From a virus: a stretch of DNA of 64,000 nt. The stretch is from positions 1 to 64,000 of IMG/VR virus record IMGVR_UViG_3300028837_001734; one strand, written 5' to 3'. The notes below the pieces were generated by a model. It made no database searches and was not told the origin of the DNA. It saw only the letters and a program-made list of their open reading frames with translations. The position numbers and the translations under genes are program-made. Position 1 is the stretch's first letter; each line of letters begins with the position of its first letter. Shown here in pieces: positions 1 through 64,000 of the stretch.

Positions 1-1
1 G

Positions 2-664
2 TTCTATATGGATAGGGCAGAGACAATCATACGCAGACGCCACATTTACGAAGCAGATCTAGTATGCACAACAGACGGAGGTTGCGACGACCAATGGAAA
101 CAACAGTTCGGTGTTGACCATATAACCCTGAGACAAGGATTGCATGCGCCAGACCGCGTCTGGGTCGAGCCATATATAAGCAATTTCGACATTATTTTCG
201 TAGGCAGTGTGTACAACGATTATAGGAAACGGTTAGTATCATTCTTGTCATCAATATATGGTAATCGTTTCCGCGTTTTTGGTGGATCGGAGAAGTCACA
301 AGACCAGGTCCGTGGATTGGATCTCAATAAGTTGGTCCAATCTGTAAAGATTGTTGTTGGAGACTCCTTGCCTGGACACAACTATTGGAGCAACCGATTG
401 TACGAAATACGCGGTCGCGGCGGATTCTTATTGCATCCAGAAACATTTGGGATGGACGAGGAATTTGAGATAGGAAAGGAATTGGTAGTGTTCCCTAGAC
501 ATGCTATGGATGGACTAAGACAGCTTATAGATTATTATGTAGACCATGATGATGAACGAGAACAGATAAGAAGATGTGGCTTCGAAAGATGTCCGACTTA
601 TGATGATAGAGTGGCGGTATTATTATCCCACATCAACGATGTATTGGAGGCGAAACAATCATGA
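2..664 (+). CDS. CgeB-like glycosyltransferase, 5' end outside window
   Basis: The frame is open to the left edge, and the first ATG in the window is at 8, so the gene probably begins upstream. The visible 218 residues look like the C-terminal half of a GT-B glycosyltransferase of the CgeB/YkvP (Glyco_trans_1_2) kind: a Rossmann-like strand FDIIFVGSVY, then a donor-site segment with SNRLYEIRGRGGFLLH and the downstream ELVVF. The acceptor is unknown. Its stop overlaps the next start (ATGA), so it is the first visible member of a glycosyltransferase operon. Confidence 0.65.
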   Translation, partial: FYMDRAETIIRRRHIYEADLVCTTDGGCDDQWKQQFGVDHITLRQGLHAPDRVWVEPYISNFDIIFVGSVYNDYRKRLVSFLSSIYGNRFRVFGGSEKSQDQVRGLDLNKLVQSVKIVVGDSLPGHNYWSNRLYEIRGRGGFLLHPETFGMDEEFEIGKELVVFPRHAMDGLRQLIDYYVDHDDEREQIRRCGFERCPTYDDRVAVLLSHINDVLEAKQS

Positions 665-1593
665 AAATACGTACGACAATGATTCACCAAGCTATACCTC
701 TGAGAATGGATGCACTACTTAGAACCCTGATCCGAAGAGGACACACAATCGCTAACGATGATACCGCGGATGTCTGGTTTGTTGATTGTATATGGCCACA
801 TAAGATATATCCTGCGACCATTGATCAGATGCTGTCTTTCGGTGGAAAAATAGTTCTGGTATCTTTGGGTGACCTAAATATATTCAATATTGATGGGCTA
901 CCAGACGAACTTATACAAAAAGTATCGGCGTTCGCAAAAATACAATGGGACAATGACACATCTATATACGACAGTAGAATTATTGGAAAAAGTGTCACAA
1001 TACACCCATTCCTGGTTAGCCATCTACCACAACCTACGACCAAGAAGCATAGAGTATGTTTTCTTGGGTTACCAACAGGTGCTGAGAATGCTGAAGATAA
1101 TTTGAGAATACGTGCATGCCGGATCCTCAAGAAACAGCCATGGTTCATTGGTGGTATCGTAGGCCAAGAAGGTGGAGCAACACCCAGAGATATCAGCGGC
1201 ATAGAAGTCGGTGAACTATCTAGGAATATGTATCTTAGGTCCATCAATAGATCTCTTATCTCACTATGCATGCCTGGCAATAGTCCATTGACATATAGGT
1301 TATTTGAGAGCCTGGGAGTATGTTCTGCTGTCATTTCATGTCGTTTAGATTCAGTCAGATGGTTAAACAGGATGAATCCAAATGAACATTATCTATTAGT
1401 AAAAGATGATCTATCGGATCTATTGGAAGTATGTGAAAGAGCAGTAACAGAACCACAAGATACAGTCGAAATAGCCAAAACCGGCCATGATTTATACCAA
1501 CAATATTATTCTATCATGCCCGATCGTGGTTTGACAGATCATATGTCATATGATATATGTTGTCAATTCGGTGAGTGTGGTATACATTTCTAG
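661..1593 (+). CDS. putative GT-B/exostosin-like glycosyltransferase
   Basis: A protein of 310 residues. The C-terminal half carries PLTYRLFESLGVCSAVISCR, which resembles the donor-binding segment of exostosin/CgeB-type glycosyltransferases (P-x-xYR-x-FE...G..aVi). The N-terminal half is a plausible Rossmann domain. It overlaps the upstream gene by ATGA and is followed 10 nt later by a damaged paralogue. The enzymatic assignment is inference from motif resemblance; the family membership of the pair is clear from their mutual similarity. Confidence 0.5.
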   Translation: MKIRTTMIHQAIPLRMDALLRTLIRRGHTIANDDTADVWFVDCIWPHKIYPATIDQMLSFGGKIVLVSLGDLNIFNIDGLPDELIQKVSAFAKIQWDNDTSIYDSRIIGKSVTIHPFLVSHLPQPTTKKHRVCFLGLPTGAENAEDNLRIRACRILKKQPWFIGGIVGQEGGATPRDISGIEVGELSRNMYLRSINRSLISLCMPGNSPLTYRLFESLGVCSAVISCRLDSVRWLNRMNPNEHYLLVKDDLSDLLEVCERAVTEPQDTVEIAKTGHDLYQQYYSIMPDRGLTDHMSYDICCQFGECGIHF

Positions 1594-1602
1594 GAGATAA
1601 GG

Positions 1603-2386
1603 ATGAAAATAGGAATGCATATGGCTCATCCAGCTACTACCGATAGGTTAACAGAGCTGATCAGAACATTGGTCAAATATGATCATCATGTTGTGCCGTA
1701 CGATGGTCAAGAAGTGGATATTTTGATCGCTGGTGCATTACCACCGCATGAACATACTGACCGTCATATAGATAAAATGTCATCACACAATGGCCCACTT
1801 TTACTGTCTAGCCTCAATCAATATTCACCCAATTAAGTCAAAGAAAAAACATATCAGTTTTCATGGATTGGCTACTGGACCATTCGACAACAACATAAGA
1901 ATAATGGTGTGTAGGAAATTAAGGTCACAACCGTGGTTCAGAGGTGGGATAGTAGGTGATGCTCCTGGAGCAAGGCCGAAAGATTGGGCTGATGTAGCTA
2001 CGCAGGGTTTACCACATAGCATATTCTTGAGCGCAATTAATGAATCACGTGGTGCTTTGACGCTGCCTGGATACAATCCATTAACATACAGACTGTTTGA
2101 GGCAATGGCTGCCAAATCTGTAGCCATTACGTGTCGTCTGGAAAGTATGAGATGGCTGAACCGTTTGGATCCTGATGTTCATTATGTAAAGTTCAATGAT
2201 GATTTATCGGATTTAGTGGAGAAACGTCAACGGGTTATCGACGACGAACGATATGCTTCGAAGATAGCAGCCGCAGGACACAAAATATATCAGGATTATT
2301 ACAGACTTAACGGAGATGGTACTCTGTCTGATGCTATGTGGTCCGATATCAAAGCACAATTCGAGAAAATCGGTATAACTTTGTGA
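1603..2386 (+). pseudogene. internally deleted paralogue of the 661-1593 gene
   Basis: Two overlapping frames (1603-1836 and 1790-2386) together match the 310-residue neighbour from end to end except for about 50-55 missing residues in the middle. The first frame matches the neighbour's N-terminus through LLLSSLN and stops at a TAA near 1834. The second frame picks up at INIHPIKSKKKH and keeps LTYRLFEAMAAKSVAITCR. The missing segment and the change of frame coincide at about 1810-1830, so a single deletion explains both. It has a good ribosome site (GGAGATAAGG). It could be real decay, or an assembly error at a short repeat. Confidence 0.6.
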
Positions 2387-2417
2387 ACAATAATAATTGT
2401 TTGAGGTATAATATGGT

Positions 2418-4262
2418 ATGATAGAATTTGCTCATTGTCAATGCAAAGTAAAAGTTGGTGAATTCAACATCAATAAAATCCCCCTTGATTGTCCTGCTGT
2501 CTGGAAGCTTGTCTCGTGTGGACATACTGTCGGTATATTCCAGCTTGAAAAAAAGTTGGGACAAGATTGGGCAAAGAAAGTACGTCCAGACGATCTTGAA
2601 GCATTAGCGGCATTAACAGCATTGTTGCGTCCTGGACCATTGGAAGCAGGAATGACACAGGACTACGTAGAGATCAAAGCTGGTGTCAGCAAGCCATCCT
2701 ATATCCATCAATTATTGGAGCCAATTCTGTCTCCTACCTATGGGTGTTTGGTTTACCAAGAACAAGCAATACGTATCGCAACGGACCTAGCCGGATTTAG
2801 TCCAGAAAATGCTGACGAACTACGTAAAGCTATTGGTAAGAAAAAACCAGAGTTAATGGCAAGGATAAAGAATAAGTTTATCGATGGATGCGAAAAACAC
2901 CAGAATATACCAAAGGGTATGGCTGAAGAAATTTTTGGGTGGATTGAAAAGTGTCAAAGATATAGTTTTAATAAATCTCATGCTATATGTTATGGTATGA
3001 TAGCATATCAAACAGCTTGGGTGAAATGTCATTTCCCACAAGAATTTTTTACCAGTTACCTAACTTATTCGGCTTACAAGAGGGATCCAAAAGAAGAGAT
3101 ATACAAATTAGTCCAAGACGCTAGACTATTTGGTATCAGGATTTTGCCTCCAGATATTAGAAGGAACAATATCCACTTCGCTATGGTCCCTGATCAAGAT
3201 AATGGCGTAGCTTTTGGACTGTCTCACATTCGTGGTGTGGGTCAATCTGCCATACAAAAAATTATTGCAGCAGTTTCTGATGGCCAATCTACTTCTGGTC
3301 TGGTTACATGGGGTGATTTTGTAGCTGCAGTCCCAGATTTGCACAGAAATGTTGGCATTGCATTGATCAAATCTGGTGCATGTGATTGTTATCAAATGGA
3401 ACGAGCTACGATGGTACAAGAATTGGAAGTAATTCTTGGAACGACCATACGTGATGATGATGGTAAGAAGGTGGAAGTCAAGGGACTTACGAAAAGAGAA
3501 AAAGAATATTTCTTCAGAAGGTTGTCTGATGGGTTATCGACCAGAGAAGTTCTTCTCGAAATGGGGCAAACTCCAGAAGAGAGACCAAAATCTATATCAC
3601 AGATGAAAAAATCAGAATTAGTTGTAGCAGCAAAGAATTTCCTTAATTCAATGGACACTATAGAATCAGGTATTCTTGATGATGATAGTATATTTGTCCA
3701 TACATCACAATCAGAAAAAGATGGATGGCTAGAAGACTTGTCTAAAAGAACAAAAATAAATATTGTGGCCATACTCAGAGCCAATGGCTACAAAGAGAAT
3801 ATCCAAAAGCCTCCTTGTTCGAGCGAAGCCAGACGTCAAAAGGTAATGGAAAAGGCTGATATATTAGATACTGAATTATTTGATAATAATAAAGCTAAAG
3901 CTGCGGCAGAAAAGCATTTTCTAGGTATTGCTTTATCATGTTCTGAAGCTGATGATGCAGATGATTCTAATGCTACTCATACATGTCTTGATATTGCCAG
4001 GGCTAATAATGACGAAACTATAATTACATGTGTTATAATAGACAATGTCAAACATACAAAAACAAAACGTGGGAGGAATCCTGGATCTCCTATGTGTTTT
4101 TTGACTATATCTGATTCTACATATTCTATTGATCATGCCGTAGTCTTTCCAGATACATATATGAAATTGAAGGGATTGTGTAAAGAAGATCTAATTTGTA
4201 TGGTATATGGACATAAAAAAAATGGGAGTTTTATCGTACAAGATATTCAAAAATTAATTTGA
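2418..4262 (+). CDS. dnaE: DNA polymerase III alpha (DnaE), C-terminal half only
   Basis: 614 residues that align with bacterial DnaE from just after the third catalytic aspartate onward. Visible landmarks in order are IPLDCPAVWKL, TVGIFQLEKK, LLRPGPLEAGM, YGCLVYQEQAI, LRKAIGKKKPE, YSFNKSHAICYGMIAYQTAW and ILPPDIRRN, then a C-terminal OB-fold-like region (FLTISDSTYSIDHAVVF). The PHP domain and the three palm aspartates are absent. The in-frame stop TAA lies 6 nt before the ATG, so the frame does not extend upstream. A segment around residues 340-470 is unlike standard DnaE. The missing half must be encoded elsewhere for this to be an active polymerase. Confidence 0.85.
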   Translation: MIEFAHCQCKVKVGEFNINKIPLDCPAVWKLVSCGHTVGIFQLEKKLGQDWAKKVRPDDLEALAALTALLRPGPLEAGMTQDYVEIKAGVSKPSYIHQLLEPILSPTYGCLVYQEQAIRIATDLAGFSPENADELRKAIGKKKPELMARIKNKFIDGCEKHQNIPKGMAEEIFGWIEKCQRYSFNKSHAICYGMIAYQTAWVKCHFPQEFFTSYLTYSAYKRDPKEEIYKLVQDARLFGIRILPPDIRRNNIHFAMVPDQDNGVAFGLSHIRGVGQSAIQKIIAAVSDGQSTSGLVTWGDFVAAVPDLHRNVGIALIKSGACDCYQMERATMVQELEVILGTTIRDDDGKKVEVKGLTKREKEYFFRRLSDGLSTREVLLEMGQTPEERPKSISQMKKSELVVAAKNFLNSMDTIESGILDDDSIFVHTSQSEKDGWLEDLSKRTKINIVAILRANGYKENIQKPPCSSEARRQKVMEKADILDTELFDNNKAKAAAEKHFLGIALSCSEADDADDSNATHTCLDIARANNDETIITCVIIDNVKHTKTKRGRNPGSPMCFLTISDSTYSIDHAVVFPDTYMKLKGLCKEDLICMVYGHKKNGSFIVQDIQKLI

Positions 4263-4281
4263 ACAGTCGTGATAGATAGAC

Positions 4282-4290
4282 GTATAATAT
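4282..4290 (+). promoter_or_regulatory. putative -10-type promoter element for ssb
   Basis: GTATAATAT, 39 nt upstream of the SSB start and just after the end of dnaE. The same 9-mer recurs at several minus-strand promoters in this window (15846, 22477, 45943, 46100). No -35 box is evident. Confidence 0.45.
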
Positions 4291-4328
4291 AAAAGATGAA
4301 CTATGTTTTTTAATTAAGGAGATTGGAA

Positions 4329-4751
4329 ATGGGAGCATTAGGATTTTTTGGTGTTGGTGTAGCTGTGGCTGATCCGGAATTAAAATATGTTGGTCAGTCC
4401 AATACTGCAGTTTGTACTGTTAACTTGGCTTTTAATAGATCATTTCAAGATCGTGATAAGAAATGGCAAAAGGAAACTTGTTATATGAGGGCTCAGGTGT
4501 GGGGTGCTAGAGCAGAAAAGATGTCTGAAATTGTTTCGAAAGGACAACCAGTTTACGTAACAGGTTACATTAAGCAAGAGACTTGGGAAAAGGACGACGT
4601 AAAAAGAACTAATTATAAACTTAGTATATCTGATTTTCATCCTTGTGAACGATTTACTAATGGGAAATCTACAGGCGGTGCTACAAATCAAGAGCAACAG
4701 TCCCCAACAGATATCCCACAAACGGTCCCAAATGATGATATCCCATTTTGA
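4329..4751 (+). CDS. ssb: single-stranded DNA-binding protein
   Basis: 140 residues with the bacterial SSB OB-fold: VAVADPELKY, TAVCTVNLAFNRS, the conserved W in EKMSEIVSKGQPVYVTGYI and a C-terminal acidic tip PNDDIPF that recruits replication partners in bacterial SSBs. ATG 4329 is chosen because AAGGAG (4316-4321) lies 7 nt upstream; the TTG at 4323 is too close. It lies between the DnaE fragment and the sigma-like gene, so it belongs to the replication block. Confidence 0.92.
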   Translation: MGALGFFGVGVAVADPELKYVGQSNTAVCTVNLAFNRSFQDRDKKWQKETCYMRAQVWGARAEKMSEIVSKGQPVYVTGYIKQETWEKDDVKRTNYKLSISDFHPCERFTNGKSTGGATNQEQQSPTDIPQTVPNDDIPF

Positions 4752-4760
4752 GCAACATAT

Positions 4761-5357
4761 ATGAAGAGGGATACGTCATTTGATCAATATATTCAAGCAA
4801 TGGCAGTTAGGCTATCTGGTAGATTTGATACTAGATTATCCGATACTGCCGATTATAAACAAATTGGTCATCTTAAACTTTTAGAATTACAACAATTATG
4901 GCAATTACGTAATATCAAAGGTAATTTCCGTGCGTATGCAATTAAAGCAATAGCACGAGCCATGAGAAATGAAGCCATTAAATCTATAGGAACAGTTTAT
5001 GCACCTCGTAATGTGAAAAAATTAGTAGCTAAAATTCAATTTTTATTAAATTGTGGTTTTTCTAACTCAGAAATTAAAAATAAATTAGATATATCCGATA
5101 TTAAATGGAATGAGTTACAAATTATTATTAGAGATGTTGTCTCATGGAATATATTACTCGAAGAACCATATTGTGAAACTGACCCTTATTTAGTTTTTGA
5201 CGACATAATGTCTAGTGGATTGACTGAAACAGACTGTGTGTTAATAGATGCACATCTAGAAGGCGACGTATGTTCAACGTCACTAAACCGTAAACAAAGA
5301 TGGTCTACTAGAAAAAATATGAGACCTAAGTTAATAAGGAATGGATATGGGATCTAA
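4761..5357 (+). CDS. sigma-70-like RNA polymerase sigma factor (predicted)
   Basis: 198 residues. Residues 10-75 resemble sigma region 2: Y-x-x-MAVRLSGRFD, a QIGHLKLLEL stretch, then GNFRAYAIKAIARAMRNE as in regions 2.3-2.4. The C-terminal third (LTETDCVLIDAHLEG) looks like the first helix of region 4, but the rest of that domain is degenerate. The likely role is redirecting host RNA polymerase to phage late promoters; the GTGTATAA sites on the minus strand are natural targets. It overlaps the next gene's start. Confidence 0.55.
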   Translation: MKRDTSFDQYIQAMAVRLSGRFDTRLSDTADYKQIGHLKLLELQQLWQLRNIKGNFRAYAIKAIARAMRNEAIKSIGTVYAPRNVKKLVAKIQFLLNCGFSNSEIKNKLDISDIKWNELQIIIRDVVSWNILLEEPYCETDPYLVFDDIMSSGLTETDCVLIDAHLEGDVCSTSLNRKQRWSTRKNMRPKLIRNGYGI

Positions 5358-8121
5358 TAGAAAACGCAGAATACTTTTCACTGGTGAAGCCTCATTTTTA
5401 GCTACAGGATTTAGTACTTATTGGAATGAAGTTTTACGTAGAATATATCCTACAGGTGAATTTGAAATAGCCGAATTAGGTAGTTATGCCCATGATGATG
5501 ATCCACGCTGTCAACAAGTGCCATGGAAATTTTACCCAGTAGGTCCAGCCCGTAGTGACCATGAAGCTATGCAAAGATATATGCCAGGTCCAGGCTCTAC
5601 TAATCAATTTGGTGAATGGCGTTTTAATGATATATGCTTAGATTTTCAACCAGATATTGTGTGTGGTATACGTGACTGGTGGATGGATGAGTTTATTTTA
5701 AGATCACCGTTACGACATAACTTCAAATTTATTTGGATGCCCACTATAGATGGGGAACCACAACGAGAATTATGGCTTGACTCGTATAAGCAATGCGATT
5801 ATATATTAACATATTCAGAATATGGGATGAGACTATTAAAAAAGACAGGACGTAGAGATACTCCATTAGTAACTGTCGCATCACCAGGTGCTGATTTAGA
5901 AATGTTTAAACCTGTACCCAATAAAAGAGAACACAAACAGAAAATGGGTATAGATCCTAATTCTATTATAATTGGTACAGTGATGAGAAACCAAAAAAGA
6001 AAATTATATTACGATTTAATAGAAGCATTTTCAAAATGGTTGCATCGTTCTAAAACCAAAGGTCATACAAAATTGACCAAAGAAACCTTTTTATATTTGC
6101 ATACGAGTTATCCTGATGTTGGATATGATATAGGTAAGGCTATTAGAGATTTCGGTGTAGGCAATAAAGTTATTATGACATATCTTTGTGGTAATTGTAA
6201 CACTGCATATCCAGCATTATTTTCTGGTGATATGGCTATATGTCGCAGATGTAATAAATTAGCTGCTCATCCACCTAACGCAAATCATTCATGTCCTAGG
6301 AATGTATTAGCAGATATAATGAATGCTTTTGACTTATATGTACAATATTCTATATGTTTGCATCCAGAAACTCCCATTATGACATCTAATGGATGGGAGA
6401 ATATTGGTGATATAAATGTTGGTGATCAAGTTATAGGCAAAGATGGTGAATTGCATCGTGTTTATAAAACAATGCGCAATCCGTCCAATACTTGTTATGA
6501 TGTAACAGTGAAAAGTAGGCCATGGTCTATAACAGCTACGGATAACCATCCTTGGTTAGTTGTCAGTACCGAATTCAATGCCCAAAGCACTTCTGTAACT
6601 GGTTCGAACGGAAGTATTGAAAGTATTGTCAATAGAGAACGATACCACAAAAATCGTGGAACTCAATGTCCTAAGTTAAAATTTACTTACAAAAGAACCG
6701 ATGAACTTAATCCTGGAGATTTATTAGCTAGTCGTATACCAAATGACCATCAATTTACACCGAAACATAATCTTCCATTTTTGACAGATACTAATACAGC
6801 AAATAATCCTTCATCATGGGATGAAGATATGGCGTATTATCTGGGATTATTTGCTGCAGGAGATGGTATTAATCTTGATCATATTAAAACAATAGCTCAG
6901 AGAATGGGTAATGAAGTAAGGACGAGATTGTATAATGATCGTGATGCTTTTGATGCAGATATAAATTGTAAAGAGTTCATGTGGGAATTACGAGATACTC
7001 TATATCACAAAGACAAAACTAAACAATTACCAATTGGATGCCATTTGTGGTCAAGGAAATTGCAGGAAAGATTAGTAGCAGGGTTACTTGCGGGAGATGG
7101 ATATCAAAAAAATGAACATCTTAACGTATACTGCACAACATCAATTCATATAGCTAAAATGTTGTGTCCATTACTAGAGAGACTTGGTTTGTATTATTGT
7201 TGCCATATTCAGTATCGAGATGGCAAACTTCCGATGTATCGTTTCGAAATCCGCACTGATGGACAACGTAAATCCCATGAAACATTATATCATAATGGTT
7301 TTGTTTTAACCGAAGTTGCATCCTCTAATATAAGCAATTTTGATGGTGAAGTGGTAAATATAGACGTAGAAGATGATCACCATTACGTAACACTTGAAGG
7401 ATTACAGCACAACTGTGAGGGTTGGGGTATGCCTCTCACAGAAGCTCAAGCATGCGGTGTACCAACTATGGCTGTACGATATTCTGCTATGGAAGATCAT
7501 TTACAAAATCCAACCTCCATACCAATTGAAGTAGAAAGATTTTTCTGGGAAGCCATTATCGAGACAGAACAAAAAAGAGCTTTGCCAAATAACATAGATT
7601 TTATCAACAAATTAGAACGATTCATTAAATTACCCGAAGATATTAGAATAGGGAAAACTCAACAAACACGACAATATATAGAAGAAATGGTTGAGACATA
7701 TAAGCAACCTGGGAAAATGAGACGTCGTGGTTGGGAACGTACTGCTGCAATATGGACTCAAGTAATTAGAGATTGTAACATTTCAGACCCATTAACTACA
7801 TGGCAATGTCCAACTGCTAGAATAAGAAAGCCAAATATGATACCACCCAGTAACAATATGAATAATGTGGAATTTGTAAACTGGGTAATAGGTCAGATTT
7901 GGGGTCGTAAAGATATGTTACGCACGCATTTTGCAGGTGAATGGTTAAAAGCTTTGAACAGTGGATCTAGAACCCAAGGAGACAAACGTACTCCATTCGA
8001 TAGACAACAATTGGTAAATCATTTTATGACATTAGTTAACCAGAATAACGAAATAGAACAACATAGAATAGCTTTGTTGAATGGTCCTAAAATTGAACAT
8101 ACAAATGTAACGGTGATATAA
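5347..8121 (+). CDS. GT4-type glycosyltransferase interrupted by an intein
   Basis: 924-residue precursor. The exteins form a GT-B glycosyltransferase: an N-terminal FTGEASFLATGFSTYW strand, TVMRNQKRK at the start of the second domain and the conserved donor-binding EGWGMPLTEAQACGVP. A zinc-ribbon-like insert with CGNC and CRRC pairs sits around residues 281-316. An intein (6355-7413) separates FDLYVQYSI from CEGWGMP, so the enzyme should be inactive until splicing. AAGGA at 5336-5340 fits ATG 5347 better than ATG 5341. The acceptor is unknown; virion, host envelope and modified DNA bases are all possible. Confidence 0.85.
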   Translation: MGSNRKRRILFTGEASFLATGFSTYWNEVLRRIYPTGEFEIAELGSYAHDDDPRCQQVPWKFYPVGPARSDHEAMQRYMPGPGSTNQFGEWRFNDICLDFQPDIVCGIRDWWMDEFILRSPLRHNFKFIWMPTIDGEPQRELWLDSYKQCDYILTYSEYGMRLLKKTGRRDTPLVTVASPGADLEMFKPVPNKREHKQKMGIDPNSIIIGTVMRNQKRKLYYDLIEAFSKWLHRSKTKGHTKLTKETFLYLHTSYPDVGYDIGKAIRDFGVGNKVIMTYLCGNCNTAYPALFSGDMAICRRCNKLAAHPPNANHSCPRNVLADIMNAFDLYVQYSICLHPETPIMTSNGWENIGDINVGDQVIGKDGELHRVYKTMRNPSNTCYDVTVKSRPWSITATDNHPWLVVSTEFNAQSTSVTGSNGSIESIVNRERYHKNRGTQCPKLKFTYKRTDELNPGDLLASRIPNDHQFTPKHNLPFLTDTNTANNPSSWDEDMAYYLGLFAAGDGINLDHIKTIAQRMGNEVRTRLYNDRDAFDADINCKEFMWELRDTLYHKDKTKQLPIGCHLWSRKLQERLVAGLLAGDGYQKNEHLNVYCTTSIHIAKMLCPLLERLGLYYCCHIQYRDGKLPMYRFEIRTDGQRKSHETLYHNGFVLTEVASSNISNFDGEVVNIDVEDDHHYVTLEGLQHNCEGWGMPLTEAQACGVPTMAVRYSAMEDHLQNPTSIPIEVERFFWEAIIETEQKRALPNNIDFINKLERFIKLPEDIRIGKTQQTRQYIEEMVETYKQPGKMRRRGWERTAAIWTQVIRDCNISDPLTTWQCPTARIRKPNMIPPSNNMNNVEFVNWVIGQIWGRKDMLRTHFAGEWLKALNSGSRTQGDKRTPFDRQQLVNHFMTLVNQNNEIEQHRIALLNGPKIEHTNVTVI
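6355..7413 (+). mobile_element. LAGLIDADG intein in the glycosyltransferase
   Basis: 353 residues. It starts with Cys in C-LHPETPIMTSNGW (block A) and has block B (TATDNHPWLV), two LAGLIDADG helices (AYYLGLFAAGDG at about 6832-6867 and LVAGLLAGDG at about 7074-7103) and block F/G ending VTLEGLQHN followed by Cys of the C-extein. All splicing residues (Cys1, block B His, terminal HN, Cys+1) are present, so both splicing and homing endonuclease activity look intact. Confidence 0.92.
6782..6819 (+). repeat. 38-bp exact repeat, copy 1 (inside intein)
   Basis: The 38 bases from TGACAG to CATGG are identical to 44329-44366 on the same strand. Here they encode TDTNTANNPSSW in the intein, just before the first LAGLIDADG helix. 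Confidence 0.95.
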
Positions 8122-9320
8122 TGAAAGTAGTATATATTTCTGTATATAGAGATGGAACTGGTTATGCCAATGCAGCTATTCATAACATGCTAGCTTTAGA
8201 AGCTGGCGGGGTAGATGTAGTTGCACGTGCCATTAGTTTGTCACAATCTAAAAATCATGAATTAGCGAAGACTGTACAACATTTAGAAGATAAAACTACT
8301 ACTAATATTGATGTAGTTATGCAACATATTCTACCACATATGTTTGAATATAAAACCGGTGTGAAAAACATAGGACTTTTTGATTGGGAAACTACACATT
8401 TTAAGAGATCAAACTGGCCACACTGTTGCAATATGATGGATGAAATATGGGTACCATCATTGCAAAATAGACAAGCAACTATTGATAGCAGAGTCACGGT
8501 ACCAATTAAAATATTGCCGCATGCATGTAATATACAAAGATTCAATAAATCTACGCAATCTTTAAATATACCAGATTTTAAAAATAAATGTGTTTTTTAT
8601 ACCATTGGAGAAATGACTAGACGAAAAAATATTGTTGCGACCATTAGGGCATTCTACACCGCCTTTAGCAAGAGAGATGATGTTATATTAGTCATTAAAA
8701 CTAACGTACCTAAAAAAAATCCAAAGCAATCTCTAGATATACTAAGAAAAACTATTGAAGATATCAGACAATCTGTACATACTTATGTAAGATATCCATA
8801 TTATCCACCTATTGCTTGTATGACTAATTTCCTTTCTGATATAGAATTAGACAGATTACATCAATCATGCGATGTCTTTGTATCACCAAGTCACGGAGAA
8901 GCATGGGGTATACCAGCACATGATGCTATGGGATTTGGTAATCCAGTAATCTTAAGTAATTGGGGATCTTTCCCTGAATTAATGAATGAAGAAGCTGAAA
9001 GATTTTGGATGCCGCAAGTACAAAAATTTGCACATCCAGGTAAAGTAGATTGTGGTTGGTTAATAGAAGGTCAACTTACACCATGCTTTGGCCATGTAGA
9101 TAGCTTTCCAGACCTATATACCGGAGATGAATACTGGTTTGATCCAGACATACAACATCTTGTCCAATGTATGCGACAAGCATATATAGAGTGGCAAAAC
9201 GAAACATTAACATATCGTGGTCAAGCAGCTAAAAATCGTGCCATACAATTTAGTTACCAAAAAATTGGTTTGACAGTCCAACAACTTCTCTGTAATAATC
9301 GAACAGAAGGAGACAAATAA
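8121..9320 (+). CDS. GT4-family glycosyltransferase
   Basis: 399 residues with GT-B layout: N-terminal MKVVYISVYRDGTGYANA, central YTIGEMTRRKNI opening the second domain and the donor-site motif SPSHGEAWGIPAHDAMGFGNPVI (E-x7-D variant of the usual EX7E). Its start overlaps the upstream stop as TAATG, so the two glycosyltransferases are translationally coupled. No signal peptide or membrane segment is seen, so it should act in the cytoplasm. Confidence 0.85.
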   Translation: MKVVYISVYRDGTGYANAAIHNMLALEAGGVDVVARAISLSQSKNHELAKTVQHLEDKTTTNIDVVMQHILPHMFEYKTGVKNIGLFDWETTHFKRSNWPHCCNMMDEIWVPSLQNRQATIDSRVTVPIKILPHACNIQRFNKSTQSLNIPDFKNKCVFYTIGEMTRRKNIVATIRAFYTAFSKRDDVILVIKTNVPKKNPKQSLDILRKTIEDIRQSVHTYVRYPYYPPIACMTNFLSDIELDRLHQSCDVFVSPSHGEAWGIPAHDAMGFGNPVILSNWGSFPELMNEEAERFWMPQVQKFAHPGKVDCGWLIEGQLTPCFGHVDSFPDLYTGDEYWFDPDIQHLVQCMRQAYIEWQNETLTYRGQAAKNRAIQFSYQKIGLTVQQLLCNNRTEGDK

Positions 9321-10345
9321 TGCCATCAGTTCTTTCTGCTGTACTCTCTAGCATAAATAGATCACCAGAACACCCATTAAACATACTATATTCAAACAAC
9401 CATGAAGCATACAGCGCGACTCTAGCGAAAACTGGTCACAATTTTTATATGCTACAACATCCAAAATTTCATCCATGGGATGCAAAGGAAAGACCGCTCC
9501 CTCCAAATTTTACGTTATTACAGGGACAAGATATCCAACAACAACTCAAAGTAGATATTTCATTTGATCTTGTTATATCACAAAATAGAGTTGATCATTA
9601 TCCAATTATGTCTCAGATAGCAGCACAGTTAAACTGCCCATTATTACAAATGTCACATACATTACCTTGGCCCGATTGGAACGAAGAAACAATCGAGCGA
9701 GTAGGACACTTATCTGCTGATCATGATATTTTTGTCTCTGATTTTTCTACCAATGCATGGTTCCATGACTCTACTGATCCAAATGTCCAGATTATTCATC
9801 ATGGTATGGATACCGATTATTGGAATGGATGGATTGGCGGTGATGGCAAAGTAATGACAGCAGTGTGGGACTATATCCGTAGAGATCGTATCTGTGGATT
9901 CTCTTTGTGGAAAGAAGTAACAGAAGGCTTACAAGTTAATCCATGGGGTGATACTCCAGGCTTATCGAAAGTAGCAGATGGCCCAGATCATTTATTGAAC
10001 TTATATAGAAATGCTTCTGTTTTCCTCAATACTACACTTTGGTCATCTTGCCCATTTTCGCTATTAGAAGCTATGTCAGTTGGATGTCCCATTGTTACTA
10101 CTGCTACTACAATGATGCCAGAATTCATAGAAGATGGTGTTAATGGTTTTATTACTAATGATCCTATTACTATGAAAAACAGATTACGAGAATTAATTAA
10201 CAATCAAAATTTAGCAAAACAGATAGGCGATGCTGGTCGTCAAACGATAATTGAACAATTTGGGCAACAAAGATTCATAGATGAATGGAATGAAGCATTT
10301 TGGAAAGTAGCCAAAAGTCCAACAAGTAGGTGGATTGGGAGATAA
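9320..10345 (+). CDS. GT4-family glycosyltransferase
   Basis: 341 residues. C-terminal features are VFLNTTLWSSCPFSLLEAMSVGCPIV (donor-binding loop with SLLEAMSVGCP) and the following EFIEDGVNGFI, typical of GT4. IIHHGMDTDYW in the middle matches the usual linker element HxGvD. It has a strong ribosome site (GAAGGAGACAAATA) and is third in a tandem run of glycosyltransferases. Confidence 0.85.
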   Translation: MPSVLSAVLSSINRSPEHPLNILYSNNHEAYSATLAKTGHNFYMLQHPKFHPWDAKERPLPPNFTLLQGQDIQQQLKVDISFDLVISQNRVDHYPIMSQIAAQLNCPLLQMSHTLPWPDWNEETIERVGHLSADHDIFVSDFSTNAWFHDSTDPNVQIIHHGMDTDYWNGWIGGDGKVMTAVWDYIRRDRICGFSLWKEVTEGLQVNPWGDTPGLSKVADGPDHLLNLYRNASVFLNTTLWSSCPFSLLEAMSVGCPIVTTATTMMPEFIEDGVNGFITNDPITMKNRLRELINNQNLAKQIGDAGRQTIIEQFGQQRFIDEWNEAFWKVAKSPTSRWIGR

Positions 10346-10348
10346 ATA

Positions 10349-10822
10349 ATGAAATTAAATTTAGGATGTGGAAATGATATAAGAACAGACTATCTTAATA
10401 TAGATTGTCAACCTGTACCTGGTAATGTTCCTCAAGATATTTATAAACAAGGATATATCCAATCATTAGATTGGATTGTTGAAAATGGAACTATCGAAGA
10501 AATAATTGCACTTGATTGTATAGAATATTTGGTAATATCAGATGTTAAAAATACAATTTTGAATTGGACTAAAAAACTAAAACCTGGTGGGACTATAAAA
10601 ATCCTAATGCCAGATTGTTTTGCTATTGCTGTAGCATTTGGGCAAGGACAGTTTAGTATTACCGATTTTTTACAAATGATGTACGGTACACAAAAGGATG
10701 GAGATAGCAGACAATCCGCACTTGACTCCCAGTCATTGTATGATATACTACATGAAGCTGGTTTAACAATCACTAAGAAGAGATTTGAAGGTGTTGCTAT
10801 ATATGTGGAGGCCGTCAAATGA
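10349..10822 (+). CDS. SAM-dependent methyltransferase (class I)
   Basis: 157 residues. N-terminal MKLNLGCGNDIRTDYLNID is the SAM-binding motif I and acidic post-I strand. LKPGGTIKILMPD matches the post-motif III region of small class I methyltransferases. The substrate is not evident. The position within a glycosyltransferase operon suggests sugar or glycan methylation, as inference only. It overlaps the next start by ATGA. Confidence 0.75.
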   Translation: MKLNLGCGNDIRTDYLNIDCQPVPGNVPQDIYKQGYIQSLDWIVENGTIEEIIALDCIEYLVISDVKNTILNWTKKLKPGGTIKILMPDCFAIAVAFGQGQFSITDFLQMMYGTQKDGDSRQSALDSQSLYDILHEAGLTITKKRFEGVAIYVEAVK

Positions 10823-11610
10823 TTGCCACAAATTGTATGACCTGCTGTTTTTTTAATAAATATAAAATGCAAGGCACTGGGTGTATAGCTGGTCAATTTT
10901 GTGTTACAAATAATGATAAGACCTGGGCACCAGGTTGTTGTAGAATGTCTCGGAGTAAACAATGGGCTAAGATAACATCGAACAATGATTTAATAAAGGC
11001 AGCCAGAGAAGAAATATCCTTAAGATTCTCCTTGTTGGTTCTGTTCAATGAACATATTCATACGTTAGAAGATTTACAATTGACAATAGGAACACTGTGG
11101 TATCAGGGATGGGCAACTGAAATAATTGTTGCAGATACAACAGGCTCAAAAAATAGACATGGCTTGTCTACAAATGTTTTTAAATCACATACAAATAAAC
11201 GAAAAATAAATGATGATATACCACCACTATTTTTAGATATCAGTTCAGATACAGAATCTCCAGATAAGATGGAAGAGACAGTACGACGTATATCTCAAAA
11301 AATACATGATAAGCTCTTCATGGTTATACCTGCAGGACAAAAATGTTTCAATATATTATATCTGTGGAAACATATCAAATTACTACAAACAAGAGTCTTA
11401 ATGTGGAAACTTCCTATATGGGTAGGAGATACACCAGTTTCAGAAATAAATACTCCATATGGTTTATATCTAACAGAACCATATAAAACTGTCATACAAA
11501 AAAATAACGATAAATCCTTTCGCAAACAATTAGCGATAGAAGAAGAAGAAACTGGTATTGAATTATCTCTGACTTGTACTGAATGTGGACTCACTAATAA
11601 GGTAGATTGA
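10819..11610 (+). CDS. Cys-rich protein with degenerate GT2-like domain
   Basis: 263 residues. The first 45 contain seven cysteines (CMTCC, C22, C28, CC at about 40-41), suggesting metal binding. Residues 70-115 (LLVLFNEHIHTLEDLQLTIG ... EIIVADTTG) resemble the start of a GT2 glycosyltransferase, but the DxD catalytic region is not recognisable. A CTECG pair lies near the C-terminus. It sits directly upstream of a better GT2 enzyme. It may be a non-catalytic partner; function unknown. Confidence 0.45.
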   Translation: MIATNCMTCCFFNKYKMQGTGCIAGQFCVTNNDKTWAPGCCRMSRSKQWAKITSNNDLIKAAREEISLRFSLLVLFNEHIHTLEDLQLTIGTLWYQGWATEIIVADTTGSKNRHGLSTNVFKSHTNKRKINDDIPPLFLDISSDTESPDKMEETVRRISQKIHDKLFMVIPAGQKCFNILYLWKHIKLLQTRVLMWKLPIWVGDTPVSEINTPYGLYLTEPYKTVIQKNNDKSFRKQLAIEEEETGIELSLTCTECGLTNKVD

Positions 11611-11613
11611 TTC

Positions 11614-12378
11614 ATGCAAGATAAAGAAAAGGTAACAGTCGTTGTAGTTACTCAAAACAATGCAAGTACTATTAAACGAGCAATACAATCAGTTGTTAAT
11701 GGATTACGTCCAGCAGATAAAGTTATTATAGGTGATAATGATAGCAAAGATGGTACATATGAAATACTATGTAATTTATTGGGTGCAGAAAAAGTAACCA
11801 TCGATGGACAAACAGGATTACCACCTGAATTTCGTGGTCAGTTCAATAATATACCAATCCATATTTTTAAACATAGAGAAACTACTAATAGTACCATACT
11901 AAATACAGCTATAAAAATGACACTTAGTGAAACTAGTATTTTTGCTTTTATGGATCCCACAAGCTGGTATGCAGGAGATAAAATTACGCAAGCTATAGCA
12001 GTATTTAATCAATATCCATCCGTAGCTTGTGTCGTAAGTGACTGCGATTTACATCATAAAGATGGTAGAGAAGAACGATTATTTAGACCATCATTTGATA
12101 TGCAACGTATGTTACATGGTTTTCATTATGATAACAATTTCATATTACGTGCACAAATTTTCCCAAAAATAAAAAGTGCATTTAATCCACAAATATCGAC
12201 TTTAGCAGAATATGAATTTTTATTGAGAGTATGCGAAGTTGGCCTAATATATCATATACCAGCACCATTGCATCATAATATCGAACAAGATATTGATATT
12301 AATAAAAGACAAGAAGCAGAAAATAAGATACGTGCTTTTACCATAGAAAGAAGAAAGCGACAAAATCCAAATGGCTAA
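11614..12378 (+). CDS. GT2-family glycosyltransferase
   Basis: 254 residues with the GT-A fold signature: VTVVVVTQNNASTIKRAIQS at the N-terminus, KVIIGDNDSKDGTYEIL (nucleotide-binding aspartates), and IFAFMDPTSWYAGDKI at the place of the usual DxD motif, where only one aspartate is visible. The C-terminal EYEFLLRVCEVG matches the acceptor-side ED/EYxL region. It overlaps the next gene by 8 nt. Confidence 0.75.
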   Translation: MQDKEKVTVVVVTQNNASTIKRAIQSVVNGLRPADKVIIGDNDSKDGTYEILCNLLGAEKVTIDGQTGLPPEFRGQFNNIPIHIFKHRETTNSTILNTAIKMTLSETSIFAFMDPTSWYAGDKITQAIAVFNQYPSVACVVSDCDLHHKDGREERLFRPSFDMQRMLHGFHYDNNFILRAQIFPKIKSAFNPQISTLAEYEFLLRVCEVGLIYHIPAPLHHNIEQDIDINKRQEAENKIRAFTIERRKRQNPNG

Positions 12379-12964
12379 AAAAAGTAAAAATCCAAATCAT
12401 ACTAAGGCTATCAACAGAAAAAAAATAGCATCAGAAGAAATGGCTCAACTTGGCCTTACACTAGATGATAACATAATGACCATAGGATTTATATTTGAAC
12501 ACTTAGGAATATCCCATTTGACATATCTTGGATTTTTATCGTTGAATCAATTATGTAGAGATTTTACTGGTATAGATATTACTTTTTTTTCACAACATCA
12601 AAGTATCCCATGTGTAAAATTATTATGTCCTGTTTTTAATACGAGTGATTTGGCTAGATGGCAAAAACACCCATTAGTAGCAACAAATATTTTAACATGC
12701 TTAGATGCTTTAGATACAAATGCATCAACTATCTACCATTATGCATTTGATCCAGAATTTATCAATGCATCACATTTACCGTCTAGCGATTTACATAAAA
12801 CATTTTGTGACCCAAGAGTAAAAGTGATAGCAAGACATGAAAATCATAGATCACTGATAGAAACAGAATTTGGAATTAAAATATGTGATACGATTGTTCC
12901 CGATTGTGATGCAGTCACATTAGTCAAACTTATTGTAACGGAGGAAAAAAATGCCCAACAATAA
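12371..12964 (+). CDS. hypothetical protein of the glycosyltransferase operon
   Basis: 197 residues with a basic N-terminus (AKKSKNPNHTKAINRKK). No motif recognised with confidence. The phrase IMTIGFIFEHLGISHLTYLG and a C-terminal segment reading KVIARHENHRSLIETEFG could be a Rossmann-like glycosyltransferase-associated fold, but I cannot support it. It is coupled by overlap to both neighbours. Confidence 0.6.
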   Translation: MAKKSKNPNHTKAINRKKIASEEMAQLGLTLDDNIMTIGFIFEHLGISHLTYLGFLSLNQLCRDFTGIDITFFSQHQSIPCVKLLCPVFNTSDLARWQKHPLVATNILTCLDALDTNASTIYHYAFDPEFINASHLPSSDLHKTFCDPRVKVIARHENHRSLIETEFGIKICDTIVPDCDAVTLVKLIVTEEKNAQQ

Positions 12965-13940
12965 CACATCCCCAACCCGAATGGGGAAAAAAGATTTAAT
13001 AGCAGCATTACGAGAAGAAGGGTTTGAAGAAGCTAGTTTGAAAGATGGAGATGGTAATTTCTTGAAAAGACCTATGTTAATAACAAAGTTACAAGAGCAT
13101 AGAGATGGTCAAGAAGCTATTTCTGCGTTATCTCAAGTCGAAGAAAATGATGAAGATATTGGTGTTGCTATTGTACAGCCAGACACAAATAATAAAGAGG
13201 ATGATACTATAAATCAACAATCTCTTGATTCTCCAATCATTGATTCATTAGAAGACATCAATGACGATGAGACAAATGTTATGGAGGAGACGATAGATCC
13301 TAGTAGTCCTGGTTGGACTCAATATGTACTTGGTCAATTTTTAGAAGATGAGGTTGACGGAACTAATCCACGTGTAGAAGGATTGCGTCGTGTTGCAGGC
13401 AAATTAGTTGGAGAATTGGTAGAAGAAGGATGTGATTTGGAAGCCGTACCAACACAAGACAATAATTTCCGTGCATGTACTAAAGCGTGGGGTGTTTTTA
13501 TTACACCGAACGGATTGACCAAAAGATTTGAAGCATTAGCTGATGCAAGTTCTGATAACTGTGTAGAAGATTTCGCAACATATTTGGTGGCTATGGCAGA
13601 CACAAGAGCTAAGGGTAGAATGTTCCGCAATGCATTACATTTGCGCAGAGTTGTATCTGCTGAAGAAGTAAGCAAAACAGTAGCAACAGCTAAAGATATC
13701 CAGAGCGGTGGGCCGATACATGAAGGTCAAATTAGTATGATACGGCTTATAGCAGGTAGACTTGGGGTCTCTATTATTAAATTACTTGATAGTATGGCAA
13801 TCCCATATAAGCTAGATGATAATAGCGGTGATGTTAATTTGAAAACTTTGCAATATACTGATGCCGTATTGGCAGCTAAGAGATTAAGTGAACTTAGAAA
13901 CAGTGATTGTATCCCAAATGATATAAAGGAAGGAGAATAA
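12951..13940 (+). CDS. putative Rad52/RecT-like annealing protein
   Basis: 329 residues. The acidic N-terminal 110 residues are low complexity. Residues 120-245 read like phage single-strand annealing or ssDNA-binding proteins: FRACTKAWGVFITPNGLTKRFEAL, then YLVAMADTRAKGRMFRNALHLRRVVSAEE, recalling the AETRAxxRALR helix. The C-terminus (EGQISMIRLIAGRLG ... AAKRLSELR) resembles the small helical tail domain often attached to such proteins. It lies next to the Whirly-like gene, supporting a recombination or ssDNA role. The assignment is motif resemblance only. Confidence 0.4.
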   Translation: MPNNNTSPTRMGKKDLIAALREEGFEEASLKDGDGNFLKRPMLITKLQEHRDGQEAISALSQVEENDEDIGVAIVQPDTNNKEDDTINQQSLDSPIIDSLEDINDDETNVMEETIDPSSPGWTQYVLGQFLEDEVDGTNPRVEGLRRVAGKLVGELVEEGCDLEAVPTQDNNFRACTKAWGVFITPNGLTKRFEALADASSDNCVEDFATYLVAMADTRAKGRMFRNALHLRRVVSAEEVSKTVATAKDIQSGGPIHEGQISMIRLIAGRLGVSIIKLLDSMAIPYKLDDNSGDVNLKTLQYTDAVLAAKRLSELRNSDCIPNDIKEGE

Positions 13941-13941
13941 A

Positions 13942-14418
13942 ATGAGCACTGAATATCCTGAAGCATATACAATATATAGGGCTAGAACAGATGGCAATGG
14001 TGTAGCTTCTCAGTGGAGTATAGGATCTAAAAGGAATTGTGTTTTTCTAGAAATGTCTAGCCAGAAAGGCAAAAATGACAAAGGTAATGCTATATTTGAT
14101 TGGGATAATAAGATTAGTTTTAAATTAGGTGATTCTGATATTGGAGAAATCTTAGCTGTTTTGATAGGTCGCCAAGAAGGGGTAGGTCCATTTGACATAG
14201 GTAGAGGTAAGCATAAGGGATTATTTCATTCTAATCAAAGTGGTAATGCAGTTCTGTATTTTAGTAGAGACAAATCAGGCAGTCATTTTAATATCTGTTT
14301 AAGTGTCAAAAAGGGGAATGAGCCTATTAGAGTACAGCACACAATCACAAATGGAGAAGCTTGTTTGATCAGTACACTATTGCGTCGTGCTATAGAAATA
14401 ATGTATAAATGGGACTAA
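13942..14418 (+). CDS. Whirly/MRP-like ssDNA-binding protein (predicted)
   Basis: 158 residues that follow the Whirly domain in order: VFLEMSSQ on strand one, FDWDNKISFKLGDSDIGEILAVL matching the plant Whirly YDW-K-xFxLSxxEIG element, a G/H-rich loop, FNICLSVKK, and a C-terminal EACLISTLLRRAIEIMYKW helix ending in Trp. Whirly and kinetoplast MRP proteins bind single-stranded nucleic acid as oligomers. This is the last gene of the plus block; its end overlaps the convergent minus gene by 4 nt. Confidence 0.6.
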   Translation: MSTEYPEAYTIYRARTDGNGVASQWSIGSKRNCVFLEMSSQKGKNDKGNAIFDWDNKISFKLGDSDIGEILAVLIGRQEGVGPFDIGRGKHKGLFHSNQSGNAVLYFSRDKSGSHFNICLSVKKGNEPIRVQHTITNGEACLISTLLRRAIEIMYKWD

Positions 14419-14765
14419 CCGCTATTAGATTGACGATCTTTCTCCATACGTTCCATAAGCGCTTTTAAGACTTGTACATCGGTACGTAGATTACCGACAG
14501 TAGTATTAAGATTCGCAATATTTTCTTGTAATTGAGTCATGTGAGCCGCTATGATCTTCGCATAGCGGTTCATTTCCTTTTCAGTATTGTCTGCATAATT
14601 TGAATTAGCCAATTTAATGCTATCAATATCAGAAGTATGTTTGATTAGAGCGTCTCTGACATGTTGTCTTTCGGCTCCCATAGAAAATGCTGTACCAGCA
14701 ATACCGCTAATAATACCTATGACTAGACCAATCATACCATAAGCAGTTTGTTGTTTTTTAGTCAT
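14415..14765 (-). CDS. membrane-anchored coiled-coil protein
   Basis: 116 residues. One N-terminal membrane segment (about 9-30, MIGLVIGIISGIAGTAFSMG) is followed by a long heptad-rich helix (about 55-110, LQENIANLNTTVGNLRTDVQ). This layout occurs in inner-membrane spanins and other small phage envelope proteins, but no cognate outer-membrane partner is adjacent. It has a strong ribosome site, GGGGGATAAA. Last gene of the minus block. Confidence 0.6.
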   Translation of the reverse strand: MTKKQQTAYGMIGLVIGIISGIAGTAFSMGAERQHVRDALIKHTSDIDSIKLANSNYADNTEKEMNRYAKIIAAHMTQLQENIANLNTTVGNLRTDVQVLKALMERMEKDRQSNSG

Positions 14766-14766
14766 T

Positions 14767-15084
14767 TTATCCCCCTAATTCTATTTGTTCTAACAAATCT
14801 CGTTGCCAATTATCTCGGGTAATGACCAAAACTTTTAACCCGTATTTTCTATAAAAAGCCTTTTTTCTCTCTAACTTATCATCTGTCCTAACTTCCATTA
14901 AACCATCATATTCAATCCATAAGTCATATTCTGGTAAATAAAAATCAGATATACTACGACTAGGTTTAGGTAATCGCTTATGTGATTCATATTGTATATC
15001 ATTAGTTAAAAGCCAATCTGCTACTTCAGCTTCAGATCGAGAATCATAAAGCTCACCATCTAAACCTATTGCCTTTTGCCACAT
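14767..15084 (-). CDS. PD-(D/E)XK / Vsr-like endonuclease
   Basis: 105 residues. The order SEAEVADWL (helical Glu), SDFYLPEYDLWIEYDG (D ... E-x-D core) and a following basic helix ending YGLKVLVIT matches small Vsr/DUF559-type PD-(D/E)XK nucleases found as free-standing phage endonucleases. The role could be homing or DNA repair. It lies just downstream of a terminator, so it may depend on read-through. Confidence 0.6.
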   Translation of the reverse strand: MWQKAIGLDGELYDSRSEAEVADWLLTNDIQYESHKRLPKPSRSISDFYLPEYDLWIEYDGLMEVRTDDKLERKKAFYRKYGLKVLVITRDNWQRDLLEQIELGG

Positions 15085-15092
15085 AAATCACC

Positions 15093-15139
15093 AAAAAAAA
15101 GAGAGGGCTATCCGCGTCGGGTCACGGAACGCCCCCCTC
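15093..15139 (-). terminator. intrinsic terminator after the 15160 gene
   Basis: On the minus strand a GAGGG...CCCTC outer stem with an inner CCGTG/CGCGG helix is followed by eight T residues. Confidence 0.75.
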
Positions 15140-15159
15140 AATCCCTAATCTCTTGTCAT

Positions 15160-15798
15160 TTACAGATATTCAAGTTGGACGTATAATCCGAATGCTTCCT
15201 TCGAACCGATACTAAGTGGCGTTGCTGAAAGACCACAATACCAATCATGTCGTGTCTCTGTTGTATCTGTCCCTGATGGCGACAATCCACCACTACCTGC
15301 ACTACTTAATAGTGGGACAGTAACTCCAGATCCAGATGGAGCTATCCAACCGCTATGACTACCTGGTGCTTCCGCAGTACCACTAGAGCTAACCCCAGAA
15401 CCTCCATTGCAAATCTGAACAACCTGAGTAGTAACACCAGTCGCGCCATTAGTAATAGTAGTCCTGTCGAAAATACGTAATTCACAATTCTGAGTCTTCA
15501 CAGCACTGTCGAAAGTAAATCTAATATTCAGTGTACCTGAATTAATCGCAACCGCAGATGGTTCTACTGCCGTATCACCATTAACAATAACACCAGATGT
15601 TACTGTATCGTATTTACAATTTGTTGCCTGTGGACCTTCTACACTACCATCACTCGCACTGATAAAAGTTGTATCTTGATACTCCCCGACTTGAACCGAA
15701 GTTGCAAATGCTGCACCGAAAAATCCTAAACCAGACGAGTTAAGATCAGTCCAGGTTCCACCACCTTCTCCTGCATAAAAATTAATTTCTGCTGCCAT
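15160..15798 (-). CDS. virion-type protein, paralogue of the 15866 gene
   Basis: 212 residues, Ser/Gly/Thr-rich, no signal peptide. It shares an ordered set of elements with the upstream neighbour: SGLGFFG/SGLGFYG, VGEYQDTTF/IGEYQGHTF, NCKYD/NNKYN, and a common end ETRHDWYCGLSATP ... LEYL. It has its own promoter (15846), a strong AGGAGGTG ribosome site and a terminator, so it is probably made in quantity. It may be a fibre or decoration protein; exact role unknown. Confidence 0.7.
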   Translation of the reverse strand: MAAEINFYAGEGGGTWTDLNSSGLGFFGAAFATSVQVGEYQDTTFISASDGSVEGPQATNCKYDTVTSGVIVNGDTAVEPSAVAINSGTLNIRFTFDSAVKTQNCELRIFDRTTITNGATGVTTQVVQICNGGSGVSSSGTAEAPGSHSGWIAPSGSGVTVPLLSSAGSGGLSPSGTDTTETRHDWYCGLSATPLSIGSKEAFGLYVQLEYL

Positions 15799-15845
15799 AT
15801 CTTACACCTCCTTTCATTCAACTTAAAACACATATATCCAATATA

Positions 15846-15856
15846 TTATACACCAA
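15846..15856 (-). promoter_or_regulatory. late promoter motif GTGTATAAT (P1)
   Basis: Minus-strand TTGGTGTATAATATATT, 48 nt upstream of the 15798 start and immediately after the preceding stop. Confidence 0.7.
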
Positions 15857-15865
15857 TACTAATAA

Positions 15866-16501
15866 TTACAAATATTCCAATTCTACTGTAACACCAAATT
15901 GTTTATCTCCTAATTGTGTTGGTGTACAGCTCATGGCAACATACCAATCATGTCTAGTGCTCAATTCTTCAAATCCACCCTGTCTAACACCATTCAAACC
16001 CGGCGAATCCACCAAAGTGATGTAATTTGACCCAGAGGCACTAAGATCAGACCACTCAGAATCAGTATAAGAACTTTCGACAGTCTGTAATTGACTAGGA
16101 TGTCGTATTTCTGCTGCTTTAAATGTTAAATTTTCCGCTGGTCGTTCTTTATTGGAAGTTGTACCAGTAAAGGTACCATCACAAATCCACAATCTAACAC
16201 GCTGACAATAAATAGCACTCCCATGGGAAAAACGTATATTGGCTGTAGCTAATTCATTTGGTAAATTACTCAAAAGGAGACCTGAACCTTCTTGGCCATG
16301 TATTACACCAGACACGTCATTATATTTATTATTATTACATTCCCACCCTTGCACAGTACCACTTGAATTAGTAACAAATGTATGACCTTGATATTCACCA
16401 ATGACAACTGGATCATCAAATCCATTATCACCATAGAATCCTAAGCCAGAACTTGTACTAACTAAAGTATCCTCACCAGCATACAAATTTCTTGTAGCCA
16501 T
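15866..16501 (-). CDS. virion-type protein, paralogue of the 15160 gene
   Basis: 211 residues. A tandem duplicate of the downstream gene, judged by shared LGFYG, EYQ-x-x-TF, NNKY, STRHDWYVAMSCTP and terminal VELEYL. Ribosome site is AGGAGGAAGTT. A promoter element overlaps the stop of the gene upstream. Likely virion component; function unknown. Confidence 0.7.
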   Translation of the reverse strand: MATRNLYAGEDTLVSTSSGLGFYGDNGFDDPVVIGEYQGHTFVTNSSGTVQGWECNNNKYNDVSGVIHGQEGSGLLLSNLPNELATANIRFSHGSAIYCQRVRLWICDGTFTGTTSNKERPAENLTFKAAEIRHPSQLQTVESSYTDSEWSDLSASGSNYITLVDSPGLNGVRQGGFEELSTRHDWYVAMSCTPTQLGDKQFGVTVELEYL

Positions 16502-16517
16502 AACTTCCTCCTATTAC

Positions 16518-16528
16518 TTATACACATT
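16518..16528 (-). promoter_or_regulatory. late promoter motif GTGTATAAG (P2)
   Basis: Minus-strand AATGTGTATAAGTAAT, overlapping the TAA stop of the 16527-18293 gene and only 17 nt from the 16501 start, giving a very short leader. Confidence 0.65.
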
Positions 16529-18293
16529 AGATCGATATTTCATGAGTTATTGGATCCATATTGCTGCCAGTAATAGTAAAAGAAATTATAATATTTGGCG
16601 TTACAATTTGACTAATTCCACCAGGGCTATTAATATAACCTACAAACTGATTACCAATTGGATAATGAGTATGTGTATCTAAGACAAAAATGATACCAGA
16701 TAATACGAGATGTGTATGGGTATATGGTAAACTTAGTCTCTGATCATGTGTCGTTGTGTTCATATGTGCTCTATGACGATTATTGACTATGAGCCTCATT
16801 CTCAGAGTATTGCAACCAACACCGAGCGTATATGTTTTATTGAACTCATATATCAAATCACTACGATCCGGTATTGGAAAACCAGTATGATTAGTCCCAC
16901 CAACAGTCTCCTGATCTTCTAATTCTTCTGATTCAAATACACCATCTGGTTGATGAAGACCAACCCCTAACCACGTTCTATCAAAACATTTCTGATTATC
17001 TAGACTCATGTCTAAAATAACCTTTTTTCTTAAATATTCTGTAGGATTATGTACAGTACTAATAACAATGCCAGGATCATCTTGAGCACTATTATAACGG
17101 ACATCTCTCTGTAATCTTAACGCTTCTGGATTAGAAAGCGGAGTTTTAATGGTGACAGTACCAGCAACATTAACAGTCCCGGCTTCACCATTTTCAGCAT
17201 CAGGTATATCTGTAATATTCAATATTGTATCACTAATAAGATATGATCCATAATTATAACCTTTTGTCGGTATCGATGGAATAATATATCCACCATTTTG
17301 CTGCATGGCACCAGCGGTCATATTAACATGATATTCACCACCGACAGTTTGTACCGGTATTAAATTAACAACAGAATTAAGTTCCGTTAATGATCTGTAT
17401 TCATTTTGATCTCCGATAGTACCATCATGGTATGCATTGTCTCCATTTAAAGAGTTAAGTGCCTCTAATGCAGATAAAACTGTACATTTATGAACAAATG
17501 TGCCCCATTCATCAAAATTAGAAGCTAATGTTTGTGGATGACCATCTGGTCCAGTGTCTGGAAAGAATCCACTGTCTAATCTAGCATATAACGTAAAATT
17601 CTCTGCACTAACAAGATCAAAATCTATCTCTGCTTTAGTAGCAAGATCTTGAGCAGCAATGCTCAATGAAGCTATTAAAACTCTCAGAGCCTGTGGCATA
17701 CCAATATATGAAAATATTAATTTATTAGCAAAAAGTTGACTCATTTGATCTACTGTCACGCCGTTGAATGTTGGATAATGATAAGTATTTTGAACCCGAC
17801 CAGTATTTGAATTAACCGTAGGAGTATTAAGCCAATCACTAGGAATTTCAGATAATAATGGATAAATATCAGACATGCCAAAATAAACAGTATTACCCTC
17901 TAAATCCATCATCGGTATAGATATATCTACTGCTGGAGTAATAGTCCCAGGATCATCAAGACCTGCATGAACCAATAATAATAATGCTATACCATATGAC
18001 ATCCTAGAAAATGTATCAATAATTCCAAGAAGATGTCCAGGATGATTATATTCTATACCTGGATTACCAACCCCAAGACCATCGTATGTCGTAGATACTG
18101 TATAAGGATTAACAGTAATATCCCTATACTCATAGGGATCAAAACCAATTGACGGAGCAGATAATGTAGTCGGATTAGGATATAGAGGACCCTGTATACC
18201 ACCACATAAATATCCTCTTTGAGTAATAAAGCCTTGATATCCCTGAGCATAAAGACTAACCAGTTTATTTTCCTCTATAATACCGATAGCCAT
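16527..18293 (-). CDS. tail/fibre-region structural protein
   Basis: 588 residues, rich in Thr, Asn, Gly and Pro, with no signal peptide. The C-terminal 140 residues contain a distinct beta-rich region (YTHTHLVLSGIIFVLDTHTHYP). No family recognised. It is preceded by AAGGAGATATTAA and lies in an uninterrupted run of distal-tail genes after the tape measure. Confidence 0.65.
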   Translation of the reverse strand: MAIGIIEENKLVSLYAQGYQGFITQRGYLCGGIQGPLYPNPTTLSAPSIGFDPYEYRDITVNPYTVSTTYDGLGVGNPGIEYNHPGHLLGIIDTFSRMSYGIALLLLVHAGLDDPGTITPAVDISIPMMDLEGNTVYFGMSDIYPLLSEIPSDWLNTPTVNSNTGRVQNTYHYPTFNGVTVDQMSQLFANKLIFSYIGMPQALRVLIASLSIAAQDLATKAEIDFDLVSAENFTLYARLDSGFFPDTGPDGHPQTLASNFDEWGTFVHKCTVLSALEALNSLNGDNAYHDGTIGDQNEYRSLTELNSVVNLIPVQTVGGEYHVNMTAGAMQQNGGYIIPSIPTKGYNYGSYLISDTILNITDIPDAENGEAGTVNVAGTVTIKTPLSNPEALRLQRDVRYNSAQDDPGIVISTVHNPTEYLRKKVILDMSLDNQKCFDRTWLGVGLHQPDGVFESEELEDQETVGGTNHTGFPIPDRSDLIYEFNKTYTLGVGCNTLRMRLIVNNRHRAHMNTTTHDQRLSLPYTHTHLVLSGIIFVLDTHTHYPIGNQFVGYINSPGGISQIVTPNIIISFTITGSNMDPITHEISI

Positions 18294-18304
18294 TTAATAT
18301 CTCC

Positions 18305-20722
18305 TTATGTCTCTATTGGAGGTGGTGAAAACGTCTGTGGAGTTTGTTCGATATATGCAGTAAACGGTCCATGCTCACTTTCACTAAAAATTTTCACTGT
18401 AACCTTAGTATCAACTTGTAATAAACCAGGACTATTAAGTGGTTCAGCCAAATTACGAATACGCGGCCATTCTGGTACACCAAAAACAGGATGAGCAGCG
18501 AAAGTATGTGGATCTATATCTACATGACTTAATCTTCTCACGGTATAAAACGGTCCACCATCCCTACTCACTATAATACCCATTCCACCTGTTGGCGTCT
18601 CAAGAGACCATCTCATAAATGGATCCATTATTGAATGTGGTTCATCTGGTGGTCTATCTTCAATATCTGTTAAAGCTTCATCTATTATCTCTTCAAGTGC
18701 ATCCCGAACATCTTCTTCAATTATTTCTCTTTCCGGAATTGGATAAGGATCTGGCGGTACGTATTGTGGATGCTCCAATTCTCGCGCGTCTTCTATTTCC
18801 TGTTCTTCTCTAATCCTTTGATTTTGCCTTCTAAAAAGTCCCAATTCTTTTGTATATAAATTCATTACATATCTAGTCGTAATACCATTAGGACCATATC
18901 TGACAAATACTTCTGTTACACTACCACCAGTACCTATGGCTTGACCTATATTAACACGTGGTATATCTGCTACTTCAAGCTGACCAGTATTTATAATAGA
19001 TATAGATGGCAAAACATCTATCCTTTTGTTCGCCGCTTCTTCTAATGCAGTCATTGCTTCTGCATGAGACATATCTCGTGTCCCAAACATCCATGGAACC
19101 AATGTAGAATCAACATTAACTTCACATCTGCCTGGTAGTGGAGTTACACTAGGATGTAAATCGGAATTCGTCCAAGGACCATAATTATTCAATTTATCCA
19201 TCAATGGAATCCACGCTCTATCTATCTTTTCATGAGGTATAGTTCCACTAATATTAACAGCTCCTTCGATTAACTCATAACGGATTAGAGGTGTCGGCAT
19301 AGTAATAACAACATATTGATCATGTTGTTCTAACGTACATTGCATATATGCATCATCATCAAGTTGAATAAAATTACTAGTCGATTTAACTCTATCATCC
19401 CATACAATATTGTTTACACTTTCCGGTGGATCACCAACAGTGAATAAGTTTGGTAATCTGACAAATGGCCCCCATCTTCCGTCTGGCGATGTCATTTTTA
19501 ATAATGTTTCCGGTGGAAATTGCGTGGATCCCTGTGGATAATTAATACCTTCCCACCAACCACCATCAACAACTTCAGGATAATGTGCGGAATTGCCAGA
19601 CGCAGAAAGTGTACTAGTAGATACAGTACAATAGAATTTACGACCCCAATATTCGTCTATATAAGCTTCAAGAACTAATAATTGGTCTCTAGGTAATTTT
19701 CCATCATGAACACCATTTCGAACGTCTTGCATATATGCCAATGAAACTGGCATACGAACTCCAGGTGGATCGTCCGGCATCTGATAGGCTGGTGAGGATA
19801 AAGGCACACCAGAAGTGTCAAAACCCCAAAATGGACTAATGCTACTTTCAATAATAGGCATTAATTTTTGACGTATTCCACCCCAAAGTATCTTATTTGT
19901 AACGACATCATTATTCTCATATCCATCCTTACGCATAATGACTCTATCGCCATGTAGAGCTGCTAATTCATCCATTTCTAATCTATTTGGATTCTCAATA
20001 CCATCGACCCGCCTAATAGCTTTGACTACAATAACTACAGTATCATCAGTATCACTTTTCCTATGAGATTCTACCCACCATTCTGCACCTATTGCGTTAC
20101 AAAATTCTGTAATAGCGGATGTAACAGATCGAACTTCGCCCTGAATAGCATAATCAGATGCAGTATCTCCCGCTGTTGTTGTCAATTCTTCCAACTCACT
20201 CAAATCAACTTCAAAAGTATCATTACCATAAGATAGTGTGGCCTCTTCGAGACGGTTTATAATTGTAGCAAAAGTAAGTCCACCTCCTACATTCATATTA
20301 ATACTTGCCGTAGGATCTGGTCCTCCATCATCTACTGTAATAGTAGATATAGTATTACTACCACCTAATGATGCCATTAAGTTTGGATCTGGTGTATAGA
20401 CGTTAAGAAGTTGAGCAGTATCAAGGACAGTGCGGCAATCAGTTAATCTGACAACATAGATTCCAGTACCTTGTTGATCAATTGTAGTTTTTTCCCATGA
20501 TTGTACAATCCCTAACAAATCTAACGAACCGAAATCTACTTCTTGAACAGATTTTACATCAGTTTGACCAAGAGTAAAAGTTCCAACTGTTTCTTCAACG
20601 ACAGTAACTGTAAATACAATAGGTTGACTATTAAAACCCATTTGTACAGTTATATTTTTCATTGGACAACCAAATACACTAGTCTGTCTTGCTCCAGATA
20701 TATCATCATAAATTATCGACAT
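18305..20722 (-). CDS. large distal-tail/baseplate-type protein
   Basis: 805 residues. N-terminal beta-rich region, a central alpha/beta part (TTAGDTASDYAIQGEVRSVT ... NAIGAEWWVESHRK), and a Glu/Arg/Pro-rich charged stretch near residues 635-690 (REEQEIEDARELEHPQYVPP). The order after tape measure suggests hub or distal tail, but no diagnostic motif is visible. Tightly spaced (2-11 nt) to both neighbours. Confidence 0.6.
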   Translation of the reverse strand: MSIIYDDISGARQTSVFGCPMKNITVQMGFNSQPIVFTVTVVEETVGTFTLGQTDVKSVQEVDFGSLDLLGIVQSWEKTTIDQQGTGIYVVRLTDCRTVLDTAQLLNVYTPDPNLMASLGGSNTISTITVDDGGPDPTASINMNVGGGLTFATIINRLEEATLSYGNDTFEVDLSELEELTTTAGDTASDYAIQGEVRSVTSAITEFCNAIGAEWWVESHRKSDTDDTVVIVVKAIRRVDGIENPNRLEMDELAALHGDRVIMRKDGYENNDVVTNKILWGGIRQKLMPIIESSISPFWGFDTSGVPLSSPAYQMPDDPPGVRMPVSLAYMQDVRNGVHDGKLPRDQLLVLEAYIDEYWGRKFYCTVSTSTLSASGNSAHYPEVVDGGWWEGINYPQGSTQFPPETLLKMTSPDGRWGPFVRLPNLFTVGDPPESVNNIVWDDRVKSTSNFIQLDDDAYMQCTLEQHDQYVVITMPTPLIRYELIEGAVNISGTIPHEKIDRAWIPLMDKLNNYGPWTNSDLHPSVTPLPGRCEVNVDSTLVPWMFGTRDMSHAEAMTALEEAANKRIDVLPSISIINTGQLEVADIPRVNIGQAIGTGGSVTEVFVRYGPNGITTRYVMNLYTKELGLFRRQNQRIREEQEIEDARELEHPQYVPPDPYPIPEREIIEEDVRDALEEIIDEALTDIEDRPPDEPHSIMDPFMRWSLETPTGGMGIIVSRDGGPFYTVRRLSHVDIDPHTFAAHPVFGVPEWPRIRNLAEPLNSPGLLQVDTKVTVKIFSESEHGPFTAYIEQTPQTFSPPPIET

Positions 20723-20724
20723 TC

Positions 20725-22431
20725 CTATGCCTCCGTTACAACGTGAGTCCTAACACGATTGTATTTTCCATTTGTTGAATTCCATGTTTCTCTGTCACCT
20801 TCAAGAAGATACGATGCTAAAATACTACCAGCAGTATTCATTGCGGAAACAACAGTCGCACTTACCGGTTTAGTAGTATGACCTTCTGAACTATAACTAA
20901 CAGTAATAATCTGTGCAGTTTGAGTATTCATATCTTGGACAATTGGTCCAGTTGCACGTCCTGGAATAACTAACTTTGCACTAATATCTTGTGGATATGT
21001 CGTATCAACAGTAATAACTGTACTATTTGCAGCAGTATCATTCCAAGTCCAAGATACTCTAGCTGTACCACGAGTTTCGTTAATCGCAGTAGTTTTTGAT
21101 ATATGATCTGAAGTAAAAGTAACACCTGTCGGTATTTGAGTACCAGCTAAAGATATAGCCAACGTATATGCTGCTGCGTCAGTGGGTATATTATCTTTAG
21201 CATTAGTTAATCTTTCTTCTTTAGTTTCTCCTTGTCCTTCTATATCTGTAGTTAAAGTGAGTGTATTGATACCATCTGTTGAATTGTATCCTATAGTAAC
21301 TTCATTAGTCTGAGTATAATCAGCTTCTTCACCTGCTGACCATTGATATGAAAAGGTAACAATGCCATCTTTTGTATTGACAGTAATGTCCTTATTGGTA
21401 GGTGCAGTTGGCAGTGTATAAGAACCCAAAAAGGCCGACAGCATTGTCGTAGTTTCTGTTCTAGCAGTTGCGTTACTTGGAACAGCAGCTTTAGCTTGAG
21501 AAGTAGCAGATGGTCCACCAGTTCTTTCTTGTTCACGTAAACCATAAATAGTACCATCATATGTAACATCTATAGATTCATTCTCTGTATTAGTAATGAC
21601 CTTAAATGATTTTTCTGTATAGGTAGTAGCAACTACTCCTGGACCTGCTTGTCTGATAATCCATGTTTCAGTGATAGCATAACTACCATCATTTTCAGCA
21701 ATATTGGTACTTTTAGTATAACTACCATTAACCCAATTGGTGAAACCAGTTGCATATTGAACAAAATCACTATCTGGTATTCCAGCAACTCTAGCATCAC
21801 ACCAAAGTTTAGCATTAGTTATCCCACGAATTTCTGCTCCAGTATCGGGATGATATGTAGTAACGCCCTTTGCACTGGTTACATGAGATATTTCATAAAC
21901 TACACCATTATGCCCATGTATCTCATTGATTTGCCATTGTTCAGAAACATCTTGTATACCTGAAGCCTCAAAAACATCTTCATCATTTAGGCCAATAAGT
22001 TCATTAGCTTCTAATTCAATAGTATATGGGCACTGAGTTACCCATTGTCCTTCCGGAAAACTAATATTAACAATACGCGGTCTACACTTAATAGGAGATG
22101 CTGCGCCAGCATACCATTCTAATATCTTACCATCATCTTGAAATAACCATCGTATTGCTTCTTGCTTCCTTTGTAACCTAACAAATGATGTATTTTCATC
22201 TACGTATATATCATCTGGAGGATATGCACTCAACTCCCAAAATGCATTAGTTGGATCTCCAAGCGTATAGTCACCACTTGGCGAACCCCTATATGGAAGT
22301 AAGGTGCCTGTTAACGTTAGTTCGTATATTACACCATGTTTGCCACCTTCACCATCAGAATTGTAGACTTTGTTAATAGTAACCAATGGTGCTGGGATTA
22401 TTTTTTTACTATCATATACTAAACTAGCCAT
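20725..22431 (-). CDS. distal-tail structural protein
   Basis: 568 residues. The C-terminal half reads as repeated Thr/Val-rich beta strands, for example DITVNTKDGIVTFSYQWSAG and TRGTARVSWTWNDTAANSTV, suggesting immunoglobulin-like or fibre modules. Strong ribosome site AGGAGGTG. A promoter motif lies 46 nt upstream inside the preceding gene. Confidence 0.6.
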   Translation of the reverse strand: MASLVYDSKKIIPAPLVTINKVYNSDGEGGKHGVIYELTLTGTLLPYRGSPSGDYTLGDPTNAFWELSAYPPDDIYVDENTSFVRLQRKQEAIRWLFQDDGKILEWYAGAASPIKCRPRIVNISFPEGQWVTQCPYTIELEANELIGLNDEDVFEASGIQDVSEQWQINEIHGHNGVVYEISHVTSAKGVTTYHPDTGAEIRGITNAKLWCDARVAGIPDSDFVQYATGFTNWVNGSYTKSTNIAENDGSYAITETWIIRQAGPGVVATTYTEKSFKVITNTENESIDVTYDGTIYGLREQERTGGPSATSQAKAAVPSNATARTETTTMLSAFLGSYTLPTAPTNKDITVNTKDGIVTFSYQWSAGEEADYTQTNEVTIGYNSTDGINTLTLTTDIEGQGETKEERLTNAKDNIPTDAAAYTLAISLAGTQIPTGVTFTSDHISKTTAINETRGTARVSWTWNDTAANSTVITVDTTYPQDISAKLVIPGRATGPIVQDMNTQTAQIITVSYSSEGHTTKPVSATVVSAMNTAGSILASYLLEGDRETWNSTNGKYNRVRTHVVTEA

Positions 22432-22442
22432 CCAAACACCTC

Positions 22443-23030
22443 CTAATATCCATGTATGTAAAGATTACCTGTAATATTATACACAAAAACATCACTCTGC
22501 AAAAACAGATTTATCCCACTGGTAATAATACCGGATATGCCACACATATAAAGGGAAATTGAATCCGTTATTTCTCCAAATAAACCTTCTATAAATAAGT
22601 TCCCTGATGCTGAAAATTCAATAGGAGCATATCCAGACATATATAATGTACTAGTCCCGAACAAACCTGGCGTACATTTCATAAATAATGGCCAACTATC
22701 TTCAAGTGGATAATATCCAGTAGAACTTGGATCATCCGCGATGTTCGCTACAAATAATGGGGAAGAACCTGTTACTAAAGGACCATGAGGAGAATCACCG
22801 CTAGCATGAGCATAGGTATATAACGTACATGATCCAGTAGTTGTAAAATCAGCAGCTAAGAATAGTGACCATGATTCTTCGGTAGTTAGATTTCCAGATT
22901 GAGCTTTAAGGAACATATCCCACGAATCAGTACCACCAGCAGTATATGGATAATCAGCTTCTGAAGCATGTACTACCACTATGGATGTCTCGACCATATA
23001 TATATAAATCAATTGGTGGTTTAAACGCAC
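22443..23030 (-). CDS. probable frameshifted C-terminal part of the 22954-25596 protein
   Basis: From about 22975 this frame continues the theme of the preceding gene's tail: EADYPYTAGGTDSWDMFLKA, TTEESWSLFLAADFTTTGSCTLYTY and SASGNLFIEGL, the same SG-x-LxLyixG pattern. The upstream frame ends abruptly in TCFRS within the overlap. The nominal start (GTG 23030) has no good ribosome site. It is most simply the rest of one approximately 1050-residue protein, joined by a +1 shift or disrupted by an indel. Confidence 0.55.
   Translation of the reverse strand: MRLNHQLIYIYMVETSIVVVHASEADYPYTAGGTDSWDMFLKAQSGNLTTEESWSLFLAADFTTTGSCTLYTYAHASGDSPHGPLVTGSSPLFVANIADDPSSTGYYPLEDSWPLFMKCTPGLFGTSTLYMSGYAPIEFSASGNLFIEGLFGEITDSISLYMCGISGIITSGINLFLQSDVFVYNITGNLYIHGY
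22477..22487 (-). promoter_or_regulatory. late promoter motif GTGTATAAT (P3)
   Basis: Minus-strand TTTTGTGTATAATATTAC, located within the 3' coding end of the upstream frame and 46 nt before the 22431 start. Confidence 0.6.
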
Positions 23031-25596
23031 CAGCCCCTATATAGAGATCTGCTGATCCAGACATTGGTAATGGGCCGACCATATATAATGTACCAGATAG
23101 ACTAGTAGATTCATGTCCTTCTGGTAAAATTAATGGAAGGCCAGACGGATGAGAGCCACTGCTATTAAATGGTTCATGTGCCTCCATCCATAAGTCTACA
23201 CCAGATGACCATGGTTCTATAGTTTTTAAGAATAAATCTGAGCTACCTGATTCAAGTATTGGTGGTAGGATAAAGAGATCAACAGTCCCAGATTTAATTA
23301 ATGGTACAAATAAATATAATGTAACGCCACTAGGATAGTCTGGTTCATCTAAGACATTATAAGATTCGTGACCGACTATGGACAAATCAATTTCACCAGT
23401 ATGACTTCCTACTGATCCAGACATAAATAAACTAACTTGTCCACTTTCTGTTGTAGCAAATGCCTTAAAACTATCCCAATAACCTATGATTCTAAAAGCG
23501 TGTTCTGCTGGCTGAAAAGAATGGTACAATTGACCAGAGTTAGCCAAAGTCATATTTGTATTTATCCTGACCATATCTGCGCCAAGATCTGCTGCAGCTA
23601 AAGTGGTTTCTCTTAAATTAATATATCTATCGGTAGAACTTCCCTCTTCCCTCACACCCATATAGCGATCAGCATTATGTCGTCTATTTTCTAAGACTAT
23701 TTCTGATACAGAACCTTGACCACCTCCACCAGTAAAATCTATAGTTTCCCATACACCGTTGCCTGTCACATCTCCTATTTCTGCTACAGACTCATGATAT
23801 GTACCTGGTGTATAAGTCCAAATACCTATGATTCTATATACTATATTATCAGATTCTTCAGCATAAACCTGAATTGTACCATTAGCACCACTAGTATTTA
23901 CTGTCATAGTAACATGGTCTTGGGCAGCATCAGAAAATCCACTAGCTTTGCAAATATCATGATAACGATTTAGAGATGAACCTACTTCTCTGACACCAGC
24001 AGTTGTTTTAACAGAACCACTTACGGTAGATATAACCATCTCAACTACTGTATCAGCGTAATCCGTACCTAAATTATAGTTTTCCCAAGAGCTATCTGTT
24101 GATATAGTGAAAGATTCTAAAACGTCTTCATAAGTAGCACCAGTCCAATAACCAGCGACTATAAAACTAACTTTGCTTTCATTCTCAGCATAAACTTGTA
24201 TTTTACCATCAGAATCAACTGGTACCAACATACTGATAGCTTCAAAGCCACCAAACAGAGCGTCATGTAAAAACAAAATTCTATCAATGCTTGAACTAGT
24301 AGAGCGAACACCACCAGAATATGGTAAATTAGTTGTATCGTTGGTTATTATGATTTCTGCAACAATCGGTCTACTAGGAGTAGATGGAGGACAATCATTA
24401 TAGCTTAGCGTTTTATCTTCCCATACTCCTGGGGAACTTGCAAATAATTCGGCTGACCAACTTTCTATATAATGAATATATGGATTTAATCCGAATATAA
24501 ATAAATCAATACTATCATTAGCTGCATATGGATACGGTGCTTCAAGAAAATCATACCAATATCCAGCAACAACGAAATCTGGATTGTCACTTACGTCTTG
24601 CGCATAATATTCAGTTTCACCATTAGAATCTATGATAGTATGAAAACCGAACCATGTCGGACCAGGAGTAGTCCCATCTGTTTCCGATTCAGCGACATTT
24701 ACAACACGATCTAAAGACGATGATGTCTGACGAACACCAAGTTCCTCTTCTGAAGAAGCAAAATTTTGACCAAGTAATATTTGACATACACTCTGAGATG
24801 GTATGCCAGATGCGCCAGCATCAAAAGTTTCCCAGGTCATATCTATACTGGGTGGACCAAAATCTATGTTCGTTCCAGAAAAACTACCAGGAGGTGCAGA
24901 AAAATAACCTAATAATATAAAACTAAGATCGCCACTGCTTTCAGAGTAAACGTCAATGGCTGCTGTATTACCACTAGTTGCCGTCCACAATGACAGGAAT
25001 GCCGCGTAATCTTCATATCCAGGAAGATGATCAGGCCCATCTGTTATCTCAGATTCTTTTAGTCTGAAGGTTCTATCGGTAGAATTTCCACTTGGTCGAA
25101 CACCGCCAAGAAGACCGGAACCCCAGTTAATATTAACCATTCCAATTTCTGCGATTTGACCACTGCCGACATTATATTGATCTAATGCATAACTAGACCA
25201 ACTACCTTCTGTGGGAGCGTTAAATTCATCAAATCTCTCATTATATTCACAACCCATCCAATAGCCGACTATATCAAAGAGGACTTCATTATATCTATCA
25301 CAATAATACTGAATCCAACCACTTGAGTCAACCTGAACGTGCATGGTAATACCTTGACTACCACCACCTTCAGCTTCACTGATTGAAACCCGTCTATCTA
25401 AAGTTCCAGAAGTAGCACGAACACCACCTTCCTGACCACCTACTTGATCGGTTGTACGTACAACTATTTCTGCTACAGCACTGGCTGGTACATTATGATT
25501 GGTACCTACATCATACCAATTCCACTGATTATCTTCAGAATAATCAGAAGCAGATGTCCATGATCCAAAAATTTCTATATATTGTCGGTTAGCCAT
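22954..25596 (-). CDS. modular fibre protein with six approx. 115-residue repeats
   Basis: 880 residues. Residues 1 to about 700 are six copies of a module with W-x-x-Y near its start, AEI then GVR-x-x-x-SS-x-DR in the middle, a VDSSG-x-IQ-Y element and a closing VGYW. The last 150 residues switch to the DLYI-type short repeats seen in other virion proteins here (SGTVDLFILPP, SGSADLYIG). The end of the frame overlaps by 77 nt the frame that seems to continue it. Likely a tail fibre or receptor-binding protein. Confidence 0.7.
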   Translation of the reverse strand: MANRQYIEIFGSWTSASDYSEDNQWNWYDVGTNHNVPASAVAEIVVRTTDQVGGQEGGVRATSGTLDRRVSISEAEGGGSQGITMHVQVDSSGWIQYYCDRYNEVLFDIVGYWMGCEYNERFDEFNAPTEGSWSSYALDQYNVGSGQIAEIGMVNINWGSGLLGGVRPSGNSTDRTFRLKESEITDGPDHLPGYEDYAAFLSLWTATSGNTAAIDVYSESSGDLSFILLGYFSAPPGSFSGTNIDFGPPSIDMTWETFDAGASGIPSQSVCQILLGQNFASSEEELGVRQTSSSLDRVVNVAESETDGTTPGPTWFGFHTIIDSNGETEYYAQDVSDNPDFVVAGYWYDFLEAPYPYAANDSIDLFIFGLNPYIHYIESWSAELFASSPGVWEDKTLSYNDCPPSTPSRPIVAEIIITNDTTNLPYSGGVRSTSSSIDRILFLHDALFGGFEAISMLVPVDSDGKIQVYAENESKVSFIVAGYWTGATYEDVLESFTISTDSSWENYNLGTDYADTVVEMVISTVSGSVKTTAGVREVGSSLNRYHDICKASGFSDAAQDHVTMTVNTSGANGTIQVYAEESDNIVYRIIGIWTYTPGTYHESVAEIGDVTGNGVWETIDFTGGGGQGSVSEIVLENRRHNADRYMGVREEGSSTDRYINLRETTLAAADLGADMVRINTNMTLANSGQLYHSFQPAEHAFRIIGYWDSFKAFATTESGQVSLFMSGSVGSHTGEIDLSIVGHESYNVLDEPDYPSGVTLYLFVPLIKSGTVDLFILPPILESGSSDLFLKTIEPWSSGVDLWMEAHEPFNSSGSHPSGLPLILPEGHESTSLSGTLYMVGPLPMSGSADLYIGAGAFKPPIDLYIYGRDIHSGSTCFRS
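23480..25590 (-). repeat. six tandem approx. 115-residue coding modules
   Basis: Six GVR boxes (GGVRATSGTLDR, GGVRPSGNSTDR, LGVRQTSSSLDR, GGVRSTSSSIDR, AGVREVGSSLNR, MGVREEGSSTDR) mark the repeats at protein level. Confidence 0.75.
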
Positions 25597-25606
25597 TTAG
25601 TACCAC

Positions 25607-28600
25607 CTATGCTAAACCTTCAAAAACACCAGCCATTTCTGTACTTCCTGATCGACGAGCTAATTCATTCAATAAAACTCTGATTTCTTCCTGCACAACT
25701 CTTGTAGCAACTGCCTCAAATTCAGCAGTAAATTGTTCAGCAGCATCAGCTACACCCTGGACATCGACTTTAATTTCACTCATTGTCTGAACGTCTATTC
25801 CAACACCTTCCTCCATAGCATCAGCCACCTGTGTCATACCCTTATTAAGCTCATCCATACCTTCCTTGGTTTGCGAAGCAACTTCAGTGTTAGCAGCAAG
25901 TGCATCGGTAGTCTCGGTTAAACCTTCTATTTCTATAGGTTTAACTTCCTCTTGTGCTTCTTCTTCCTGCTTTTGTTGTTCTTGAATTGCCTCTTTAACC
26001 CCATCAACTTTTTCACCCAATGCCAATATGGCATCAGTAGTTATACCACCACCACTAACATCACCACCACTACCATCACCAGCAGCCTCTTGCTGTGCGG
26101 CCTGAGCTTCTTTTTGTACATCAATTATCGCTTGGAGTTGAGAAGCACCATCCTGAAAATTTTGACTAGCTAATAGAATATCCTGACCGCCTGTTATGAT
26201 ATCGCTAGATGCAACACCGATAGTGTCCGTAGAAACTCTCATAGTATCTGCAGCTATTTTGGTATCATTTGCTGCTTGTCCTATTTGAGTTGCAGAAGCC
26301 TCTATATTTTCAAAGACTCGTGGGGCAGCAGGTTCTGCTACTTCCGGTTGTCTGATCTGAGAGGATATACTTTCTAATGTGTTGACTAAATCAATCGGTA
26401 ACTGTTCTGCTGCCCGTTGTGGATCTGTTAAAATATCAGGTTGTTGTATAACTTGCATAAGAGATTTTGCCAATTCATCTGGAGTCAGATATTTAGCGCC
26501 AAGATAGTCAATTTCTGGCGCATCAGTAGCTTCGCTCATCTCTTGCAATTTTTTAGCAGCAATCTGAGTAATCTCCTGTAAATCATTCATAGAAAGACCA
26601 GCATCTTTGACAGCCTGCGGAACATCATACAGAGAATTAGTCAATGCTTCAAAAGCTGCTACCTGTTTTTGCTCTTCTTCGGCTAAACCAAGAGTAGGAC
26701 TATACATTCTTTGTTCGCTAACAATATAATCTCTTACAGTGTCAGCTAATACACCCATAGACGTTTCAATATTAGCACCCAATACTGCGGATTGTGCTAA
26801 TCCTCTGTCAAATTGTGGTTTCCGTGGTTCCGTTAAATCTTTAATAGCACTTTTATCAACACCACCTAAACCACGTTCAATATCTGCGGGAGTTAAAGCT
26901 GCAGTCCATACTTTAACAGCATCGCTACTTTCACGAAGTGCTTTAGCAAAAATCATTGCTGGTTCTTCAAAAACCTGACCGACATCAAGAGCTACAGATG
27001 CTTCTATTTTTTGTCTACTTCTATTAAGCATCTCAGCCATTTGATCAAATTCTCTTTCTGTTCTTTCAGCATTTTTGGCAATCCAAGTTATATCTACATC
27101 TTCTCCACCAAGTTCTTTTGTATATTCTTCTTGTATTCTTCTTAATGATTCAGGAGCTTTTTCAATAACCTTTTCAAAAAGTTCCATAGCATGCTGTAAT
27201 CTCAAAACTTCTACACCTGTTTCTGCCGTAGCCTTTTCTAACCCTTCTTCCACAGGAATAAGACCTCGTCGTTGCTCAGATAATCTACGAGATTGTTCCC
27301 CAAATTTTCTAAATTGTACATCATATTGAGAAAGCAAATTTTCAGCAATACTAGTATCTCTTGCTAAATTTACCATAGCACGATCAAATTTACTAACAGA
27401 ACCAAGTGTAAATGGAGTACCTAGTGGGCTTACCGCTTCAGTAACGAAGGAATCAATTTCATTGCCAGTATTCTTATAAGCCTTTTGAAAACTTCTGCTG
27501 ATAGTAGAACCTAGTTCTGCAGTCCTAACATCTACATCAGCAGCCAACGTGAAACCTTCAAGACGAAGTTTAATCTGTTGACTTTGTGCATCTAGCCATT
27601 GTTTGTAGACTTTTATAGCTGCATCAGTAAATGGAGTTTGTTGACCTAATACAGATTTCAAAGCTTCTGCAATTCTCTCTTCTTTTGGTACCAAATTCCC
27701 GCTAGAATCTATAATAGCTGTTTGTAGATTTGTTCCAAGAGTTGCCGCAGCGACTCTGAAAGCTTCTATTGCCTGTGGTGGTATTTTGTCTGGATACTCA
27801 TCTATAAATTTCGCTATATATTCATCCATTATCTCTATAGGACTTACTTTAATATCTTCTAACTTAGCAAAGTCTGCAGATGCTGCTTCACTTTTTATAA
27901 GAGATTGGAAAAACAAATCAAGAGCATCCCCAACTTGTGCCAAATTAGTAGTAGCACCTGCTATATCTTCGAACTGACTAAGATCCAAAACTTCACCTAT
28001 TCTCCCTGCTCTAGCTAATTCCTCTATAGCAGAAAGATCCCACTCAGTATCAAAACTTGGAAGACCTATATCACCACCAACAGTTTGACTTATTGCATCA
28101 AAAGTATCAACATTAGTTTGTATAGAAGCCGCTGCTCTAGAAACAGCTTCACTTAAAGTTTCTAATTCCCCAGATAAACGAACAGGTACATGAATTTTAG
28201 AAATATCATCAGTTACCTTTTCTGCAGCAGTAGCTAGACGATCAAGCTCACTAGGTATACCTGCAGCGGGAATTTGCTTGGCTATTTCTCTTAAACCACC
28301 AGCCATTTTAATTATGACATCAGTAAATAAATTAGCGGCATATGTAGGATCTTCCACATCCTTAAATAAATCTGCAATTCCAATATCAACCAGACCAGCT
28401 TCTAATCCAGCAACGCCAAATTGTTCTATAGCTGCTGCCATGATTTGATTAAAACGTTCTGGATTAGCACCAATCATCGTTTCTATCATTTCACGAGCAC
28501 GGCCCTCATCAATAATAGGACCAGTAAAAACACCAGCAAAGTCAAGATCAAAAATCTTACTAATTTTAGTACCGACACGACCCCAAAAACTTTCATCAAG

Positions 28601-30709
28601 AACACCTGCGGCACCTTGAATATCTTTTATAAATGCATCACTAAAATCATTAATAGCATTACTAAGACCACCAGCTTCATCAACGTCAATTGGAGTAAGT
28701 TCTATACTCTTAACTCTTTCAATCATTGCATCTTCAATTTGCTTGATATCAAAATCTACAGCTTTTTTACCTGCATAAGCCAATGCACCAAAAGCAGCAG
28801 TTACACCGGCAGCAGCAAGACCAACCGGTCCAAGGAAACCAGCTAAAGAAGCGAACAATCCTTGAAGACTTTTACCAGAAATTAACGCCGCAGCTCCGAC
28901 GATTACAACAGCAGCCTTAGCGAATTCTGCAGCCATAATACCAGCAGAACCACCAGTCTCTTCAAACTTAGTACTAAGAGCATCAGCAGCAACAAATAAC
29001 CCAGTCAAAGCAGCCATTTGTGCTATTTGATTACCAGCTACTGCTTTAGCCCCACCAGCCAATCTAGCACCAGCTCCAGCCGCAGCAGCCTGACCAACAC
29101 CTAAACCAACTCCACCGCCAAGTCTATTTTGTACTCGTTGTCTTGCTGAAACACCAGCCGCACCACCTGCACCAGCACCAAGACCACCAGTTAAACCAGC
29201 CATTAATTGTGGCAAACCAACCGTTGATGCAGTAAGAAACGCCATAGCCTTACCAACACCAGTAGCAGCCAAAGCCAAAGCTTTCATACCAGCAGTGAAT
29301 CCAATAACGGCAGTCAAAGCAGGAATAACAGGTTTAATGAAATCCAACATTGTAACAAAAGCATGACCAGCTTGTGTTGCACTTTGAATAAGAGGAATAA
29401 ACAATGGTTCAGCCAATGTTTGCACTAACCTATTAAATTCCTGTCCAAGAATATTTAATTGAGCTTGTAGACCAGATAAACCTTCTTCTGCCACCCTTCC
29501 AAATTCACCAGCAGAATCACCAGCAGTGATTAATGCATTATCAAGCGTGTCTATATTGGTGGACAATGCAGCAAGACGACTAAATTGTCTTCTACCACCC
29601 AATTGAGTAAGAATAGCAACTCTATCTTGAACATTAGTTATATCTTTTAATGCATCAGCTATTCTCCTAAAACCTTCTATTGCACCAACAAACTGACCTT
29701 CTTCAACAAGTTTAATACCTTTGCCTGTTAGAAAATCAATAATTTTAGGATCAGCCAGACGAGAAGAAATAGTCTTGAAGAACGTACCAACCGTAGAAGC
29801 ACTTTCTCTTGTAGCTTGTCTAACAGTTGTAAAAGCAGCAGCAAATTCCCTAAAAGTACCACCAATAGCTTCAAAAGCAGCACCACCACGAGCAACACCA
29901 ATAGCAATATCCTCGGCAGAAGCTGCATATTTATTGGATAAAGCCGTCATTACATCGAGTATCTCTTCTGTTTTTAAACCCTCTTTATTAAACTGGTTAA
30001 TAGCTGCAATGGTACCCTCAACTGCAGTGCTAACATTCTCAAACGAAGGAGTTAATGGAACTTTAGCTAATGCCCCCAACGCTTCATTAAGTTGCTCTCC
30101 ACGGAAACCAGCCTGAGCCATAGTTTTACTAATACCAGCCAATTCTGATGCTGATGTACCAGTAGCAGTAGAAAGATTTAAAATGGTATCCCTAAGACCA
30201 GAGACTTCATCTGTAGTCTGACCCATAATCTGTCGTAGTTTAAGGATAGCCCCATCGAATTCGATAACAGCAGCAGTAGCCTTACTAAGACCACCAAGAG
30301 CAGCAAATGGAACAACGGTAGCAGTTAAGAATGCAGCATATCGTTTAGCAGCCAAACCAACTGAATGACCAAAGTCATCTGCAGCTTTAGCTCCTCTTCT
30401 TTGAGCACCGGCAGCTTGATTAACAGCAGAAGAAGCTTTTTTAGAAGTAGCAGCTAATTTTGTATTAGCTTTGGATACCTTTTCAATAGCCGCAGCTTGG
30501 GTAGTAGCAGCAACAGCGACATTTTTCGCAGCAGATACGGCTGCTCCAGCACTACCGGCAGCAGCAACACCACCAACTGCACCAGCAACCCCACCAGCTC
30601 CACCAACACTAGCAGAACCGATCGCACTAGTGATAGCAGTTTGGACTTGTTTAAGACCAACTATATCTTTAATACGAAGATTGACATCTAATACAAACGG
30701 TGCAGCCAC
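25607..30709 (-). CDS. tail tape-measure protein
   Basis: 1700 residues, starting with GTG after AGGAG. An Ala/Gly-rich N-terminus (30-80) is followed by a helical core typical of TP901-type tape measures, including QLGGRRQFSRLAAL. A cluster of hydrophobic segments lies at about 560-660 (AAVVIVGAAALISG, LAAAGVTAAFGALAYAG). The rest is long coiled-coil helices up to a Gln/Glu-rich region near residues 1520-1620. By the length rule for tape measures this implies a long tail, near 250 nm. Gene order (assembly proteins, tape measure, distal tail) agrees. Confidence 0.9.
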   Translation of the reverse strand: MAAPFVLDVNLRIKDIVGLKQVQTAITSAIGSASVGGAGGVAGAVGGVAAAGSAGAAVSAAKNVAVAATTQAAAIEKVSKANTKLAATSKKASSAVNQAAGAQRRGAKAADDFGHSVGLAAKRYAAFLTATVVPFAALGGLSKATAAVIEFDGAILKLRQIMGQTTDEVSGLRDTILNLSTATGTSASELAGISKTMAQAGFRGEQLNEALGALAKVPLTPSFENVSTAVEGTIAAINQFNKEGLKTEEILDVMTALSNKYAASAEDIAIGVARGGAAFEAIGGTFREFAAAFTTVRQATRESASTVGTFFKTISSRLADPKIIDFLTGKGIKLVEEGQFVGAIEGFRRIADALKDITNVQDRVAILTQLGGRRQFSRLAALSTNIDTLDNALITAGDSAGEFGRVAEEGLSGLQAQLNILGQEFNRLVQTLAEPLFIPLIQSATQAGHAFVTMLDFIKPVIPALTAVIGFTAGMKALALAATGVGKAMAFLTASTVGLPQLMAGLTGGLGAGAGGAAGVSARQRVQNRLGGGVGLGVGQAAAAGAGARLAGGAKAVAGNQIAQMAALTGLFVAADALSTKFEETGGSAGIMAAEFAKAAVVIVGAAALISGKSLQGLFASLAGFLGPVGLAAAGVTAAFGALAYAGKKAVDFDIKQIEDAMIERVKSIELTPIDVDEAGGLSNAINDFSDAFIKDIQGAAGVLDESFWGRVGTKISKIFDLDFAGVFTGPIIDEGRAREMIETMIGANPERFNQIMAAAIEQFGVAGLEAGLVDIGIADLFKDVEDPTYAANLFTDVIIKMAGGLREIAKQIPAAGIPSELDRLATAAEKVTDDISKIHVPVRLSGELETLSEAVSRAAASIQTNVDTFDAISQTVGGDIGLPSFDTEWDLSAIEELARAGRIGEVLDLSQFEDIAGATTNLAQVGDALDLFFQSLIKSEAASADFAKLEDIKVSPIEIMDEYIAKFIDEYPDKIPPQAIEAFRVAAATLGTNLQTAIIDSSGNLVPKEERIAEALKSVLGQQTPFTDAAIKVYKQWLDAQSQQIKLRLEGFTLAADVDVRTAELGSTISRSFQKAYKNTGNEIDSFVTEAVSPLGTPFTLGSVSKFDRAMVNLARDTSIAENLLSQYDVQFRKFGEQSRRLSEQRRGLIPVEEGLEKATAETGVEVLRLQHAMELFEKVIEKAPESLRRIQEEYTKELGGEDVDITWIAKNAERTEREFDQMAEMLNRSRQKIEASVALDVGQVFEEPAMIFAKALRESSDAVKVWTAALTPADIERGLGGVDKSAIKDLTEPRKPQFDRGLAQSAVLGANIETSMGVLADTVRDYIVSEQRMYSPTLGLAEEEQKQVAAFEALTNSLYDVPQAVKDAGLSMNDLQEITQIAAKKLQEMSEATDAPEIDYLGAKYLTPDELAKSLMQVIQQPDILTDPQRAAEQLPIDLVNTLESISSQIRQPEVAEPAAPRVFENIEASATQIGQAANDTKIAADTMRVSTDTIGVASSDIITGGQDILLASQNFQDGASQLQAIIDVQKEAQAAQQEAAGDGSGGDVSGGGITTDAILALGEKVDGVKEAIQEQQKQEEEAQEEVKPIEIEGLTETTDALAANTEVASQTKEGMDELNKGMTQVADAMEEGVGIDVQTMSEIKVDVQGVADAAEQFTAEFEAVATRVVQEEIRVLLNELARRSGSTEMAGVFEGLA

Positions 30710-30722
30710 TTAGATCACGCTC

Positions 30723-31640
30723 CTATTTTTCCACCTTCTTCTTAACCCTTTTTCTGGTAGTTGTCTTTTTTGTTTTCTTTCGTTTAGCAATAGATATCTC
30801 ACCAATCCCAGCGACAACAACTGATTCACCAGTCTCATCATCTATAAATGGTTTAGCCATTTCTATTAATAGATTGCCTTTTTCATCAATAGCTCTACCA
30901 TGAGCGTCCACCATTTGACCACGTTGATCTAGGTAAACACCATCTTCATTGACAGATCTACCATTTTTATCTACAAACTCTCCTTTGTTATTAACAAACC
31001 TACCCTCATCATCAATCAAACCAGCTTCTTTAAGCCATCTCATCTCAAACATACTGATCTGTATATTTTCTTCAACATTGTAAACTATATTAGCTAATTC
31101 CTTAGCACCAGCCACAACAGCTTCTTCTGTCTGGCGATTAATATAGTCATCATGACCTCTAAGATATTGTGCACCAGTCTCAGCATTGACTAAACATTTG
31201 GTTAATAAAAATTCAAACCGAAAATTTTCTGCCTGAGCCTCAACAGTAGCAGAATCAAATTGTTGTCTTTTCTCATGGAGATCAAGAATAGCACGTCTTT
31301 TTTCTGACATTTCAATAGCTAATTGACGTGCTTCAGATATCTTCATTCCACCCTTTTTGAGTTGCAATTCTGCTGCACGGATTTCTAGGGATAGTGCTTC
31401 AACTTTTAAATTATCTCTCATTGTCCATATACCAGTTTTAGATAAATAATTTTCCAGTTCTGCTCGCAATAACAATCTCTGATCTGGAGATTCAGCTCCT
31501 TTCCTTATTAAAACAGATACTTTTAAATTATATGCTAAATTAGCATCTTGATTTAATCTATTAGTTGGTTTTATGATAGCTAATTTTATAGGCTTACCAT
31601 CTTTGTCAATAGTGTCAAAAGTTTTCCTATTACCATCCAT
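30723..31640 (-). CDS. putative tail assembly protein upstream of tape measure
   Basis: 305 residues. Residues 70-190 are helical. Residues 205-265 form a run of short acidic repeats built on D-x-x-G-x-x-V (IDDEGRFVNNKGEFVDKNGR and onward). The C-terminal 20 residues are strongly basic (KRKKTKKTTTRKRVKKK). It sits where tail assembly chaperones lie, and its start overlaps the upstream stop as TAATG. Confidence 0.5.
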   Translation of the reverse strand: MDGNRKTFDTIDKDGKPIKLAIIKPTNRLNQDANLAYNLKVSVLIRKGAESPDQRLLLRAELENYLSKTGIWTMRDNLKVEALSLEIRAAELQLKKGGMKISEARQLAIEMSEKRRAILDLHEKRQQFDSATVEAQAENFRFEFLLTKCLVNAETGAQYLRGHDDYINRQTEEAVVAGAKELANIVYNVEENIQISMFEMRWLKEAGLIDDEGRFVNNKGEFVDKNGRSVNEDGVYLDQRGQMVDAHGRAIDEKGNLLIEMAKPFIDDETGESVVVAGIGEISIAKRKKTKKTTTRKRVKKKVEK

Positions 31641-31996
31641 TATTTTCCTCCCAATTCAAATTTATATCCTTCAAAATTGATACTATGCAGATCAATTTCC
31701 ATGACCAAAGCACGTGATTGAGTATTACCTTTATCTAAAATGTGCTTTCTAACCTGTTCCCATCTTTGTCTATTAGCCAATTGTGCTGGCGTTAATTCTC
31801 CATCGGGTAATCCATGTCCCCAAACATCTAAACCAAATACATTTTCAAATTCTGCTAGCGCAGATATAAAACATGTCCTAAACTTTTTGGTAGCTATTTT
31901 CTTTAGACGTTCTTTCGAATCATGTGCAATACGACTTTTGGATTCCTGTCTCGATGCATTACGAAGTTGCACTAATTTACGTTCAGTATCACTCAT
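31640..31996 (-). CDS. small protein, candidate tail assembly chaperone
   Basis: 118 residues, basic N-terminal helix (QLRNASRQESKSRIAHDSKE) then TPAQLANRQRWEQVRKHI. The final codons GGA-AAA-TAA meet the next gene's ATG. A -1 slip on AAAA would fuse the two frames, as in lambda-type tail chaperones, but simple TAATG coupling, common in this genome, is equally possible. Confidence 0.5.
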   Translation of the reverse strand: MSDTERKLVQLRNASRQESKSRIAHDSKERLKKIATKKFRTCFISALAEFENVFGLDVWGHGLPDGELTPAQLANRQRWEQVRKHILDKGNTQSRALVMEIDLHSINFEGYKFELGGK

Positions 31997-32004
31997 GACA
32001 TTCC

Positions 32005-33090
32005 CTATCTTTGGTTAATACTTTTAACGTGAGTTTTTCTCATGTCCATAAATTGTGATTTCATTTCCCTTTGGGAATCTGGCATATTTTGTTCTGCGAC
32101 ATTGCCATGTTTTTGTAATAGTTGTTGTTTTGCACGTATCTTAGCTCTGCTAGTTGGATCATTCATATCATACACTTTTTTAGCACCATCTTGATCAGAC
32201 ATAACAAAAACCTCATTACGACCGTTCTTTTTACCTTTTGGTAAATCTTGTATTTTTTGAGATTTATCTTTAATCTTTTCACCTTGACGAATAAACCAAG
32301 AATCCAATAAATCATCATCATTAATAATATCTTCCGATGGTCTCTCATAAGCAGAATAAACGGAATCGTATAGAGAAGACCAATGAGCTAATTCTCTTTG
32401 ATTATAAGACCAAGATACAATAGAACCATCGAATAATACTCCATTATGTTTAGCCGTATCCCAATAAACTCTCCATTGTTGTGATCGGGCAAGTTCTCTG
32501 ATAACAGAAGTAGCTATTCTAGACCTATAGAAATATATCTCACACAATTGCATTATTAAATTACTATTATCACCTTGCTCAAATTCTGCTTCAGTTGGCC
32601 AAAGCAATTCTCCATCTAATTTCTCTGTTATTCGTCCTACGGTGAAACGTTGTTGATGAAGAATAGCATTAGCTTCTGCGCTTATTTGTGTCAAATTATT
32701 TCTACGAGATAATCTTTCTATTAAAGCTTTTTCTGCATTGCGAAGCATTTTTCTAGCTTGTTCTAATTTCGTTGTATTAAATACAAAATCCAATAATCCA
32801 CGACGTATTGTGTGAATATCTTGTTTAAGCCCTTCGATTTCAAATTCTAATTGTTCACTCCATTGACCAAGATTAATCAAACTACAAATAACATCATTCT
32901 CTGATAATAATCCTAAAAGAATACCATAATCATATTGAGTGTCATAAATAGATGCTGCACGGACTTGCTCATCTGGTGTGGGAGGACGCAAAAAGAGTTG
33001 AATCAATTGGCCATCCTGTATGTTTATAGTTGCTAAAATTTTATTACAACTTATCTTAGCGATAAGTCGCTCCTTTTCAGCCATATTCAT
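32005..33090 (-). CDS. tail-region protein of unknown function
   Basis: 361 residues. ATG 33090 is preferred because GGAAGG lies 7 nt upstream and promoter P4 lies just beyond; the longer frame back to 33159 would run through the promoter. The middle is helical with QLEFEIEGLKQDIHTIRRGL. The C-terminal 70 residues are charged and resemble a disordered tail. Position between an abundant structural gene and the tape measure suggests a tail assembly role. Confidence 0.55.
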   Translation of the reverse strand: MNMAEKERLIAKISCNKILATINIQDGQLIQLFLRPPTPDEQVRAASIYDTQYDYGILLGLLSENDVICSLINLGQWSEQLEFEIEGLKQDIHTIRRGLLDFVFNTTKLEQARKMLRNAEKALIERLSRRNNLTQISAEANAILHQQRFTVGRITEKLDGELLWPTEAEFEQGDNSNLIMQLCEIYFYRSRIATSVIRELARSQQWRVYWDTAKHNGVLFDGSIVSWSYNQRELAHWSSLYDSVYSAYERPSEDIINDDDLLDSWFIRQGEKIKDKSQKIQDLPKGKKNGRNEVFVMSDQDGAKKVYDMNDPTSRAKIRAKQQLLQKHGNVAEQNMPDSQREMKSQFMDMRKTHVKSINQR

Positions 33091-33151
33091 AACATACCTT
33101 CCCAGTCCCAAAATCAAAGTGGTACTGACTATCCATATCCTATCCCTATCA

Positions 33152-33162
33152 TTATACACATT
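33152..33162 (-). promoter_or_regulatory. late promoter motif GTGTATAAT (P4)
   Basis: Minus-strand AATGTGTATAATGATAG, 62 nt upstream of the 33090 start and directly after the terminator at 33168-33198. Confidence 0.65.
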
Positions 33163-33167
33163 GTCAA

Positions 33168-33198
33168 TAAAAAGGCCGCAGGCATGAAGCCTACGGCC
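33168..33198 (-). terminator. intrinsic terminator after the 33231 gene
   Basis: Ten-pair stem GGCCGTAGGC / GCCTGCGGCC with one mismatch, five-base loop, followed on the minus strand by TTTTTATT. Confidence 0.85.
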
Positions 33199-33230
33199 AA
33201 GTAGAGGGAAGTAATGATGTCAGAAATTCA

Positions 33231-33785
33231 TTAGAAGTATCTTTGTTCCTTCAGATTTGTTGGCAGACATTCCACAATCGCCAAAAGTTCTACAGGAGTT
33301 GAACCGTTGACCCCAACAGCATCTTCAGCCTGGACAGACAGGGTTGTTCTCAGTGACCCACCCTTTGGAACCGAAACATATGTTGTATCCATAGCCACAC
33401 CAGTTGTGCTGACATAACCAGATTGCGAAGGAGCTTTGAATAGTAGTGTGTCAGTATTTGAAACAACACCAGACAAATTCACACTAACAACATTATCCCA
33501 GGCTGCAGTAGTTGGAGCAGCAGGAGAAGCGTCAACTTCATCAGAACTCTGTAGAGCGACTGTGAAATTAGAACCACCACCGTCGAAACCAGACCCAACC
33601 ACAGAAGTACTATGAACCTCAAATCCTATAACATCTACATTAAATGGACAATCTTTGCTGAAAAATGTCTCTGTGTCGGTCACTGCAGAACCAGATACAG
33701 CAGTAGCTGATAATGTTTTGTACACCTTAAATGTTTTCGGTGTCGGATTAAGATTTGCTCCAAAATTGTCGGTCACTAGAGTCAT
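33231..33785 (-). CDS. abundant structural protein candidate
   Basis: 184 residues, Val/Ser/Thr-rich beta protein with few lysines. It is transcribed as a single gene between promoter P5 and a strong terminator and has an excellent ribosome site (GGAGGTAACGCC), the arrangement expected for a major virion protein. It could be a tail tube, decoration or minor capsid protein; sequence alone does not decide. Confidence 0.6.
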   Translation of the reverse strand: MTLVTDNFGANLNPTPKTFKVYKTLSATAVSGSAVTDTETFFSKDCPFNVDVIGFEVHSTSVVGSGFDGGGSNFTVALQSSDEVDASPAAPTTAAWDNVVSVNLSGVVSNTDTLLFKAPSQSGYVSTTGVAMDTTYVSVPKGGSLRTTLSVQAEDAVGVNGSTPVELLAIVECLPTNLKEQRYF

Positions 33786-33866
33786 GGCGTTACCTCCATT
33801 AAAAGTAAGGCTGCAAAGATTCTAATCCTACGCAAGATTAAAGGCTAAGCAGATTCACCTAGAAGT

Positions 33867-33877
33867 TTATACACCAA
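33867..33877 (-). promoter_or_regulatory. late promoter motif GTGTATAAA (P5)
   Basis: Minus-strand TTTGGTGTATAAACTTC, 82 nt upstream of the 33785 start. Confidence 0.65.
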
Positions 33878-33924
33878 AAAATGCCAGACGCATAAGATAT
33901 AATGAGATTTACTGCCTGATATGA

Positions 33925-34380
33925 TTAATTAGGGAAATTGATATGTGCAAATTCTCCAAAATATTGTTTAGCAGCCGAATCATATGCTTTTGCCGCATCC
34001 TGTTCTTGCAAAAAATATCCTAAATGTTTCTTCTTACCATTGATGCGGATGGCAGCGTGCCATTTGCTGTTATATTTATTAAAGCAGACACCCTTAAACC
34101 TAGAAGTTCTTTTTTGTGTTAGATGTAAGTTGGCCATATTTTGTGATCTAGTGGCTATCCTTAAATTACAACGACGATTATCACACCCGTTATTGTTAAT
34201 ATGATCAATTTCAAGCCCATTTGGATTATTCATTAAAAAACGATGCATGGATTGTTTTTTCCCATCAATTTTTGCCCATGCATAGCCGTTAGAGTAACAC
34301 CACGATCTAACAATCAAATTGCTGTAATCCATGTCGTCGACTATCGCAACTTTCCCTTGTGTTAATGGTATAGTTTGCAT
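33925..34380 (-). CDS. HNH endonuclease with AP2 DNA-binding domain
   Basis: 151 residues. N-terminal 40 residues, then the HNH core (MHRFLMNN, LEIDHINNNGCDNRRCNLRI, SQNMANLH), followed by an AP2-like domain (SRFKGVCFNKYNSKWHAAI ... KHLGYF, AAKAYD). This is the classical free-standing phage homing endonuclease layout. It lies between tRNA-Gln and a structural transcription unit, with a weak ribosome site, so it looks like an insertion. Confidence 0.85.
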   Translation of the reverse strand: MQTIPLTQGKVAIVDDMDYSNLIVRSWCYSNGYAWAKIDGKKQSMHRFLMNNPNGLEIDHINNNGCDNRRCNLRIATRSQNMANLHLTQKRTSRFKGVCFNKYNSKWHAAIRINGKKKHLGYFLQEQDAAKAYDSAAKQYFGEFAHINFPN

Positions 34381-34436
34381 AATAAAATTCGAGCCCTATT
34401 CCTGGAGAGCTACTCATCGCCATGCACTGTTCAAAT

Positions 34437-34510
34437 CAGGCCGGGCAGGACTCGAACCTGCAAGCATCCTGGATCAAAACCAGACGTTCTGCCAATTGAA
34501 CTACCAGCCC
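34437..34510 (-). tRNA. tRNA-Gln (TTG)
   Basis: 74 nt cloverleaf. Acceptor GGGCTGG with CCGGCCT, anticodon stem CTGG/CCAG with loop TTTTGAT (anticodon TTG), T-arm GCAGG-TTCGAGT-CCTGC. CCA not encoded. Confidence 0.85.
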
Positions 34511-34541
34511 ACTGCAAAGTCATTTTTTATAGGATTCTAGT

Positions 34542-34799
34542 TTACTCTGCGTCTATTTTTAGACCAAGATTTCGAGCAATCTCGATAATCGCCTGACGGA
34601 AATCTTTGGTACGACCAGCCTTTATATCTTCCATGCTTTTTTCCAACAGATGTAAACTCTGTCTCATTTCTTCGTCTTGCATAAATTTCTCAAGACAATC
34701 TACACATCTGGTAGCTTCATATGGTTTTCTACCTGGACAATCAATTCCGGATCTTTTACGACATTCAAAACAAAGAATTCCAGTTTCTTTCTCTATCAT
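34542..34799 (-). CDS. small zinc-finger-like protein
   Basis: 85 residues. Two cysteine pairs in the first half (CFEC ... CVDC, with an additional C at 21) suggest a zinc ribbon. The C-terminal half is a helix. Start overlaps the upstream stop by ATGA-type coupling. Function unknown. Confidence 0.55.
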   Translation of the reverse strand: MIEKETGILCFECRKRSGIDCPGRKPYEATRCVDCLEKFMQDEEMRQSLHLLEKSMEDIKAGRTKDFRQAIIEIARNLGLKIDAE

Positions 34800-35023
34800 A
34801 AGATTTCCAATTCCTCTAATTCTATTTTATCTAGGGCCAACTGTGTATTGATAACTATTGCCATAGCCTGTATTGCTCCTCTGTCTATATCAATATTAAT
34901 ATCGCCATCGACCAATCTACGAGCCTGGTCACTCATATTTGCACCAATACCCCAAGCGTCTTTCAGTTTCTTTAAGTAATCATCCCTATGTTTTATTAAC
35001 AGTACCTTATTTTTTATATCCAT
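34796..35023 (-). CDS. hypothetical protein
   Basis: 75 residues, mostly helical, no motif recognised. Ribosome site AGGATAACACA. Coupled by overlap to the zinc-finger-like gene. Confidence 0.5.
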   Translation of the reverse strand: MDIKNKVLLIKHRDDYLKKLKDAWGIGANMSDQARRLVDGDINIDIDRGAIQAMAIVINTQLALDKIELEELEIL

Positions 35024-35041
35024 TGTGTTATCCTATTTTAA

Positions 35042-35112
35042 TACCAACGACAGGAATCGAACCTGTACTTCCTGGTCCACAGCCAAGCGTTCTTCCGTTA
35101 AACTACGTCGGC
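35042..35112 (-). tRNA. tRNA-His (GTG)
   Basis: 71 nt. Acceptor GCCGACG with CGTTGGT, anticodon stem CTTGG/CCAGG with loop CTGTGGA (anticodon GTG), T-arm ACAGG-TTCGATT-CCTGT. The base before position 1 is A and the discriminator is A, so the usual G-1:C73 identity pair of bacterial tRNA-His is not encoded. Confidence 0.8.
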
Positions 35113-35334
35113 TTCTGTTATCAAAGCTTCTAATGTCTCAAGAGTAGCACGAGAAACAACAACCATTGGGCCTTTCCCATGAGTATAATCAGCGGCAGTC
35201 AATAAACCACGAACTACGTCTCTCATAGCTTCTGCAGATTCGTGCATTTTACAAAATGTCAAGAAATCAAAACCATCACTGGTAAAACCACAGTGACATC
35301 CACAATCTTTTTCGTGTGTAATTTCAATGCTCAT
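35098..35334 (-). CDS. hypothetical protein overlapping tRNA-His
   Basis: 78 residues with a CGCHC cluster near the N-terminus and later a single FCKMHES element, possibly metal binding. ATG 35334 has a GGAAGAGG ribosome site; the longer frame would need TTG. The stop codon lies inside the 5' part of tRNA-His. No family recognised. Confidence 0.5.
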   Translation of the reverse strand: MSIEITHEKDCGCHCGFTSDGFDFLTFCKMHESAEAMRDVVRGLLTAADYTHGKGPMVVVSRATLETLEALITEADVV

Positions 35335-35575
35335 CACCGCCTCTTCCAACTACTAATACATCATTTTTACCTAGCGAACAAATAGAGTGAGCACCGTTTT
35401 CATGTAGTGTCCACAAATGAATCACCCTATTATTAGTAGGACATGGTATAGTAAACCAACTCCTACCATTAAGGATCGCATGTGTCTTTTCTAAACATTG
35501 CAATCTCTTTATCTGGAATTCCTGATCTTTGATGATTTTTTGTGCCCATTTAGGTAGTTTTTTTACATCGTGCAT
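35324..35575 (-). CDS. hypothetical protein
   Basis: 83 residues, starting in a TGATG overlap with the preceding gene's stop. Basic helical N-terminus (LPKWAQKIIKDQEFQIKRLQ) and a beta-rich end. This N-terminal helix pattern is common in small phage accessory proteins. Function unknown. Confidence 0.55.
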   Translation of the reverse strand: MHDVKKLPKWAQKIIKDQEFQIKRLQCLEKTHAILNGRSWFTIPCPTNNRVIHLWTLHENGAHSICSLGKNDVLVVGRGGDEH

Positions 35576-36051
35576 CAGTCGCTCACACAAAATTCTGGAC
35601 AATCAAATCTCATTTCCAAACCATACATCTTCATGTGTAGCTTACCTCTGACACCACGTTCTAGTAATACTTCTATGAAGCTGTCATCACCATCTGGGTA
35701 CACCATAGAATCATACATAAGATTAGCGGCTAGCCTGACTTCAGCATGATGATCGAAACAAATAATCTTTGGTCTTCGTCCGTACTTTTCATGGAACTTT
35801 AATATCATCCTCTGTATTGTATGTCTGATGTTGGCACGACCGAATCTACGGAGCAATGATTCATCTTCTCTCATTACCTGAGCAGCTATATGTTGTTGAC
35901 GATCAAAATTATCCATAGCCTTTTGCATATCTTGTCCTACTGCCTCCCAATCCTTATAAGCCAATGGACAAATATCATACACGCATTCACATTCTTTACC
36001 ACAATCTTCACATTGCTGAAATTCTCGTTTTCCTAATTCATTTTCGCACAT
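35575..36051 (-). CDS. hypothetical Cys-rich accessory protein
   Basis: 158 residues. The N-terminal 30 residues hold CEDC, CEC and a further C, a possible zinc site; the rest is alpha/beta. Good ribosome site AAGGAG. Function unknown. Confidence 0.55.
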   Translation of the reverse strand: MCENELGKREFQQCEDCGKECECVYDICPLAYKDWEAVGQDMQKAMDNFDRQQHIAAQVMREDESLLRRFGRANIRHTIQRMILKFHEKYGRRPKIICFDHHAEVRLAANLMYDSMVYPDGDDSFIEVLLERGVRGKLHMKMYGLEMRFDCPEFCVSD

Positions 36052-36055
36052 AAAT

Positions 36056-36103
36056 CTACTCCTTAGGAAACTTCCGTGGTTTCGGACAATTTCTAATTTT
36101 CAT
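36056..36103 (-). CDS. possible 15-residue basic peptide
   Basis: ATG 36103 follows GGGGAAAAGA at 3-4 nt and reads MKIRNCPKPRKFPKE. It overlaps the preceding stop. Too short to prove; its end supplies the AAGGAG of the next gene, so it may be chance. Confidence 0.2.
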   Translation of the reverse strand: MKIRNCPKPRKFPKE

Positions 36104-36191
36104 CTTCTTTTCCCCAGTAAAAAGAGTCAAGATAGGCATCGATAATCCATACTAAAACTAATGGTCCAAAACCAATAACCCATACCATCAT
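36093..36191 (-). CDS. small single-pass membrane protein
   Basis: 32 residues: a hydrophobic segment VWVIGFGPLVLVWII followed by an acidic tail. Its ATG overlaps the TGA of the upstream gene, implying translational coupling. Confidence 0.45.
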   Translation of the reverse strand: MMVWVIGFGPLVLVWIIDAYLDSFYWGKEDEN

Positions 36192-36481
36192 TCTGTAACT
36201 CTACTAATACCATCCTTAGTTTTTATCTTAGCAACTCTAAATCCTAAAATCCTATCATCTTGTTCGTTCATGAGCATCTGGATAACATTTTCCCTATCAC
36301 TAACAAGACCATTCAATAAGCCTATTAACCTTAATCTACCATCCATCGTAACTTGAACTGTAGGATGATCAATCATTTCTTGATCTGCGTGAATAGAAAT
36401 ATTAAGCAACATCTTATTAACAGTTTCTTCATCCTGATCTAATGCACTATTCAGAAAAGCTACCACTTGATTCATTGTCAT
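36188..36481 (-). CDS. hypothetical protein
   Basis: 97 residues, acidic helical protein. ATG 36481 has GGGAG nine bases upstream and is preferred to the longer frame from 36511. No family recognised. Confidence 0.5.
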   Translation of the reverse strand: MTMNQVVAFLNSALDQDEETVNKMLLNISIHADQEMIDHPTVQVTMDGRLRLIGLLNGLVSDRENVIQMLMNEQDDRILGFRVAKIKTKDGISRVTE

Positions 36482-36507
36482 TTTAAGAACTCCCAATAAT
36501 TTCAGTT

Positions 36508-36681
36508 TCAATAAAGCGTTTCCTCTTCTAATCCTATATCTAAAGCTATCCTTCTAGCTAATAAATCAGCACCTTTACAACCTCCTTCTATAATTATAGC
36601 ATCTTTCGGAAGTCTACGCAACCTATCTTCGATGGTTTTTATGTTTAACCACCTTCTGTCACCACAAACAATTACTTTCAT
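36508..36681 (-). CDS. DUF2493/SLOG-like protein, short form
   Basis: 57 residues matching the N-terminal half of DUF2493 (YspA-type, SLOG nucleotide-binding fold): VIVCGDRRWLN, then IIIEGGCKGADLLARRIA. Family members are normally about 130 residues with a following DWxxxGxxAGPxRN block, absent here. The reading frame extends upstream only through adapter sequence (36695-36770), so its true start is ATG 36681. Confidence 0.65.
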   Translation of the reverse strand: MKVIVCGDRRWLNIKTIEDRLRRLPKDAIIIEGGCKGADLLARRIALDIGLEEETLY

Positions 36682-36694
36682 ATTAATTCCACAC

Positions 36695-36770
36695 CTGTCT
36701 CTTATACACATCTCCGAGCCCACGAGACTAGGCATGATCTCGTATGCCGTCTTCTGCTTGAAAAAAAAAA
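36695..36770. other. Illumina Nextera/P7 adapter and poly-A, not phage DNA
   Basis: CTGTCTCTTATACACATCT at 36695-36713 is the Nextera mosaic end. It is followed by the rest of the read-2 adapter, an 8-base index TAGGCATG (36729-36736), the P7 sequence to CTTCTGCTTG at 36760 and ten A residues. The junction joins two truncated genes. Sequence on either side may not be contiguous in the real genome. Confidence 0.98.
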
Positions 36771-37054
36771 GGTACACAATCTCCACATCTAGGTCTCAAC
36801 GAATCATCCTTATCTATCCCTTTGCAAAAACAACCAAGCACTTTGCCTTTCAATTTTGCTATTCGTGCAGCAAATTCTGGATCAGTCCGCAATCTATCAT
36901 AAAAATGTATATAATATAAATCTAGAACCTCGTCACGATTACCATTTCGTCCAATTATAAATGGATTCCCAAAATAACCATCCTGTCCATTACCAGCTCT
37001 CCCTATATACACATCATATTTATCATGTTTAATATTTACAACAGTAGTTTTCAT
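36771..37054 (-). CDS. DUF4326 protein, 3' end lost at the adapter junction
   Basis: About 94 genuine residues. VVNIKHDKYDVYIGRAGNG, GYFGNPFIIGRNGNRDEV and KLKGKVLGCFCKG match the DUF4326 family (small phage and bacterial proteins of unknown function). The reading frame runs into adapter after CGDCVP, so the stop is artificial. The gene is coupled to 37051-37272. Confidence 0.75.
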
Positions 37055-37272
37055 GTATCAATCCTCTCATGAATATCAAATGTTATACCATCATAAGTGG
37101 CGCTGTAAATGCCATAGTGAGGACCAACCTTATCTACGCATACCTTCAAAACTTGTATAGCTTCCTTCAACGAATCACAAGTACCATAAAAAACAATCTT
37201 TTCTGGACCAGGTAATTTTCCATCATTACGGTTGACCATTACAAGATATACCTTTTGTGTCGTGCTATTCAT
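37051..37272 (-). CDS. hypothetical protein
   Basis: 73 residues, beta-strand VYLVMVNR at the start, then a helix. Start chosen at ATG 37272 with GGAG seven bases upstream; ATG 37275 is adjacent. Overlaps both neighbours. Unknown function. Confidence 0.5.
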   Translation of the reverse strand: MNSTTQKVYLVMVNRNDGKLPGPEKIVFYGTCDSLKEAIQVLKVCVDKVGPHYGIYSATYDGITFDIHERIDT

Positions 37273-37519
37273 CATTATACTCCACATCAAGTTCCAGGAT
37301 ATCATCTGCTATGTGAGCCAAAAAATCAGGAGCATCTGTATTAGGGCCATCTCTCTGTACGACAGACTCACCATCAAATGCTTCATGATGGAAAAACCAC
37401 TTAACAACAGCTTCAAAAAGATCTTCTCTGGTCTCAGGATCATCTTTATAAGTTACTTCACCGAAATCTGTTTTTTTACGACGAATCACTATATTACTCC
37501 TATATTCAGAAATTTTCAC
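37265..37519 (-). CDS. hypothetical acidic protein
   Basis: 84 residues, acidic in the second half (DDILELDVEYNDE). No motif recognised. Overlaps neighbours on both sides. Confidence 0.5.
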   Translation of the reverse strand: MKISEYRSNIVIRRKKTDFGEVTYKDDPETREDLFEAVVKWFFHHEAFDGESVVQRDGPNTDAPDFLAHIADDILELDVEYNDE

Positions 37520-37718
37520 ATCTATCTTGCCATATTATATTACGAACTACATCTTTTAATTGTGACATAACCAATATACGATGTTGTCTCATAGAATTAT
37601 TTAGATCCTCCTCTAATCCCATCAATAGTCCGTGTTCATTTCTGAGATATTCTGCGATATATGATACAACTACCGATACTTCTTCTTCCGAAGGGTTTTC
37701 TGGTCCCATACAAGGCAT
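37506..37718 (-). CDS. hypothetical protein
   Basis: 70 residues, helical. ATG 37718 follows GGAG at nine bases, and the upstream TTG would lie against the T-run of the terminator at 37734. First gene after that terminator, so expression may need read-through or its own weak promoter. Confidence 0.5.
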   Translation of the reverse strand: MPCMGPENPSEEEVSVVVSYIAEYLRNEHGLLMGLEEDLNNSMRQHRILVMSQLKDVVRNIIWQDRCENF

Positions 37719-37733
37719 AGTCCGATACTCCAA

Positions 37734-37760
37734 TAAAAAAGCCCGCAGTTTCCTACGGGC
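37734..37760 (-). terminator. strong intrinsic terminator
   Basis: Perfect eight-pair stem GCCCGTAG / CTGCGGGC with GAAA tetraloop followed by TTTTTTATT on the minus strand. Confidence 0.93.
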
Positions 37761-37790
37761 GAGATCTACTCCAATTTTCTGGAACTAGAC

Positions 37791-37853
37791 CTAACCCGCA
37801 TCACCTCTCGGTGCGGCATTTGGATTAGGTTGATTAAGCTGATGCTTATACAT
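37791..37853 (-). CDS. 20-residue peptide in its own transcription unit
   Basis: ATG 37853 with GGAGGT seven bases upstream reads MYKHQLNQPNPNAAPRGDAG and stops at 37791. The frame lies between promoter P6 (37874-37884) and the strong terminator at 37734-37760. The coding part also folds: CCTAA pairs with TTAGG and CCGCACC pairs across GAGA with GGTGATGCGG. It may therefore be a peptide gene, a structured RNA or both. No membrane segment. Confidence 0.5.
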   Translation of the reverse strand: MYKHQLNQPNPNAAPRGDAG

Positions 37854-37873
37854 TCCAGAAACCTCCAAAAATG

Positions 37874-37884
37874 TTATACACAAA
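37874..37884 (-). promoter_or_regulatory. late promoter motif GTGTATAAC (P6)
   Basis: Minus-strand CTTTGTGTATAACATTTT, directly upstream of GGAGGT and the 20-residue frame; overlaps the end of the small membrane protein gene. Confidence 0.65.
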
Positions 37885-37885
37885 G

Positions 37886-38005
37886 TTAAGAATTTCTATT
37901 GCGAATTACTGATGTTAAAACAAAAATAATTCCACAAGCAAAACCAATACCACATAATACAACAGATGTAGTAGAAAAACCACAACAAGCAAGTAAACTA
38001 TACAT
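37886..38005 (-). CDS. small membrane peptide (39 residues)
   Basis: GGGAGGTAAA precedes ATG 38005. The peptide has a hydrophobic, Cys-containing segment (SVVLCGIGFACGIIFVL) and ends in RNRNS, a single-pass inner membrane layout. Adjacent to another membrane peptide. Confidence 0.5.
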   Translation of the reverse strand: MYSLLACCGFSTTSVVLCGIGFACGIIFVLTSVIRNRNS

Positions 38006-38014
38006 TTTACCTCC

Positions 38015-38122
38015 CTAGAATATCAATAATCCAACTAGAACCAAAATGATAATTAGTAGACCAACAACAACTGGCCAACCAGCAGCAATCATAAATACTA
38101 TATTATCCCACAAGTCATACAT
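38015..38122 (-). CDS. small membrane peptide (35 residues)
   Basis: Begins MYDLWDNIVFMIAAGWPVVV and continues with a strongly hydrophobic run GLLIIILVLVGLLIF to the stop. AGGTGA lies upstream. Holin-like or accessory membrane function is possible, but nothing proves it. Confidence 0.5.
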   Translation of the reverse strand: MYDLWDNIVFMIAAGWPVVVGLLIIILVLVGLLIF

Positions 38123-38132
38123 ATAACATCAC

Positions 38133-39152
38133 CTAAAATACTACGATCTCTGTAGATCCAAGCAAGAACTGAATCAATCTACCCATCCCCAAACCAAAAC
38201 CACTTCTAATTAAAGTATTATGACTACGGCATCCTCTTTTGTCATCTGAGGAAAGGTTTAAATAAGATACAAAGGGAGCCCAACTAGCTTGCTCGACTTT
38301 TGTATTAACTACACCACCATTAGTTTGATCAGCACGAATTTTCGTCATCTGCTGAAACATTAAACTTTCTCTTAATTTAATACTAAGAGTTCTATAATCT
38401 TCTTCCCGTCTCGATCCGCCGAAAGTTTCACCAGCCCAAGGTAAAAGCAAATCAACACAATCGACAGTAAATCTATTTTCATTATATTCCTCAATAGGCA
38501 TATTTGCTTTTAATGGTTCACGACAAGTACGATACATATTGAAAAACTTGATGGATTCTGGATAATGCGTGACCTGAACAGGACCTTCAAATAGAACACA
38601 TATCATTTCTTCAACATTAGAAGTAAAATCATCACCCCAATTGATAGAAACACCACGGTTACTCAACATTTCAACTACTTCTGTATAAGTGATGATCTTA
38701 GCTGGACTATCCAAAAAACCCTCAAGTCTCCGTCGATGTTCCGTACTAATACAATCTGATTGTAAAGCCGTACTAATCGCAGCATTTAGAATTTTCTGTT
38801 GGAATAAAAGTAAAGCCTTTAAGTCAAAATTTAAAGATTCAAATTCAAGCAATGCAAATTCAGCCAGATGACGTCCATCACCAGCCTTAGGTTCATTTCG
38901 ATAACTACGTCCCAAAGTCCAGACACCAGGAAGACCATGTTGTAAAATTTCTGCTTCCATCAATAACTGATCTGTTTGTGATAGATATGCTAATTGTGGA
39001 GTATTCTGCAAAATAAAAGCTGTTGGTACATTTTCACACGCCCCAGTACCACCAGTAATTTTATTATAATATGATTCCACCACATCGCTATCATACATAA
39101 CAGCTCTAATCTTATCTAATACGTCAGCCTTAAGTTTAATCAATTCCTTCAT
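38133..39152 (-). CDS. AsnRS/AspRS-like class II enzyme (archaeal asparagine synthetase A type)
   Basis: 339 residues corresponding to the class IIb catalytic core alone: AFILQNTPQLAYLSQTDQLL; motif 2 in TLGRSYRNEP and HLAEFALLEFE; and motif 3 GFGLGMGRLIQFLLG. The N-terminal anticodon-binding OB domain of AspRS/AsnRS is missing. In archaea such truncated proteins make asparagine from aspartate and ammonia using ATP. Whether this one makes asparagine or modifies something else is inference. Confidence 0.75.
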   Translation of the reverse strand: MKELIKLKADVLDKIRAVMYDSDVVESYYNKITGGTGACENVPTAFILQNTPQLAYLSQTDQLLMEAEILQHGLPGVWTLGRSYRNEPKAGDGRHLAEFALLEFESLNFDLKALLLFQQKILNAAISTALQSDCISTEHRRRLEGFLDSPAKIITYTEVVEMLSNRGVSINWGDDFTSNVEEMICVLFEGPVQVTHYPESIKFFNMYRTCREPLKANMPIEEYNENRFTVDCVDLLLPWAGETFGGSRREEDYRTLSIKLRESLMFQQMTKIRADQTNGGVVNTKVEQASWAPFVSYLNLSSDDKRGCRSHNTLIRSGFGLGMGRLIQFLLGSTEIVVF

Positions 39153-39461
39153 TTATTTATCCTTTTTCATGTGTTTAAATTGCTCAATTTGCTTGAGTCT
39201 ATCCTCAGCCTGTTTCCTCGACGAATAACATCCCAACTTCTTTCCGGTCTTGCTATAAATACAAAATGGTTTACTATCAGGACCATCTTTACGAATTACA
39301 GCATCAGTTTTTAAAGCTTCTAATAATTCTTCATTCCAATCTGTCACTGAACGTTCACCCCTTTTCAAAATTTCTTCTTTATCAAGATAATATTTATATG
39401 GCGTATTTCCTTTTCTCCTGCGTTTTCTGCGTGTTTGACTTTTATTAGTGCGAGTACTCAT
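39153..39461 (-). CDS. basic protein with a phage-common C-terminal motif
   Basis: 102 residues. Very basic N-terminus (NKSQTRRKRRRKG); C-terminal FCIYSKTGKKLGCYSSRKQA followed by EDRLKQIEQF is a motif repeatedly seen in phage proteins. Start placed at ATG 39461. Adjacent to the AsnA-like gene with no gap. Role unknown. Confidence 0.55.
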   Translation of the reverse strand: MSTRTNKSQTRRKRRRKGNTPYKYYLDKEEILKRGERSVTDWNEELLEALKTDAVIRKDGPDSKPFCIYSKTGKKLGCYSSRKQAEDRLKQIEQFKHMKKDK

Positions 39462-39499
39462 GTGATACCAACTCAGTCCAACAGCAGCCACTATACGAA

Positions 39500-39724
39500 T
39501 TAATAGGACACCTCAGCAGTCTTGGCCCAATCATCCCATTCATCAATATCTACTTGTTTTCGAATCGGTTCAGGTTCTACTATAGTACCTAATGGCTGAT
39601 CAACTATTACTTCATAAAATACTTGACTCATTGAAACATCTAAAACAAATCTACGTTCGATACCCCATTCGGAGTCATTCCTGACGAATTTAGAATACGT
39701 ACAACCCATTTCGGGTGTTAACAT
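39500..39724 (-). CDS. hypothetical protein
   Basis: 74 residues, acidic, beta-rich (RRFVLDVSMSQVFYEVIVDQ). Starts in a TAATG overlap with the membrane protein gene upstream. Confidence 0.5.
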   Translation of the reverse strand: MLTPEMGCTYSKFVRNDSEWGIERRFVLDVSMSQVFYEVIVDQPLGTIVEPEPIRKQVDIDEWDDWAKTAEVSY

Positions 39725-39954
39725 TATTCCAAAGCCCCTTCCCATCCGTGTAAAAGCTTATCATTATTATCAAAAAATAATTCACCACATACATCCATAT
39801 TTCCTGAACATGCAGATAAATCCCACCCATATATATTAGTTAATAAATCACAGCCAGGTAGAATAAATAAACATAACAATATAATTATCCATATTGGGAC
39901 CATAAATTTAATAACCGTTTGCCAAGAATTATTTTGATAACGATAGTCTCTCAT
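39724..39954 (-). CDS. membrane or lipoprotein-like protein
   Basis: 76 residues. One hydrophobic segment (about 18-36, MVPIWIIILLCLFILPGC) ends in a lipobox-like LPGC; later residues contain three more cysteines. Start at ATG 39954 after GGGGAT. It could be an envelope lipoprotein (spanin-like) or a single-pass membrane protein. Confidence 0.5.
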   Translation of the reverse strand: MRDYRYQNNSWQTVIKFMVPIWIIILLCLFILPGCDLLTNIYGWDLSACSGNMDVCGELFFDNNDKLLHGWEGALE

Positions 39955-39956
39955 AA

Positions 39957-40163
39957 TTATCCCCATCCACTACCAGATGCTCTTTTCCGAGCACTAGGAG
40001 GTTTCTTTAAAGGAGGAAAACGTCTATAAATTTCACGTGCTTTCAATTTATCAAGTTCTCTATGCCATGCTTCTTCTCTTGCTGGAGTCCAGGCATTAGG
40101 ACTACCAATAGAATCTAAAATAGTTTCATCAGGTTTTGACAATCCATCCTTGTTTCTACTCAT
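39957..40163 (-). CDS. small basic protein
   Basis: 68 residues with a helical REEAWHRELDKLKAREIYRR and a Pro/Lys/Arg-rich tail. The frame can be extended upstream only through tRNA-Thr, so the start is ATG 40163. Confidence 0.5.
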   Translation of the reverse strand: MSRNKDGLSKPDETILDSIGSPNAWTPAREEAWHRELDKLKAREIYRRFPPLKKPPSARKRASGSGWG

Positions 40164-40184
40164 CTCATAATTTTCCTTCCTAAG

Positions 40185-40258
40185 AGCCGCGAGAGGGATT
40201 CGAACCCTCGACATTTGGTTTACAAAACCAACGCTCTGTCCAACTGAGCTATCACGGC
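40185..40258 (-). tRNA. tRNA-Thr (TGT)
   Basis: 74 nt cloverleaf. Acceptor GCCGTGA with TCGCGGC, anticodon stem TTGGT/ACCAA with loop TTTGTAA (anticodon TGT), T-arm GAGGG-TTCGAAT-CCCTC. Confidence 0.92.
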
Positions 40259-40476
40259 TGCTGAGATAAAAGGCGATCCACAACTACTTTCATAGTAGGA
40301 TCTAAATCTGAATAATAGCAACCTTTTACCCATCTGCCATGAACAAAAGCGGCATAGCATACAGTAGCTACTTCTATATCTTTAGGTGTTTTACCGTCAA
40401 CATCTACATCAAGCCAATAATTAGAAGTAACACTATTAGTAGTTTTGTTACAATTCATACATCTAGCCAGTGGCAT
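40252..40476 (-). CDS. hypothetical protein ending in tRNA-Thr
   Basis: 74 residues with an N-terminal CMNC pair and later isolated cysteines. The TGA stop lies within the tRNA acceptor stem (GCCGTGA). Ribosome site AGTAGG. Unknown function. Confidence 0.5.
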   Translation of the reverse strand: MPLARCMNCNKTTNSVTSNYWLDVDVDGKTPKDIEVATVCYAAFVHGRWVKGCYYSDLDPTMKVVVDRLLSQQP

Positions 40477-40482
40477 ATTAAC

Positions 40483-41007
40483 CTACTTTCTATCACAAAC
40501 ACAATTCTCCTCAGATTTCGGAACAATAGTTATTTGGAGATCATTCTCATCCCAATTAACATTATTAGTCCTGCACACTAATACATCAGTCGCTTTATCA
40601 ACAAGAGCTTTACATCCATTATTAATTTGCACTTCCTCTAATGCGACAATAACAGGATGCTTTTTGGTACATTCTGCAAGATATTTTTTCCAAATAGCAG
40701 TACGGCATGGTTTATCAAGATCACTAACCCATAATGCATCTCTAAGAGCTATCTTTCTACCAAGAGATTTGGAAAAAGTATCAATAGGATGACAAATAGC
40801 AAGACCATAACCAACTATTTCATCATCAACAAAGACCCCAGCAATTGTACATTGTCTAATCCATGATACATCTTGATCATCAATATAATCGAGGACTTCA
40901 CAAGCTAAATGATTTACATCTATAGCATCTAGTAAAGTTTCTTTATTAAATCGACCATGCTCAAATCTAATTGCAATATTCTTAGATGAAAATTCCAATT
41001 TTAACAT
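40483..41007 (-). CDS. conserved phage-type protein of unknown function
   Basis: 174 residues. The core VGYGLAICHPIDTFSKSLGR followed by KIALRDAL resembles a motif (G-x-A-x-CHP-x-D-x-F-x-x-x-x-GR-x-IA) found in scattered phage and actinobacterial proteins without known role. Ribosome site GAGAGG. The C-terminus ends with a CVC element. Confidence 0.5.
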   Translation of the reverse strand: MLKLEFSSKNIAIRFEHGRFNKETLLDAIDVNHLACEVLDYIDDQDVSWIRQCTIAGVFVDDEIVGYGLAICHPIDTFSKSLGRKIALRDALWVSDLDKPCRTAIWKKYLAECTKKHPVIVALEEVQINNGCKALVDKATDVLVCRTNNVNWDENDLQITIVPKSEENCVCDRK

Positions 41008-41046
41008 TAGTATACCTCTCTAATTCAACAGATCCTATCAAAACAC

Positions 41047-41150
41047 TGACGAGTATCGGATTCGAACCAACAGTCCTCTTTAATTTCCCCTAGGTCCAAC
41101 ACAATCGGGGTCGGTGGTATAGGACACCCCACCAAGCTCACTCCAGTGAT
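41047..41150 (-). other. tRNA-like element with unresolved fold
   Basis: A clear T-arm-like segment GTTGG-TTCGAAT-CCGAT lies at the 3' side, and the ends pair (CACTG with CAGTG, GAGT with ACTC around a 2-nt bulge). A normal D-arm and seven-base anticodon loop cannot be drawn. It may be a degenerate class II tRNA with a long variable arm or another structured RNA. Confidence 0.3.
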
Positions 41151-41184
41151 ACACTCCCTAACAACTAGTGCTTTCCTCGTCCAA

Positions 41185-41255
41185 TAGCCGGGGGTGGAGT
41201 CGAACCACCAGTTACGGTTTATGAGACCGTCGTGTTGCCGTTACACTACCCCGCA
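41185..41255 (-). tRNA. tRNA-Met (CAT)
   Basis: 71 nt. D-stem GTGT/ACAC, anticodon stem ACGGT/ACCGT with loop CTCATAA (anticodon CAT), T-arm GGTGG-TTCGACT-CCACC. The acceptor stem has mismatches at 1:72 and 4:69. No run of three G:C pairs in the anticodon stem, so not a clear initiator; it could also be a lysidine-type tRNA-Ile. Confidence 0.7.
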
Positions 41256-41422
41256 AACTAACGCCGCTGAGTTGACAACGACGTCGTTGCTTTTTCCACA
41301 CATGGTGAATAAGCTCAATCCCGATGCGTCCAACGGGAACCCTGTCAGGTAGGGCCACCCCCTGTCGTACCCATTTATAATGACTGGTCCAGATAGGGTA
41401 AAGCGTCGGTCATTCCGTAAAG
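41256..41422. other. GC-rich intergenic segment, no convincing gene
   Basis: Between tRNA-Met and the DUF6899-like gene. It is clearly more GC-rich than its surroundings (for example CAGGGGGTGGCCCTACC at about 41340-41370). An open frame crosses it but runs into the tRNA, lacks a proper start and has atypical codons. It may hold a structured RNA. Confidence 0.35.
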
Positions 41423-41713
41423 TCAAACTTCTACATCTCCAGATATTTGACATTTCTTGTCCTCATATTCTGCCATGACTCTTCTTCTAAATTCTGCTTG
41501 TGCTTCTGCCAAAGCAGAGGAAACAACTGCCATTCTAGCATATGATCTAACACCACCAGCTTCTTGTGTTGTTAGAATAATCGCCAGACGAAAAAGCACA
41601 TAGTTTAATTCTCCAGACAACTCGTCATTATCTCTTCTAGTATTCAATATATGACCCAAGTTGTCAACTAAATTATCGTACTTTTCTCGTTCCTTTTTTG
41701 GTATATACGGCAT
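41423..41713 (-). CDS. DUF6899-like conserved phage protein
   Basis: 96 residues. MPYIPKKEREKYDNLVDNLG at the start, SGELNYVLFRLAI in the middle and EFRRRVMAEYEDKKCQISGD at the end are the family landmarks. Function is unknown; it is common in tailed phages. Confidence 0.7.
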   Translation of the reverse strand: MPYIPKKEREKYDNLVDNLGHILNTRRDNDELSGELNYVLFRLAIILTTQEAGGVRSYARMAVVSSALAEAQAEFRRRVMAEYEDKKCQISGDVEV

Positions 41714-41730
41714 TTCGCATCAAATCCAAT

Positions 41731-43785
41731 CTAGCTTTTAGACAGATAACGATTCCCTACAACTTTTAATTGAACACGCCCAAGTCGACGTTCGGTACGT
41801 TCATGTATTGGCTTGATAACTACCCCTTCTCGATAATGCTCTGCAGAAGATATGGAGCTATCCCCATCTGCGAACTCAATAATCTTGTCTTTGTCAAAAG
41901 GTCCACGATAAACAAGTGGAACCCACGGGATACCTGCCGCCAATTTGCGGGCTTCGTCGTGATCAAGCCATCTGTTTCCTTCTAAGATATCAAAAGCAGC
42001 AAACCAAACAACGCCATTTGGTGCTCCATATTTAAGATTCTGGACCTGCCCATAAACTTCACCATAAACGACAAGATCCTGATTATGTCTGCACCAACTT
42101 TCTAGTGCTGTATTATTCGCAAGAGCTTTCCACCATAAATTCTGTGGATCCTGTTTTTTCCAATGCTTACGAGATCCAGCAAACATCTTATCATTTATAC
42201 ACATAAATCTTGAGTTACAATTATGTATTAATACACCATTAGCAAAATAATTATGCGTACCAGTTTCTAAATCGTATCTTTGTCTATTTTCTGATATACG
42301 ATCAATAGAAGTGATGGTTTGATCGACATATACAGATTTATATGAATTGTCTTTTGAGGGCATCCATCCGTCATGACCACGATAACGTTCTGGAAGTTTA
42401 TATTGCATAACCTGTGGAATATACGGTGCGATTATCAGAAACAACTTTTCAGCATCATTGGAATTAAGCCTCAGTCTCCAGCCTGACGAATTGTATTTGA
42501 TGGCATGTATATCGAATTTGACCAAAGCCAATACTAGATTATCCACACTAAATTCAGAAAATCCATTCGTCGCAAATACAACCCTGTCTTCTTGGTCCTC
42601 GTGATGACACAAACTACCATCATCCATATACCAAAATGCTAAAGCTATTGGAGTCAATTTTGGCACAATCGATGTCGGAACCTCCTTGTGCCCGTCTACA
42701 AACCAATCGTTGAAAAGATCTTTGATAAATGCGCTAGAAACAGTTCTACTTCTGGTCATCAGTGTTCCATATCCACTTATATGGTCTGTCTGTCTGTTAC
42801 CGCACATTGTTCCTAGCGCTTGTTCCGTATATAGTAGATATTCTTCGTGATCTTTTTTATGACTGAATTTAATGAAACCAGAAGAATCATTGCAGTCATA
42901 ACTACCATCACCAAGCATCTTACCAATTAAGACCTGTTCCTGTATTGGTGTTAGTTCTAACTCTGATCTTACCAGCCTAATAGTATCACCAACTGCCAGA
43001 TGTTTAGCTTCAAGAAAACCGTTGTCAGAGTCTCCAAAATCAGTTTGTGTGACCACAAAAACTTTATGATTAGGAGTACATTTTAACGAGCCAAAATAAC
43101 TGCCTCGTCCAGCTCTGTGTCTATCAAACGTAATTTTCAACCATTCGTTACCTAAACCATTTTTATAAACACGTTTTACACTGGTAGATACAATACTGTT
43201 AGAAGTAAAATCATATCCTAAAACTTCTCCATCATAATCTGAATCAACCAATTCTTGTATTCGTTGTCTCTGACCGTTCGGCAACGAAATTCGTGCCTGA
43301 GATTGTACACATCCATGAATTTTTTCAGTAACAATTACTTCTTCGCCGTCTTTGAACAAACGAGCATATTTTCTGAAATTCAGAACATCATATGTTGGAA
43401 AGAATCCCTTTGGGGCAACAACATTATCGCCACCAGTGCTAAAATGTCCGTGTACTTGTGGTTCGTAATGAGTCACACCAAGTGCTTCCATACAGTCATC
43501 ACCGATCTTGGCTCCACCCGGTGCTGGCACCAATAGCCCCATGGACCATTCTCCCCTGAGTTTCTTTACTTTAATTCTGTAATGTCCTTTTAGAAAAGCA
43601 AATGTCTTTGTTTCCGGGACAACACTGTCTGGTGGGATGTAAACGGCAAGATCTCCATCTCGCCAATCTGCTGTACGGACAGCACACTGAAAATCACCAA
43701 CATCAACAAGACTAAGTGAATTAGCATTTGGATGAGATCTTAACTTGATCGCTACTACATCGCAAGTGTGTTCTGCTACTTTCAT
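41731..43785 (-). CDS. RNA ligase (DraRnl/Rnl5-like) interrupted by an intein
   Basis: 684-residue precursor. Residues 1-120 are the N-terminal OB-like module of the Deinococcus-type RNA ligase. The nucleotidyltransferase core has motif I EKIHG with Lys155 as the AMP-accepting residue, YGEVYG (motif III/IIIa), REGVVIKP (motif IV) and QLKVVGNRYL (motif V). An intein (42220-43311) sits between KIHG and CNSRF, inside motif I, so the precursor cannot be a functional ligase. The likely role is RNA repair, for example of tRNAs cut by host defence. Starts in a TAATG overlap. Confidence 0.88.
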   Translation of the reverse strand: MKVAEHTCDVVAIKLRSHPNANSLSLVDVGDFQCAVRTADWRDGDLAVYIPPDSVVPETKTFAFLKGHYRIKVKKLRGEWSMGLLVPAPGGAKIGDDCMEALGVTHYEPQVHGHFSTGGDNVVAPKGFFPTYDVLNFRKYARLFKDGEEVIVTEKIHGCVQSQARISLPNGQRQRIQELVDSDYDGEVLGYDFTSNSIVSTSVKRVYKNGLGNEWLKITFDRHRAGRGSYFGSLKCTPNHKVFVVTQTDFGDSDNGFLEAKHLAVGDTIRLVRSELELTPIQEQVLIGKMLGDGSYDCNDSSGFIKFSHKKDHEEYLLYTEQALGTMCGNRQTDHISGYGTLMTRSRTVSSAFIKDLFNDWFVDGHKEVPTSIVPKLTPIALAFWYMDDGSLCHHEDQEDRVVFATNGFSEFSVDNLVLALVKFDIHAIKYNSSGWRLRLNSNDAEKLFLIIAPYIPQVMQYKLPERYRGHDGWMPSKDNSYKSVYVDQTITSIDRISENRQRYDLETGTHNYFANGVLIHNCNSRFMCINDKMFAGSRKHWKKQDPQNLWWKALANNTALESWCRHNQDLVVYGEVYGQVQNLKYGAPNGVVWFAAFDILEGNRWLDHDEARKLAAGIPWVPLVYRGPFDKDKIIEFADGDSSISSAEHYREGVVIKPIHERTERRLGRVQLKVVGNRYLSKS
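42220..43311 (-). mobile_element. LAGLIDADG intein in RNA ligase
   Basis: 364 residues from Cys159 (CVQSQARISLPNG) to IHN before Cys523. Block B is CTPNHKVFVV, the two LAGLIDADG helices end LIGKMLGDGS and AFWYMDDGS, and block F is YDLETGTHNYFANG. All splicing residues look intact. It is not a close copy of the glycosyltransferase intein. Confidence 0.92.
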
Positions 43786-44072
43786 TATTCTTGATCTCCA
43801 TTATTACATTTAAGATCACCGGCATCACCTTTTTTCTTCCTTTTAATAATATCATCAATTTCCTTACTTATACTATGAGGAGATTCAGGAATGATATTTG
43901 GTGAAGATAATTGTTGGGATAATATAGTAACCGGAGGATGTTGTATCTCCTCGATAACAACAATCAATCCGTGTATAAGATCACACAATGCAGCACAAGT
44001 AACTTTATGATGTTTCGTACCAATGTTTTGTTTAATAGATGTTAATTTATTTCTAAGTATACCTGTATCCAT
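43785..44072 (-). CDS. hypothetical protein
   Basis: 95 residues, helical; a Ser/Pro-rich middle and Lys/Asp-rich C-terminus. TAATG overlaps at both ends tie it to the RNA ligase and the gene upstream. Confidence 0.5.
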   Translation of the reverse strand: MDTGILRNKLTSIKQNIGTKHHKVTCAALCDLIHGLIVVIEEIQHPPVTILSQQLSSPNIIPESPHSISKEIDDIIKRKKKGDAGDLKCNNGDQE

Positions 44073-44467
44073 TATTGACTCCAATCATAGTCTTTGTTGG
44101 TCTCAGTAAAGCTTTCTATTAACGTAGTCCCATCCTGATATTTAGTAAAGACACACAAACCTTTTGTATAGCCCAAAAAAAGATCTATTATTTCTTCGGA
44201 CATGAAGGGTATATTTAACAATTTACATGCGCAATTAACCAAAATTATATCAGCAGGTATTATCGCACCAACTCTTTTTAAAGATGGAACTAATGACACA
44301 TATACTGATGATCCAAAACCAATTTCGCTGACAGATACTAATACAGCAAATAATCCTTCATCATGGATTGTTCTTCTAACAAATTTATCACATGCGAGAT
44401 CAAAACTAGGAGCGTCTATAATCTCTTTACGTGGACCTGCTTCTAAATAATACTTTGCCATCTTCAT
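44072..44467 (-). CDS. hypothetical protein carrying the inverted 38-bp copy
   Basis: 131 residues, alpha/beta with FAVLVSVSEIGFGSSVYVSL. Residues encoded by 44329-44366 (HDEGLFAVLVSVS) come from bases identical to the antisense of the glycosyltransferase intein. Function unknown. Overlaps the HPRT gene by 41 nt. Confidence 0.5.
   Translation of the reverse strand: MKMAKYYLEAGPRKEIIDAPSFDLACDKFVRRTIHDEGLFAVLVSVSEIGFGSSVYVSLVPSLKRVGAIIPADIILVNCACKLLNIPFMSEEIIDLFLGYTKGLCVFTKYQDGTTLIESFTETNKDYDWSQ
44329..44366 (+). repeat. 38-bp exact repeat, copy 2 (antisense to a gene)
   Basis: Identical on the plus strand to 6782-6819; here the minus strand is the coding strand. Confidence 0.95.
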
Positions 44468-45002
44468 TCTTCGCCATAATACCTATATATGGAAAATTAC
44501 GATATAATCCATTATAGTCAAGACCATAGCCAACGACAAATTCATTTTCTATATCAAAACCAACACATTGGATACTTATGTTGTCTGGCGATTTCCCAGA
44601 TTTCCTTAGTAACACAGCAGTGGTTAAACTTTCTGGATACGACCACGAAATATATTCCTGTACAAACCTGATGGTCTGACCACTATCAAAAATATCATCG
44701 ATCAATAAAACGTGCCTATCATGAAGTTTAGTGGTGGGTGTCATTAAAAGCTTAAGATCTTGCGGTGTTACTGACTTGCCTGGATAGCTAGATACCCTAA
44801 CAAAATCCAATTCCATTCTTAGATTGAGATGACGTATCAAGTCGGCCAAAAATAATGTTGCACCAGAAAGTACCCCAATAACCACCAGTGGTTCAGTTGA
44901 ATGATGAACAGAATTAACAGTCCATTTATAACGATCCGTTAACTCAACTCCCATTTCGACAATACGATTTTGTATTTGTTTTTCTGTCAGAAGTATTCTC
45001 AT
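44427..45002 (-). CDS. hpt: hypoxanthine/purine phosphoribosyltransferase
   Basis: 191 residues of the type I phosphoribosyltransferase fold: VVIGVLSGATLFLADL (PPi-binding loop), the PRPP-binding motif HVLLIDDIFDSGQT, and VGYGLDYNGLYRNFPYIGI near the C-terminus as in HPRT. It would salvage purine bases to nucleotides from PRPP in the cytoplasm, useful while host DNA is degraded. Confidence 0.88.
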   Translation of the reverse strand: MRILLTEKQIQNRIVEMGVELTDRYKWTVNSVHHSTEPLVVIGVLSGATLFLADLIRHLNLRMELDFVRVSSYPGKSVTPQDLKLLMTPTTKLHDRHVLLIDDIFDSGQTIRFVQEYISWSYPESLTTAVLLRKSGKSPDNISIQCVGFDIENEFVVGYGLDYNGLYRNFPYIGIMAKNEDGKVLFRSRST

Positions 45003-45005
45003 AAT

Positions 45006-45209
45006 TCATATTTCGTATTGTTCGGGATACAGAAATATCCATATACCAGGTTTGGGATTTGTCCATATAACATCAAAACCATTAGGCCCGAAAAATTTTG
45101 CATGTAATGGTTTTTCTACCACTGTCTGTTGAGAGTCATAACGACTAGTTAAATAAGGATCTATTATAGTAATCTCATCGCCAGGATATGGTAAACACAA
45201 AACTATCAT
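45006..45209 (-). CDS. hypothetical protein
   Basis: 67 residues; MIVLCLPYPGDEITIIDPY then a Trp-rich end. GGAGATTATAT precedes the start. First gene after the tmRNA terminator; no family recognised. Confidence 0.55.
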   Translation of the reverse strand: MIVLCLPYPGDEITIIDPYLTSRYDSQQTVVEKPLHAKFFGPNGFDVIWTNPKPGIWIFLYPEQYEI

Positions 45210-45229
45210 ATATAATCTCCGTCAACTTG

Positions 45230-45259
45230 GAAAAATAACCGGCTTAACCCACCGGTTAT
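45230..45259 (-). terminator. intrinsic terminator downstream of tmRNA
   Basis: Minus strand ATAACCGG / CCGGTTAT stem with nine-base loop followed by TTTTTCC. Confidence 0.85.
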
Positions 45260-45336
45260 GAGTGGCTCTATCACCTAAAAGAAAATGGAAAGGAGGTGAA
45301 GCGCAATGCGCGGCCACAGGGCTATGTACATTATAC

Positions 45337-45680
45337 TGGAGGTAGCGGCATCGAAGCCGCGTCCAGAAACAGCTCCCATAATATTTCTACGTGCGTAGTT
45401 GATTATTTGAATCTCGGAGCCACGAACGCAAATCAACATGCTTTCGTCTTTCCATATCTAACTGTTGTTTCGCTTCAATCTGGTTAGATAACAAATTGAA
45501 ACTAGCCTACAAATCATCGCCTAATAAAATAGTAGGCATCTTCTATTAGACGGGCTACTACGCAGCCATTGCTAACTGAACTTTGTCAGCTAAATTAAAT
45601 GCCAGTTGTTTTACGAGGCCAACTGACCACCTCGGCACGCAATACTATTTTCACTTGTCCTGTCGAAACCTTTTACCCCC
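45337..45680 (-). ncRNA. ssrA: tmRNA (one-piece)
   Basis: 344 nt. The 5' end GGGGGTAAAAGGTTTCGACA is the tmRNA signature. The 3' end has T-arm GCGGC-TTCGAT-GCCGC and acceptor TACCTCC plus A. The acceptor stem GGGGGTA/TACCTCC contains G3:U70, the alanyl-tRNA synthetase identity pair. A tag frame begins at GCA 45602 and reads AFNLADKVQLAMAA followed by two TAG stops (45560-45555), ending in the AA expected for protease recognition. CCA is not encoded. It should rescue stalled ribosomes and tag proteins for degradation. Confidence 0.95.
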
Positions 45681-45715
45681 ATAGTCAGACAATCAATTAT
45701 CGGAAACCTGACTAT
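45681..45715 (-). repeat. 8-bp inverted repeat abutting the tmRNA 5' end
   Basis: ATAGTCAG (45681-45688) and CTGACTAT (45708-45715) can form a hairpin that ends exactly where the tmRNA acceptor stem begins; possibly a precursor-processing element. Confidence 0.5.
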
Positions 45716-45899
45716 CAATACCCGTAGCATGTCTCTCATGTGGATTATAAATGCGATCCTTCTGCACATGAACTTGACGATCACTCCGCTGGAAATACGG
45801 ACCTTGATTAGATGCACAACCACTACCAAGTACAACAACCGTGACAACAACAGCAGCACCCAGTAGCCCAATGATACCAAAACACTTCTTCAAATTCAT
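45693..45899 (-). CDS. small lipoprotein-like protein
   Basis: 68 residues. Basic start MNLKKC, hydrophobic GIIGLLGAAVVVTVVVLGSG, then C28 followed by a polar Gln/Asp/His-rich chain. The lipobox is imperfect (GSGC). ATG 45899 follows GGAGAAAATGAG. An outer-membrane spanin-like or superinfection-exclusion lipoprotein is possible. Its end overlaps the hairpin before the tmRNA, so both may share a transcript. Confidence 0.6.
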   Translation of the reverse strand: MNLKKCFGIIGLLGAAVVVTVVVLGSGCASNQGPYFQRSDRQVHVQKDRIYNPHERHATGIDSQVSDN

Positions 45900-45942
45900 C
45901 TCATTTTCTCCAAAACAAAACATAATAAATCAATCAACATAA

Positions 45943-45951
45943 ATATTATAC
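45943..45951 (-). promoter_or_regulatory. putative promoter element GTATAATAT
   Basis: Minus-strand CAACGTATAATATTT, 44 nt before the lipoprotein start; also suitable for driving the tmRNA. Same 9-mer as upstream of ssb. Confidence 0.5.
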
Positions 45952-45994
45952 GTTGTTCATCAAACAATGGCCAAACAAAAAAACAAAATTTATT

Positions 45995-46025
45995 AAAAAA
46001 AGCAGGGACCGTTATCGGCCCCTGC
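45995..46025 (-). terminator. strong intrinsic terminator
   Basis: Nine-pair stem GCAGGGGCC / GGTCCCTGC with six-base loop followed by TTTTTTT on the minus strand. Confidence 0.92.
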
Positions 46026-46093
46026 GCCCTAAAGTAGCGAACGACGCGCAAGGATGGCGTAAACTGTGACACCTGCTCAAACACTATCGTTCA
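45995..46093 (-). ncRNA. candidate small RNA between P7 and a terminator
   Basis: A promoter motif (46100-46110) and a strong terminator (45995-46025) enclose about 95 nt that are more GC-rich than the surroundings and contain no reading frame longer than five codons after ATG. The segment has local pairing potential (GCGC ... GCGC). No RNA family recognised. Confidence 0.4.
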
Positions 46094-46099
46094 TCTATA

Positions 46100-46110
46100 T
46101 TATACACCAG
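46100..46110 (-). promoter_or_regulatory. late promoter motif GTGTATAAT (P7)
   Basis: Minus-strand CTGGTGTATAATATAG, overlapping the TAA stop of the 46100-47050 gene. Confidence 0.6.
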
Positions 46111-47050
46111 ACGTTGCCGATAATGGAGTAGGAATTACCGAAATTGATCCGGGCCAACGCAATCCACTACAAAGAGTTATACAATCGGTACCTTCGAAGG
46201 TACAACTTTTGATTTTACCTAAAGTTACCGATTGACTATCATCAATAAAAAATAGCCTGTCCCCAATAACTTCTCCACCAAAATAAGCAAAATTTTCCAT
46301 AACATTTTCAGGTATCTCATATACTGTATCAAAAAAAGACGCAGTTATACCAAATGGATAATGTAAACCACTACTTATGATTGTCTCAACATTCGAACCA
46401 TCGAGATCTGATTTTTTAATATAATGACCTTCTAAATCAGTCCAATAAATTTGTTCATTTGTCAAAACAAAATCATATGGATGTCTTAAATCACCAGATG
46501 ATGTCCTATCACCAGATAATAATATTTCTGGACCTGAACCATCAAAATTACATCTTATCAATTCCGCATTATATTGGCCACTAACACCTCTCCCTAAAAC
46601 GTATAATTTAGACTCAGCTACATCTATATCTAATGCAACTGGTTCGTGTAAACCACTAGCAATTTTTGTAACATCTGTACGAGTGGATGGAGTCTCTCCA
46701 CTTGGAATCTCTATTCCCATTGAATAAAGATTATGTTCTTCCATGTCGGTAAAAAATACTGTACCAGATTCCGAACTAACAGCTAATCCCCATGGGTGCA
46801 TAGTACCACTACATTCATAAATCTTTTCTTTATTATCTCCATGGCGGTCTAGCCTATTGACTTCAACCGTTCCTGATGCCGTAGTACGATCATCTATCCA
46901 ATATACTAATTCACCACTTGGATCATAAGCAATAGCATGCGAACTTACTAAATCATTTTGAATTATAATGGACCCACTAGTACATAACATACCTATATGT
47001 TGTAATTCAGTATCAACTTCATTATACCATAATCTATCTATTTCTGACAT
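46100..47050 (-). CDS. YWTD-type beta-propeller protein
   Basis: 316 residues with low-density-lipoprotein-receptor class B repeats: LVYWIDDR ... VNRLDRHG, and IYWTDLEGHYIKKSDLDGSN followed by VETIISSGLHYPFGI, the YWTD blade signature. A propeller of this kind typically binds protein or glycan surfaces. ATG 47050 with AGAAAGG is preferred. Paralogue of the next gene upstream. Probably a virion adsorption component. Confidence 0.7.
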   Translation of the reverse strand: MSEIDRLWYNEVDTELQHIGMLCTSGSIIIQNDLVSSHAIAYDPSGELVYWIDDRTTASGTVEVNRLDRHGDNKEKIYECSGTMHPWGLAVSSESGTVFFTDMEEHNLYSMGIEIPSGETPSTRTDVTKIASGLHEPVALDIDVAESKLYVLGRGVSGQYNAELIRCNFDGSGPEILLSGDRTSSGDLRHPYDFVLTNEQIYWTDLEGHYIKKSDLDGSNVETIISSGLHYPFGITASFFDTVYEIPENVMENFAYFGGEVIGDRLFFIDDSQSVTLGKIKSCTFEGTDCITLCSGLRWPGSISVIPTPLSATSGV

Positions 47051-47063
47051 TGAATCTGCCTTT

Positions 47064-48038
47064 CTATTCAATTCCATATTCACTATCTGGTGTTCGAATA
47101 ATGATAACAGCATGCACATCATCTAATCCACTCGCTAGTATAATATTTTCACTACCATCTAAATTACAACTTCTAACCAGATCATCTCCACCATCTTGTG
47201 TAAAAATTAATCTATTACCTATTAACTCACCAGCATATCCTATAAAGACATCAGGATTCACATCCTGAACATCATCCCAACCATCAATAGTAGCTATGGC
47301 CAAACCGTACGGTGCTGAATTAGATATACTAGATAATATTTCGACATTACTACCGTCTATATCTGCTCTACCAACTTCATCTGCACCAGGAGCGGTCCAA
47401 TATATTTTGCCATCATAAATGAGCATATCACATGGATCATCAGTTACACACCATCTGTTACTAGTGACCCATTCTCTGTTGGTACCATCAAAATCACGTT
47501 TTGATACTCTAAAACCCCATTTACCTTCTTCTACACTATATTGTTGTGTCATAACATATAACTTTAATGCCCTAACACCACTTGCGACAGTCATCGCAGA
47601 ATGTATTACACCAGTAGAATTATCAATTTCTATCATATCACTCTTATGACGCTCTGCAGCGCTACTACCACTTGGGATGTCAACACCAATAGAATATATA
47701 TATCCAGGTTTATCACCATTAACAAAAAACACCAATCCTGATTCCACACTAAGAGTCATAGCTTGTGGTTTTATATTTGGCCCTTCTCCATCAAACATTT
47801 CCTCTCTAGAACTACCCAATAAATTTATTCTTTCAATTGCATATTCGTCAGGATCACTCCAATAAATCTTTTCTTTAACATCATGATATGCAAAATTATA
47901 TGGATGATCGATATTGCCAGAAGTCATTGGCGTACATCCACTATTAGTACATAACACATCTTTATAAACCATTTGGCCTGATGTACCTAATGTTTGTTTA
48001 GTACCCAACCACAATTTATCCCACAAAACAGACGGCAT
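47064..48038 (-). CDS. YWTD-type beta-propeller protein
   Basis: 324 residues, paralogous to its downstream neighbour: KIYWSDPDEYAIERINLLGS, KIYWTAPGADEVGRADIDGS and VRSCNLDGSENIILASGL blades. ATG 48038 has AAAGGAG and lies just after the terminator at 48057; the longer frame would run through the terminator. Confidence 0.7.
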   Translation of the reverse strand: MPSVLWDKLWLGTKQTLGTSGQMVYKDVLCTNSGCTPMTSGNIDHPYNFAYHDVKEKIYWSDPDEYAIERINLLGSSREEMFDGEGPNIKPQAMTLSVESGLVFFVNGDKPGYIYSIGVDIPSGSSAAERHKSDMIEIDNSTGVIHSAMTVASGVRALKLYVMTQQYSVEEGKWGFRVSKRDFDGTNREWVTSNRWCVTDDPCDMLIYDGKIYWTAPGADEVGRADIDGSNVEILSSISNSAPYGLAIATIDGWDDVQDVNPDVFIGYAGELIGNRLIFTQDGGDDLVRSCNLDGSENIILASGLDDVHAVIIIRTPDSEYGIE

Positions 48039-48056
48039 TGCGCTCTCCTTTCGTAT

Positions 48057-48102
48057 AAAAAAAACATGAGGCAGAAGAGGAACTAAGCTCATCTACCTCA
48101 CG
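48057..48102 (-). terminator. intrinsic terminator after the tail-tube-like gene
   Basis: Stem of about eleven pairs (CGTGAGGTAGA with TCTGCCTCATG, wobbles allowed) followed by TTTTTTTT on the minus strand. Confidence 0.85.
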
Positions 48103-48131
48103 TCTTATTGCATCATCATCCTTCATAATTG

Positions 48132-49238
48132 TTATAATCCAGCAGGATCTTGTGGATGAGTAACACTTAAACTATTAAAGTTTGAATAATTATACGAGAC
48201 AGTGACATTGCCACCACCAGCATCACCACCACCATAGGTGACAGAAGCGAGCTTATTATTCGCACCAAGATTTAATAAAGTACCTTCTTCAACCCAGACT
48301 AAGATTTTCTGATCAGTCAAGTTGGTTCCACCAACAGGATCAGCAAGAGCATCAATTAAGTCTCCCTCAGAAGCAGTACTATCAATAACACATGTAACTT
48401 CAGTTGGGAATGAAACAAATCGATGATATGGGCCACGTCTACCTAATTCAAATAACTCTTCACGACCAAGATCTGTCGAGACTGTAACGGTTTGTAGGTG
48501 GGCAAGATATGCATCCCCAGAAACAATATTCCATCCACTAGCATCAATACCGTCAATCTCTGTAGGCCACAGACTTCCACTAGTACCAGTTACAGCACCA
48601 GTATCACTCATAGAACAACCAGAACCCATTAAAATATTCTCTCGACGAGCTACACCACCAGATGCAGTAACGGATAACGGAGCATCAGATCCATCGAAAA
48701 CAGATGGCAAGAAATGATCTAACCCACTTGCTGCCCACAGTTTATCATTACCAACCAAAGTTACATCTTCAGTAGAGTTACCGTCAACATTTAATGTATA
48801 TGTTAAAGCTGAAACATACATACCAGACATACCGACAGCCTGTACCGGAGTACCAGATGCATTTTCATTAGTATCGGGATAAATATTTAATGCTGTATAA
48901 CACCTTTCGTTAGATCTACCAACTAATGTGGCAGAAGCGGCACCTGGAGTTGCAAGATGATACAGAAGAGGATAACCATCGAGAACTTTTTGTGCGGTCA
49001 ATTCAATGTCAGGAATACCCTCTATATTCTCATAAAGTTCTAATTGACCTAATTCGAATACCTGTTCTAGATTAAAAGTAGTAGTTAAACCAACACTTTG
49101 CACACCGTGTGCAGTAACAAAACCAGACGGATGTGTTCCAGAACCAACATGAACCGCACCAGAATCAAGCGGACACAAAACACCATGCTCTGCAAAGCCT
49201 AAAGCCTGAACAGCGTAGAAAATCCTGTTATTTGGCAT
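48132..49238 (-). CDS. tail-tube-like major structural protein
   Basis: 368 residues, beta-rich, almost without Lys. SVGLTTTFNLEQVFELGQLE followed by LYENIEGIPDIELTAQKVLD and ALTYTLNVDGNSTEDVTLVG read like phage tail tube proteins. The element EQVFELGQLELYE is echoed later as REELFELGRRGPY, so the protein may be an internal duplication of a tube fold. One-gene unit with promoter P8 and a terminator, consistent with high expression. Confidence 0.6.
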   Translation of the reverse strand: MPNNRIFYAVQALGFAEHGVLCPLDSGAVHVGSGTHPSGFVTAHGVQSVGLTTTFNLEQVFELGQLELYENIEGIPDIELTAQKVLDGYPLLYHLATPGAASATLVGRSNERCYTALNIYPDTNENASGTPVQAVGMSGMYVSALTYTLNVDGNSTEDVTLVGNDKLWAASGLDHFLPSVFDGSDAPLSVTASGGVARRENILMGSGCSMSDTGAVTGTSGSLWPTEIDGIDASGWNIVSGDAYLAHLQTVTVSTDLGREELFELGRRGPYHRFVSFPTEVTCVIDSTASEGDLIDALADPVGGTNLTDQKILVWVEEGTLLNLGANNKLASVTYGGGDAGGGNVTVSYNYSNFNSLSVTHPQDPAGL

Positions 49239-49278
49239 AGGTCACTCCCCTTTCTCAAAAGACTATCCAACCTTATTT

Positions 49279-49289
49279 TTATACACCAA
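49279..49289 (-). promoter_or_regulatory. late promoter motif GTGTATAAA (P8)
   Basis: Minus-strand TTTTGGTGTATAAAAATAAGG, 41 nt upstream of the 49238 start. Confidence 0.7.
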
Positions 49290-49292
49290 AAC

Positions 49293-50006
49293 TTATTTTT
49301 TATGAGGGCAAATACCACCATTCAAATATTTCCCCATATTACAATTCCAACATAATAATTGATAAAAATTTGGAAATCCATTATTAATAATATCTTTATA
49401 AATGCTTATACCACTGCCTCTTAATTTCCTATGCCTATTTCCATCATTGTTAATATGGTCAATATTTAGTAATAGTTCATTAGATTCTCCACAACAACTA
49501 CACTTATGCCCATAATGATTAAAAACCAATAATTTAATTCGTCTATTATCTTCTTTCCTCTTATGTTTCACCTTAGTCTGATAATGTTTTCTAGATTTGT
49601 CTAAACATTGATCACAAGTACGCAATCCCTCTTTGGGAATATTTTTACCACACTGTCCGCACAATCCCATACCATGCCGCTCTTCTGATATAGAAACAAA
49701 TTTATTATTGCGTTTATATCTACAATTATCACACTCTGTGTGCTGACCATCCGTTTGATCTCCACACACAACACATAAAAAATTATTTTTCGCTTTTAAT
49801 CTTCTATCACTTTGTGTTCTCTTTGCTTGTTGGCTACATATATCACACAATAAACTAGATCTATTACTTTTGCGATGACATTTAACACATAATCCCGCTT
49901 TCTTTCTGGCATTATAAAATTGTCTATAATATTCCCTACTACACTCAAGACATTTACGATCTTTATTAACAGATTCTCTTGTCCGACATTTGATGCATAA
50001 TCCCAT
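49293..50006 (-). CDS. zinc-ribbon-rich HNH endonuclease
   Basis: 237 residues. About five CxxC pairs spaced through residues 1-140 (CIKC, CVKC, CVVC, CGQC and partners) form tandem zinc ribbons. The C-terminal HNH core is CSCCGESNELLLNIDHINND with LLCWNCNMGK. Start at ATG 50006 with AAGGAG; it has its own promoter P9. It is inserted between two virion genes, as homing endonucleases often are. Confidence 0.85.
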   Translation of the reverse strand: MGLCIKCRTRESVNKDRKCLECSREYYRQFYNARKKAGLCVKCHRKSNRSSLLCDICSQQAKRTQSDRRLKAKNNFLCVVCGDQTDGQHTECDNCRYKRNNKFVSISEERHGMGLCGQCGKNIPKEGLRTCDQCLDKSRKHYQTKVKHKRKEDNRRIKLLVFNHYGHKCSCCGESNELLLNIDHINNDGNRHRKLRGSGISIYKDIINNGFPNFYQLLCWNCNMGKYLNGGICPHKK

Positions 50007-50028
50007 AATGTTTCTCCTTCCATGGGAC

Positions 50029-50039
50029 TTATACACAAA
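50029..50039 (-). promoter_or_regulatory. late promoter motif GTGTATAAG (P9)
   Basis: Minus-strand TTTTGTGTATAAGTCCC, 23 nt upstream of the HNH gene start. Confidence 0.65.
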
Positions 50040-50042
50040 AAT

Positions 50043-50978
50043 CTATATATTTTCCATATCAATCTCCACCTTCCAAACTACCCTAGCCCGAAACAACTTA
50101 GAATTTAATGAATTAAGTTTAGTTGAATTACTATTAACATTTCTCAAACGTTTCCATGGATTACTCAATGTCATTTGAACCCAATTTGTTGTTCCATCAA
50201 CAATATCTCCGTATTCATCAAATGGAAACGTAATATTATTTAAATCAGCCATCCAAAATGTTTTCCTACTTTGATAATCAATCCAGTCCATTAATAAATT
50301 CCTATCCTGAGGATTATCAGCAAAAATATGAAAAATAATTATTCTAGTTTTAATTTGTCCACCACCCAATTGCATTCCCCGCTGGGAACCAGTAGTAACC
50401 TCTATGAAAACGCTTGGTAACCATATTTGATGTTCCCTTGAAGGAGTGCCAGACGTAGAAGCATCTGAAAGAAATTCCTCCACTGCGTCCATCATCAATA
50501 TGCGAAATTCAGGTTCATCAGCAAACCCAACATGGATTGATCGTCTCGTATATTCTGCTCGTATATCGTCTAATGTATTTTTCGGCTGATCGAAAATTAT
50601 CCTACCATTAAGATAATCTACATGAAATCCATAAACACCAGCGGAACCAGTCGGATGGAAAGTACCATCTAAATAAACACCAGAAACACGGAATGGATCT
50701 AGAGCACCGCTAACTCCAAGAGATGCACCACTTTCCCATACCCATTCACGTCCTGCGCCTTCCCAAACTTGACCAGATGCATATCTCTCATCATCTACAG
50801 GATGTAATCGAGCCTCATCTTCATCATACCAACTTTCGGAATTATATTCATAAACACCATATGCACCATTATTGACAAAATTCCAATCTAGGAACCATTT
50901 AAGATTGTACTGAAGCTGATCGGTTAATTCATAACCGCCGAAGCCACCAACATTTATGCCATTAAATGTAAGAGCCAT
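50043..50978 (-). CDS. virion protein of tail/neck region
   Basis: 311 residues; Trp/Tyr-rich beta protein. GVYGFHVDYLNGRIIFDQPK and KTRIIIFHIFADNPQDRNLL suggest a neck or tail-completion type protein, which would fit its place directly before the tail-tube-like gene in transcription order. TAATG coupling with the gene upstream. Tentative. Confidence 0.5.
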   Translation of the reverse strand: MALTFNGINVGGFGGYELTDQLQYNLKWFLDWNFVNNGAYGVYEYNSESWYDEDEARLHPVDDERYASGQVWEGAGREWVWESGASLGVSGALDPFRVSGVYLDGTFHPTGSAGVYGFHVDYLNGRIIFDQPKNTLDDIRAEYTRRSIHVGFADEPEFRILMMDAVEEFLSDASTSGTPSREHQIWLPSVFIEVTTGSQRGMQLGGGQIKTRIIIFHIFADNPQDRNLLMDWIDYQSRKTFWMADLNNITFPFDEYGDIVDGTTNWVQMTLSNPWKRLRNVNSNSTKLNSLNSKLFRARVVWKVEIDMENI

Positions 50979-51676
50979 TATACCACCTTCTTCATAACTA
51001 TTTGAGCAACTTCTGATGCAGTACGATCTCTACCAAGGGTATATTCTATGAAATTCTCTCCTAAATTACCCGCAATAATCGATGGTAAAACATACCCACC
51101 ATCACCACCAAGTTGTTCTAACGATACCATAATCGCTCTCCCACTACGCGAAACCTTTTGTATCCTAGCGTCTAGACTAGCATTTTCACCAGAAAAAACA
51201 ATATCATATGCTGCCTGACCTATATCTATTGTAGGATCCATCAAAAGCCATCTCATAACAGGGATAGTAATATTTGATGGAGAGGAAACATATTGTGCTC
51301 CAGGTAAAGCCAAATATGCTGCCCAATCCCTTTTTACAGCTTGTATTCTTAAAAAACCACGATTATATCTAATACCTATTTCAAAATGTACAGAACCTTT
51401 GATTAAATTTGCCATACCTTCTACTAATCCATGAGCTTGTGTATCTGTTAGTCCAAAGTGAGCAGGTAAATCTTCAGCACTTTGTCCTCGTAATGCTCTA
51501 GCAACTAAACTTAGATTAAATTTTGCTGACAATAAATTACCTACTTCATTACCTATAGTGCTAGCTCGCTGTTGGATACGATTAAGCCATAATTGCGAAG
51601 CTCCTTTAGAAACACCGACTTCTAATTGGCTTCTAAAAGCAGCAGTAGGAGTTAAATGAAAAGTTACTTTAGCCAT
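50978..51676 (-). CDS. virion assembly protein, unknown
   Basis: 232 residues, mixed alpha/beta: helical N-terminal half and a C-terminal half including VSLEQLGGDGGYVLPSIIAG. ATG 51676 has GGGAG seven bases upstream. Placement next to the neck-type gene suggests a head-tail joining role, not proved. Confidence 0.5.
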   Translation of the reverse strand: MAKVTFHLTPTAAFRSQLEVGVSKGASQLWLNRIQQRASTIGNEVGNLLSAKFNLSLVARALRGQSAEDLPAHFGLTDTQAHGLVEGMANLIKGSVHFEIGIRYNRGFLRIQAVKRDWAAYLALPGAQYVSSPSNITIPVMRWLLMDPTIDIGQAAYDIVFSGENASLDARIQKVSRSGRAIMVSLEQLGGDGGYVLPSIIAGNLGENFIEYTLGRDRTASEVAQIVMKKVV

Positions 51677-53468
51677 CAACAAGCTCCCAAAAACTAATAC
51701 AATATCTATCTTCCCTTAAACCGACAATAACAGGTTGTTTAATTAATCTCACTCTTAATTTAACCATACTCATAATATCATAATTAGATATTGCATATTG
51801 TGCACGAACTAAATCGTCAAAATTGTACAAATATGTCTTAAATCTAACAATATTTTTATGATCCATCACTGATATACCATAATCAGCGCTATCCTTAGCA
51901 TTCCATCTTATCAAACATCTAATACATTTTTGAACTGGTGTTTCTAAGAAACCTCTACCTTTACAATATGGACATTGACGTCCACGTGCAAACGGTCTAG
52001 GGCCACCAGGTCTATAGATATTTCTTGATCTACCACGTATCATATCAAATTGGCAATTTGTACAAGGACTCTTAGTTGGGGTAAACTCCAATAATACGCT
52101 TTTCCCAAGTTGATTGATTAACGCATCAATCCGCGACTGATATACATCTATAAGTTCATCAGTAATTTGTATAGCAGCTTCTGGGTCCAGCGTAGGACAA
52201 GCAAGAGCTGGAGGTGATAAAATACCATTAATAATTAAATTGAAATTATCATTACTAGTATCGTATCCAATAGAATATAAATTGCCTGATGCTATATATG
52301 ATTCATGTCCATTAATATATAATCCACCAGATTGGCTAAAGGCGACGACATCAACAAGATAAAACATACGGCTAGTACCATAACCACTGTTATCATCATC
52401 AGCATAAGTTATGCAACCAACAGTATTCTCACATTCTATAAATCCTCTATGAGATATATCTATATTACCACTATCCAGTACATATCCAGATAAACCGACG
52501 ATAGTAAATTCTGAATCAGAAATACTTCCCTGTGTTAATTTAAGTTGACCATTATCATTGTATACAATATTATAATTATCATCATCATAAGTTATAGCAG
52601 AAGCGCCATCAACCGCATTATTCTCGTATATCTGTGTATAATTGACGGTCTGTATATTGCCAAAACGTGTAAAATGAGTTACTTTACCTTTATAAGAATC
52701 AGTACTGTCAGACCATAAGAAAGCAAATTGACCAACCGTTTGAAGAGGTATCATATCTGTAAAATGAAAACCAATACCAATAAAAGAATTATTACCCTGT
52801 GGTATTATTGTGTCACCATTAATACTTAGTTGTCTAAGATAACTATGACTACCTCCTGCATAATAATAAGCTATAAAACAACGATCTGGAGATGCCCCGG
52901 ATTCAGATGCTATACAATTAAATTGAGCATCAGTTTTAATATTAGTAGTTTGGACAGCAGAAGAACTTGCAATAGTCGTACCAGTATAATTAATTACTAT
53001 ACCAGAAGTATAACTAACCTGCAAAAGCCTAGAGGATGCTAAAGATTCAATTACTGGATATCCGCCATCATTAGTATACACTGGGGAGTAACTACCACTC
53101 CAAAGCATCTGAGTGTCACCAAGTGTTAAAGTATTATCAGACACAGAAATTAATCCAACATATGGAACTGCATCATTTTCAGCACACCATGTAACTGCAA
53201 ATTTATCTGTATCATATTCACATATATCTATAGTACCTTGGTTCTGTTGTATAACAGCATTACCAGAAAAACTAGCAGCACTAATTAAAATGGGTGTTCC
53301 AAAATCTATATTAGTACCAAATCTAGTGCCAGCAACAGCATATAAAGGAGCATTTGCTTCATCAGTCTGATATAAAACAGCAATTGTATTCTGATCTGGA
53401 GAACAAGATCTTTGCGTTATTATGTTACCACTAACAAAGACATGTCCTGAACCTAAGTTTATTGCCAT
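51669..53468 (-). CDS. beta-propeller-like virion protein with zinc-knuckle end module
   Basis: 599 residues. Residues 1-370 are beta-propeller-like Ser/Asn/Thr-rich blades (KFAVTWCAEN, YNIVYNDNGQLKL). A short stretch of SGxLYINGH repeats follows. The last 175 residues are a module shared with the next gene: CPTLDPEAAIQITDELIDVY, CTNC, RQCPYCKGRGF, KCIRCLIRW and GLREDRYCISFWEL. The module has three Cys pairs and may anchor the protein to the virion. Confidence 0.65.
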   Translation of the reverse strand: MAINLGSGHVFVSGNIITQRSCSPDQNTIAVLYQTDEANAPLYAVAGTRFGTNIDFGTPILISAASFSGNAVIQQNQGTIDICEYDTDKFAVTWCAENDAVPYVGLISVSDNTLTLGDTQMLWSGSYSPVYTNDGGYPVIESLASSRLLQVSYTSGIVINYTGTTIASSSAVQTTNIKTDAQFNCIASESGASPDRCFIAYYYAGGSHSYLRQLSINGDTIIPQGNNSFIGIGFHFTDMIPLQTVGQFAFLWSDSTDSYKGKVTHFTRFGNIQTVNYTQIYENNAVDGASAITYDDDNYNIVYNDNGQLKLTQGSISDSEFTIVGLSGYVLDSGNIDISHRGFIECENTVGCITYADDDNSGYGTSRMFYLVDVVAFSQSGGLYINGHESYIASGNLYSIGYDTSNDNFNLIINGILSPPALACPTLDPEAAIQITDELIDVYQSRIDALINQLGKSVLLEFTPTKSPCTNCQFDMIRGRSRNIYRPGGPRPFARGRQCPYCKGRGFLETPVQKCIRCLIRWNAKDSADYGISVMDHKNIVRFKTYLYNFDDLVRAQYAISNYDIMSMVKLRVRLIKQPVIVGLREDRYCISFWELVDG

Positions 53469-53482
53469 AATTTATTCACCAC

Positions 53483-56400
53483 TTATATCAGTTCCCAGAA
53501 ACTAACACAATACCTATCTTCTCTTAAACCCATAGGTACTGGGTTTCTAATCTTACGCACCTCTAATTTAGTTAATCCCTCTATGTCACGATCAACTATT
53601 GCGCTATCAGCTCTCATGAGATCATCCATTTCTGTCAGATAAGTTTTTAACCGCACAATAGAATCAATTCTTTTAATTGATATTCCATAATTTTCAATCT
53701 CCCTTGGATGCCATTTTATTAAACATTTAATACATTTTTCAGATTGTGTTTCTATTATACCGATACCTTTACAATAAGGACACTGTCTACCAAGTTTAAA
53801 TGGCCGTGGTCCCCCTTGTTTATACACCCCAGTCGATCTTTTTCTACTGCCGTCCCAAGTACAGTTAGGACATGGAGATCGCTGCGGCTGAAATCTTAAA
53901 ATCACATTACGACTTAACTGATTAATTAAAGCATCCATATGAGATTGATAAACTGTAATGATGCTATCTGAAATTTGGATAGACGCTGCTGGACTTAAAA
54001 TAGGACAAGATATCCCAGTTTCCGGTATTTCAGCACCATTAATAACAAGAGTAATACTATCTACCCGTACGTGCTGATTAATAGCTAATGGAGCACTACC
54101 AGACTCAAAAATATGACCATAGATAAATAAATCATCATCACCAGAAGCTGGAATATGTCCATTAATAAATAAAGTAACGCTGTTACTATCTACTTCATAT
54201 CCATTGATAAATAAATCAACATCACCAGATGTTACGATATGACCCTCAATGAATAAATCGTTATCGCCAGACGCAATAGTGTAGCCGCCAATATATAAAT
54301 CTATCGATTGCGTATCAGTTCCAGCACCATATAAATATAAATCAATATCATCTGAAGTAGTAACGACACCGCCTATATAAAGATCAGCATCACCAGAAAT
54401 CTGGAGATAACCACCAATATATAGATTTATTTGATTAGTAGCAACATCTAAGCCACCAATAAATAAAGGTATTTCACCACTAATTGATTCATGACATAGA
54501 ATAAATAGATCTGTATCACCGGAGATAGAAGTATGACCATATAGATAAAGAGGAACATCACCAGAAATAGATTGATGACCAAAAATATAAAGATCCGTAT
54601 CATCAGAAGTTTGAATATAACCACCGATATATAAATCTATACCTGATACTTGTGTGTCAAGACCATAAATGTATAAATCCACTTCATCGGTGCTAATATC
54701 CAAACCACCGATATAAAGATCAATCTCTCCTGATATCGAAGTTTTTCCACCAAGATATAAATCTACGCCACTAGTCGAAGTATCCAATCCAGCAAGATAT
54801 AAATCAACCTGCCAAGACTGTTGTGTCTTGCCTCCCACGTATAAATCAATATCACCAGAGGTCGGTAGATGACCCCATATAAATAAATCGGCATCATCAT
54901 CTAATGTGTCATAACTACTAATATATAGATCTACATCTCCGGAAATAGATATATAACCACCTATATATAGTGATGTTGTATCATCCGATAGTTCTTGGTG
55001 ACCATGTATAAATATATCTGCCTGGCCAGAGATATTAGTATAACCACCAACATAAAGATTACATTCTCCAGAAGTAGTACCTTCAAAAATATCGCTATAT
55101 TGGCATAATGGTAACTCAAATACTGCGCCTAATAAATATAATTTTTCCAATTCTTGATTTGTAAAAGAACCACTGTTAGCCCATAGGGCTACTTCATCAA
55201 GATATTGTAATTCATCTGGATCCGCCCCTTCTGCCACCCAAAATGCAATCATAGCATATTCGCCGACAGAATCTGGTAGATCCGCTACTGTAGTGTCATA
55301 TGACTCAGACCATCCACTACCATTTATACTTGCTCTTGTAAACCAAGTACCACTGGCCTCAATATATTCCGCTTCCAAAACCATAAAGGTTGGATGTTGT
55401 CCAGACGGATAATATATATTAGGTGCAGGACAGCTAACACCAGATATCTGTAACCTCGAATGAATGTATGGAGAACTTGTTTCTATATCGTAAAATTTTG
55501 TACTCCACCCATTATCCGCTGTTATATCATTAGGAGCATCGCCATATCCTACGTAAACAACAGGATCACCAGGACTATCAGCATAAGCATTATTGAACCA
55601 GAAACATATAGTAAATTTAGTACAATCTTCTAAGCTACCATATCCTGTTTTGCCAATCCTAGATCCTTGATTAGACGTAGAATGATAGCCACTGACAATC
55701 AGACCTGAAACCGTTTCAAAAGATGGAACTCCATCCAGAACATCACCATAATCCGTCCATGGCGTATTTCTTTTAGTCTCCCATATATTATCTAACTTAT
55801 GATAGAATCTTACGTTTTGAGGCTGTAACATCCCTGTCACACATGAATCTACTTGCATATATAAATCTATACTGGCACCGGAAGAACTACCTGCTTGCAT
55901 AAATAAATCAATACCAGAAGATTCAACCAATGGTCCACAAATATAAAAATCAGTGTCATTAACCCACATGGTTCCTTCAGAACCAGTTATAACTAGATCA
56001 CAACTACCACTTGCATCAAGTGGACCTACTTGCACAATAACTGTATACGCTTCCCAACCACGACTATAAGCGACTGCAGCGCGTGAGGGATCGAGTAATT
56101 CTATGGCAGGATCATATATATTAGTAGAATCTATACTATCATATCTAAAGTAATCATTAATTTCTACAGCACCAGTAGCGCCTGGGGTTACAGTAGCTAT
56201 ATCTAAAATTAAGTATTTAGTAGTACCAGAAGTATAAACAAATGGAAAATGTGTCTCATCTATACCAGAACTAGGTGCATTACCAAAACCACACCATGTC
56301 AAAGGACCAGTAACACCAGATTGCATATTGACGGTATTACTGCCAGAAGCAACAGTACAATAATCAATATGAAGATCATTATCACCTTCATATGCAACGC

Positions 56401-57148
56401 AAAACCCGCTAGAATGTAAAGGGGTTGATGCCACCCAGTATGGGATATCACTAGCACTCATTGCAGTAGCTGAACCATACGTATGATCATCATTTATGAC
56501 AAATGACCTAGCATCGCCACCACCAATATTATAACCCTCAGAAAGAGTCATCTTCCCTTGATTTTCATCAAGAGTCTCAAAGCATATATTATAATAAGCA
56601 TACCCAGTAAGATTAAGAGTTCCACTCTCTGTGCAAGTTATAGTTGTATCACTTACATCAGCACCTATATGATATATTTTGTTCCTATTTCTCGCATATA
56701 CAAGAGCAAAATGTGCCCTAGTACCACCAGAAAAAGCAGTAACTTGAACATTATATGCTGTTGTGCCCAATGAATTAAAAGGTAATTTATATGCCGTATT
56801 AACAGTACATTTATCATCTGAAACTGTAATTACTCTAGCAAAAGCATCACCAGCACCAAAATGAGTACCAGCCTTATCAACACCAACTACTATAAAACTA
56901 CTTGGAGTTAAGCGAGCAGCATCTAAACCACCTAATTCACCATCACACCAATGTTCTATCGTACCACCAGTTAATTGTTCACCATACCCAGTACACGTAA
57001 CTATACGTGTATCACCGTATTTATACATGAAAGAATCAGCTTCCCAGACTATGGCATATTTATCTGGCGTAAGCTGTACTATCTCAAGTTCGTCTACGTC
57101 GACTCTAGCAGCAAATTTATATCTTTTAGTAGTGATTTGACCAGCCAT
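53483..57148 (-). CDS. large fibre protein: propeller, lectin-like region, 14-residue repeats, zinc end module
   Basis: 1221 residues. In order: a propeller-like N-terminus (about 1-370); short SGxDLFMQ repeats; a concanavalin/LamG-like region (about 440-690, TKFTICFWFNNAY, EVALWANSGSFTNQELEKLY); about 25 tandem 14-residue repeats of the DLYIGGYISISGD type (about 695-1040); and the Cys-rich end module shared with the 599-residue protein (CPNC, QCPYCKG, KCIKC). It is probably a long adsorption fibre. Confidence 0.7.
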   Translation of the reverse strand: MAGQITTKRYKFAARVDVDELEIVQLTPDKYAIVWEADSFMYKYGDTRIVTCTGYGEQLTGGTIEHWCDGELGGLDAARLTPSSFIVVGVDKAGTHFGAGDAFARVITVSDDKCTVNTAYKLPFNSLGTTAYNVQVTAFSGGTRAHFALVYARNRNKIYHIGADVSDTTITCTESGTLNLTGYAYYNICFETLDENQGKMTLSEGYNIGGGDARSFVINDDHTYGSATAMSASDIPYWVASTPLHSSGFCVAYEGDNDLHIDYCTVASGSNTVNMQSGVTGPLTWCGFGNAPSSGIDETHFPFVYTSGTTKYLILDIATVTPGATGAVEINDYFRYDSIDSTNIYDPAIELLDPSRAAVAYSRGWEAYTVIVQVGPLDASGSCDLVITGSEGTMWVNDTDFYICGPLVESSGIDLFMQAGSSSGASIDLYMQVDSCVTGMLQPQNVRFYHKLDNIWETKRNTPWTDYGDVLDGVPSFETVSGLIVSGYHSTSNQGSRIGKTGYGSLEDCTKFTICFWFNNAYADSPGDPVVYVGYGDAPNDITADNGWSTKFYDIETSSPYIHSRLQISGVSCPAPNIYYPSGQHPTFMVLEAEYIEASGTWFTRASINGSGWSESYDTTVADLPDSVGEYAMIAFWVAEGADPDELQYLDEVALWANSGSFTNQELEKLYLLGAVFELPLCQYSDIFEGTTSGECNLYVGGYTNISGQADIFIHGHQELSDDTTSLYIGGYISISGDVDLYISSYDTLDDDADLFIWGHLPTSGDIDLYVGGKTQQSWQVDLYLAGLDTSTSGVDLYLGGKTSISGEIDLYIGGLDISTDEVDLYIYGLDTQVSGIDLYIGGYIQTSDDTDLYIFGHQSISGDVPLYLYGHTSISGDTDLFILCHESISGEIPLFIGGLDVATNQINLYIGGYLQISGDADLYIGGVVTTSDDIDLYLYGAGTDTQSIDLYIGGYTIASGDNDLFIEGHIVTSGDVDLFINGYEVDSNSVTLFINGHIPASGDDDLFIYGHIFESGSAPLAINQHVRVDSITLVINGAEIPETGISCPILSPAASIQISDSIITVYQSHMDALINQLSRNVILRFQPQRSPCPNCTWDGSRKRSTGVYKQGGPRPFKLGRQCPYCKGIGIIETQSEKCIKCLIKWHPREIENYGISIKRIDSIVRLKTYLTEMDDLMRADSAIVDRDIEGLTKLEVRKIRNPVPMGLREDRYCVSFWELI
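54036..55075 (-). repeat. 42-nt (14-residue) tandem coding repeats
   Basis: About 25 units with consensus x-D-L-Y/F-I-x-G-H/Y-x-x-x-S-G-D. DNA copies are diverged, but the 42-base period is kept. Confidence 0.9.
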
Positions 57149-57151
57149 TAT

Positions 57152-57496
57152 TTACTCCTCATAATCACCCCTAATATATAAATACATAAAATATCCATCA
57201 ATAGCATAACCATAACCACCCTCTGAAGTGATCTCAATAGTTATATCTCCTGTCATGTTAGCATAGAAAGGTCGTTGACCATCAACGTGGAACCATTGAA
57301 CACCACTAATCGGAAAATAAACAGTATGTATAACATCTCCTTTGGGTCTCCATGTAATATAGTATCCATAATCATCCATAAAACGTACTGCCACTGAATC
57401 CGCTTCACACAATAATTCATAAGGTACCGTATATCCTTGTAATAATTTAATCTCAAAAAACCTATCACTATTATTATCTCTTATTGAAATAATCAT
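57152..57496 (-). CDS. small virion-type protein, paralogue of 57617-57892
   Basis: 114 residues. Shares YTVPYELLCEADSVAVRFMD / ABV-type layout with the neighbour gene: VPYELL/VPDELL, YYITW/YYVIW, VYFP and VQWF/VMWY-x-x-DG. Possibly a small fibre-associated or chaperone protein. Confidence 0.55.
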   Translation of the reverse strand: MIISIRDNNSDRFFEIKLLQGYTVPYELLCEADSVAVRFMDDYGYYITWRPKGDVIHTVYFPISGVQWFHVDGQRPFYANMTGDITIEITSEGGYGYAIDGYFMYLYIRGDYEE

Positions 57497-57517
57497 TTTA
57501 GACCCCTTCTATGCAAC

Positions 57518-57562
57518 AAAAAAGGCGACATGCATTAAAGTAAGATACTGCATAATCGCCTT
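57518..57562 (-). terminator. intrinsic terminator after the 57617 gene
   Basis: GGCGA/TCGCC outer stem with internal TGCA/TGCA pairing, followed on the minus strand by TTTTTTG. Confidence 0.65.
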
Positions 57563-57616
57563 AATATCCAGATAGACAAATCTCAATACAATATTTTTTT
57601 ACAGCCACCTCCGATA

Positions 57617-57892
57617 TTAACCGCCTATACCACTGACAGTAACATTACCACTAACCTCAAAACTGGTACCAGGTATACCGTCAAAAGAATACCACATAAC
57701 ACTCTCACGAGGAAAATAGACAGATCTAGTTCCGTCCTCTTCTGTAGTCCATATTACATAATATCCATCAAAACCATGTGGCTGAATCAATAAATGCATA
57801 CATTCGCCTAGCAATTCATCTGGCACCTCAGCATCAGGCGCCATATGCACTTTCATATAATAATCCTGTTCATTGTTAATTACAATTAACAC
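57617..57892 (-). CDS. small virion-type protein, paralogue of 57152-57496
   Basis: 91 residues starting with GTG after GGAGGGTATT. Same ordered elements as the downstream gene (VPDELL, YYVIW, SVYFP, SFDG). Function unknown. Confidence 0.55.
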   Translation of the reverse strand: MLIVINNEQDYYMKVHMAPDAEVPDELLGECMHLLIQPHGFDGYYVIWTTEEDGTRSVYFPRESVMWYSFDGIPGTSFEVSGNVTVSGIGG

Positions 57893-57903
57893 AATACCCT
57901 CCG

Positions 57904-58332
57904 CTATGAGCGATCCCTCATGCCATTAACACCAATAGCAAACTGATCATAAAACCAACTAATAGTATCCAAACTAGAACCAGTAGGTGTTCTATATGGT
58001 CCTAGCACAGCACTACCAACACCGCCATCGACAGCACCAGTAGCTAACAATCGCCATTTTAACAATTCATAAGTTTTACATGGTCCTAACTCCAAAATAT
58101 CCCTATATCCACGAAAACTTACACTCGTATCGATAGCACTGTCCCCATCCCTAACCTTTATCCCTTGACCAAGAGCAGCTCTAAAATCACCCTGTGTTAG
58201 TATACAAGCAGCTTTTAATGGGACAAGAGCTTGAAATATAGGGTCTGACGAACCAGATACGGGATCAGGTGATATAGTAAGAGCACTTATATCATATGTA
58301 TATGTATATGCAAACGGTATTTCAGCATCCAC
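57904..58332 (-). CDS. virion protein, unknown
   Basis: 142 residues; GTG start in a GTATAATTGTGG context, 2 nt after the upstream stop. Contains FQALVPLKAACILTQGDFR followed by SVSFRGYRDILELG and TYELLKWRL, a pattern reminiscent of head-tail connector-type proteins, but not diagnostic. Confidence 0.5.
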   Translation of the reverse strand: MDAEIPFAYTYTYDISALTISPDPVSGSSDPIFQALVPLKAACILTQGDFRAALGQGIKVRDGDSAIDTSVSFRGYRDILELGPCKTYELLKWRLLATGAVDGGVGSAVLGPYRTPTGSSLDTISWFYDQFAIGVNGMRDRS

Positions 58333-58334
58333 AA

Positions 58335-60485
58335 TTATACCTGCAGTGACAAGTACTCGCTGAATGAATTAGCAGTAGACCATCCCCACCTTAAAGTATC
58401 ACCTATTGCATAACATACATCGCTTGCCAAGGGTACTTCAACATTAACCCCATTAATAATATTCCAAACAGTAATAGTAGCACTAGTAGCAGCTATATCA
58501 AGTAGACCTATAATCTGTGGATCATAATCTTGTGTACGTAATAAGCGATCCATTGGATAACCAGACATATCTTGATATTGAGAATGAGCAGGACCTTCAA
58601 TATATAAATCAGCGCCAGACGTCCAAGGCAAGGGGCCAATAATCAATAAATCAATACCAGATGAAGCAGTTAAATAATTATAATTCTGATATTGGTTCAT
58701 TGGCTGAGTCTTACCATCAGCCAAATCTTCTAATATCGCAAGCTCTAAATCAGTGAATCTGGTATATGTACCACCCCACATGATCAGTTCATCAATCCAT
58801 TCATCATTGGTGGTATCTGCCATATTCATAGATGGATCACTTTGACCACTAACGATAGGTTGACTACCCTGATTCTGAACGCCCTGATTAACCCATCCAC
58901 TACCATCGACAGATGTCCTCAGATCCCAATTATCACTACCAGTATGTTCAAAGTCAAGTGCCAGAAAGTGATCATCTCCATCATTCATGGTAGCTATAAC
59001 CCCTGATACACCTGCGTCTTGCCATATCGCAGTTCCGCTACCTAAAGTGATACTAGATGGAGTAAGATTGATTTCATAATCTCTTTCAACAGTAAAAATT
59101 GATTCACCTGTTGTTATATTTTTAGCCCACATGGCTACTGTTACATGTTCACTCCCAGAAGCATCTGGATAAACAGATTCATCTGATGCTGTCAAATTAA
59201 ATCCAAAAGTTGGTGTACCACTAGCATAATATTGATCCCATATTGGTGCTGCCACTCGACGATTAACTTGATGGGCAAAAACCATCGTTGGGCTAATCAT
59301 CTTTGCACGCCCACCACCATAATAATCTGGATGGGCATAACGAACCAATTCGTTGCTAAGACTAATAGACATATCATCAATAGTAGCAACACAATATTTG
59401 CTATAACTTAATGCTGCACCATTATCATAATGGTTATAATCTATAAATATACTAGAATCATTTATTTTTGAACCATAAATACTATTAGTTGTCCAGTTAG
59501 GTGGAGGTGGAGAAACATTGGATCCTAAAGCAAACTGTACTAAAGCTCCTGAATTGAGAACACTGCCACTAACTTCCCAAACTTGAGCATAGCCACCTTT
59601 ATCAGCAGCACGATATAAAGCCATAAATTTATCGCCACTGACATGCACTAACTTACTGTGATAAACAGAAGAGTTTGGATCTAGACTAGGAAGAGTCATA
59701 TTGGTATCATATCCGCTAGATATAACAATCGAATTGCTACCATAATCTAGAGTCAAAAGATACATTTTTTGATCACTAAATAGAGCAACAGCATGAGTAT
59801 CATCTATGCCTTCAACAGCGTGACAATAATAATTACCTACTCCGCTGGTATTTGTAACACCACTAGAAATAGTATCGTTCTCAATAGTCAAAATACATGC
59901 TTGTCCATACGCTCCCATAACGATATGCCCACTCGGTATATTACCAGACATATCGCTCATAACACCAAACATAGCTTGTGTATAAATAGGACCATTACCA
60001 GCATTACAAGCATGATTATCAACAACTGTCAAAGTCTGACCTGAAACATTAACTATCTTTATAGTCTCTTTGCCAGCAGAACTCCATGCAGCAGTAAAAA
60101 CATGCCCAGTTTCAGCAACATCATCCCATGTCAATGGGAATATTAAGTTATGATTCTGAGTACCAATAATTGGTCCAAGATCACTCCAGTTAACAGTAGA
60201 ACCGCTAATATCACCAACGCGACCATAATAAGTACTAGCAACTATTTTCGTAGGTGTTACCGCGCACCAATCTTCGGTATAACAACCTGTCTGATTAAAG
60301 CCACTTTGTGGAGTACCAAATTCATAAGCTGCAACTGCCGCAGCAGAAGTACCTGCTAAATTTAATTTACCAACAACAAATGCAGATGATCCATTCCATG
60401 TCTGAGATTGTGTATCTTCCGTATAATCATCAAGTGCATGATAGAATACTACATTATCGTTGCGAATACAACCAGAAGCAGCCAT
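58335..60485 (-). CDS. beta-propeller fibre protein with shared end module
   Basis: 716 residues. N-terminal propeller-like blades (about 30-430), a LamG-like jelly-roll region (about 440-600), two SG-DLLIIG / SGADLYIEG short repeats, and a C-terminal 90-residue module (YPMDRLLRTQDYDPQIIGLL ... ITVWN ... CYAIGDTLRWGW) shared with the proteins at 60858 and 63306. Confidence 0.65.
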   Translation of the reverse strand: MAASGCIRNDNVVFYHALDDYTEDTQSQTWNGSSAFVVGKLNLAGTSAAAVAAYEFGTPQSGFNQTGCYTEDWCAVTPTKIVASTYYGRVGDISGSTVNWSDLGPIIGTQNHNLIFPLTWDDVAETGHVFTAAWSSAGKETIKIVNVSGQTLTVVDNHACNAGNGPIYTQAMFGVMSDMSGNIPSGHIVMGAYGQACILTIENDTISSGVTNTSGVGNYYCHAVEGIDDTHAVALFSDQKMYLLTLDYGSNSIVISSGYDTNMTLPSLDPNSSVYHSKLVHVSGDKFMALYRAADKGGYAQVWEVSGSVLNSGALVQFALGSNVSPPPPNWTTNSIYGSKINDSSIFIDYNHYDNGAALSYSKYCVATIDDMSISLSNELVRYAHPDYYGGGRAKMISPTMVFAHQVNRRVAAPIWDQYYASGTPTFGFNLTASDESVYPDASGSEHVTVAMWAKNITTGESIFTVERDYEINLTPSSITLGSGTAIWQDAGVSGVIATMNDGDDHFLALDFEHTGSDNWDLRTSVDGSGWVNQGVQNQGSQPIVSGQSDPSMNMADTTNDEWIDELIMWGGTYTRFTDLELAILEDLADGKTQPMNQYQNYNYLTASSGIDLLIIGPLPWTSGADLYIEGPAHSQYQDMSGYPMDRLLRTQDYDPQIIGLLDIAATSATITVWNIINGVNVEVPLASDVCYAIGDTLRWGWSTANSFSEYLSLQV

Positions 60486-60502
60486 ATCTTACTCCTAACC
60501 TA

Positions 60503-60844
60503 TTACACCAAGTATGAAGATTGATTATTAAGAGATGGCATCCCGCCATCGATACTTCCCTTGGCAACTAATACAAAATCACCATCATCATTGTTAGTTC
60601 CATCAGACATTCGCCAATGAAATTGTTCTCTGCTAGCTGACAATATAGGAATACCACTTGTCGACCAAGTATATCTACCAGTAGAATCTATCTCTGTACA
60701 TCCACTAGCAGTCAGAGAAACGGCAACACCATCCTGCCATAATTGAATATTGACAGTCTGTCCACTAGGTAAAACTCCAACAATAGCTGGTGGAGATTCT
60801 GGACTAAAATCTAATTCTACTATGGATTGACTCAATAAACTCAT
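60503..60844 (-). CDS. small beta-rich virion protein
   Basis: 113 residues. Begins SLLSQSIVELDFSPESPPAI and contains TVNIQLWQDGVAVSLT and GRYTWSTSGIP, recalling a carboxypeptidase-regulatory-like or Ig-type domain. Good ribosome site TGGAGGCAAAG. Lies between two propeller fibre genes. Confidence 0.55.
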   Translation of the reverse strand: MSLLSQSIVELDFSPESPPAIVGVLPSGQTVNIQLWQDGVAVSLTASGCTEIDSTGRYTWSTSGIPILSASREQFHWRMSDGTNNDDGDFVLVAKGSIDGGMPSLNNQSSYLV

Positions 60845-60857
60845 AACTTTGCCTCCA

Positions 60858-63296
60858 CTAATCTACATAACGAGGGAAATACATACCATGAGCATTAAAA
60901 GTAACATCCACATAATGTACTTCTGCGTTATCTCCAAGAAAACGAATTCTTAATCTATGTGCCACATATTCAGCAAATCTTGATCCATACAAACTTCGCA
61001 TCGACCAATACCAGAATTTTCCAAGCCCAAAATTAATACATCTGTTACCGGTAACACGTAGAATTTCCCCACTAGAGATATCCCAAACAGTAGCTGTTAC
61101 TATTGTCGGATTATTAGTAAATTTAGCACGAATAAATGGAAGACCATACCAGCCCCAGACACGTATATAACGATCAATGGGTATCCCAGTGGGCATAGTA
61201 TCATTAGTTTGTAAAGCCAGATATCTAGCTTCATGCTCAGTGGGAGAACCTGATAATTGGACTACTACACCAGACTCACTACCATCTAAGTGAGATTGTT
61301 GAATATGATCAGTACTAGCATTAATATCGCTCCAGTATAAACGACTAGCGATAGGATCAATAACAATCCCAAATGGATCAACTAAACCGTTATCTGAAGA
61401 TACAACAACTTGACAATCAGTCCCATCTTGATTAAACTTAGCTATTTCATCATTAGTTTGATCTACTGCAAATAATGATTTTTCCCATATTCCATAATAT
61501 TTTTGCGGCAACGTGTTAATAGCCAAATGGTCAAGTTTCTGCACTGGTTGTTGATATTCTAATAAACCAAAAGACCATTTCTTCACATTAGTATCAGGAG
61601 ATGGTTTATTTTTACCATTAGTTTGTAATGCTAAGATAGCCGATGGACTAATGGCAATAGCTGGAGTATTATGATCATAAAGACCAGAACACGCATATCG
61701 AACACATTCATCAGTCAGCGAGATATCAATACCATCAATAGAAGCAACTCTGTATTTGGAATAATGTAACGTTGTAGGAACAGTTCTTGAATGATAGTAC
61801 CCAATATAAACTTGTTCATCAAATAACTTACTAATATGCAAATGTGTTGTATTCCAGTTTGGTGTACCCTGTCCAAGGCTCACCTCAACAGCAGAACCTA
61901 TCTGAAAAATTTCAGCACCATTAACTTCTATAACTTGTACAACACAATTATCACCAGTAGCAATATAGGCAGCCAACACTTTATTATTACCAGCATATAC
62001 TAAACGAGAATGATATGTCCAAGAATTAGCATCAAGACTAAGTTCCATACCATCAAAGGAGTCTATAGTATCCTTGACAACAATAGTATCATCATCATAA
62101 TCCATTTCTAGAAGTCTAATTTTTTTATCGGTAGTCAATAATAAAGCTCTTCTGTCATCAATGCGTATAACATCAACAGAGTAAAATCCACTCGCAATAG
62201 TATGCGCAGTACCACTAGTCATTGTTTCGCCATCAATAGACATAATACAAGCTTTACCATAATCGGCCATTAGTATATGCCCAGTTGGAGAACCAGTTCC
62301 AAAAATATCTAAATTAGTACATCTAAGATGTCTCCATGATTTTAAAAAGAGACCAGAAACAACTGTATATCCAGAACTAGATGCATCAATAGATACCAAG
62401 TTAACACTTCCTTCGTTAACTTGCCCGCCATCTGCATATCCAAAAACATAACCTGATTGTATTGATTCATCCCACGTTAATGGTACAAGATCAGCTTTAT
62501 TTTGATTACACATAGGAACACCCATGTCTCCCCATGCAATAGTAGTATTTTCATCTACTTCATCTACTGGATCACTTAAATTACCTATCCTACCATAATA
62601 ATCCTGATATACTACAGTTGAATTACCAAGCATACAAAATGTAATACTCCCACCGTGCGTAGTTTGTGTAAATCCTGATACCTCAGTGGTAAACTCAAAA
62701 CCAGAAACAGCAGGATCATCACCTGCACTTATAACTGTTATAGTTTCTTGTCCAGTCCCATCTAAATTAGCGCAAATTAATGTTCCATCACCAGATCCAT
62801 TAAAATACATCTTTTTATCAGATGGTTTATGTGTTCCGCTATAATCAATATCGATAGCTAAAAACGGTAAATCATAATTAACAGCCGTAACTATCCCAGA
62901 TTTATTGTCACCATCAACATCACATCGCCAAATCTCATATTTCCCTGATACCTTAGTCGTATAATACAACTCAGCACCATTTTCTACATAAAATTCATTC
63001 TGGTCGATCGCTATAGCTAAAGCTAATGGATTAGTTAAACCACTAACAATAGTAGTTTCATTATCCCCATTTAAATCAGCCTTTTTAATAGTTCCGCTAG
63101 CATGCTCAATCCAAAAGACTTTTTCCAATCTATCACGATAAAAATTAGGTATTGTATCAATAACAACACCTCCATAAAGATTAGTGCCAGACACAGAAGC
63201 AATGGTCTCATGAACTCCGTCAGGAAGGCCCTTTCTAGTAACTGGATAACCAAATTTTTGTGACCAATAAATATAATCTTTATTAGCTACTGCCAT
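60858..63296 (-). CDS. large YWTD/propeller fibre protein
   Basis: 812 residues. YWTD-like blades occur at both ends (YIYWSQKFGYPVTRKGLPDG, KVFWIEHASGTIKKADLNGD, RLYWSDINASTDHIQQSHLD), and the central part resembles the propeller of the 716-residue protein (YGKACIMSIDGETMTSG versus YGQACILTIENDTISSG). The final 90 residues are the shared MPTG-IDRYIR ... TVWD ... W end module. Likely receptor-binding or fibre component. Confidence 0.65.
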   Translation of the reverse strand: MAVANKDYIYWSQKFGYPVTRKGLPDGVHETIASVSGTNLYGGVVIDTIPNFYRDRLEKVFWIEHASGTIKKADLNGDNETTIVSGLTNPLALAIAIDQNEFYVENGAELYYTTKVSGKYEIWRCDVDGDNKSGIVTAVNYDLPFLAIDIDYSGTHKPSDKKMYFNGSGDGTLICANLDGTGQETITVISAGDDPAVSGFEFTTEVSGFTQTTHGGSITFCMLGNSTVVYQDYYGRIGNLSDPVDEVDENTTIAWGDMGVPMCNQNKADLVPLTWDESIQSGYVFGYADGGQVNEGSVNLVSIDASSSGYTVVSGLFLKSWRHLRCTNLDIFGTGSPTGHILMADYGKACIMSIDGETMTSGTAHTIASGFYSVDVIRIDDRRALLLTTDKKIRLLEMDYDDDTIVVKDTIDSFDGMELSLDANSWTYHSRLVYAGNNKVLAAYIATGDNCVVQVIEVNGAEIFQIGSAVEVSLGQGTPNWNTTHLHISKLFDEQVYIGYYHSRTVPTTLHYSKYRVASIDGIDISLTDECVRYACSGLYDHNTPAIAISPSAILALQTNGKNKPSPDTNVKKWSFGLLEYQQPVQKLDHLAINTLPQKYYGIWEKSLFAVDQTNDEIAKFNQDGTDCQVVVSSDNGLVDPFGIVIDPIASRLYWSDINASTDHIQQSHLDGSESGVVVQLSGSPTEHEARYLALQTNDTMPTGIPIDRYIRVWGWYGLPFIRAKFTNNPTIVTATVWDISSGEILRVTGNRCINFGLGKFWYWSMRSLYGSRFAEYVAHRLRIRFLGDNAEVHYVDVTFNAHGMYFPRYVD

Positions 63297-63305
63297 TCTT
63301 CCTCC

Positions 63306-63641
63306 TTACCCAACCAAAACAAAATTACGTATTTCTGTAAAAATTTGTATATACGCTATTTCATCTGTATCTGATTTCATTCGACAAAGAAAACGATATT
63401 TACCATTTTGGAAATCTGGTAAATATTTCATTTTCCATCCCCAATATTCATCCGGCATTTGAAAGCAATATTCATAATCTAAATCAATTAATACTTCGGT
63501 ATCCATATTCCAGATGGTTATCTCAACTTCATCTGGATTATCATCAAACTTAGCATATATAATCGGATCTGTTAAAGGAATGCCTAATCTAACATGATAC
63601 ATCTTTTGAAAATCGACACCAGTCGGCATAGATTCTGCCAT
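63306..63641 (-). CDS. free-standing copy of the shared fibre end module
   Basis: 111 residues: MPTGVDFQKMYHVRLGIPLT, IYAKFDDNPDEVEITIWNMD, YCFQMPDEYWGWKM, then a beta-rich end. The same elements close the 812- and 716-residue proteins. It may be an adaptor or trimer-capping subunit. Confidence 0.55.
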   Translation of the reverse strand: MAESMPTGVDFQKMYHVRLGIPLTDPIIYAKFDDNPDEVEITIWNMDTEVLIDLDYEYCFQMPDEYWGWKMKYLPDFQNGKYRFLCRMKSDTDEIAYIQIFTEIRNFVLVG

Positions 63642-63650
63642 AATTCCTCC

Positions 63651-64000
63651 TTAACACAAAGATATTAATTTTGCTACAAAAGAAGAATCCATGAAAAATT
63701 TTCTAAATTCTTCCTCAGTATAACGAATAGCCACGGCAACATCACGAATTCTTAAAGGAAAATGAATATGTCTCAATCGTTTTGTAACAGTGGATGTATT
63801 CACACCAAGTAATCTTGCCACCTGAGAATTAGAAAGTCCCAAATTGTAAAGCTTAATAAAAATAGAATCAGGAAATATTTTATTAGCCTCTGATCTATCT
63901 CTTATCTTAACCCCAAGATTTTTCAACCGATGATACATAGTTGTTTCACTGCATCCGTCCATAATAGCAATTGCAGCACAACTCTGAAATTTATCTTGGT
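63651..64000 (-). CDS. HTH DNA-binding protein, 5' end outside window
   Basis: The frame continues to the right edge without a stop; the residues before the internal ATG (KFQSCAAIAI) extend the helix-turn-helix, so the true start is beyond 64000. Two helix-turn-helix units are visible: SETTMYHRLKNLGVKIRDRS and LGLSNSQVARLLGVNTSTVT. Such repeats occur in phage homing endonucleases (NUMOD-like) and regulators. Confidence 0.55.
   Translation of the reverse strand, partial: QDKFQSCAAIAIMDGCSETTMYHRLKNLGVKIRDRSEANKIFPDSIFIKLYNLGLSNSQVARLLGVNTSTVTKRLRHIHFPLRIRDVAVAIRYTEEEFRKFFMDSSFVAKLISLC

What the first reader, a model, noticed from the sequence alone, without database searches (positions are those of the whole stretch)
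2418..4262. DnaE reduced to its C-terminal half, without catalytic aspartates
The frame begins just after the position of the third palm aspartate and continues to the OB domain. An in-frame stop six bases before the ATG rules out a simple upstream extension, and glycosyltransferase genes lie upstream. Either the polymerase is encoded in two separate pieces that associate, or a catalytically empty half has been kept for another role. Residues 1-12 (MIEFAHCQCKVK) do not look like DnaE.
Basis: partly seen in the sequence, partly recalled or inferred. Interest (0 to 1): 0.6.

Follow-up and report, generated by a model that had tools for sequence, protein, structure and literature searches.

The report
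Phage DNA polymerase split into two
This gene is the back half of a bacterial-type replicative DNA polymerase (DnaE); in its phage relatives the front half, with the catalytic residues, is a separate gene, so the enzyme very probably works as two proteins held together, an arrangement shared by one large group of uncultivated phages.

Summary
ORF 2418-4262 encodes DnaE fingers, HhH and OB domains only, with an in-frame stop at 2409. It is neither an assembly error nor an empty relic. Fifteen close viral relatives carry the same C-half (55-70% identity, including the odd leader). Every one also carries a separate N-half (PHP domain plus palm, all three catalytic Asp), usually 5-12 kb upstream on the same strand behind a glycosylation cassette. 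The window's own record starts 2.4 kb upstream, so its N-half is probably off the contig. The halves abut: PHROG 405 positions 41-616 and 617-1067; E. coli alpha about 574/584. Neither end has intein sequence. Both halves are under strong purifying selection and diverge in step (r = 0.93).

A wider search gave 75 further loci, all split at the same junction, usually with a DnaQ-like exonuclease gene between the halves; they form one clade (100/100). Cultured phages P1201 and phiT1 are split at the same joint but lie elsewhere in the tree (p-AU 6e-94), so this joint was cut at least three times. Non-covalent assembly is inferred, not shown. I found no published description of this clade. Rated a new variant of a known kind.

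The parts
2418..4262 (+). dnaE-C: C-terminal subunit of the split DnaE (614 aa; fingers, HhH, OB)
   Evidence: Pfam PF17657, PF14579; PHROG 405 positions 619-1055; 15 relatives, 12 aligned over essentially the full length; AF2 model pLDDT 91.6
2409..2411 (+). in-frame TAA two codons before the ATG; in-frame stops within 9 codons upstream of the start also in the close relatives
   Evidence: sequence
2418..2456 (+). conserved N-terminal leader MIxFxxCxCxVxxG; CxC at residues 7 and 9, co-occurring with Cys25 (58 of 58 leader-bearing C-halves have Cys25)
   Evidence: ordered in the model (block pLDDT 92)
2457..2900 (+). fingers domain (residues 14-161)
   Evidence: PF17657
3132..3410 (+). helix-hairpin-helix domain (residues 239-331)
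   Evidence: PF14579
4017..4253 (+). OB-like domain (about residues 534-612)
   Evidence: strand pattern of the AF2 model; a homologous member hits PF01336 weakly
2385..2412 (+). promoter-like GAACA-(15 bp)-GGTATAAT ending 5 bp before the ATG; GGTATAAT recurs just before the C-half start in most close relatives
   Evidence: function not tested
1..2386 (+). distal end of the glycosylation cassette that separates dnaE-N from dnaE-C in relatives; a gene like 661-1593 also stands just upstream of dnaE-C in G002, G007 and G014
4323..4751 (+). single-stranded DNA-binding protein; an SSB-like gene follows dnaE-C in most close relatives
   Evidence: PF00436 E 2.3e-21

Best explanation
The gene encodes the C-terminal subunit of a two-gene family C replicative DNA polymerase. 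The partner, DnaE-N, carries the PHP domain and the palm with the three catalytic aspartates, and is encoded upstream (probably just beyond this record's left end). DnaE-C supplies the fingers that hold template and incoming nucleotide, the HhH DNA-binding region and the OB domain. The two proteins most likely dock at the palm-fingers boundary to form one non-covalent polymerase. The chain was cut between E. coli alpha residues about 574 and 584, a natural domain joint, with essentially no domain sequence lost. The ordered leader with CxC plus Cys25 probably rebuilds or clamps that joint, possibly by binding metal. Shown: two conserved, complementary genes; intact catalytic residues in the N-halves; purifying selection; no intein. 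Inferred: assembly, activity, and the role of the leader.
For: All 15 close relatives carry both halves, one fingers gene each and no second DnaE, and no PolA or PolB was found in the 10 records searched, window's included. N-halves keep PDIDxD and KFD(F/L)LG. The halves tile PHROG 405 without gap or overlap, 41-616 and 617-1067, and E. coli alpha 5-574 and 584-903. 140 of 140 readable N-half ORFs in the wider set stop 19-47 aa after the third-Asp motif. All 75 wider C-half loci are standalone with N-half sequence upstream. Synonymous sites are saturated (pS 0.72-0.94) against pN 0.10-0.28; N versus C distances r = 0.93. The C-half folds with high confidence on its own alignment and matches Pol III alpha, E. 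coli 37% identity and 3.4 A over 328 columns.
Against: The N-half was not seen in the window's own record, which is a fragment. No physical interaction or activity was tested; the structure tool folds single chains only. Most records are incomplete, so a further polymerase elsewhere cannot be wholly excluded.
Confidence: 0.88

Rival explanations
1. The two halves are joined covalently after all, by an unrecognised protein trans-splicing element or by splicing or bypass at the RNA level across the cassette.
For: This phage group is rich in inteins: within the halves of some relatives and in the window's glycosyltransferase. Cyanobacterial DnaE is a known split-intein protein.
Against: The C-half starts about 13 residues before fingers homology, too short for an IntC; N-half tails are 19-47 aa with no intein motif. 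Rfam finds no intron in 7 junction-region loci or in the window. Start codons are separate and conserved, and in sister phages a whole exonuclease gene sits between the halves.
Confidence: 0.04
2. The catalytically empty half is kept for a role of its own, for example as DNA-binding scaffold or replisome decoy, independent of an N-half.
For: The window record has no N-half; the C-half alone keeps DNA-binding domains.
Against: The N-half is always present in relatives and diverges in step with the C-half. The fingers are strongly conserved, and no other DNA polymerase was found in these records.
Confidence: 0.04
3. In this particular phage the C-half works with an N-half supplied in trans (host DnaE or a co-infecting phage) rather than one of its own.
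For: No N-half in the 90 kb record.
Against: Synteny: the gene next to dnaE-C resembles the one in relatives whose N-half lies 10-12 kb further upstream, beyond this record's left end.
Confidence: 0.03
4. Assembly error, or a recent pseudogene truncated at about position 2400.
For: The record is a metagenomic fragment.
Against: The same start, leader and upstream stop recur in independent contigs; nonsynonymous change is strongly constrained.
Confidence: 0.01

Closest known systems
Bacterial DnaE / Pol III alpha (E. coli, Taq, M. tuberculosis)
   Same: Same domains in the same order when the two proteins are read end to end; all three palm aspartates; PHP domain in the N-half
   Different: Two genes instead of one; extra CxC leader; most close relatives carry an insert of about 110 aa before PDIDTD
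Cyanobacterial split DnaE with split intein (Caspi et al. 2003, cited in PMC3919608)
   Same: DnaE encoded by two separate genes
   Different: No intein halves here, so no trans-splicing expected; different ends
Corynebacterium phage P1201 gp59/gp58 and Rossellomorea phage phiT1 gp20/gp18
   Same: DnaE cut at the same palm-fingers joint, no intein seen
   Different: Split not shared by descent: P1201 groups with an intact relative and a single split clade is rejected; no CxC leader; the records annotate them only as two polymerase ORFs
Split minimal Pol III alpha of group 2.2 jumbo phages (Iyer et al. 2021, PMC7824862)
   Same: Phage family C polymerase core as two proteins from separate genes, proposed to reconstitute
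   Different: That version has only the core subdomains, no other Pol III domains, and accompanies a PolB; here complete DnaE domains, and no PolB or PolA found
Genes-in-pieces in phages (T4-like gene 43 split, Aeh1 nrdA; own knowledge)
   Same: Replication gene broken into separately translated, associating parts in a background rich in mobile elements
   Different: Different enzyme family; the separator here is a glycosylation cassette or a DnaQ-like exonuclease gene

Membership tests
Family C DNA polymerase (DnaE type), as a two-gene unit | Palm with DxD and a third Asp (E. coli D401, D403, D555) | tested here: met
   PDIDxD and KFD(F/L)LG in the N-halves of relatives; the window's own N-half was not observed
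Family C DNA polymerase (DnaE type), as a two-gene unit | Fingers, HhH and OB domains in DnaE order | tested here: met
Family C DNA polymerase (DnaE type), as a two-gene unit | N-terminal PHP domain | tested here: met
   PF02811 in all 15 relatives; ligand positions HHDHEHCDH in the near clade, matching the five His, three Asp/Glu and one Cys of M. tuberculosis DnaE1 (PMC5636811)
Family C DNA polymerase (DnaE type), as a two-gene unit | DNA polymerase activity of the assembled halves | not testable with these tools
   needs biochemistry
Split-intein DnaE (cyanobacterial type) | IntN at the end of the N-half and IntC at the start of the C-half | tested here: not met
   N-half tails and C-half leaders show no intein
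Minimal split Pol III of group 2.2 jumbo phages | Lacks other Pol III domains and co-occurs with a family B polymerase | tested here: not met
   PHP present; no PF00136 in 10 records
Intron-interrupted gene | Group I or II intron between the parts | tested here: not met
   No Rfam hit in 7 junction-region loci; window hits are only tmRNA and tRNAs

The most novel reading that the evidence does not exclude
The split is functional rather than a tolerated accident: DnaE-N and DnaE-C are separately controlled subunits whose docking is switched by the three-Cys leader (metal or redox) and, in the sister phages, by the proofreading exonuclease made between them, giving a replicase whose assembly or proofreading can be regulated.
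Probability: 0.12. Interest if true: 0.8.

Novelty: new variant of a known kind. Interest (0 to 1): 0.52.

Why it matters
Family C polymerases are the main bacterial replicases and are almost always one chain. This marks the palm-fingers joint as a place where the enzyme tolerates being two proteins. It offers a natural two-part DnaE for biochemistry and shows why annotation pipelines may miss or mislabel these polymerases. The sister clade's order dnaE-N, exonuclease, dnaE-C, together with the absence of a detectable DnaQ and a canonical nine-ligand PHP in most near-clade phages, gives a testable case of proofreading moving between PHP and DnaQ.

Tried and rejected
First AF2 run with 9 sequences failed (pLDDT 53.8); repeated with 67 sequences. 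Split intein rejected (no motifs at the junction). Intron rejected (Rfam). Pseudogene or assembly artefact rejected. Pseudomonas phage PA5 (569 aa in BFVD) looked like a split case, but PB1, taken from memory to be of the same genus, has one intact ORF of about 1035 aa. Bacillus phage vB_BpsS-140 and Microbacterium phage Haunter are broken at a different place, between PHP and palm. The ORF between the N-half pieces in G012 looked HNH-like by eye but has no Pfam match, so this is not claimed. The phmmer query for the N-half was shifted by 6 residues; only the mapped E. coli residues are used. A first tree lost seven intact sequences to a text pattern and was replaced. A joint fold of both halves was not possible: the tool takes single native chains.

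Full report
Observation. Window 2418-4262 encodes 614 aa. The reading frame has TAA at 2409-2411 and no start between it and the ATG at 2418. Pfam finds the DnaE fingers domain (residues 14-161, E 9.7e-48) and HHH_6 (239-331), and nothing of PHP or palm. phmmer aligns residues 16-336 with E. coli alpha 584/585-903 at E 2e-61.

Where is the other half? The window belongs to a 90,160-bp virus record (G000) that begins at window base 1. It has no PHP or palm match. A search of IMG/VR with the protein found 15 contigs with relatives at 55-70% identity. Twelve align over the whole length or all but residue 1, and the leader recurs in all 15 ORFs. All 15 contigs also hold PF07733 (palm) and PF02811 (PHP) in a separate gene (in one contig, G012, in two genes), and one fingers gene, interrupted by an intein in three contigs. 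In the contigs examined the N-half lies upstream on the same strand. The distance is 5.0 kb (G004), 5.1 (G008), 6.8 (G010), 7.1 (G013), 7.8 (G012), 8.3 (G006), 8.5 (G001), 10.1 (G007), 10.6 (G002), 11.8 (G009) and 12.3 (G014). In G011 the halves lie near opposite ends of a linear record, about 17 kb apart if the genome is circularly permuted. The intervening genes look like sugar and glycosyltransferase functions. The gene just before dnaE-C in G002, G007 and G014 resembles window 661-1593, so the window's own dnaE-N would lie beyond the record's left end. That last step is inference.

The two halves are complementary. N-halves keep PDIDxD and KFD(F/L)LG and end soon after, mostly in an acidic tail. 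The G001 N-half maps to E. coli alpha 5-574 (the query numbering there is shifted by 6) and the window C-half to 584-903. Against PHROG 405 (1190 positions, a phage DNA polymerase family) the sister-clade halves cover 41-616 and 617-1067, and the window C-half 619-1055. No intein sequence is present at either end. Synonymous differences are saturated (pS 0.72-0.94) while pN is 0.10-0.28, and pairwise N and C distances over 8 phages correlate at r = 0.93. PolA and PolB were not found in 10 records, nor a beta clamp in 11.

Wider distribution. All have a standalone C-half, and all have N-half sequence upstream on the same strand. In 62 of 71 measured cases the gap is 600-1100 bp (median 872). 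In 64 loci an ORF with the AHDALxDV motif lies next to dnaE-C, its stop within -30 to +10 bases of the C-half start in 58. Three such ORFs tested are RNase_T / DnaQ-like exonucleases. A profile search with N-halves brought the readable N-half ORFs to 140 (some contigs counted twice); every one stops 19-47 aa after the KFD motif. Caveat: these searches use split sequences as queries and keep the best 80 hits, so they sample this clade and do not show that intact close relatives are absent everywhere.

One old split in this clade, and others elsewhere. On the fingers-HhH region the environmental split sequences form one group (100/100). The cultured Corynebacterium phage P1201 (gp59 ends ...LKLDCLGLKTMTIISDTIKSVNEGGKSDIKPTDDV, gp58 begins VTLSLQTMYDLPYDDEE) is cut at the same joint but pairs with intact Gordonia phage Dalilpop (100/95). 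Rossellomorea phage phiT1 (gp20 ends ...VKFDLLGLKTLKVIQNSVDQINQGVAV, gp18 begins MFDILDIPLDD) falls with intact sequences (96/82). One clade of all splits is rejected, p-AU 6e-94. So the palm-fingers joint was cut at least three times, under this model and sampling.

The leader. The first 13 residues have no counterpart in bacterial DnaE but are conserved: CxC occurs in 58 of 67 C-halves, and all 58 have Cys at window residue 25, whereas of the nine without CxC six have Asp there. The AF2 model of the window protein with 67 sequences is confident (pLDDT 91.6, pTM 0.83), leader included, and matches Pol III alpha chains (E 3e-23 to 1e-15), with 3.4 A over 328 columns at 37% identity to E. coli alpha. 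A metal or redox clamp is plausible but untested.

Proofreading. Near-clade N-halves carry HHDHEHCDH at the nine PHP ligand positions, the composition reported for the active PHP exonuclease of M. tuberculosis DnaE1 (PMC5636811). Most far-clade N-halves have His in place of the Cys and usually a DnaQ-like gene between the halves. DnaQ-like RNase_T was found in only 3 of the 10 near-clade records (G007, G009, G015), away from dnaE. This suggests, but does not show, a shift of proofreading between PHP and DnaQ.

Literature. The search of open full text found no description of this clade. Iyer et al. 2021 (PMC7824862) describe a different minimal split Pol III in jumbo phages that also carry PolB. 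The phage polymerase survey PMC11348598 does not mention split PolC/DnaE in the passages shown. Timinskas et al. (PMC3919608) note only the cyanobacterial intein splits and some fragmented sequences. Subscription papers were not searchable.

Mechanism. Best supported: two subunits, palm-side and fingers-side, assemble non-covalently into a DnaE. Genes, catalytic residues, complementarity, selection and fold are shown; assembly and activity are inferred. The separators (glycosylation cassette, exonuclease gene), together with the inteins inside the halves of some relatives and a possible further cut in G012, suggest that dnaE in these phages is a frequent target of insertion.

Noticed in passing
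L065:3759-6723 (contig G012): The N-half is itself in two pieces (456 aa PHP piece, then a 219-aa unassigned ORF, then a 312 aa palm piece), with overlapping gene ends, which would make a three-piece DnaE; the contig ends inside dnaE-C.
   Followed up: partly
L008, L010, L013 (C-half); G010 and G013 N-halves: Inteins (some with LAGLIDADG) inserted inside the DnaE halves of several relatives, in the fingers and in the PHP domain.
   Followed up: partly
window 5341-8121: Glycosyltransferase ORF with an apparent intein (Hom_end_hint and Hint matches below the curated cut-offs; starts near CLHPETPIMT, ends ...LEGLQHN/CEGWG).
   Followed up: no
window 45334-45680 (-): A phage-encoded tmRNA (Rfam RF00023, 141 bits) plus four tRNA genes at 34437-41255.
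   Followed up: no
window 2385-2412 and the starts of C-halves in L001-L015: GAACA-(about 15-18 bp)-GGTATAAT stands a few bases before the dnaE-C ATG in the window and, with variations, in most close relatives; promoter or ribosome-binding role unknown.
   Followed up: partly
near-clade N-halves, between ERFYN and PDIDTD (e.g. L034): Insert of about 110 aa just before the first catalytic aspartates, absent in G011 and in bacterial DnaE.
   Followed up: no
L233 (Microbacterium phage Haunter), L144 (Bacillus phage vB_BpsS-140): DnaE broken at a second place, between the PHP part and the palm, in cultured phages; L144 lacks annotation over the gene.
   Followed up: partly
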